Positions 1 through 24,660 of a stretch of 24,660 bases of DNA are shown in pieces; position 1 is the first letter of the stretch; the number at the start of each line of letters is the position of its first letter. The position numbers and the translations under genes are program-made. The DNA lies in the IMG/VR virus record IMGVR_UViG_3300017752_000154, positions 1-24,660 of that record, one strand, 5' to 3'. The notes under the pieces were generated by a model. The model had not been told where the DNA came from and did not search any database. It saw only the letters and a program-made list of their open reading frames with translations. The stretch comes from a virus.

Positions 1-1157
1 CCGTTTACCACAGAATAGCTTGACCGGGTAAATGTTCCAGTTGTTGTAGTAATATTTGATGTGATCGTAGCTTCGTTGGTTTGATTTACGACGTCGCTTC
101 TCGCAGGAGAAGTAACAACGATACAATCTTTACGAGCGTTCGCAGTAGAGATCAGATCATTAGTAACTGTAGTTTGGTTACCAGCAGATCCCATGCCCGG
201 AGCAATCAAGAAATCAACTTCAATTTGATCTTTATCTTCGAAGAGGTCGAAACCACTTAGATAATTTGAAGTTGTTAGAGTTCCTGCATCGAGGCCAGAA
301 TCAAATTCAAAGTTAGTAGTAGCCGAAGTTTCTACAGCAGTTCCTAAGAACGACTTAGGTGTTCCAGATGTAGTAGCTGTACCAGCACTACCAAAGTTTG
401 TAAAGTTGGAATCAAAGTCTACAAAGTGTACGTACGATGAACGACTGTTGATTACATCTTTGATGTAGAGTGCAGTCCCGTCTTCAACGCTTTTTGCGTC
501 AGATGCAACTGAAAGGAAAGGATATGTTTCAAGAACTGTCCCTTTAGTTCCACTGAATGAACCATTTACGTCAACAACTGCAACGTGTAGTTCATCATCA
601 GAAGCGTCCCTAGCAACTGCCCAGTCTGATGTTGATGGAGCAGCATCAAAAGAGCCTTTGTAAGTCCAACCATTAAACGCTGAATCATTCAGAGATGGTG
701 GACATACTGAAACTCTCAATGAGTTGCCAAGCACTCCAGGAAACCGAGCTACAAAAGTGTGGCCATCGGAATCAAGTGCAGTAATCTGAGCGTTAAAATT
801 ATCTAAATTTTTAACAACGGGATTAGTTACTGCAGTATGGACAAATGCGGATGTTTGACCGGTTGTCGCTGCAGCATTCTTTGCAGTAGCATCTACAACT
901 CTGACAAGTTGAAGAGCGTTTGAATAACGCAGGAAATACGCTGCGTCATGGAAATTGATGTTGTGGGAGGTATCTGGCGATCCAAAAGTACCAACGAGTT
1001 CTTCTTCGTTAGCTACCAAGGTCGCTTTGTCTACCGGACCCCACTTAAACTTACCTACATATGCGCCAGTAGAAGTCTGAACATTTGGCACGCCGCCAGT
1101 CAGATCTACTTCTTTGACAACAACTGCAGGGGATTGTGATGGTGCGAAAAGTGCCAT
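1..1157 (-). CDS. gp18: Tail sheath protein gp18, N-terminal part (runs off the left edge)
   Basis: This is the contractile tail sheath subunit, which polymerises around the tail tube and shortens to drive DNA injection. About 385 residues are visible; T4 gp18 has 659, so the C-terminal part lies outside the window. The start ATG at 1157 gives the N-terminus MALFAPSQSPAVVVKEVDLT, followed by GVPNVQTSTGAYVGKFKWGP, which closely matches the gp18 N-terminal motif (KEVDLT, STGA, WGPV). The reading frame stays open to the window edge. A GAGGG Shine-Dalgarno stands just upstream, partly inside a short CCTC-AA-GAGG palindrome. Two late promoter motifs precede it. Its position directly after gp17 is the conserved T4 order. 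The assignment is firm; only the start codon is inferred. Confidence 0.93.
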   Translation of the reverse strand, partial: MALFAPSQSPAVVVKEVDLTGGVPNVQTSTGAYVGKFKWGPVDKATLVANEEELVGTFGSPDTSHNINFHDAAYFLRYSNALQLVRVVDATAKNAAATTGQTSAFVHTAVTNPVVKNLDNFNAQITALDSDGHTFVARFPGVLGNSLRVSVCPPSLNDSAFNGWTYKGSFDAAPSTSDWAVARDASDDELHVAVVDVNGSFSGTKGTVLETYPFLSVASDAKSVEDGTALYIKDVINSRSSYVHFVDFDSNFTNFGSAGTATTSGTPKSFLGTAVETSATTNFEFDSGLDAGTLTTSNYLSGFDLFEDKDQIEVDFLIAPGMGSAGNQTTVTNDLISTANARKDCIVVTSPARSDVVNQTNEATITSNITTTTGTFTRSSYSVVN

Positions 1158-1176
1158 GAGTTCCCTCTTGAGGTTC

Positions 1177-1184
1177 TATTTATA
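1177..1184 (-). promoter_or_regulatory. T4-type late promoter for the tail sheath gene
   Basis: The minus strand reads TATAAATA exactly, the T4 late promoter -10 element recognised by the gp55/gp33 sigma system with the sliding clamp. It lies 19 bases before the gp18 ATG, so transcription would begin a few bases upstream of the ribosome binding site and leave a very short leader. Confidence 0.75.
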
Positions 1185-1218
1185 AGTTTCATAATACGGT
1201 TCTGTTCACTATATGATA

Positions 1219-1226
1219 TATTTATA
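1219..1226 (-). promoter_or_regulatory. Second late promoter motif before the tail sheath gene
   Basis: A second exact TATAAATA on the minus strand, 42 bases upstream of the first and directly after the gp17 stop codon. Tandem late promoters would suit the high expression needed for a protein used in more than a hundred copies per virion. The surrounding run is very AT-rich, so a chance match is possible. Confidence 0.6.
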
Positions 1227-1231
1227 TAAAA

Positions 1232-2818
1232 TTAAATTTCATCAAATTCAACTACCCAATCAGGTTTTTCGATCGATTCTATATAATCTGAACCATCATC
1301 AACAAATCCAAATGGTACAATATCGTCTTCAATTTGTTTCATTCTATCTTCAAACAACATTTGTTTTAAGTCAATATCTGTCATGTCTGAGAAAAATTGA
1401 GTCTGAGCAAAATATCCAAACATAACTAGCGTCATAACTAAGTCATCATGATTCCCATCCGATGCTTCGTATGATTGGCCTCTTGCTACAAAAGTAGATA
1501 TTTCTAGTATAGTTTCTTCATCTACTACATTTAATTTATTATTTTCTAAGATGTCTTTTAAACCCGAACATCCAAGCCTTTTGACTTTTCGAGTCATTGT
1601 AACACCAATGGCATTTGACTTAATTGCAGACTCTACATGGACATTTTCATATTCTAATTCATGGTATAGACCATTAGCAACTAACGATCCTTGGTCGTTA
1701 GATTCTACAATTACATAACCATTGTTGTAGATTTTTGCGTACTTATATATAATATTAGGGAAGAGCAAAGGCGAGATAGTATTGTTGCGGTACACAGCAA
1801 CCTGTTCAAACGGCGCCACGCTAATATCGATTACGTTAAATGTAGAATAGTCCTGACCTCTTCCCTTTCCAACATCAACAGTTATAATATATTCATGCTT
1901 CTTGACAGGTTGTTTATAGACAAGAAAATCTCCGCCTTCAAAATACTCTTTTGGATTTGATGCTCTTAATTTCATAAGAGCTTCTGCACCGATTAAGGTA
2001 TCACCAGTGCCGAAGAATGTATTACCGAATTCTTGATCAAACTGCAATTGACTAGTGTTAGCAATTGTTTGTGCTTTCCATTCTTTATCTCGTCCCGGAA
2101 CATCCCACCAGTCGACTCTGAAAGAATTAAATTCATTGACTTTTTGCTCTGCACCTTCCCATATTTTATAGAACATATTGCCGATACCATTAGCCGTTGA
2201 CGTTATAATGACTTTAGTATCTTTACCAGCAGATACCACCGGATATGTTGACGTATAAAACTCAGATGCTCTTTCTACGAAAGCAAACTCATCAAGGTAA
2301 AGCAAATTGATGGATAGACCACGAATAGAAGACCCAGAGGTCGCAGCAGTAATGATTCGAGAATTATTAGCAAACTCAAGAGAGCCTTTGTTGACAGCTT
2401 TTGATCCGGGTTGAAGAAAGAACGGTAAGTTCTCCAGCATAAGCGTGATCCTGCCGAGCATTTCCCTGGCAGTGGCTCCTTTGTTTGCGAGGATTGCAAC
2501 AGTTTTTTCCGGATGAAACAGCGCATACCAGAGCAGGTAGGCACACGCGGATATTGATTTTCCCGATTGTCTGCAAGCCAGTACAATGTTAAACCGATGC
2601 TCATTAAAATGCTCAAACATGTCTTGTTGATAAGGATATAGCTTAAATGATACTAAACCTTGATCAAGTGAAATTACTTTTATATACGTCTCAGCGAAAT
2701 ATACAGGATCATCCATACATCTCTTATATTCTCTAAGCTTTTCAGGAGTCCATTGTTCTTGAACACCGTCTCGCTTAAGATTAGGATTCCCTAAGTACGT
2801 CTTTAGTGGGTTCAACAT
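1232..2818 (-). CDS. gp17: Terminase large subunit gp17 (packaging ATPase and nuclease)
   Basis: This is the DNA packaging motor, which docks on the portal, hydrolyses ATP to pump DNA and cuts concatemers. The 528 residues hold the two expected domains. The N-terminal ATPase has Walker A ACRQSGKS near residues 81-88, Walker B LLYLDEFAF near 172-180 and the coupling motif TSTANG near 206. The C-terminal RNase H-like nuclease has TVDVGKGRGQDYS near 313, an acidic VESND near 371 and HDDLVM near 457, matching the three catalytic acidic positions of T4 gp17. T4 gp17 has 610 residues. I chose the ATG at 2818, one codon inside a TTG, because AAGGTG sits nine bases upstream. It overlaps the end of gp16 by 38 bases, which suggests coupled translation. 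Confidence 0.96.
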   Translation of the reverse strand: MLNPLKTYLGNPNLKRDGVQEQWTPEKLREYKRCMDDPVYFAETYIKVISLDQGLVSFKLYPYQQDMFEHFNEHRFNIVLACRQSGKSISACAYLLWYALFHPEKTVAILANKGATAREMLGRITLMLENLPFFLQPGSKAVNKGSLEFANNSRIITAATSGSSIRGLSINLLYLDEFAFVERASEFYTSTYPVVSAGKDTKVIITSTANGIGNMFYKIWEGAEQKVNEFNSFRVDWWDVPGRDKEWKAQTIANTSQLQFDQEFGNTFFGTGDTLIGAEALMKLRASNPKEYFEGGDFLVYKQPVKKHEYIITVDVGKGRGQDYSTFNVIDISVAPFEQVAVYRNNTISPLLFPNIIYKYAKIYNNGYVIVESNDQGSLVANGLYHELEYENVHVESAIKSNAIGVTMTRKVKRLGCSGLKDILENNKLNVVDEETILEISTFVARGQSYEASDGNHDDLVMTLVMFGYFAQTQFFSDMTDIDLKQMLFEDRMKQIEDDIVPFGFVDDGSDYIESIEKPDWVVEFDEI

Positions 2819-3137
2819 CAATTATATCACCTTGAAGCATTCGTTGAACATCGGCAGTAGATCCTAAATAGAAATTGTTTTGCTGATTTTCAACTTGCTT
2901 TACTTCATCCTTTTGGTCAAGATCTTTTTGTTTCTTATTAACGTCCATTAGCTTGTCGTTAACGTCTGAAACATTTTTAATTAGAGTGGCTAATACTTCG
3001 TAAGCTCGAGGATGTTCTGATTCTCTAGCTACTTCAATCATACTTTCAAGAGCGTCTTTACCCTTTTCAATTAATTCATAGTATGTTTCACGAGAATAAT
3101 CGTAATCATTCTTAGCATTATCTTTATCATGGGGCAT
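2781..3137 (-). CDS. gp16: Terminase small subunit gp16
   Basis: This is the small terminase subunit, which recognises DNA and regulates the gp17 ATPase during packaging initiation. The identification rests mainly on position, directly between gp15 and gp17. Also consistent are its short length (118 residues; T4 gp16 has 164), acidic and helical character, and a central stretch rich in Asp, Lys and Gln that probably forms a coiled coil (VNDKLMDVNKKQKDLDQK). Three in-frame starts exist: TTG 3173, ATG 3152 and ATG 3137. I chose 3137 (MPHDKDNAKND) because GGAG lies nine bases before it. It overlaps the gp15 stop by 11 bases. A late promoter motif lies about 55 bases upstream inside gp15. Confidence 0.85.
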   Translation of the reverse strand: MPHDKDNAKNDYDYSRETYYELIEKGKDALESMIEVARESEHPRAYEVLATLIKNVSDVNDKLMDVNKKQKDLDQKDEVKQVENQQNNFYLGSTADVQRMLQGDIIDVEPTKDVLRES

Positions 3138-3918
3138 CGCTGTCCGCTCCATAGAACGTAGTTGTAAATCCAAAGTCTGAATCGTAAAGTATATTTATAC
3201 CATCTGAGTCAGGAGTAACTCTCAATGTTTCTAGTCTCATGTCTGAATCAGCAAGACCATTTTGAATTCCAAAGATCTTAGCTCTTGAATCGCGAATAAC
3301 AGCCGAAGTACCAATACTTCTATAATAGGTAACTCTCATTTCGAAATCAAGAGTATAGAGGATTGTTCTACGAGCTCCGAGCTCTGATTCAAAATCATCT
3401 TGAAAACTTACGCCTGTGATTGTAATAGGAACATCTTCTTTAATGTCAGTAAACTCAGGAAAGGGTCTCATTGTTACAGTATACTGAGGATTAAAAGTTG
3501 GTAAGATTTGCTCAACCATTTGAAGAGCATCATCTTGAGTTTTTGCGTATATGTTTAATTGAAATGATAAGAAATACGGAACACCAGTAAAAATCTTATT
3601 TCTATTACTAACGTCAGTACCAAACTTCGAGATGTTATTAATCTTAGAAATTTGTCTTTGATTATCATACGTGATAGCTGTAATTTCAAAAGACATTCGT
3701 GGTAATTTAATTGCAACCTTTGTATTTGTATCAAGGTCAGGATTTTCACGAATTCTATCTAGATATTTTGATTTTGGCGCATAAGCAAGAGGAACTTTTA
3801 CTTGAGACGTTCCATTTCCACTGCCGTCTTTACGAAGCACATAGATGTTATTAAACAGTTTGCCAAAGATAGCAACTGCCTTTCTAGTCTTTTCGTGATA
3901 AAAGTGCCCACCAAACAT
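3127..3918 (-). CDS. gp15: Tail sheath stabiliser / tail completion protein gp15
   Basis: gp15 caps the finished tail as a hexameric ring and joins tube and sheath to the neck. The 263 residues are close to T4 gp15 (272). The N-terminus MFGGHFYHEKTRKAVAIFGK matches the family start (MFGxFYxxxxRRxxxLxGxLF), and the LPRMSFEITAI segment and the position after gp14 support the call. The start ATG overlaps the stop of the preceding gene as TAATG. The C-terminal 45 residues contain several Asp-Ser-Asp groups (ADSDM, PDSDG, YDSDF, ADSDAP), a bias shared with other structural genes here. Confidence 0.92.
   Translation of the reverse strand: MFGGHFYHEKTRKAVAIFGKLFNNIYVLRKDGSGNGTSQVKVPLAYAPKSKYLDRIRENPDLDTNTKVAIKLPRMSFEITAITYDNQRQISKINNISKFGTDVSNRNKIFTGVPYFLSFQLNIYAKTQDDALQMVEQILPTFNPQYTVTMRPFPEFTDIKEDVPITITGVSFQDDFESELGARRTILYTLDFEMRVTYYRSIGTSAVIRDSRAKIFGIQNGLADSDMRLETLRVTPDSDGINILYDSDFGFTTTFYGADSDAP
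3192..3199 (-). promoter_or_regulatory. Late promoter motif before gp16
   Basis: An exact TATAAATA on the minus strand inside the 3' end of gp15, about 55 bases upstream of the chosen gp16 start. It could give the terminase genes their own late transcript. Because it lies in coding sequence it may be coincidental. Confidence 0.55.
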
Positions 3919-4181
3919 TAGCTTTTATATATCTTTTGCAAATGATCTTCAAAAGCTTCAACTTTCGTTAATCTATCAGGCCAGAGGATATACTCCTTTT
4001 CTGGGTTTTTCTTTAAGTTGTTCAATAAAGGTACAACCGCGTTATATAATTTATCCAGTTTTTCTTGTGTTGTTTTAGCTTCAACTTGAGTATCACCAAC
4101 AACTTTTTGTGCGTCTTGTACAGATTGCAGTTCATCTTCGTCAACTGCCGTGAAACCAAAATCAAAAAAATCATCTGCCAT
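3918..4181 (-). CDS. Small acidic protein of unknown role between gp14 and gp15
   Basis: This gene has 87 residues and is joined on both sides by TAATG stop-start overlaps, so it is clearly translated within the neck operon. It is not part of the T4 gene set. The N-terminus MADDFFDFGFTAVDEDE is acidic and aromatic, and the rest looks helical with a probable short coiled coil (KTTQEKLDKLYNAVVPLLNN) ending in a basic-aromatic stretch. From memory, proteins of this size and start occur at this locus in marine T4-like phages; that needs a database search. The DDFxDF start resembles the C-terminal DDFLDF of gp14 immediately upstream, hinting at a shared binding surface. A virion neck or assembly role is inferred from position only. 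Confidence 0.85.
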   Translation of the reverse strand: MADDFFDFGFTAVDEDELQSVQDAQKVVGDTQVEAKTTQEKLDKLYNAVVPLLNNLKKNPEKEYILWPDRLTKVEAFEDHLQKIYKS

Positions 4182-5098
4182 TAGTCATTCCCCGATATAT
4201 CACCAAACGGATTTGCTTCACTAAAGTCGAGGAAATCATCTCCGGCTGCGCCAAAATCAGCATTTTGTTCGTTTTCTGATATAGTATTGACTTCGCCTAT
4301 TGCAGTGACTGTAAGATCAGAATCACCAATCGCAAGGTTAGTTCTACCACTAATCGTAAGTTTAGATCCTGCAGAATCAGATACGTAGAAGTTGTGGTAT
4401 AATCCATCGTCTGAACCGACGTGGCCAACGTATAGAATTCCATCGCTATCAGAATATCGAATTACTTCGCCGCTAATAGTCACTCCACTTGAAAGAGTCT
4501 GTGATACTGTTTGACCCGGTAAAGTATACGCACTTGCCGAGTCGAGTGTAAGAGTATATTGATAAGCACCTTGCCGCTCAATATCATCAATAACATCAAC
4601 ACTTGTATCAAAGTCTTCATCGTTATATTCAAAGAGTTGTGCTCTGCATTTATAAACTGGAAGATTCGCTAATTGATAGAACGGTGTTTCATGCTCGACA
4701 TGTGTGATTTGAAACATAGAATTAGAAAGTGGAAGATAAATGAGATCACCTTCTCTTGGTCTTTCACTATTGATCTCGTTATCAAACATACTAATAGTGC
4801 TACGCCATCTACGCCTAGACACAACAAAAGTAGCTTCATCGCGGATTTCAACTCCGAAGCGAGTAAATAAATCTCCTTCTCCGTCGAATCCTTCAAGGTT
4901 ATCGATATACATTTCTATTTTATAGCTTGAATTATAGCGCGCAGGAATCTCATCTCCAAAGACTCTGTCTTCATAGACAGTATCTCGAGGAAGATAAAAC
5001 ACGTCTTGCCCATAGATTTTGAGAGACTCAATAACGATATCTTCGTATAGGTTTTGCTCAGACCTTACGTTGTCTCTAATGTATAAATTTCGAGCCAT
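4181..5098 (-). CDS. gp14: Neck protein gp14 (head completion)
   Basis: gp14 forms, with gp13, the neck collar that seals the filled head and accepts the tail. The product has 305 residues (T4 gp14 has 256). The N-terminal part, with ESLKIYGQDVFYLPR and later SMFQITHVEHE, fits the gp14 family. The C-terminal third is an Asp-Ser-rich, beta-type extension (SDSDG, SDSAG, GDSDL) and ends in DDFLDFSEANPFGDISGND. A GGGG ribosome binding site stands before the ATG, three bases after the gp13 stop. The extra length relative to T4 is in the Asp-Ser-rich region, which may be a surface loop. The call is supported by both sequence and gene order. Confidence 0.91.
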   Translation of the reverse strand: MARNLYIRDNVRSEQNLYEDIVIESLKIYGQDVFYLPRDTVYEDRVFGDEIPARYNSSYKIEMYIDNLEGFDGEGDLFTRFGVEIRDEATFVVSRRRWRSTISMFDNEINSERPREGDLIYLPLSNSMFQITHVEHETPFYQLANLPVYKCRAQLFEYNDEDFDTSVDVIDDIERQGAYQYTLTLDSASAYTLPGQTVSQTLSSGVTISGEVIRYSDSDGILYVGHVGSDDGLYHNFYVSDSAGSKLTISGRTNLAIGDSDLTVTAIGEVNTISENEQNADFGAAGDDFLDFSEANPFGDISGND

Positions 5099-5101
5099 TT
5101 A

Positions 5102-5857
5102 TTACCCCACAAAGAAATCAGCTGGCATTTCGTGTTCTAGTCTAATCCTTTCTCTGAGATCCTGAATTTCGCCGGTCGCATCATCAAAAAGTTGTCTACC
5201 ATTTAGAATAACACCGCCGGGAAGTTGCATTCCCTCAAATTTCATTAGATTCATACCCCATTGTTGCTTAATCAGCGCAGTTGTATATTCTTTTAGCCAC
5301 ATGTCGTTATAAACCGATGTGTGAGTATTTGGAGCCACAGTATAATAGACTTCGGCTACAAGATAATCTCCAGCCGTAATATCTAAGTCTTCAATATGGC
5401 CATGAATATAAATTCTGTTTTGTTTACGAGAAAAATCAACCATCGCTTGGCCATTGAGTGTTTGGTCAAGAAGAGAAAGATATTGTTGGATTTGTTCGTA
5501 ATAAGCAATATCACCAGCAAACTGAGACATATCAGTTAATTCTGATAAGTGCATTTGGTATCGAAGATTGAATAAGCTTTTCGATGATGTAGTACTTGAG
5601 ATAAATGGAAACACTCTAGAAACAAAGTGAACATCATTAGTAACTTCGACATACTTATTCGTAATATCAGTAGATGTTAATTGATGTTGCAAATATCCAC
5701 GATAAGTCGCATCAGAATGAAACTCTTGATAATACTGTATTGCTTCGTCAACTCTATCTTCAACTTGATCTTCATCAACGTTGATCTCGATAACTGGGTC
5801 ACCGAGTCGGCGCTTACAGTAATCGATCAGAGTTGTCCTAGAGTTAGGATTAGCCAT
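5102..5857 (-). CDS. gp13: Neck protein gp13 (head completion)
   Basis: gp13 is the other neck component; it binds the portal side of the head and works with gp14. The 251 residues start with NSRTTLIDYCKRRLGDPVIE and continue DQVEDRVDEAIQYYQEFH, the recognisable gp13 N-terminus in T4-like phages, and it sits directly before gp14. The C-terminus contains GEIQDLRERIRLEHE, again typical. Its ATG overlaps the stop of the upstream fiber gene (TAATG), so head-neck and fiber genes share one message. T4 gp13 is longer (309 residues); the shorter form is normal outside the close T4 relatives. Confidence 0.93.
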   Translation of the reverse strand: MANPNSRTTLIDYCKRRLGDPVIEINVDEDQVEDRVDEAIQYYQEFHSDATYRGYLQHQLTSTDITNKYVEVTNDVHFVSRVFPFISSTTSSKSLFNLRYQMHLSELTDMSQFAGDIAYYEQIQQYLSLLDQTLNGQAMVDFSRKQNRIYIHGHIEDLDITAGDYLVAEVYYTVAPNTHTSVYNDMWLKEYTTALIKQQWGMNLMKFEGMQLPGGVILNGRQLFDDATGEIQDLRERIRLEHEMPADFFVG

Positions 5858-7200
5858 TAGCTACCGGCTCCAATTACTGTCTTGAGTACAGTTCCAGAAG
5901 TATTCTTAATTGTCAAAGTAGAAGCACTGGCCAGTTGAGTTGAACTAATTGATCCAGCTGTTATTGAAATCGTATGAGCGATACCTTCACCAGAAGTTGC
6001 TCCACTTGAAGTAATGCCTGTTCCACCAGTAATCGTACCAACATAGTTACCAGTTGTATCAGTTCCAAGAGCAACACTATTTGCTTGTATTGTGGTGCTA
6101 ATACTGATACCCGCAGTACCATCAAAGTCTGCAGTACCAACAACATCGCCACTGAGAGCAATTGCTCTAGCGGTTGCTAATGCTGTTGCAGTAGCAGCGT
6201 TACCAGTTGCAGAACCAGCCGAACCAGATACGTTACCTGTTACGTTACCAACAAGATTGGCTATTAAGGATCCTGTTGTAACTGTCATATTGCCAGTTGA
6301 AGCACCGGTCGCAGTGGTTGTACCTATCTTAAACTTGTCTTCTGACTCATCCCAAATTAATGCTGCGTTATCTCCAGTTGAACCACGTTCAAATACAAAT
6401 CCAAGATCGTTGGCATTCGAACCTGCACCTGTATTCAATTCAATCAAAGGATCAGCAATTAAACTATTTGTTGCATTAACTGTTGTAGTTGTTCCGTTAA
6501 CTGTAAGGTTACCACCAAGAACTACGTTACCTGAAGAGTATAAACCAGCAAATGTTACTGAGTCAGTTGTTCCTACAGCCTGACCAATAGAAAGTGTACC
6601 GCTGGCAGAATCGATACCCACTCCAGTGCCTGCTTGCATGGTTGACATAACATTAGCTTGTGTTATTCCAGTCAATGTAAATTGACCTCGGGCTGAATCG
6701 TAAGCTAAACTTCCTAATCCAGTACCAGTTGCAACATTTAGATGTGCTCTTGCTTCAGCAGCGCTTGGTCCGGTGTATGTAAATTTACCTGAGGCAGAAT
6801 CAAAGGCAAAAGAACCATCACCACCAGCATCTGTTACTTGAAGATGACTTCGTGTCCGAGCAGCTGTAGTAAAGAGATTAGTTGAACCTTCAGCAAGATC
6901 ATCAGTTCCTAATGTGCCGAGTGTTGCGGCTGTAATACCTGCGGTTGATCCTGTGCTATCTTGTATCGATAACTTATTTCCATCAGCACGTAACTTAACA
7001 CCACCAAGGTGAATAGTGCCAGACGATAAGTAAATATCTCTAAATTTTAGAGATGAAGTACCAATGTCATACGATGAATCTGTATCTGGTGTAATATGAC
7101 CACCGACTTGTAAAGCGTTTCCGCTAATATCAATTCGATCACCATTTGAAATCTCTCTAATCTGAGAGCCTTCAATCACGAGTGGAATACGATCTGCCAT
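5857..7200 (-). CDS. Fiber-like virion structural protein (447 residues)
   Basis: A low-complexity, beta-rich protein dominated by Gly, Ser, Thr and Ala, as in phage tail fibers. The N-terminus (MADRIPLVIEGSQIREISNG) resembles the start of fiber proteins in marine T4-like phages. Recognisable modules are DIGTSSLKFRDIYLSSGTIH near residue 45, YTGPSAAEARAHL near 140, NLTVNGTTTTVN near 230, then a Gly-Ala-Thr-rich shaft and a C-terminal TGGTGI region. The first three recur in the larger fiber protein upstream, so the two genes share parts. No S74-type intramolecular chaperone is visible. AAAGGA lies eight bases before the ATG and a late promoter lies about 30 bases upstream. Its place before gp13 is where T4 carries fibritin (wac), so a whisker protein is the main alternative; the receptor-binding role is inferred. 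Confidence 0.85.
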   Translation of the reverse strand: MADRIPLVIEGSQIREISNGDRIDISGNALQVGGHITPDTDSSYDIGTSSLKFRDIYLSSGTIHLGGVKLRADGNKLSIQDSTGSTAGITAATLGTLGTDDLAEGSTNLFTTAARTRSHLQVTDAGGDGSFAFDSASGKFTYTGPSAAEARAHLNVATGTGLGSLAYDSARGQFTLTGITQANVMSTMQAGTGVGIDSASGTLSIGQAVGTTDSVTFAGLYSSGNVVLGGNLTVNGTTTTVNATNSLIADPLIELNTGAGSNANDLGFVFERGSTGDNAALIWDESEDKFKIGTTTATGASTGNMTVTTGSLIANLVGNVTGNVSGSAGSATGNAATATALATARAIALSGDVVGTADFDGTAGISISTTIQANSVALGTDTTGNYVGTITGGTGITSSGATSGEGIAHTISITAGSISSTQLASASTLTIKNTSGTVLKTVIGAGS

Positions 7201-7229
7201 TTTTTGATTCCTTTAAGTTACCTTTGTTC

Positions 7230-7237
7230 TATTTATA
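7230..7237 (-). promoter_or_regulatory. Late promoter for the 447-residue fiber gene and neck operon
   Basis: An exact TATAAATA on the minus strand in the 39-base gap between the two fiber genes, ending about 30 bases before the ATG. The genes that follow (fiber, gp13, gp14, the small protein, gp15) are separated by overlaps or three bases, so this promoter probably drives all of them. Confidence 0.75.
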
Positions 7238-7239
7238 CA

Positions 7240-10200
7240 TTAAAGACCGATAGTAAAAGCTGAACTATCTTCGAGCAATACTTGTATGGTATTACCAAAC
7301 CCAATAGGAGCACCAGATACAACTGTTGCTGCCTGTGTAATTACAACTTCTGTTACATTTGAGTCTCTATCTTTAATATTAAGAAGAAGACCAGTTGCGC
7401 CTTGACGAGCTCCAACGTATGCTGAGTCAATCAGAGTTGTGACAAAATCTCTAGTCAAAAGCGTACCAGACGAATCTGGTAAAAGAAGCGCATGATTGCT
7501 TGTATAAGAACCAGGTGCGACACTTTGTGTATACGAATCTGTGCTAAAGATTATTTTTTCTTGTGGACCTAATACAAATCCCGTGTTATCAATAGTTGCT
7601 TTAAGATGATTGAAACCATTTTGAGCGATTAAAAACCTTAGTGAACCGTCTTCAGTATTAGCGGTAGGATCAGCAATCATTGATTCAATTGCAGCATAAT
7701 CTAAGTTTGAATCTGCAGAATTTCTACCTCTAAAGGTAATTTTTGCAAGGTCATCATTTGCCTGAGGAGAAGCACTATTTCTATCAAGAAGTACGTTCGG
7801 ACCAAAATCAGGGCCACCATCAACGTTTGTTATGCTAAACTGAGATGCAGTAAGAACAGTCGCTCGAGCTGCTACCCATGATGAATCAACAAATTCATCT
7901 TTTAATGATAAGTCACCAGATATATCAGTGTTGCCGTTGACGAATAAATCGCCAGCTGTAACATTCACATGAGCGCTACTAATATCAACACTACTAGGTG
8001 TGATACGAGCAACAGCTTTCAGCTGAGACGAATCAATTACCGAAAGTTCTAGAATTCCTTCTTCTTGACCATTAGTAGCATCGCCAATAACGCCTCTAAT
8101 GTTGGCGTATACTTCAGCATTACCAGCGCTGTCGTGACCTTTGAAAGCAATTTCACCTAATATATCAGAATCTGATGGTGAGCTATTATCTTTAAAGAGA
8201 GTAAGAGTTGGTGCTGCTGTAGAACCACTAACAGTTTCGGTGATTGTAATATCACCTTCAAAATTCTTAGCTAATGACGTTACCCAATCAGAATCAACTG
8301 TTACACCATTAATTGCTAATGTAGTAAACGTACCAGAATCAACCGTTAATTGACTGATTTGCCCAGTACCATAATTCAAAGTAGTACCAGATATATCAAT
8401 AACTTTGGCTGAATCTGAAAGAACTTGAGCGTAATTTAATGCAGTACCAGATAGATTCGTAATCTGTGCTGAATCGAATCCGTTAATCGTTGTTACAAAT
8501 GATCCACCATCAGCGGTGTTAATTGTGAGCTGCTCGTTTCCAGAATCCCATGAAACTCCTGAAACACCGGCAACTGCAATCTCGCCAATACTATCAATGA
8601 AACCTGAAGCATTCACAGTCATTACGGGAATGAGTGTAGCACTACCATAAGTACCTGAATCGACTGTAGCAGCTCTAGTAATTGTCTGGGTGGATAATCC
8701 TGTAATATTTAAGTTGACAAACGTTGCAGAGTCTGCATTAACATGACCATCAATATCAACTGCTCTATTGAAATTAATCAAATCGCCAGTTGATACATAC
8801 TTCATTTCAGGCGGAGTTGTGATATTCGCTCCACCCATAGTGAAACCAGCACCGTTTAGCGCAGTTAAATCAGCAGCGGAATCTGCTACGACAATATTTT
8901 TATCGTTTATAGTTACAGTTGTCGAATTAACAGTTGTGGTTGTACCTTGTACAGTAAGGTTTCCAGTAACATAAAGAGATCCGTCAACATTTGTTGAATC
9001 TAGATTTGATACTCCATTGACTGTTAAACCATCCGCAGTAGCACTTGTAAAGTTACCAGTTCCATAATTTAATGAAGTACCTGAGATATTAGTAACAACA
9101 CCAGAATCTGCAGTAAGATTAGGAGTAGTAATAATTGCCAATCTAGCTGAATCTGAAGTGAGTTGACTTACATGACCAGCGCCATAATTCAGATTTGTAC
9201 CAGAGATATTAGTTACAACGCCTGAATCTGCATCAAGAGAATTTGTTCTTAAAGTGTTGTTGTCAATAACACCAATATGAGCAGAATCAACAGAGAGCTG
9301 ACTGATAGTACCAGTTGTCGCATTAATTGTAGCATAATTCGCAGAGGTACCAGATACATTTGTAATTGAAGCGGAATCTGCCTGAAGGTTATTGAACCCA
9401 TTGACGGTTGCAACAAATGATCCACCATCTGCAGTTGATATTGTAAGTTGTTCAACACTTGAATCCCAAGATACTCCAGTCACTCCAGCAACTAAGACTT
9501 CACCAACAGAATCTAATTGACCTTGAGCATTGACAGTAAAGACCGGAATAAGAGTTGATGAACCATAAGTTCCAGCACCTACACCGGTGTTTGTAATACT
9601 AATTGTTTGAGTGGAAGAATCATAAGTGATACCAGTTCCACCAGCAACAGCTAGACTGAGATCAGATTCAAAGTTTGCTTGAGTATAAACTTGCTCAACA
9701 TCAAAGCTAAATACGCCAGTCGAAGAATCATATGATAGATCACCTTGAGCCGAGAAATGCGCTCTGACTTCTGCAGCACTTGGTCCGCGATAAGTGAATA
9801 CCCCATTTGTTGAATCGTATGAGAAAGCACCATCACCGCCAGAATCAATAGACGAGAAGTAACTACGAATAGTGGCTGTTGATACATCATCACCAAGAGC
9901 AGAATCAAATCGAGCTCTTGTATAATATAAATTATTACTACCTTCTGCTAGATCATTTGTGGTATTACCTGTAAGATCGTATGCAGCTACAACACCGGCT
10001 GAATCTGTAACAGCAAATGTTCCACCTTGATCTCCAAGGTTTAAACCACCAAGAACAATAGTATTACCAGAAAGATATAGTTTACGCCACTTATTAGTTG
10101 GACTACCAAGATCTAATTGGCTATCATAGTATGGAATTATACTTGTAGTCCAATTCTTAAGCTCAGAATCAAGTAACGATAATGTTCTTTCGGAATCAAG

Positions 10201-10533
10201 AGAATTTTGTTCAACGTATGCTGAATCAACAAAGACACGATCAACGTCCTGTCCCATCACAAAAGCAACGTAGTTAGAATCGATTATAGATTTAAGATCG
10301 GAAGAATCAAGAGCAAGCGAAAGTGACCGGCCGGTAGAATCAAAAACTTTGTTAATACCGTGACCAGCAATTAAATCACCTGCTTGGAAAAGATTAGTGC
10401 TTGCGTCATTTATTAGTATTTGACCAGCAGCCCTCGATTGCGCAGATACAACACCGGATGCTGCCTGATTGACACTTGCAATAGGGCGCCCAATCGATAT
10501 ACGTTTTACGTATGTCCGTCTAGTGCTGGCCAT
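7240..10533 (-). CDS. Giant Asp-Ser-rich tail fiber or virion appendage protein (1097 residues)
   Basis: The largest gene of the window, encoding a repetitive beta-structured protein typical of phage fibers. By hand count it contains about 40 Asp-Ser dipeptides spread along its whole length. Modules include [20 protein letters not shown] near residue 140, [13 protein letters not shown] near 250, [11 protein letters not shown] near 275, a duplicated block TYGS..LIPV..TVN to TADGGSFV, five copies of a unit like TNISGTxLNYG, and [12 protein letters not shown] near 525. The C-terminal quarter has a different texture and may be the tip. AAGGA stands six bases before the ATG, nine bases after the Ig-like gene. 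A role in host attachment is inferred. No enzymatic domain or S74 chaperone is recognisable. Confidence 0.87.
8369..9366 (-). repeat. Five dispersed copies of a short NISGTxLNYG coding repeat
   Basis: Within the giant fiber gene, a unit of about 33 bases coding for a peptide like [11 protein letters not shown] appears near 8369-8400, 8430-8460, 9062-9095, 9182-9215 and 9331-9366. The copies differ at third codon positions, so the protein repeat is conserved more than the DNA. It probably forms one turn of a repeated beta fold along the fiber shaft. Confidence 0.7.
8474..8660 (-). repeat. Copy 2 of an internal duplication of about 190 bases in the giant fiber gene
   Basis: It codes for a block running from [17 protein letters not shown] through [18 protein letters not shown] to TTINGFD. 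The same order of residues occurs in copy 1 at about 9391-9582, with roughly three quarters of positions alike by eye. This points to an internal duplication or to swapping of modules between fiber genes. Confidence 0.7.
9391..9582 (-). repeat. Copy 1 of the internal duplication in the giant fiber gene
   Basis: It codes for a block from [17 protein letters not shown] through [18 protein letters not shown] to ATVNGFN, the upstream partner of the block at about 8474-8660. Confidence 0.7.
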
Positions 10534-10542
10534 ATTCGATCC

Positions 10543-10893
10543 TTATGTTACAGATGGCGTAACCTGGATCCGGCCTTCAAGAATTCTTTCTGTAATTGTA
10601 GTCGAGCTACTATCGACAAAAGAAAGTTCTACATCATATACATACCGGCCTTTGTTTAACGCCGAGGTTTGAGTGCTAGTGAGGCTGAGGTTAACAACTC
10701 CGGAAGTAGATGGAGTTGAAACGATAGAAGTGAAGTTGGTTGCTTCCCCAGAACTATCGCTATAACTTTTCTTCATTGAAGCTGTTACGGTATGGCCAAC
10801 CAAGTCTTTTTTCGCGCCTGTGTGATCTACGAGCTCTAGCTCAATAGCCACATCGCTGCCTTGGTCAATTGTGAATTCTTCGTACTCAGCCAT
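10543..10893 (-). CDS. Small beta-rich Ig-like structural protein
   Basis: A 116-residue acidic protein with no transmembrane segment or signal peptide. The pattern of alternating hydrophobic residues (DVAIELELVD, HTVTASMKKS, GVVNLSLT, GRYVYDVELSFVD, EGRIQVTP) predicts a single beta-sandwich, similar in texture to the N-terminal domain of BppU-type baseplate proteins. It is the first gene of the fiber transcript, preceded by a late promoter and by GGAG six bases before the ATG, and followed nine bases later by the giant fiber gene. I infer a virion role, perhaps as an adaptor or decoration for the fiber. The exact family is not certain. Confidence 0.8.
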   Translation of the reverse strand: MAEYEEFTIDQGSDVAIELELVDHTGAKKDLVGHTVTASMKKSYSDSSGEATNFTSIVSTPSTSGVVNLSLTSTQTSALNKGRYVYDVELSFVDSSSTTITERILEGRIQVTPSVT

Positions 10894-10918
10894 GAACTAC
10901 TCCAATGAGTTCCTTGTC

Positions 10919-10930
10919 GGTCTTGCGACC
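10919..10930 (-). other. Short GNRA-loop hairpin in the leader of the Ig-like gene
   Basis: The minus strand reads GGTCGCAAGACC, a four-base-pair stem closed by a GCAA tetraloop, between the late promoter and the ribosome binding site. GNRA loops stabilise short RNA hairpins, so this may protect the 5' end of a strong late message. It is too short and lacks a T-run, so it is not a terminator. A chance occurrence is possible. Confidence 0.3.
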
Positions 10931-10945
10931 CTGCCTCTATACGGT

Positions 10946-10953
10946 TATTTATA
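10946..10953 (-). promoter_or_regulatory. Late promoter for the Ig-like and giant fiber genes
   Basis: An exact TATAAATA on the minus strand, overlapping the last codons of the radical SAM gene that ends the accessory cassette and lying 53 bases before the ATG of the Ig-like gene. It marks the border between the cassette and the structural module. Confidence 0.75.
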
Positions 10954-12049
10954 CAATTTTCTTCTTTGGGATCTTAGAATCTGCAGAAGAAACACATGTT
11001 TTTGTGATACACGGCATTGGTTTATCGAATAATTTAAACCCAGATTGAATATAACCAAGTGGCTCATCATTACACGAGTAAGATCTTTTTATAGATCCGT
11101 CCGGTTCTCTGATTATAATAGATCTATATCCGGATTCACAATTCCAACCTTCAAATTTATTAAACTCGAATGTGTTGAACCGTTCAGCTTGATCCATATA
11201 ATATTTTTGTCCTTTTGAATCTTCAAGTTCAACTTGCATATGTTGTGGAACACCAGTTGTTTCATAACGAAGATCTAATTCGACGTTCGGTCTCGGTCTG
11301 GTAATTTGTTTTTTGATGTCGGTAAATCCTCTTTGAGGCATGCCGTTACGTAATTTTTCAAGCATTGATTCAGTATATCCATCAACAATAAAACTGGCAG
11401 TAGGATCAGACTGAGGTTTAAGAGTAACATTGATACCTCTTTCGTGGAAATATAGTGCGTCTTCCCAACACTGCTCAAATTTGTCTGGTAGCATCACTTG
11501 GTTAATAGTTACTTGGATGTCTTGTGATTGGCAGTATTCAAGCTTGTCAGCGAACTCTGCAACTTTTTCTTGGGTATTAACATGTTCTCTATGGCATGAA
11601 GCTGTGATACTTGATCGATTAAACCGCGAACATATTTTAGCATATTCTTCAAACCACTTCATCTTACGAGAAATATTAGAAGTCATATGGACTGAATGAT
11701 AGTTACAGTTAGGAACATCATCAGCAAGGTATTCCATAATTTCTAAATATTGTGGATGGAACGTAGGTTCACCGCCACTAAAACTAAAATGAAAAGAATT
11801 ATATTCATTCTTGCGAGATTGTCTTTTAATCTCGTCAATTGTCATAAGAATCAAATCAATTGGCCTATGGTCTTTTTCACGACTTGATGCGTATGGCCAA
11901 CAATATGAACAAGAATAATTACAGAATCGACCGAGCAACCAACTCACTGTAAACAAGTCACGATACATCATCGTGCGTTGGCCGACACTTACAATATCAT
12001 TAAAAGGTATTTTTGTGAAGTCGTATTGACTCCATTTCAAATCATTCAT
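10949..12049 (-). CDS. Radical SAM protein, canonical type (last gene of the cassette)
   Basis: Radical SAM enzymes use a [4Fe-4S] cluster to cleave S-adenosylmethionine and start radical reactions. The CxxxCxxC motif is RFCNYSCSYC at about residues 41-50, and the SAM-binding GGE motif is FSFSGGEPTFHP near 88-99. The C-terminal quarter holds four further cysteines (NCESG, YSCND, PMPCITKTC), which could bind an auxiliary cluster as in SPASM or twitch proteins. The substrate is unknown. I chose the ATG at 12049, two codons inside a TTG start, because it forms an ATGAATGA overlap with the stop of the upstream SGNH gene. At 366 residues it is full length. It differs clearly from the three tandem radical SAM proteins at 18,051-21,029. 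Confidence 0.9.
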   Translation of the reverse strand: MNDLKWSQYDFTKIPFNDIVSVGQRTMMYRDLFTVSWLLGRFCNYSCSYCWPYASSREKDHRPIDLILMTIDEIKRQSRKNEYNSFHFSFSGGEPTFHPQYLEIMEYLADDVPNCNYHSVHMTSNISRKMKWFEEYAKICSRFNRSSITASCHREHVNTQEKVAEFADKLEYCQSQDIQVTINQVMLPDKFEQCWEDALYFHERGINVTLKPQSDPTASFIVDGYTESMLEKLRNGMPQRGFTDIKKQITRPRPNVELDLRYETTGVPQHMQVELEDSKGQKYYMDQAERFNTFEFNKFEGWNCESGYRSIIIREPDGSIKRSYSCNDEPLGYIQSGFKLFDKPMPCITKTCVSSADSKIPKKKIV

Positions 12050-12869
12050 AGACAAAACTCGGTTCTGATGTAGATCTTTCTTCGTATAGTTCTATATATT
12101 TGTTTACAAAACTGTTAGCAATTAACATATGCCCTTGTGTATTTGGGTGTTTTTCTTGTGGTGTAATGTAATATTTTTCGTAGAGATCAAAACAACTAGA
12201 ACCCGGTTCAAAGAAATTTGGATGTCCTACGATATTTTTAAATTTTTGAATCTTCTGATAATATTGATTGTTTTGGCAAGCATCAAAGACTTGTTTTCTC
12301 AATTGAAAATTGATTTGCTTTTTCAATAACCATTCAATGCCAGCAAGAGTATGAAGAGCACGGTGATGAAGAATAGGAATATCTCTTGTTTTACAGTAGT
12401 GATCAAGCATGTAAATATTTCGAAGAGAAACATTCGCAATTTTTGTCCAGAATTCTTCCTTTGTTAATTGAAGATGCATCGGAGCATCCTGATCATAAAC
12501 GTGTAACCAAAAAAGATCTCTAAATCTTTCTTGAATATCTTCTTTGAGCGGACCAATAGGCGGTACCAACATTGGAGTATGAACACCAAATGTAAATTGA
12601 CCGATCGGTAAATCAAATGGCACCATTCGGATTGCCTGCGACCAAAGAGCCATAACGACAATATCACGATTTTTGTTTTCTTCGATAGCATCTAATGTCT
12701 GACCGTAAATATAATCGTTTCCAGCTCCACCTTCTGATACGTTAATTAAATCCATGTCAAGAAATTCTGCTACCATTTCAGGCCAGATCTTATCGATCCC
12801 AGCAACGTGATAGCATTCTTCGTTCGGATTAGACCAACTACATCCGCCAACAATTAATAGTTTGCGCAT
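12042..12869 (-). CDS. SGNH-hydrolase-like protein F (fifth of the tandem array)
   Basis: A 275-residue member of the SGNH/GDSL fold family, which includes esterases, lipases and O-acyl transferases or deacetylases acting on glycans. The N-terminal nucleophile motif is VGGCSWSNPN with Ser11, block III is GGAGNDYI with Asn51, and block V is HPNTQGH with His241. The usual catalytic Asp three residues before that His is Gln here (QEKH), with Glu two before. The shared signature NRDIVVMALWSQ lies near residue 68. No signal peptide is visible, so it would act in the cytoplasm or on the virion. It starts inside the preceding gene (16-base overlap, AAGGA ten bases upstream) and ends in FVYE, whose codons contain the next start. 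Confidence 0.85.
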   Translation of the reverse strand: MRKLLIVGGCSWSNPNEECYHVAGIDKIWPEMVAEFLDMDLINVSEGGAGNDYIYGQTLDAIEENKNRDIVVMALWSQAIRMVPFDLPIGQFTFGVHTPMLVPPIGPLKEDIQERFRDLFWLHVYDQDAPMHLQLTKEEFWTKIANVSLRNIYMLDHYCKTRDIPILHHRALHTLAGIEWLLKKQINFQLRKQVFDACQNNQYYQKIQKFKNIVGHPNFFEPGSSCFDLYEKYYITPQEKHPNTQGHMLIANSFVNKYIELYEERSTSEPSFVYE

Positions 12870-13741
12870 TTTATAAATTCCTTAGCAATTATTTCATGAC
12901 CAGTTTGAGTTGGATGGTTACATTCCATCACATGACCGTGCTTACTCAAAGCCCAGATTAATCCTTCTTCCCAATCACTTAATTCAAAATCTAACTTTTC
13001 TTTACAAACACTATTCAATCTATTTAGCCTTTTTATATTGAGTGTTTTTTGCTTTAGATCATGATCTTGAATCCAAGGAGAAAACATTCCTGGAATGCTA
13101 CGAGTCACTGAAAGCCCAGACTTAAATATACTACGAATACCTAAGCTGTCAAGAAAAAGTTTTAATCTTCTCATAGATCTGAGATTGAAGTGTAAAATCT
13201 TTTCATCAAGATGATACACATCATCGGTATCTTGAAATTTGAATTTAAGTATTTGTTCTAGTATATACGTATGTTTAGTCTGTAAATCATATGGCTGATT
13301 ATAATCTGCAGACTTTGGCAAATATTCTCTTGTTTCAATCCATTTATTATAGCTTAAATTATTATTTTCAATAAAAAGAATATCTTCCCACTTTTCAATA
13401 TCCATTCCCGGAAAATTTGTTAGAAATTTAGAAGTCTGAAATTCGTTGAATTGTCTTTTGTCGTTTGTAAATATAATATTAAAAAGATCAAACGGTGATT
13501 GCCTGATCGATTGAGACCATAAAACCATCACGACAATATCTCTGTCTTGATTCTCTACAACAGCGTCATAAACTCTATTCTCTATTGACTCATTAGAACG
13601 TCCCATTTGAGCAACGTTTAGCAAGTCCCAATCCATTTTGTCCGCGACAGAATGTGGCCATGAAAAAATGTTGTTCTTTACGTTTTCTGTATACGTAGAA
13701 TCTGTATTACTGTCTCCGCCTACAATAAGGAGTTTACGCAT
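12854..13741 (-). CDS. SGNH-hydrolase-like protein E (fourth of the tandem array)
   Basis: A 295-residue paralog with block I VGGDSNTDS (Ser11, true GDS form), block III QMGRSNESI (Asn50) and block V ECNHPTQTGH (His276, with Glu in place of the usual Asp). The family signature QDRDIVVMVLWSQ lies near residue 64. Its first nine residues, MRKLLIVGG, are identical to those of protein F, and its start lies in a closely similar sequence within the upstream gene (TGCGTAAACTCC against TGCGCAAACTAT), a trace of tandem duplication that copied the junction too. It overlaps the upstream gene by 22 bases. The central third is long, Lys-rich and diverged, and may set substrate choice. Confidence 0.85.
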   Translation of the reverse strand: MRKLLIVGGDSNTDSTYTENVKNNIFSWPHSVADKMDWDLLNVAQMGRSNESIENRVYDAVVENQDRDIVVMVLWSQSIRQSPFDLFNIIFTNDKRQFNEFQTSKFLTNFPGMDIEKWEDILFIENNNLSYNKWIETREYLPKSADYNQPYDLQTKHTYILEQILKFKFQDTDDVYHLDEKILHFNLRSMRRLKLFLDSLGIRSIFKSGLSVTRSIPGMFSPWIQDHDLKQKTLNIKRLNRLNSVCKEKLDFELSDWEEGLIWALSKHGHVMECNHPTQTGHEIIAKEFIKCANY

Positions 13742-14637
13742 TCGATAAACTCATCAGCTATAAGGTTCTGTCCTTTTTGATTAGGGTGACCGCAGTCAAG
13801 TAAATATCCTTGTTCTCTCTTATTAAAATCGCACCAACCATTTTGCCAATCTTTGCGAGACATTCCCATTTCTTTAATACGTGGATGTTTACTACAATGC
13901 CGTTGAAGACCTTCTTTTCTTCTCATCATCATTGCTTTTTCTTTAATGTCTAATGGATCATCTTTCCAATGAGGATACGACCAAGGCATAGTTTCTGTCA
14001 TTGATAAACTATACTTATGAACGGTTGGTATTTTTAGTGAATCGAGAAAACCTTTTAGACGAACCATAGATCTGAGACTGAAGTCTACCATCTGTGCATC
14101 GACTTCTAACATCCTGTCGTCGTTATATGCTAATGACAATAAATGTCTTTTCATAATATCTTGAATTAGATACATGTATTTGAGATGTTGGTCAAATGGT
14201 TCTTTTGCCCAATTGTTTGGAAAGTAACTTCTGTCTTTCAACCAAGCTAAAAAGCTCCAATCATCAAGCTGGTCAAATCTTCGACAAAATTCAACATGAT
14301 CGATTTCTGGATACTTCTTTTCAACACCAGACCAAAGAGTATATCTGTCTCGTGTACCGTGTAATTGATAATGATCTAGATCCCACCATGTGCCTCTACA
14401 CGGTTCTGTCCAGAACATCATTACAACAATGTCTCTATCTTGATTCTCTAAAACAGCGTCATACACAGAATTTTCAATACTATCATTAGATGAACCAGCA
14501 ATTCCAAGATTTAATAGATCCCAGTCCATATCTTGTGCTACAATTGTTGGCCAAACGATAATTGACTTTTCAGTATAGGCCCAATATTTCTGCGTAGTAT
14601 TACTACATCCGCCAGTGATAAGAAGTTTTTTAGTCAT
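13720..14637 (-). CDS. SGNH-hydrolase-like protein D (third of the tandem array)
   Basis: A 305-residue paralog, the longest of the set. Block I is TGGCSNTT (Ser12), block III GIAGSSNDSI (Asn51) and block V LDCGHPNQKGQ (His284). This is the only one of the six with the classical DxxH spacing of the SGNH triad, so it is the best candidate for an active hydrolase or transferase by the standard mechanism. The signature QDRDIVVMMFWTE lies near residue 67. The middle is rich in Trp and Met (SYPHWKDD, MMMRRKEG). Its ATG overlaps the upstream stop in ATGACTAA. Confidence 0.85.
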   Translation of the reverse strand: MTKKLLITGGCSNTTQKYWAYTEKSIIVWPTIVAQDMDWDLLNLGIAGSSNDSIENSVYDAVLENQDRDIVVMMFWTEPCRGTWWDLDHYQLHGTRDRYTLWSGVEKKYPEIDHVEFCRRFDQLDDWSFLAWLKDRSYFPNNWAKEPFDQHLKYMYLIQDIMKRHLLSLAYNDDRMLEVDAQMVDFSLRSMVRLKGFLDSLKIPTVHKYSLSMTETMPWSYPHWKDDPLDIKEKAMMMRRKEGLQRHCSKHPRIKEMGMSRKDWQNGWCDFNKREQGYLLDCGHPNQKGQNLIADEFIECVNSLL

Positions 14638-15391
14638 AGATGAATACCGGTGGTTCGTGTGCTTTTAAATACTTTCCTAGAAAAGCATCAGCAATGATTT
14701 CGTGTCCTGCCTGATTTGGGTGTCGACACTCTAAAAATATTCCGGTGTCTAGAAAAGATTGAGGATCAGTTTCTCTTGGATGCTGCGGTAAACCTTCTTC
14801 AAGTTCTTTCATAGTGATACCAGAATTCTGAAAGTAAAAATCTTTTAAAATGTTTTTTCTCAGCATTCCATAGTGAATAGCTCGTTTTTCTCTGTCTCCA
14901 CCATCAGCTATCTGCATGATTTGATAGAGGCTGCTAATACCTATCTTTGCAAAAAACTCAAAGCCTAGATCCTCAACAAATTTCTTAGTTCTCCACATGA
15001 TTCTAAATTGATTTCTTGCTATCATAATATCTTTTTCACTCATAGTCATACCCACATGTGGATTCATATTTTCAGATGGAGGCTTAGGAATTGTATCAAG
15101 AACTCTGCTATTTGTTGATACCCATTTTGTACAAAAATCATATAGATTAATTCTAGAAAACTCTGACCAAAGCACCATGACAATTGGATCTCGATCTTGA
15201 TTTTCCATCACTGCATCGATAACCGCATTTGAAATATAGTCTTGTCCTGCTCCACCTCTGCCAACATTTAAAATATCAAATCCTACTCCATCAGCAATAA
15301 TATTCGGCCAAGGAAGGATATTTTTTTCTAAATAGAACGTTGGTTCTGTAAAGCTGCATCCTGCAGTGATAAGAAGTCTTTTGCTATCCAT
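14630..15391 (-). CDS. SGNH-hydrolase-like protein C (second of the tandem array)
   Basis: A 253-residue paralog, the shortest. Block I is TAGCSFTEP (Ser13). Block III reads GGAGQDYI, with Gln50 where the SGNH Asn normally completes the oxyanion hole, and block V is ECRHPNQAGH (His224, Glu instead of Asp). These changes suggest altered or weak catalysis, or a binding role. The start at 15391 is preceded by AGAGGG with good spacing, inside the block V codons of the upstream paralog, giving a 64-base overlap, the longest in the window. It ends in VFIYD, whose codons supply the next start. Confidence 0.85.
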   Translation of the reverse strand: MDSKRLLITAGCSFTEPTFYLEKNILPWPNIIADGVGFDILNVGRGGAGQDYISNAVIDAVMENQDRDPIVMVLWSEFSRINLYDFCTKWVSTNSRVLDTIPKPPSENMNPHVGMTMSEKDIMIARNQFRIMWRTKKFVEDLGFEFFAKIGISSLYQIMQIADGGDREKRAIHYGMLRKNILKDFYFQNSGITMKELEEGLPQHPRETDPQSFLDTGIFLECRHPNQAGHEIIADAFLGKYLKAHEPPVFIYD

Positions 15392-16155
15392 TCATGCCCT
15401 CTTTGATTTGGATGGCCATCAACAGGTTCTCCATTCGTTCCATCGTTAATCCACATCTGTGGCATATTACCAATTTTAAATCCATTACGCCAATCACGAT
15501 AATCAATGTACCATCTACTCTTCGGTACTGCTTGAAGAAGTTTATGCTGCCTCTCGAGCTGATTCATTTTTATTTCTAGATCGGTGTATTGGCCTTCATA
15601 ATGATACATGCCGGTGTACGTGATAGAATTAACTAATGAATATGCTTGTCTATGATATATAGGTATTCTTAACGTCCTACAAAGATGATCAATAGTCCAT
15701 ATAGATCTTAAATTATGATTTAAGGTTTTTTCATCAATATAAAACCAATCATCACTATATGGCCAAACAGCATCTTCAAACGATGCATCGGCTTCTCCCG
15801 GAACAGGTCCATCAGGTCCGGGTTCTAATTTTCGTTTTTCATGATATGCTAGCGTTTCTCTTTGATGCCATAACGTACCGACGTCGAATAGATTGCACCT
15901 ATCACCGGATGTCCACAAGATCATAACTACAATATCACGATCTTTATTATCCATCACAGCATCCATTAAGGCACCGCTGATATAGTCATTTCCCATGCCT
16001 TTTTTAGCAACATTTATTAAATCACAGTTTAATTGACTAGCTACGAGTTCTGGCCACGTCTTGATATTACGGCTTTTATAAACACTATAGTTGCTATCTG
16101 AGTGGCTACATCCGCCGGTAATTAAAAGACGTTTACGTTGTATTTTTTCATCCAT
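15328..16155 (-). CDS. SGNH-hydrolase-like protein B (first of the tandem array)
   Basis: A 275-residue paralog with block I TGGCSHSDSN (Ser17), block III KKGMGNDYI (Asn56) and block V VDGHPNQRGH (His248, with Asp two rather than three residues before it). The signature KDRDIVVMILWTS lies near residue 72. I chose ATG 16155 (MDEKIQRKRL) over a TTG at 16173. Either start overlaps the carbamoyltransferase gene, by 34 bases for the ATG. The ribosome binding site is not clear-cut, so translation may depend on coupling to the upstream gene. Its neighbour suggests a shared substrate that is carbamoylated and O-acylated, but that is inference. Confidence 0.85.
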   Translation of the reverse strand: MDEKIQRKRLLITGGCSHSDSNYSVYKSRNIKTWPELVASQLNCDLINVAKKGMGNDYISGALMDAVMDNKDRDIVVMILWTSGDRCNLFDVGTLWHQRETLAYHEKRKLEPGPDGPVPGEADASFEDAVWPYSDDWFYIDEKTLNHNLRSIWTIDHLCRTLRIPIYHRQAYSLVNSITYTGMYHYEGQYTDLEIKMNQLERQHKLLQAVPKSRWYIDYRDWRNGFKIGNMPQMWINDGTNGEPVDGHPNQRGHEWIAKDFLSLQDAALQNQRSI

Positions 16156-17444
16156 TCTTCTGCGTGTTCCCAACTATCAACCATTGGTTCTCCTTTAATA
16201 TTGAGACTTGTATTCAATAACATCGGACAACCAGTAATATCAGTAAATTCTTCAAGGATCTTTCGAATCTGAGATCCATAAGTCTTTTGTCTGACTATTT
16301 GTACTCTTGCCGTCCCATCCACATGAGTGACGGACTTATAATCATGTTTAGCTTTTGCCACAAATTGCATGTATTCATTCATTGGTCCTTCAAAAAACTG
16401 CTCGGCACATTCTTCCAAGATGGCCGGTGCAAAGGGTCTAAATTTTTGTCTTCTTTTGATTTCGTTGACCGTGTCTTTAACATCGCGACGGGGGTCAGCA
16501 AGAAGGCTACGATTACCAAGGGCGCGAGGGCCAAACTCAGCACGACCGTTAGCCACGCCACACACACCGTGCTCAGCAATATATCGAGCAATCTCACGAG
16601 GATTAATTTCATTTTCGATATTAGTTCCAAGATAAGGTCCCTCCCAATCTAATTTATCTTCGTAAAAAGCAGCTACTGCTCCAAGAGATGAACCGGCATA
16701 TCCGGGATTTGGCATGATCCATATATTCTTTCCTTCGATTCTAGAATTGGCTACACAATTCAAAGCGCAGCCACCCATCAGTACTAGATTTTCGTGATGG
16801 CAATACTCTTTAACAAGATTCAATAATTGCTTTTCATAGAATACTTGAATTGATGCAGCAATATCTTCTGGTCTTCCGTTAGGCAGTTCAATTCCTTTAT
16901 GACAATTGGTATCCATAAGATAGTCGAAGTCATATAGTGGTTCGCCATAGGCAGCTAAACCCATGACAATATATTCTTCTTCCATAGGCTTATAACCAAG
17001 AGCAGCAGTCACGGCAGAATACGCTAGACCAATACTTTTTGGGTATTTCATTTCCCATGTTTTGGTCAACACTCGATCTCGCATAGTGTATGCAGCGCCA
17101 GTCTCCATTTCACCAATAGCATCGACACAAAGAATATCACAGTCTTCAAATGAAGAAGTAGACCAGCCAGCCCATGCATGAGTGTCGTAGTGGTTATAGT
17201 CAGTATCTGTTTCGATATTTTCTTGTTGATGTTCTTGACCAGCAATTGCGTTTCGACTACGAACACGATACTTATTCTCGTGTCCTACAACAATGTCAGC
17301 TTCTGGAAGAAGATCTTTGTTTAACCACTTATCATTTTTTACTCGAGTATGTCTCTCAACATGATGAGCTTCTACAATTGTAGCTGCTTCAACCAATGTC
17401 CATGCTGCGTCGTGTGAACCTTCACTAATACCTAAAATCCGCAT
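16122..17444 (-). CDS. Carbamoyltransferase of the NodU/CmcH/TobZ family
   Basis: Family members transfer a carbamoyl group from carbamoyl phosphate, through carbamoyl-AMP, to a hydroxyl of a sugar or antibiotic. The product has 440 residues. The N-terminal half carries GISEGSHDAA near residue 5, the His-rich YNHYDTHAWAG near 83 and LMGGCALNCVAN near 222. The C-terminal half carries FGPRALGNRSLLADPR near 304, KFRPFAPAIL near 334 and LLNTSLNIKGEP near 409, all hallmarks of the family. Characterised members have about 550-600 residues, so this is a compact form. It starts within the end of the upstream glycosyltransferase-like gene (13-base overlap). The likely acceptor is a sugar made by the same cassette. 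Confidence 0.93.
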   Translation of the reverse strand: MRILGISEGSHDAAWTLVEAATIVEAHHVERHTRVKNDKWLNKDLLPEADIVVGHENKYRVRSRNAIAGQEHQQENIETDTDYNHYDTHAWAGWSTSSFEDCDILCVDAIGEMETGAAYTMRDRVLTKTWEMKYPKSIGLAYSAVTAALGYKPMEEEYIVMGLAAYGEPLYDFDYLMDTNCHKGIELPNGRPEDIAASIQVFYEKQLLNLVKEYCHHENLVLMGGCALNCVANSRIEGKNIWIMPNPGYAGSSLGAVAAFYEDKLDWEGPYLGTNIENEINPREIARYIAEHGVCGVANGRAEFGPRALGNRSLLADPRRDVKDTVNEIKRRQKFRPFAPAILEECAEQFFEGPMNEYMQFVAKAKHDYKSVTHVDGTARVQIVRQKTYGSQIRKILEEFTDITGCPMLLNTSLNIKGEPMVDSWEHAEEWMKKYNVNVF

Positions 17445-18079
17445 AGTCTGTCATCCCAATGTTTTTTATCAAAAGCAAGCCGAGCTTCTGTTACAGCGCC
17501 ATAGTGTATAAAGTACGCCGGTTGTTTCCAGTCATGATACTCTTCACCGTTTCGATTCCATTCCCATTTGAGTCCAGTCACACCAATATCGTATTCCATC
17601 CAACAACTCTGAATAAAATGTTCGTCATGCCACATTAAATCTCTTTTTGTGTTTAACTGAAGAAGTTCGTTTAACATAGGTTGGACTAACTCAATAGTTT
17701 GTTTATCCCATAAAACAACACCACCGTTTATTCGTGACATTAAACCTAAATGTTTTGGCGAACCTCTAAGAGCAAGCTGTGAATGCCGATATTCATTAAA
17801 TATATCTATCTCTGTATCTGGTGGAATAATTATGTCTGTGTCAAGAGCTAAGACTTTGTCATATCCTGTTTCCATAAGACATTGAAGCTTTTCAGAATGT
17901 ACACTTGGTAAATGGTTAAATTTTCTATTTGAGACAAACTTATAATCAGCACCTATTCGTTGAGCATAATTTGAAACAGTACGAATAGAATACGGAACAA
18001 TCTGCACCCCGAGTGTATCTCGTTCATCACCATGAAACAAAGGCTGTTCTTTAAAGAATTGAAAAATTAACTTTTTCAT
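17432..18079 (-). CDS. GT-A-fold glycosyltransferase-like protein (GT8-type)
   Basis: A 215-residue protein with features of nucleotide-sugar transferases: the N-terminal strand KKLIFQFFKE, the helix VPYSIRTVSNYAQRIGADYK, and a DxD metal-binding motif in VLALDTDIIIPP near residue 80. These are followed by RINGGVVLWDKQTIE near 120 and a terminal WEWNRNGEEYH and YFIHYGA, as in GT8-like enzymes where a late His helps bind metal. It is a paralog of the gene at 21,002-21,754. I chose the ATG at 18079 because GAAGAG lies seven bases before it; a GTG at 18094 would add five residues. It overlaps the radical SAM gene upstream by 29 bases. Sugar donor and acceptor are unknown. Confidence 0.82.
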   Translation of the reverse strand: MKKLIFQFFKEQPLFHGDERDTLGVQIVPYSIRTVSNYAQRIGADYKFVSNRKFNHLPSVHSEKLQCLMETGYDKVLALDTDIIIPPDTEIDIFNEYRHSQLALRGSPKHLGLMSRINGGVVLWDKQTIELVQPMLNELLQLNTKRDLMWHDEHFIQSCWMEYDIGVTGLKWEWNRNGEEYHDWKQPAYFIHYGAVTEARLAFDKKHWDDRLCGF

Positions 18080-18995
18080 TATCGTACTCTTCACATTTCT
18101 TGCAAGCTTCTAGAGGTTCATCGAATAATTCAGCAAAGAAACTACTTTGAAGAATGTTGTCGTATTCATCTGAATGCAAATTATTTTCAAGCTTTAACAT
18201 GCTTAATTCTTCAAACATTTTTGTATCTTTTTGAGTGGCTATCGAAGGCATGTAACAACATTGCCATATATTACCCCACGCATCAAGTTGAGCTCGTCTT
18301 TTATTTCTCCAACGACACGGGTGGTTATCTTCGTAGTCTTCAGGATATTCTAGACTTCTTGAACTCCAATTATACGATTCATCGAGCGGAATTCTTTTTG
18401 CAACGCTTTCTGAAAAGTTTTTATATTTCTTTTGATATATTTCTTCGTTGTATGATTCAACCATTACGAATGATTCGAATCCAATATCGCGAGCTAATTG
18501 ACTTGCAGTTTCAATTTCATGCTTATTGTGTTCGAACATAATATACTTCCATCTGGCTCTTCCTCCAGCTTGAATAAATGCTTCTGCATTATCTAAAACT
18601 TTTTCAGTGTCGACTCCACGTCTGTATAAATGATTTGTGGATAGACCATCGATTGCGAAGCTAACTCTTGCTGTGAATTTACTGAGTGTTTTAGCCAGCA
18701 GCTGCCACCATCCTTTATTTCTTGTGCCACCATTGGTTGAAATATCAATGACAACGTGCTCAGGAATAGAATCAATAAATTGAATACCATCAGGGTGCAT
18801 TGTAAAATCGCCATAAGCTCCATTAAAATATACTACTTCAATATCACTAAAGTTTATTTTTCTGAAGATGTTAAGTGGAAGATGTACTAGATCAACACAC
18901 GTTTCTCCTCCATCAATATTTCGTATACATCCACCACAATGGCTATTACAATACGTAGTAATATCAGCTTGTAATTGAGCTACTTTCATGTCCAT
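18051..18995 (-). CDS. Radical SAM/SPASM-like protein, third of the tandem trio (divergent)
   Basis: The 314-residue product has its radical SAM cluster motif at CNSHCGGC (Cys16, 20, 23). The place of the usual GGE motif is taken by FNGAYGDF near residue 57, aligned with GNxGDP in the two neighbouring paralogs. Other shared landmarks are STNGGTR near 86, FAIDGL near 113, YRRGV and FEHNKHEIE near 154. The C-terminal region has PCRWRN (Cys227), WGNIWQCCYMP (Cys246, 247) and ACKKC (Cys298, 301), consistent with an auxiliary iron-sulfur cluster. It overlaps the upstream paralog by ten bases; an ATG two codons later would reduce that to ATGA. Substrate unknown. Confidence 0.9.
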   Translation of the reverse strand: MDMKVAQLQADITTYCNSHCGGCIRNIDGGETCVDLVHLPLNIFRKINFSDIEVVYFNGAYGDFTMHPDGIQFIDSIPEHVVIDISTNGGTRNKGWWQLLAKTLSKFTARVSFAIDGLSTNHLYRRGVDTEKVLDNAEAFIQAGGRARWKYIMFEHNKHEIETASQLARDIGFESFVMVESYNEEIYQKKYKNFSESVAKRIPLDESYNWSSRSLEYPEDYEDNHPCRWRNKRRAQLDAWGNIWQCCYMPSIATQKDTKMFEELSMLKLENNLHSDEYDNILQSSFFAELFDEPLEACKKCEEYDNEKVNFSIL

Positions 18996-20050
18996 TGCGC
19001 TAAGAAGGGATCAAATCCTACATTACATTTTGTTCCACACGTTTTCATTCGCCCTTGACCAACACCATGAATATCCCAACTATTCTTAACTGTTGCAAAG
19101 AAGTCACCTTCCATAATGTTTTCAAGTGGAGTATAGTGAACGTTAATCTTTTCAAAACCTCCAGTTGACATAATCACTTTATATTCTTGTGAGTCTTCAA
19201 CTGGTCTCCACCATTTATAGACTTGGCCAGCTAACCAGCAACATGGAAAGACTAAACCTTCAGCCGAAACATAGATCTCATTTTTCTGCATACACTTAGG
19301 TTTGATCTCAGCAACATCAATAAAGTTGTCCATTGAACCAAACTTTTCTACGATCTTATCATAGTCCTCGTCAATAGCTTTATTTCTATATTTTGGATTC
19401 TTTGGAGGAGATAATCGCATAGAGTCTTGGCCACGAAAAACAGCTTGATGATCATCTTTCTTTTGTAGATTAGCTGTGTTAATGTATCGGCCTGACTTTT
19501 TAACTATAAAGTCTTTTACACCAATAATCTTAGAAAACATACGAGCTTGTTCAATTTGGTGTTCGTTATAGTTGAATACAAGAAATGTCCATTTAGCATG
19601 ACCACCAGCATCACAGAAGGCAGACATGTTTTCTTCAACATGATCCCACTTTACACCTTGGCGATAGAAGTGATTTGTATCTTGTAAGCCATCAACCGAA
19701 AAGTTGACAAAGTCTACAATAGGGGCTAGTCGTTCCCACCATTCAGGTTTACGAGCACCACCATTAGTAGTAACAAACATATGAATATCAGGACTACACT
19801 CACGTACATACTCCGCTATCTCTAACATTTCTGGAGCAAAGATTGGATCACCATGATTACCGCAGAAATAAAATGTTTCAAGTTGTGCCAAGAACTCTGG
19901 TGAAAAGGCTTTCTGAAAACCTTCCAAAGTCATTGACTCGTCTTTTAAATGTTGATTGACTTCTCCGCCATTCTTATTCCTATCACACATAGGACAAGAA
20001 GCCTGACACATTTGAGTTGGTTCGAAGTGTATCATTTTCACGTTATACAT
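18986..20050 (-). CDS. Radical SAM/SPASM-like protein, second of the tandem trio
   Basis: The 354-residue product has EPTQMCQASCPMCDR near the N-terminus (cluster Cys15, 19, 22), FYFCGNHGDPIFAPE near residue 60 in place of the GGE motif, TTNGGARKPEWW near 94 and VNFSVDGLQDTN near 115. Its C-terminal part has KCMQKNEIYV (Cys253), VFPCCW (Cys270, 271) and CGTKC (Cys338, 342), a layout like the SPASM auxiliary-cluster domain of peptide-modifying enzymes. It aligns with the next gene upstream with almost no gaps over the first 160 residues, so the two are recent duplicates. The start overlaps the upstream stop in ATGTATAA. What it modifies is unknown. Confidence 0.92.
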   Translation of the reverse strand: MYNVKMIHFEPTQMCQASCPMCDRNKNGGEVNQHLKDESMTLEGFQKAFSPEFLAQLETFYFCGNHGDPIFAPEMLEIAEYVRECSPDIHMFVTTNGGARKPEWWERLAPIVDFVNFSVDGLQDTNHFYRQGVKWDHVEENMSAFCDAGGHAKWTFLVFNYNEHQIEQARMFSKIIGVKDFIVKKSGRYINTANLQKKDDHQAVFRGQDSMRLSPPKNPKYRNKAIDEDYDKIVEKFGSMDNFIDVAEIKPKCMQKNEIYVSAEGLVFPCCWLAGQVYKWWRPVEDSQEYKVIMSTGGFEKINVHYTPLENIMEGDFFATVKNSWDIHGVGQGRMKTCGTKCNVGFDPFLAQWT

Positions 20051-21029
20051 ATTGCAGTTTTACCGTATCTTGTTTCATATTACATTTAGCCGAACAAACA
20101 AACGGCTTATCATCAGTATCCCATCGTTCAAAAATATTTTCAAACCATTCTACAGCTTTATTTATTCCGACTTCTTTAGCATTATTCTCTACAACTAAAG
20201 ATCGGATATCCAACCTTTCTTCCAAAGAAATATTTTGACTCGATACAGCCGACGTATGAGCCCAGCAACACGGAAAGACGTGTCCTGTAGCAGCCACGTA
20301 AATTTCTCTGTTTTTGACGCATTTCGGAGATATGGCAACATGTTCTCTGTCCTTTAAAGGGTTGTTCACTACTTCACTTTGGTATTTCTCTTGCTTTGGC
20401 GGCTTTAAGACTTCTCGCTGTTTTCCTCGCCAGTAAGTCTGCCATGCTGGTCTTTCTTTGTCATAACGATTCGTGGTTTTTGGACGGAATTCCACAAATC
20501 CAAGTTCTTTTGATAATTGTTCTGCCAATTCGATTTGATGTTCGTTGTGTTCAAAGACCAGATAGTCCCATTTTGCTTTTCCACCGGCATTGATAAACTC
20601 CTTCACATTGTTAATTATATTATACCATATTACGCCTTTTCTGTAAACCCCATTTGTGTCTTCAAGCCCATCTATTGAGAATGTAACATGACTTGTTAGA
20701 TTTGCTAGGTTCTTCCAAAACTCTGGCTTACGAGCTCCACCATTTGTATTCATAGACAGATAGATGTTTGGATTGGCTTCACGAAAATATTCAAAGATCT
20801 CGAGACAGTCAGGTGCTAACATCGGATCGCCGAGGTTACCACACATGTACATTTCATCTAGTTGTTGAATAAATTCTTTTGAAAAGATATTTTTTACATC
20901 TTGAATAGAAAGCGATGTGTTGTTTACACGATGATTCAACTCACCATCAAGCGTTACTCGGTCACACATTGGACACATTGCTTGACAAAGTTGAGTTGGT
21001 TCTAGGTGTACTTTTTTAATACTGTACAT
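20043..21029 (-). CDS. Radical SAM/SPASM-like protein, first of the tandem trio
   Basis: The 328-residue product has EPTQLCQAMCPMCDR with cluster Cys15, 19, 22, MYMCGNLGDPMLAPD near residue 60, NTNGGARKPEFW near 94, FSIDGLEDTN near 117 and FEHNEHQIE near 159. The C-terminal Cys set is KCVKNREIYV (Cys237), VFPCCW (Cys254, 255) and CSAKC (Cys312, 316). The gene after it is the closest relative. It begins 28 bases inside the upstream glycosyltransferase-like gene, without a strong ribosome binding site, so coupling is likely. Enzymes with this Cys layout often modify peptides or alcohol groups on carriers, but nothing here fixes the substrate. Confidence 0.92.
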   Translation of the reverse strand: MYSIKKVHLEPTQLCQAMCPMCDRVTLDGELNHRVNNTSLSIQDVKNIFSKEFIQQLDEMYMCGNLGDPMLAPDCLEIFEYFREANPNIYLSMNTNGGARKPEFWKNLANLTSHVTFSIDGLEDTNGVYRKGVIWYNIINNVKEFINAGGKAKWDYLVFEHNEHQIELAEQLSKELGFVEFRPKTTNRYDKERPAWQTYWRGKQREVLKPPKQEKYQSEVVNNPLKDREHVAISPKCVKNREIYVAATGHVFPCCWAHTSAVSSQNISLEERLDIRSLVVENNAKEVGINKAVEWFENIFERWDTDDKPFVCSAKCNMKQDTVKLQYV

Positions 21030-21754
21030 AGCATTTCATACAATGGTGTATCTTGTGGATCTGTTAAATGATAAAAATAAGCTTCAGGATCTTTCTTTAT
21101 CTCTGTGTCTGGAATGTAATTGAACGGTCTTGGCATCGTTGGATTAAAATCTTCTGGATTCTCAATTAAATATTTTAAAATATGAACCTGATCACTATAG
21201 TGTATTTCATGCGATGTTACCATTTCGTAGTTGTCGTCTCTATTTGAAATAAACCAATCATTTATTTTTTTAGCAGTCTTTTTATCTAACTTTACTACTC
21301 CGGAATTAGTAAACATTATTTTAGATTGCCCAAGAGATTCTTGTATTTTTTTAAGACTTTTTCCATTCAAGAAATGATTATCTGCGCTCATGTTAAGCGC
21401 ATAACAAAAATATCCAGTATTGTCTAGTGGAAATGGATGTTCGTCATTAACAACATATACGTCAGTATCAACTACAATAATATCATCGTATTTTTCTGAA
21501 AGATCTCCTAACCAATATAACCATTCAGAAGTAAAGTCTCTGTCATAGTATGGCTTATCATCTGGTGAGTTCGGATGAGGATCTGTAATTAAACAATAGT
21601 CATAACCATGTTTGTCTGCGTAATCTCTCACAGATTCAATACACGTGTCAATTACAAACTGAGTCTCTATCTTTAACCTAATATCAGGAACTCGAGGATT
21701 TTCTTTTTTATGATCAAACTCGAACTGAAATATAACTGTCTTATTTTTCTCCAT
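21002..21754 (-). CDS. GT-A-fold glycosyltransferase-like protein, paralog of the gene at 17,432
   Basis: The 250-residue product begins MEKNKTVIFQFEFDH, shows IESVRDYADKHGYDYCLITD near residue 40, a DxD motif in DIIVVDTDVYVV near 90, MFTNSGVVKLDKKTAKK near 155, HEIHYSDQVHILKYL near 180 and a final YFYHLTD. The same ordered landmarks (IFQF, DTD, N-G/S-GVV, late His) occur in the shorter gene at 17,432, so both belong to one family of nucleotide-sugar transferases. I chose ATG 21754 because the only earlier start is a GTG deep inside the PP-loop gene; the 14-base overlap is CATGGAGAAAAATAA. Donor and acceptor are unknown. Confidence 0.82.
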   Translation of the reverse strand: MEKNKTVIFQFEFDHKKENPRVPDIRLKIETQFVIDTCIESVRDYADKHGYDYCLITDPHPNSPDDKPYYDRDFTSEWLYWLGDLSEKYDDIIVVDTDVYVVNDEHPFPLDNTGYFCYALNMSADNHFLNGKSLKKIQESLGQSKIMFTNSGVVKLDKKTAKKINDWFISNRDDNYEMVTSHEIHYSDQVHILKYLIENPEDFNPTMPRPFNYIPDTEIKKDPEAYFYHLTDPQDTPLYEMLCTVLKKYT

Positions 21755-22472
21755 GCTTATTAAATGCCCAGTCTCTTTCCATACACCACCAGCATTCTCC
21801 ACACTCTTCTGAGAAACCTTTTGTCATATAATCCCATCCTTCACACGACCGAGTCAATGGAAGCAAGGTATTAGTTAAGTCATGTCTCCAGTATAGCTCT
21901 GCAATATGACCTTTGTGGTGTTGGACAAAAGGACAGCAGTGTAATATATTTCTAGCTTCATCGTCATCAACTTGAGGTTTTGATTCTCTGCATGTCCAAT
22001 CACGATGTTTTTCTCGGCATTCCCAAACTTCTTCACCGAACACGTCCGATGATCCCCAGTGTTTTTGGCCAATCTCTTCAGGTGGATTCGCAGTTACACC
22101 ATTAAAAACTTGAGTATATTCGCCAATTTGTTTTACCGTATCATCAATTAGATTTTCTTGGTAATCGACATAATTGTTCGCATTCTTACTATTTGGTTTA
22201 CCACCCGGATCTAAGCACATCATTGATTGTATAGGAGCAAACCTTACGTTAGCATATTTCCAGTGATCTTGCATCCAGTCATAGACTTGTTGAGCGTGAT
22301 AATTTTGCCAATTACGTACACCATGAACTACCGTAATTGGCCAAACAGTCAAAGGCTTTTTTACCTTAGTCCACTCATCGCAAATCATCCATAAGAGTAA
22401 AGCGCTATCGGCTCCACCTGACAATCTTATTATTACATTTTCTGTTTGTACTGGAATCTTAATCATAGACAT
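21741..22472 (-). CDS. PP-loop ATP pyrophosphatase with a QueC-like cysteine cluster
   Basis: The N-terminal SGGADS (residues 18-23) is the PP-loop that binds ATP in the N-type ATP pyrophosphatase family (QueC, TilS, PAPS reductase, asparagine synthetase). Such enzymes adenylate a carboxyl, carbonyl or sulfate group. The C-terminal pattern RSCEGWDY then ECGECWWCMERDWAF (SC...CGxCxxCxER..AF) closely matches the zinc-binding end of QueC, which makes preQ0 from a carboxylated deazaguanine. The middle does not look like standard QueC, and no other queuosine gene is in the window, so the substrate stays open; amidation of a sugar is an alternative. The ATG at 22472 has GAGAGG seven bases upstream. 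It overlaps the SGNH gene before it by 14 bases. Confidence 0.85.
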   Translation of the reverse strand: MSMIKIPVQTENVIIRLSGGADSALLLWMICDEWTKVKKPLTVWPITVVHGVRNWQNYHAQQVYDWMQDHWKYANVRFAPIQSMMCLDPGGKPNSKNANNYVDYQENLIDDTVKQIGEYTQVFNGVTANPPEEIGQKHWGSSDVFGEEVWECREKHRDWTCRESKPQVDDDEARNILHCCPFVQHHKGHIAELYWRHDLTNTLLPLTRSCEGWDYMTKGFSEECGECWWCMERDWAFNKHGEK

Positions 22473-23334
22473 ATATAGGCCTCTCAAATTTTTTCACGTT
22501 TAATGGTTCTACTTCTCTAGAAATAACAAAATTGTGTATGATATTTCCTAAATGCTCATGACCTTTAGCATTAGGGTGATGATCGTTTTTACTCACCATT
22601 AAATCTTGTTGTTTAACATAGTGGTGAGCATCCCAAGAAAAGCCAATATATTTTTTGCTTTCCAATAGTTTATTATACCATACACTTTCATTCTTAATTC
22701 TTGTAGATCCTTTTTCTATTTCTTTAATTTCAGACTCAAACTCATAAGTATGTTTTGAATGTGACGTCATTGCTCCAATAAAAGTCTCATCTGGCAGCGG
22801 AGTTATACTAGAAAAATGATAAAATTCTATTCCTCTTAAAGCACAATATTCTTCTAGAAGATACATAGTTCGTAGTGTATAATCTACTACTTTAAAGTAG
22901 ATATCAGATAAAGTGGTATCTCTTTCTCTTGACTCATCAATAGATTGAGATATTGTACTAGTAAGTTGTAGAGTTCGACTAAGATATTTTCGCATATCTG
23001 TAACGTTAACACCTTTATCTTTTACTTTCGATTCAAATCTTTGAATGAGCTCTTCTTCGCCTTCCAACATTCCGCTTGTAACATCAAACAAATTAATGCG
23101 TAAAACGTCAGACCAGTTAGCAATGACTACAATATCTCTATCACTGTACTTTTCAATTGCGTCAATTGCTTTATTGAAAATGTAATAATTAGACGCTCCA
23201 CCTTTCCCTAGATTAATGTGATCCCAGTCTGCCAATTCTGCAACATATTCTGGCCAGACCTTAGGAATGAACGAATATAATTTTGGATCAGTAAAACTAT
23301 CACCTACTGCAATAAGTAATTTTTTAGTAGACAT
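22459..23334 (-). CDS. SGNH-hydrolase-like protein A (separate from the tandem array)
   Basis: The sixth SGNH paralog, 291 residues, separated from the others by six genes. Block I is VGDSFTDPK (Ser13, true GDS form), block III GKGGASNYYI (Asn49) and block V NDHHPNAKGH (His253, with Asp two before it). The family signature SDRDIVVIANWSD lies near residue 66, followed by RINLFDV as in protein B. It ends PIYVYD, like proteins C and F. It overlaps the upstream radical SAM gene by 11 bases. No signal peptide or membrane segment is visible. Confidence 0.86.
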   Translation of the reverse strand: MSTKKLLIAVGDSFTDPKLYSFIPKVWPEYVAELADWDHINLGKGGASNYYIFNKAIDAIEKYSDRDIVVIANWSDVLRINLFDVTSGMLEGEEELIQRFESKVKDKGVNVTDMRKYLSRTLQLTSTISQSIDESRERDTTLSDIYFKVVDYTLRTMYLLEEYCALRGIEFYHFSSITPLPDETFIGAMTSHSKHTYEFESEIKEIEKGSTRIKNESVWYNKLLESKKYIGFSWDAHHYVKQQDLMVSKNDHHPNAKGHEHLGNIIHNFVISREVEPLNVKKFERPIYVYD

Positions 23335-24505
23335 AATCGAAAATCTTTGGAGCTAATTCACTCGCATCCCTATTATAAAGTTGATCTTGTAGTTTGACAA
23401 TTTCTTTGAATGTTTCTTCTGGAATTGTTCTCTTGCCTTGAAGTCTCATTTCAAATTCACGAGTAAAATCGTTATAAGATAAGTTTTGTAGAATCTCTTT
23501 CTTTGTGTCTTCTGCTAAGTTCACAATATCAAGTCCTTCAGGCCAATGTACAAAAGTGGTTCTATACTTGACTTCAACTCCATAGTGTCTTTCTAAATCT
23601 TCTTTGAGATGAAATAAATCATTACTAATTTCATTCATATAAAAAGCATGATAAGCTGTGGTAGTACAAACTAAAAGAAGCTTTTCAACTTTGTCTGTTC
23701 TATTCAACATATCATGAATATTTTCTATGACAGTTTCATAGTCACCGCCTTGTCTAAAGTAATTAAATAGATCTCCGGTTCCGTCCATACTGACAGTAAT
23801 ATCAGCTCGGTTGAAGTGTTCCCATAATTTAACAATGTCATAATTCTTAAATTTAGTAATTGACATGTTTGTATTGTAAACAAGAGTGATTTTGCTCGTA
23901 TCAATCTTTGGATCTGCAATCATTCTTTCAAGAAACCGATACATCTCAACATGAAAGAACGGCTCACCACCAGAGAATTCAATACGTTCTACTGTTGGTA
24001 ATACATTTTCAAAGAGATGGTCAATAACTTCAGGTGTTGGAATATCAATCTGATGATCGTGTCTTTCGATCACGTGATCGAAGTGGTGATCATCCCAAAG
24101 CTTCTGCCCTACTTTCGGGTTTTTCTTTCCGACTTTAATAAAGTTAGAGTTAGAAGCAACCGTGCAATGCCGGCATGAATAGTTGCATGCTCTGTTGAGT
24201 TTGAGCTGGAGGTCTCGGACGACGACTTCCGTGTTATTATAATCTGGTTCTGAAACCAGTAGATCTTCGGATCTTTGTCTGTACGATTTGATTCCATTTT
24301 CTTCTTGGATCCTACAATCTATACATTCGGCTGGCCATTCATCATTCATCAATTGTTCGCGTACACGTTTCCACTCTGATGAATTAACATCAGGCATTTC
24401 TGGTACACTACCAAATTGATGTCCATTATGTAGTTTGAATCTATAACACGGGGCATAACCACCGGGTTTAAAATCTAAATGGCTCCAAGCAAGTTTACAT
24501 TTCAT
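23324..24505 (-). CDS. Radical SAM protein with an N-terminal auxiliary-cluster-like (twitch) region
   Basis: The 393-residue product begins with a cysteine region (Cys3, Cys20, and ECIDC Cys61 and 64) in a layout like the first part of a SPASM or twitch auxiliary cluster: CKLAWSHL, GGYAPCYRFK, then a CxxC. Only after that comes the radical SAM core, NRACNYSCRHC with Cys107, 111 and 114, and the canonical FSGGEPFF near residue 177. Usually the auxiliary cluster follows the core, so the order is reversed here. Similar proteins are annotated in cyanophages as twitch-domain radical SAM proteins. Its ATG overlaps the preceding stop as ATGA. The substrate is unknown. Confidence 0.9.
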   Translation of the reverse strand: MKCKLAWSHLDFKPGGYAPCYRFKLHNGHQFGSVPEMPDVNSSEWKRVREQLMNDEWPAECIDCRIQEENGIKSYRQRSEDLLVSEPDYNNTEVVVRDLQLKLNRACNYSCRHCTVASNSNFIKVGKKNPKVGQKLWDDHHFDHVIERHDHQIDIPTPEVIDHLFENVLPTVERIEFSGGEPFFHVEMYRFLERMIADPKIDTSKITLVYNTNMSITKFKNYDIVKLWEHFNRADITVSMDGTGDLFNYFRQGGDYETVIENIHDMLNRTDKVEKLLLVCTTTAYHAFYMNEISNDLFHLKEDLERHYGVEVKYRTTFVHWPEGLDIVNLAEDTKKEILQNLSYNDFTREFEMRLQGKRTIPEETFKEIVKLQDQLYNRDASELAPKIFDYVY

Positions 24506-24660
24506 AGTCGTTCACTGTGTACATAAAATTTATTACTTTTTGTTTGTCCAGATATTTCAACAAATCCATTATCAAATAGACATTCACGTTCTACTGAATC
24601 TTTATTCATAAAATGCTCAATAAAGATAAGTGGTTTTTCTTTTGCTATTATTTTTTCACC
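24502..24660 (-). CDS. C-terminal end of a protein, possibly an FkbM-type methyltransferase (runs off the right edge)
   Basis: An open frame enters from the right edge and ends at TGA, 53 codons later including the stop, overlapping the next start as ATGA. The visible end, with KEKPLIFIEHFM, ECLFDNGFVEISG and SNKFYV, resembles the last part of FkbM-family methyltransferases, where a KPxIxIE strand and a GYxxxxxxxxN segment close the Rossmann fold. Such enzymes O-methylate sugars, which would fit the cassette. With so little sequence the family call is tentative; the coding status is better supported because the tight overlap matches its neighbours. Confidence 0.55.
   Translation of the reverse strand, partial: GEKIIAKEKPLIFIEHFMNKDSVERECLFDNGFVEISGQTKSNKFYVHSERL

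Follow-up and report, generated by a model that had tools for sequence, protein, structure and literature searches.

What is the task of a closely packed block of enzyme genes that a marine T4-like phage carries beside its tail-fibre genes? The question is raised by a viral DNA of 24,660 nucleotides (IMG/VR record IMGVR_UViG_3300017752_000154; "the window" is this whole stretch), which an earlier note had described from the letters alone as carrying one accessory pathway. We favour the view, to which we assign a probability of about one half, that the block is a late operon in an exchangeable slot between tail-fibre genes, encoding a soluble pathway that decorates a glycan or glycoprotein.

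Packing and extent of the block

All fifteen frames between 10949 and 24505 are open on the minus strand, and they are followed by a sixteenth gene that runs off the end of the window. With the longest starts, the 14 junctions among the fifteen genes overlap by 8-64 bases and the junction with the sixteenth by 4. When the first ATG of each gene is used, all 15 junctions still overlap, by 4-64 bases, so that the gap-free fifteen-gene block with an overlap at every junction is borne out for ATG starts as well.

The block does not begin at 24,660, where its start had been placed. In a 123-kb contig (G001), a fuller relative that is practically the same virus (window proteins are 99-100% identical), the same-strand run extends about 8 kb further, and the cassette comprises 23 plus-strand genes over 21.7 kb, lying between two exact T4-type late-promoter motifs. 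The window block would represent most of a late-expressed operon. In this plus-strand block 22 of 22 junctions overlap by at least 4 bases, compared with 45 of the 110 that join same-strand genes elsewhere in the contig (Mann-Whitney p 4e-6 for the overlaps); both sets rest on mechanical ORF calls of at least 70 aa with longest starts, and any small genes missed elsewhere would enlarge the gaps there. The packing is tighter than usual for a phage. Relatives are nearly but not always gap-free, with one gap of 96 bases in L008 and gaps of 19 and 3 bases in L009.

No membrane-type stretch was found in the cassette: Kyte-Doolittle windows stay at or below 1.56 throughout its 28 ORFs, while values over 1.6 occur in 11 other ORFs of the same contig. 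The enzymes would be soluble and cytoplasmic, and probably serve one tailoring pathway.

Radical SAM genes

Five radical SAM genes had been proposed in the window, and all five score above the Pfam cut-off:

rS5, 23324..24505, minus strand, twitch-type radical SAM (NF033640 222 bits, cut-off 170; PF04055 37.4 bits, cut-off 29.5)
rS4, 20043..21029, minus strand, radical SAM with C-terminal Cys cluster (PF04055 39.6 bits; invariant Cys in alignment A3)
rS3, 18986..20050, minus strand, radical SAM with C-terminal Cys cluster (PF04055 46.9 bits)
rS2, 18051..18995, minus strand, radical SAM with C-terminal Cys cluster (PF04055 32.8 bits)
rS1, 10949..12055 (first ATG 12049), minus strand, radical SAM, last cassette gene (PF04055 54.9 bits)

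In alignment A3, CxxxCxxC and five further Cys are present in 23 of 23 sequences, while the SPASM score of rS2 (17.4 bits) is under the cut-off of 21.5. The iterated profiles labelled rS1, rSb and rSt merged radical SAM subfamilies, and subfamily-specific labels come from blastp only. Relatives of rS3 were confirmed at no fewer than 532 places in viral contigs; we know of no product for the phage clusters that carry them.

Carbamoyltransferase, QueC-like and methyltransferase genes

CT, 16122..17444, minus strand, NodU/Nol-like O-carbamoyltransferase (PF16861 166.5 bits, PF02543 120.4 bits; phrog_1601 274.7 bits)
PP, 21741..22487 (first ATG 22472), minus strand, QueC-like PP-loop ATPase (PF06508 24.5 bits, cut-off 22)
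Methyltransferase, 24502..24660, minus strand, FkbM-type, 3' end only, cut by the window end (100% identical to a full-length copy)

The assignment of one carbamoyltransferase is firm: like NodU/TobZ carbamoyltransferases, CT has both the N- and the C-terminal domain, well above cut-off. The suspected methyltransferase was identified through its full-length copy (L002:2275-2943), which matches PF05050 (Methyltransf_21/FkbM) with 43.7 bits (cut-off 22.7). The original tally gave 16 functions to "fifteen genes", the methyltransferase being the cut sixteenth.

The one PP-loop ATPase that had been expected matches QueC above cut-off. SGGxDS and four Cys are invariant in 10 of 10 PP sequences, and we take the four-Cys site to have a zinc role. 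The PP model is closest to QueC (Z 14.9), followed by Cap9 and QatC (13.8 each), with which it has the fold and the PP-loop in common; it differs from them in having only 14-19% identity over the model and in that no deazaguanine pathway was seen in the 123-kb contig. Cap9 is described as joining deazaguanine to a protein (PMC11996544), and the available text of a 2026 survey of the QueC family (PMC13329287) contains no radical SAM, glycosyl or carbamoyl term. Searches of named phages with PP gave no match, and searches of solved structures with PP and with the 301-aa and 180-aa genes gave nothing usable. The QueC-like PP-loop enzyme is a new detail of the cassette.

Because QueC-like and radical SAM enzymes occur together, a pathway for DNA or nucleotide modification, of a 7-deazaguanine-like kind, has to be considered. 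Besides the match of PP to QueC, an upstream radical SAM gene (60478 in G001) weakly matches the QueE model (31.7 bits, versus a cut-off of 260). However, no PTPS/QueD-family gene was found in the 123-kb contig, which is incomplete, whereas the same search was positive in 9 of 14 control genomes; QueE was the best match for none of the seven cassette radical SAM proteins scanned; and late expression would probably come too late for replication precursors. We consider this reading very improbable. A defence or counter-defence island, viperin-like or Qat/CBASS-like, is about as improbable. A PADLOC scan of ten cassette proteins did return weak matches to pVip and QueC, but these do not exceed 49.7 bits and look like the radical SAM and QueC superfamilies in general. 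No other defence family was found in the ten of 28 cassette proteins scanned, nor was any match to the Type IV CBASS/Qat partners (nucleotidyltransferase; QatA, QatB, QatD).

An SGNH family with an altered active site

SG6, 22459..23334, minus strand, SGNH-variant (alignment A1; Lipase_GDSL_2 18.9 bits, under the cut-off of 32.9)
SG5, 15328..16173 (first ATG 16155), minus strand, SGNH-variant (alignment A1), next gene after CT
SG4, 14630..15391, minus strand, SGNH-variant (alignment A1)
SG3, 13720..14637, minus strand, SGNH-variant (alignment A1)
SG2, 12854..13741, minus strand, SGNH-variant (alignment A1)
SG1, 12042..12869, minus strand, SGNH-variant, modelled (pLDDT 93.0)

Six genes had been called SGNH-like. 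None of them exceeds the Pfam cut-off, but the predicted fold of SG1 is SGNH: its model aligns with E. coli TesA over 171 residues (Z 14.2, rmsd 3.4), with a Foldseek E-value of 4e-5 at best. The family has the fold and the catalytic Ser and His in common with TesA (block I Ser and block V His each in 51 of 52 sequences of A1). It differs in that all 52 have Ser (38) or Thr (14), in a W(S/T)xxxR motif, at the inferred place of the block III oxyanion Asn, a position after strand 3 that was located from the strands of the SG1 model. It also differs in the acid, which mostly stands two residues before the His (46 of 52), while SG2-SG4 keep the usual three. This apparent exchange of the block III Asn for Ser or Thr in an SGNH family is a further new detail. 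Among named phages, SG1 finds a match in Mosig only.

Two unassigned genes and sugar genes

GTa, 17432..18094 (first ATG 18079), minus strand, DxD-like motif by eye only, no Pfam match
GTb, 21002..21802 (first ATG 21754), minus strand, DxD-like motif by eye only, no Pfam match above cut-off

The description of these two genes as glycosyltransferase-like found no support: neither has a Pfam match above cut-off, an informative PHROG or a convincing solved relative. GTa matches one PHROG of unknown function (E 0.008) and has no convincing solved relative, GTb has neither a PHROG match nor a solved relative, and iterated profiles revealed no wider family for either among the fetched ORFs. Pfam, PHROG and solved structures assign no glycosyltransferase among the window genes, a point against the favoured pathway, although in the 123-kb contig a minus-strand cassette gene (57005-57736) matches a glycosyltransferase PHROG with 30.8 bits. 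In its favour, the same contig has genes for UDP-galactopyranose mutase, a GT25 transferase, an NAD-dependent epimerase and a UDP-glucose dehydrogenase-like protein.

Conserved order in an exchangeable slot

A search of related phage contigs for the same gene order, as had been suggested, found the core order rS5-PP-rS4/rS3-CT-SGNH-rS1-fibre assembly conserved in eight others (L003-L010), in which rS1 is 81-91% identical. L007 and L009 end before rS5, L004 is without rS4, and in L009 an SGNH gene precedes CT. The mobile member is rS2: it precedes rS3 in L009 and L010 but follows it in the window and L005. An SGNH gene directly follows 69 of 80 CT genes, or is found there in 35 of 41 clusters (90% identity, a cluster being counted if any member has the arrangement). 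Beyond the close relatives, SGNH was present in 2 and CT in 13 of the 93 loci found with the rS3 profile (flanks of 6-8 kb); therefore parts of the cassette also travel separately, which speaks against the favoured view.

The slot before the fibre-assembly gene holds differing genes among relatives. In C48C1, the nearest named phage by terminase, the cassette site is occupied by three unassigned genes (153, 242 and 235 aa), which agrees with the view that the cassette is not part of the T4 core; a related CT lies far from the site. The nearest named relative is filed under Kyanoviridae.

Late-promoter motifs

Late-promoter motif TATAAATA, 10946..10953, minus strand, T4-type, exact match, overlapping the rS1 stop codon and starting the tail-fibre unit

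The motif at this last junction is kept in 9 of 9 contigs (L002-L010). In the 123-kb contig, exact motifs lie 32 bp before the first plus-strand cassette gene (57698) and at the cassette end (79406), and 12 of its 20 exact motifs stand 0-60 bp before a gene (0.76 expected). These are sequence matches with no mapped transcripts behind them, and a search that tolerates one mismatch gives no excess for the window (50) over shuffles (53.8). A further exact motif occurs inside the block at 65115 of the 123-kb contig, and one lies within the PP gene of L009. Terminator-like sites in the block are at chance level on both strands (5 versus 6.7 expected), and sigma-70-like promoters are uninformative (57 versus 51.3 expected). 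The proposal of one functional unit is supported by the conserved core order, the two flanking exact motifs and the chance-level terminators.

Relation to known phage islands

Pelagimyophages possess a host recognition cluster (HRC) between VrlC and neck genes, and two related genomes are reported to differ in it by radical SAM gene cassettes (PMC7029224). The present cassette is at the same site (VrlC to neck gene gp14) and likewise combines tail fibres with enzyme genes of variable content. VrlC-like ORFs of the 123-kb contig (45543 and 48691) are 32-33% identical to Mosig VrlC; on the other side, the head-tail adaptor Ad2 follows the fibres, with the head-closure gene next by synteny with C48C1. 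The main text of PMC7029224 is without the terms SGNH, GDSL, carbamoyl and QueC, and its authors did not find late promoters in their genomes; in the present virus exact motifs lie at gene starts.

The block of the Pelagibacter phage Mosig EXVC030M (MT647606, 60990-71305) is also gap-free (gaps of -4 to -35) and has an SGNH gene of the same family (192.7 bits), a carbamoyltransferase, a methyltransferase, three "molybdenum cofactor biosynthesis" genes (one of them a radical SAM gene that matches rS3) and an exact late-promoter motif unusually close (5 bp) before its first gene. It differs in being smaller, with one SGNH gene found versus six in the window, in gene order, in having nitroreductase and aminotransferase genes, and in lacking a match to the QueC-like gene. 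The window virus is also like the Campylobacter phages CP220 and CPt10 in its many radical SAM proteins (11 and 12 in those phages, a central part of them in an interchangeable module), for which a role in host metabolism at low oxygen was proposed; unlike here, the available text contains no carbamoyl or glycosyl term (PMC2853527). An abundance of radical SAM and glycosyltransferase genes in marine phages has also been reported (PMC7150976).

The earlier note knew of no described system with this combination, and this is partly right. The island type and radical SAM cassettes are in print (PMC7029224, PMC2853527), but in PMC we found no paper joining radical SAM, carbamoyltransferase and phage with either SGNH or auxiliary metabolism, and nothing useful, in the text available, on phage virion glycosylation or twitch radical SAM in phages. 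Related ocean phages are known to carry an island of this type, and the cassette is a richer form of it.

What may be decorated

The late operon proposed at the outset draws on the genes present, their overlaps, the conserved core order, the late-promoter motifs at both ends and the site, all of them directly observed. In such a pathway, the radical SAM enzymes would change a sugar or side chain by rearrangement, oxidation or some other reaction, the QueC-like enzyme would activate a carboxylate with ATP and convert it to an amide or nitrile, the carbamoyltransferase would add an O-carbamoyl and the FkbM enzyme an O-methyl group, and the SGNH-variant enzymes, whose copy number varies among genomes, would set or remove acyl groups. 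The product may be a decoration that varies and serves host recognition; it would sit on the virion fibres or on the glycan with which they make contact on the host, two acceptors with about equal odds. That a surface glycan is made or edited during infection, as read from the letters alone, is plausible; the phage's own fibre is an equally good acceptor because late-promoter motifs are present and membrane-type stretches are not.

Given a decoration pathway, host editing would alter the host's O-chain or capsule so that other phages are shut out or released progeny do not adhere to debris, a possibility to which we give somewhat less than an even chance. It is what was proposed for pelagimyophage glycosyltransferases at the same genomic site (PMC7029224), and it is consistent with the nucleotide-sugar genes and the GT25 "LPS biosynthesis" gene of the 123-kb contig. 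Against it, the cassette has no membrane-type stretch, and the late-promoter motifs suit exclusion poorly, though they fit progeny release. On the same premise, modification of the tail fibres, or of other late proteins that the phage itself makes, is just as tentative; it is favoured by the position of the late unit, which in L002-L010 lies immediately upstream of the genes for fibre assembly and for the fibre. The boundary genes in the window are:

Fibre-assembly gene, 10543..10893, minus strand, L-shaped tail fibre assembly-like (phrog_3304 59.6 bits)
fib2, 7240..10533, minus strand, Asp-Ser-rich large tail fibre, considered as acceptor

The protein encoded by fib2 has 40 DS dipeptides (10.6 expected) and no DT (9.9 expected), and in seven aligned fibres DS pairs are better kept than other D or S. 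Only in such fibres does z exceed 2.1 for DS (ORFs of at least 150 aa with at least 8 DS, loci L001-L081 and L098-L198). The median z is 6.9 in 37 cassette-less fibres (over 600 aa, at least 6 kb before the fibre-assembly gene, no cassette family in the locus) versus 6.0 in 13 with any cassette family, a control that covered only fibres above this length and, where the cassette is lacking, only loci with this much sequence upstream, and that includes some near-duplicate contigs. Asp-Ser was rejected as a cassette-specific acceptor motif, and the sole acceptor-like signal found, being equally strong without the cassette, speaks against virion decoration.

An unlikely variant is a protein-modification factory, in which the QueC-like enzyme and twelve radical SAM enzymes would act on a late protein of the phage after its translation, and carbamoylation, methylation and acyl transfer by the SGNH enzymes would be additional steps; if true, the fibre would gain a switchable chemical coat. 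Several of the twelve are of twitch or SPASM type, and the nearest structural relatives of PP include the protein-nucleobase ligase Cap9.

This group of phages combines a core gene order that is kept between genomes with a defined late operon, and it adds a QueC-like enzyme and an SGNH family whose active site is altered. Part of the set is tied to Mosig and its host Pelagibacter HTCC1062, a pair in culture, where the product could be sought.

Gene content of the block

The gap-free packing described in the earlier note was confirmed: 15 open genes on the minus strand fill positions 10949–24505 of the window with every junction overlapping, a sixteenth gene, cut by the window end, also overlaps its neighbour, and the overlaps measure 4–64 bases whether longest starts or first ATG codons are used. 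Family matches back five radical SAM genes (rS1–rS5), one NodU/Nol-like O-carbamoyltransferase (CT), one PP-loop gene (PP), which is QueC-like, and the suspected methyltransferase, which is of the FkbM type (matched through the fuller contig's copy). For the two genes first called glycosyltransferase-like, Pfam, PHROG and solved structures gave no supporting match. The six genes noted as SGNH-like (SG1–SG6) score below Pfam cut-offs, but the fold of SG1 is clearly SGNH, and SG2–SG6 can all be aligned with SG1.

An alignment of 52 members of this SGNH-variant family retains Ser11 (51 sequences), Gly48 (50), Arg81 (51) and His241 (51). The residue after strand 3, an Asn in SGNH enzymes, is Ser (38/52) or Thr (14/52), usually preceded by Trp (45/52). 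An acidic residue mostly occupies His-2 (Asp in 39, Glu in 7); in SG2–SG4 this position is Cys, and the acid is found at His-3, its usual place.

The SGGxDS motif and four Cys are kept in all 10 aligned PP sequences. The PP model (mean pLDDT 78) is nearest to QueC (Z 14.9 and 14.1), then to Cap9 and QatC (13.8 each), with others at 11.7; Foldseek places Cap9 first. Cap9 is described in PMC11996544 as conjugating a deazaguanine to protein. In rS2–rS4 and their relatives, CxxxCxxC plus five further Cys are present in 23 of 23 sequences.

The cassette in the 123-kb contig

Window proteins are 99–100% identical in an IMG/VR contig of 123,332 bases (L002/G001), where the ORF map places the cassette as listed here.

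Cassette features in the 123,332-base contig
52964–79410, both strands: whole cassette (ORF map)
52964–57736, minus strand: minus-strand part of the cassette (ORF map)
57738–79410, plus strand: block of 23 genes (ORF map)
54129 and 55043, minus strand: two radical SAM genes, in the minus-strand part
57005, minus strand: putative glycosyltransferase gene (PHROG glycosyltransferase match, 30.8 bits)

Twelve radical SAM genes were counted here, eleven from a Pfam search of the contig plus rS2, which lies above the Pfam cut-off (32.8 bits) as a window protein and was missed in a six-frame first look at the contig. The NCBIfam twitch-type cut-off is passed by three of seven scanned cassette radical SAM proteins (rS5 and those at 57738 and 59159), and cassette ORFs contain no hydrophobic window >1.56. 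Upstream of the cassette are a split VrlC-like gene and short genes, one with a PHROG tail fibre match (26.2 bits); downstream lie genes for fibre assembly, two fibres, the neck and the terminase. Three relatives (G002, G004, G006) have 10 to 12 radical SAM matches within 37–46 kb. Two viral contigs of 342 kb (G012 and G013, loci L162 and L190) have 20 and 17.

Two strongly conserved cassette genes upstream of the window edge, of 301 aa (L092:10613-11515) and 180 aa (L002:578-1120), could not be matched to a family in Pfam or PHROG, and solved structures offered no usable relative; by eye we take them to resemble a PLP enzyme and an HxD...H 2-oxoglutarate oxygenase. A C-5 cytosine DNA methylase gene (L095:9208-10398) adjoins nucleotide-sugar genes in the fuller contig.

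Conservation of gene order

Gene order, which the earlier note had suggested comparing among phage contigs, is shared at its core by eight relatives (L003–L010), in which it runs rS5, PP, rS4 and rS3, CT, SGNH, rS1, fibre assembly. The number of SGNH genes from CT to rS1 varies between one and five, and optional genes are interspersed. The sequences of L007 and L009 end before rS5, and L004 is without rS4. The position of rS2 varies (ahead of rS3 in L009 and L010, behind it in the window and L005), and in L007 and L009 CT is separated from SGNH by a gene whose product has 459 or 475 aa. In several genomes rS3 has the same overlaps, 8 bases at its start and 10 at its end, regardless of the next gene. 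Short gaps interrupt the block in two relatives, L008 (96 bases) and L009 (19 and 3). Beside PP, L003 carries a gene that is sulfotransferase-like by eye (L003:6741-7268).

The CT–SGNH pair is also kept outside this group, SGNH following in 69/80 CT genes, a figure that measures CT having an SGNH partner and not the converse, as these loci were collected via CT. Elsewhere CT is followed by an unassigned ORF (7), another CT (1), a radical SAM gene (1) or the locus end (2); at 90% identity, the pair is found in 35 of 41 clusters. Among 101 loci found via rS3 (80 viral and 21 genomic, flanks 6–8 kb), SGNH occurs in 10, CT in 21 and PP in 26, close relatives (L119–L126) supplying eight of the 10 SGNH and eight of the 21 CT loci. 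Going by merged family labels, the core order recurs in two further contigs, L122 and L124, where an SGNH gene precedes CT as in L009. Contig CANEUJ010000032.1 (L098, 13.5 kb), assigned to a Neisseriaceae genome, carries a phage-type radical SAM cluster and may be a wrongly binned phage fragment.

Late-promoter motifs

The T4 late-promoter consensus, which we take to be TATAAATA, has 20 exact sites in the 123-kb contig, 12 of them 0–60 bp upstream of a gene start, where 0.76 would be expected (binomial p 9e-13). With one mismatch allowed, its frequency in the window is no higher than in shuffles, so that the evidence lies in the placing of exact sites. The window has five exact sites, all of them on the coding strand and each followed by a gene start 18 to 61 bases further on.

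Exact late motifs in the window
1177, 1219, 3192, 7230 and 10946, minus strand: exact match

They precede the genes for the tail sheath and the small terminase subunit (both named via synteny with phage C48C1), one fibre gene and the gene for fibre assembly. One exact motif lies 32 bp upstream of the first gene of the plus-strand block, and another overlaps the rS1 stop codon, leading into the fibre genes, in 9/9 contigs. Given this placing at the block start and at the end of rS1, the block would most simply be read from its sequence as one late operon. One more exact motif lies within the block, 66 bp upstream of the methyltransferase. In L004 a late motif is also present in the divergent gap ahead of the first plus-strand gene; in locus L011 it is absent from that gap.

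Relation to known phages and possible function

For pelagimyophages, the same genomic site and radical SAM cassettes are already on record in PMC7029224, whose authors suggest that glycosyltransferases serve surface modification to counter co-infection, and PMC2853527 gives 11 and 12 radical SAM genes per phage for Campylobacter phages. A smaller block, likewise free of gaps, is present in the cultured Pelagibacter phage Mosig; it holds an SGNH that belongs to the window's family (192.7 bits), a carbamoyltransferase gene and a set of three genes sharing one annotation, one of which matches rS3. An exact late motif lies 5 bp upstream of the block, nearer than one would expect of a promoter for that start codon. 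C48C1, the nearest named phage by terminase (71%), lacks the cassette at the corresponding site. We therefore regard the cassette as a variant of a known island type.

The large tail fibre (window 7240–10533) has a fourfold excess of Asp-Ser and zero Asp-Thr. Asp-Ser, at first promising as an acceptor signal, was rejected as one specific to the cassette, as the bias is common to many marine T4-like fibres of the same family, with or without the cassette; it is possibly a structural repeat.

We favour, at a probability of about one half, the reading that the cassette encodes soluble enzymes of a late decoration pathway with a role at host recognition, the chemistry of its individual steps being suggested by family knowledge. 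If it is such a pathway, the acceptor would with equal odds be the virion fibre or a host glycan.
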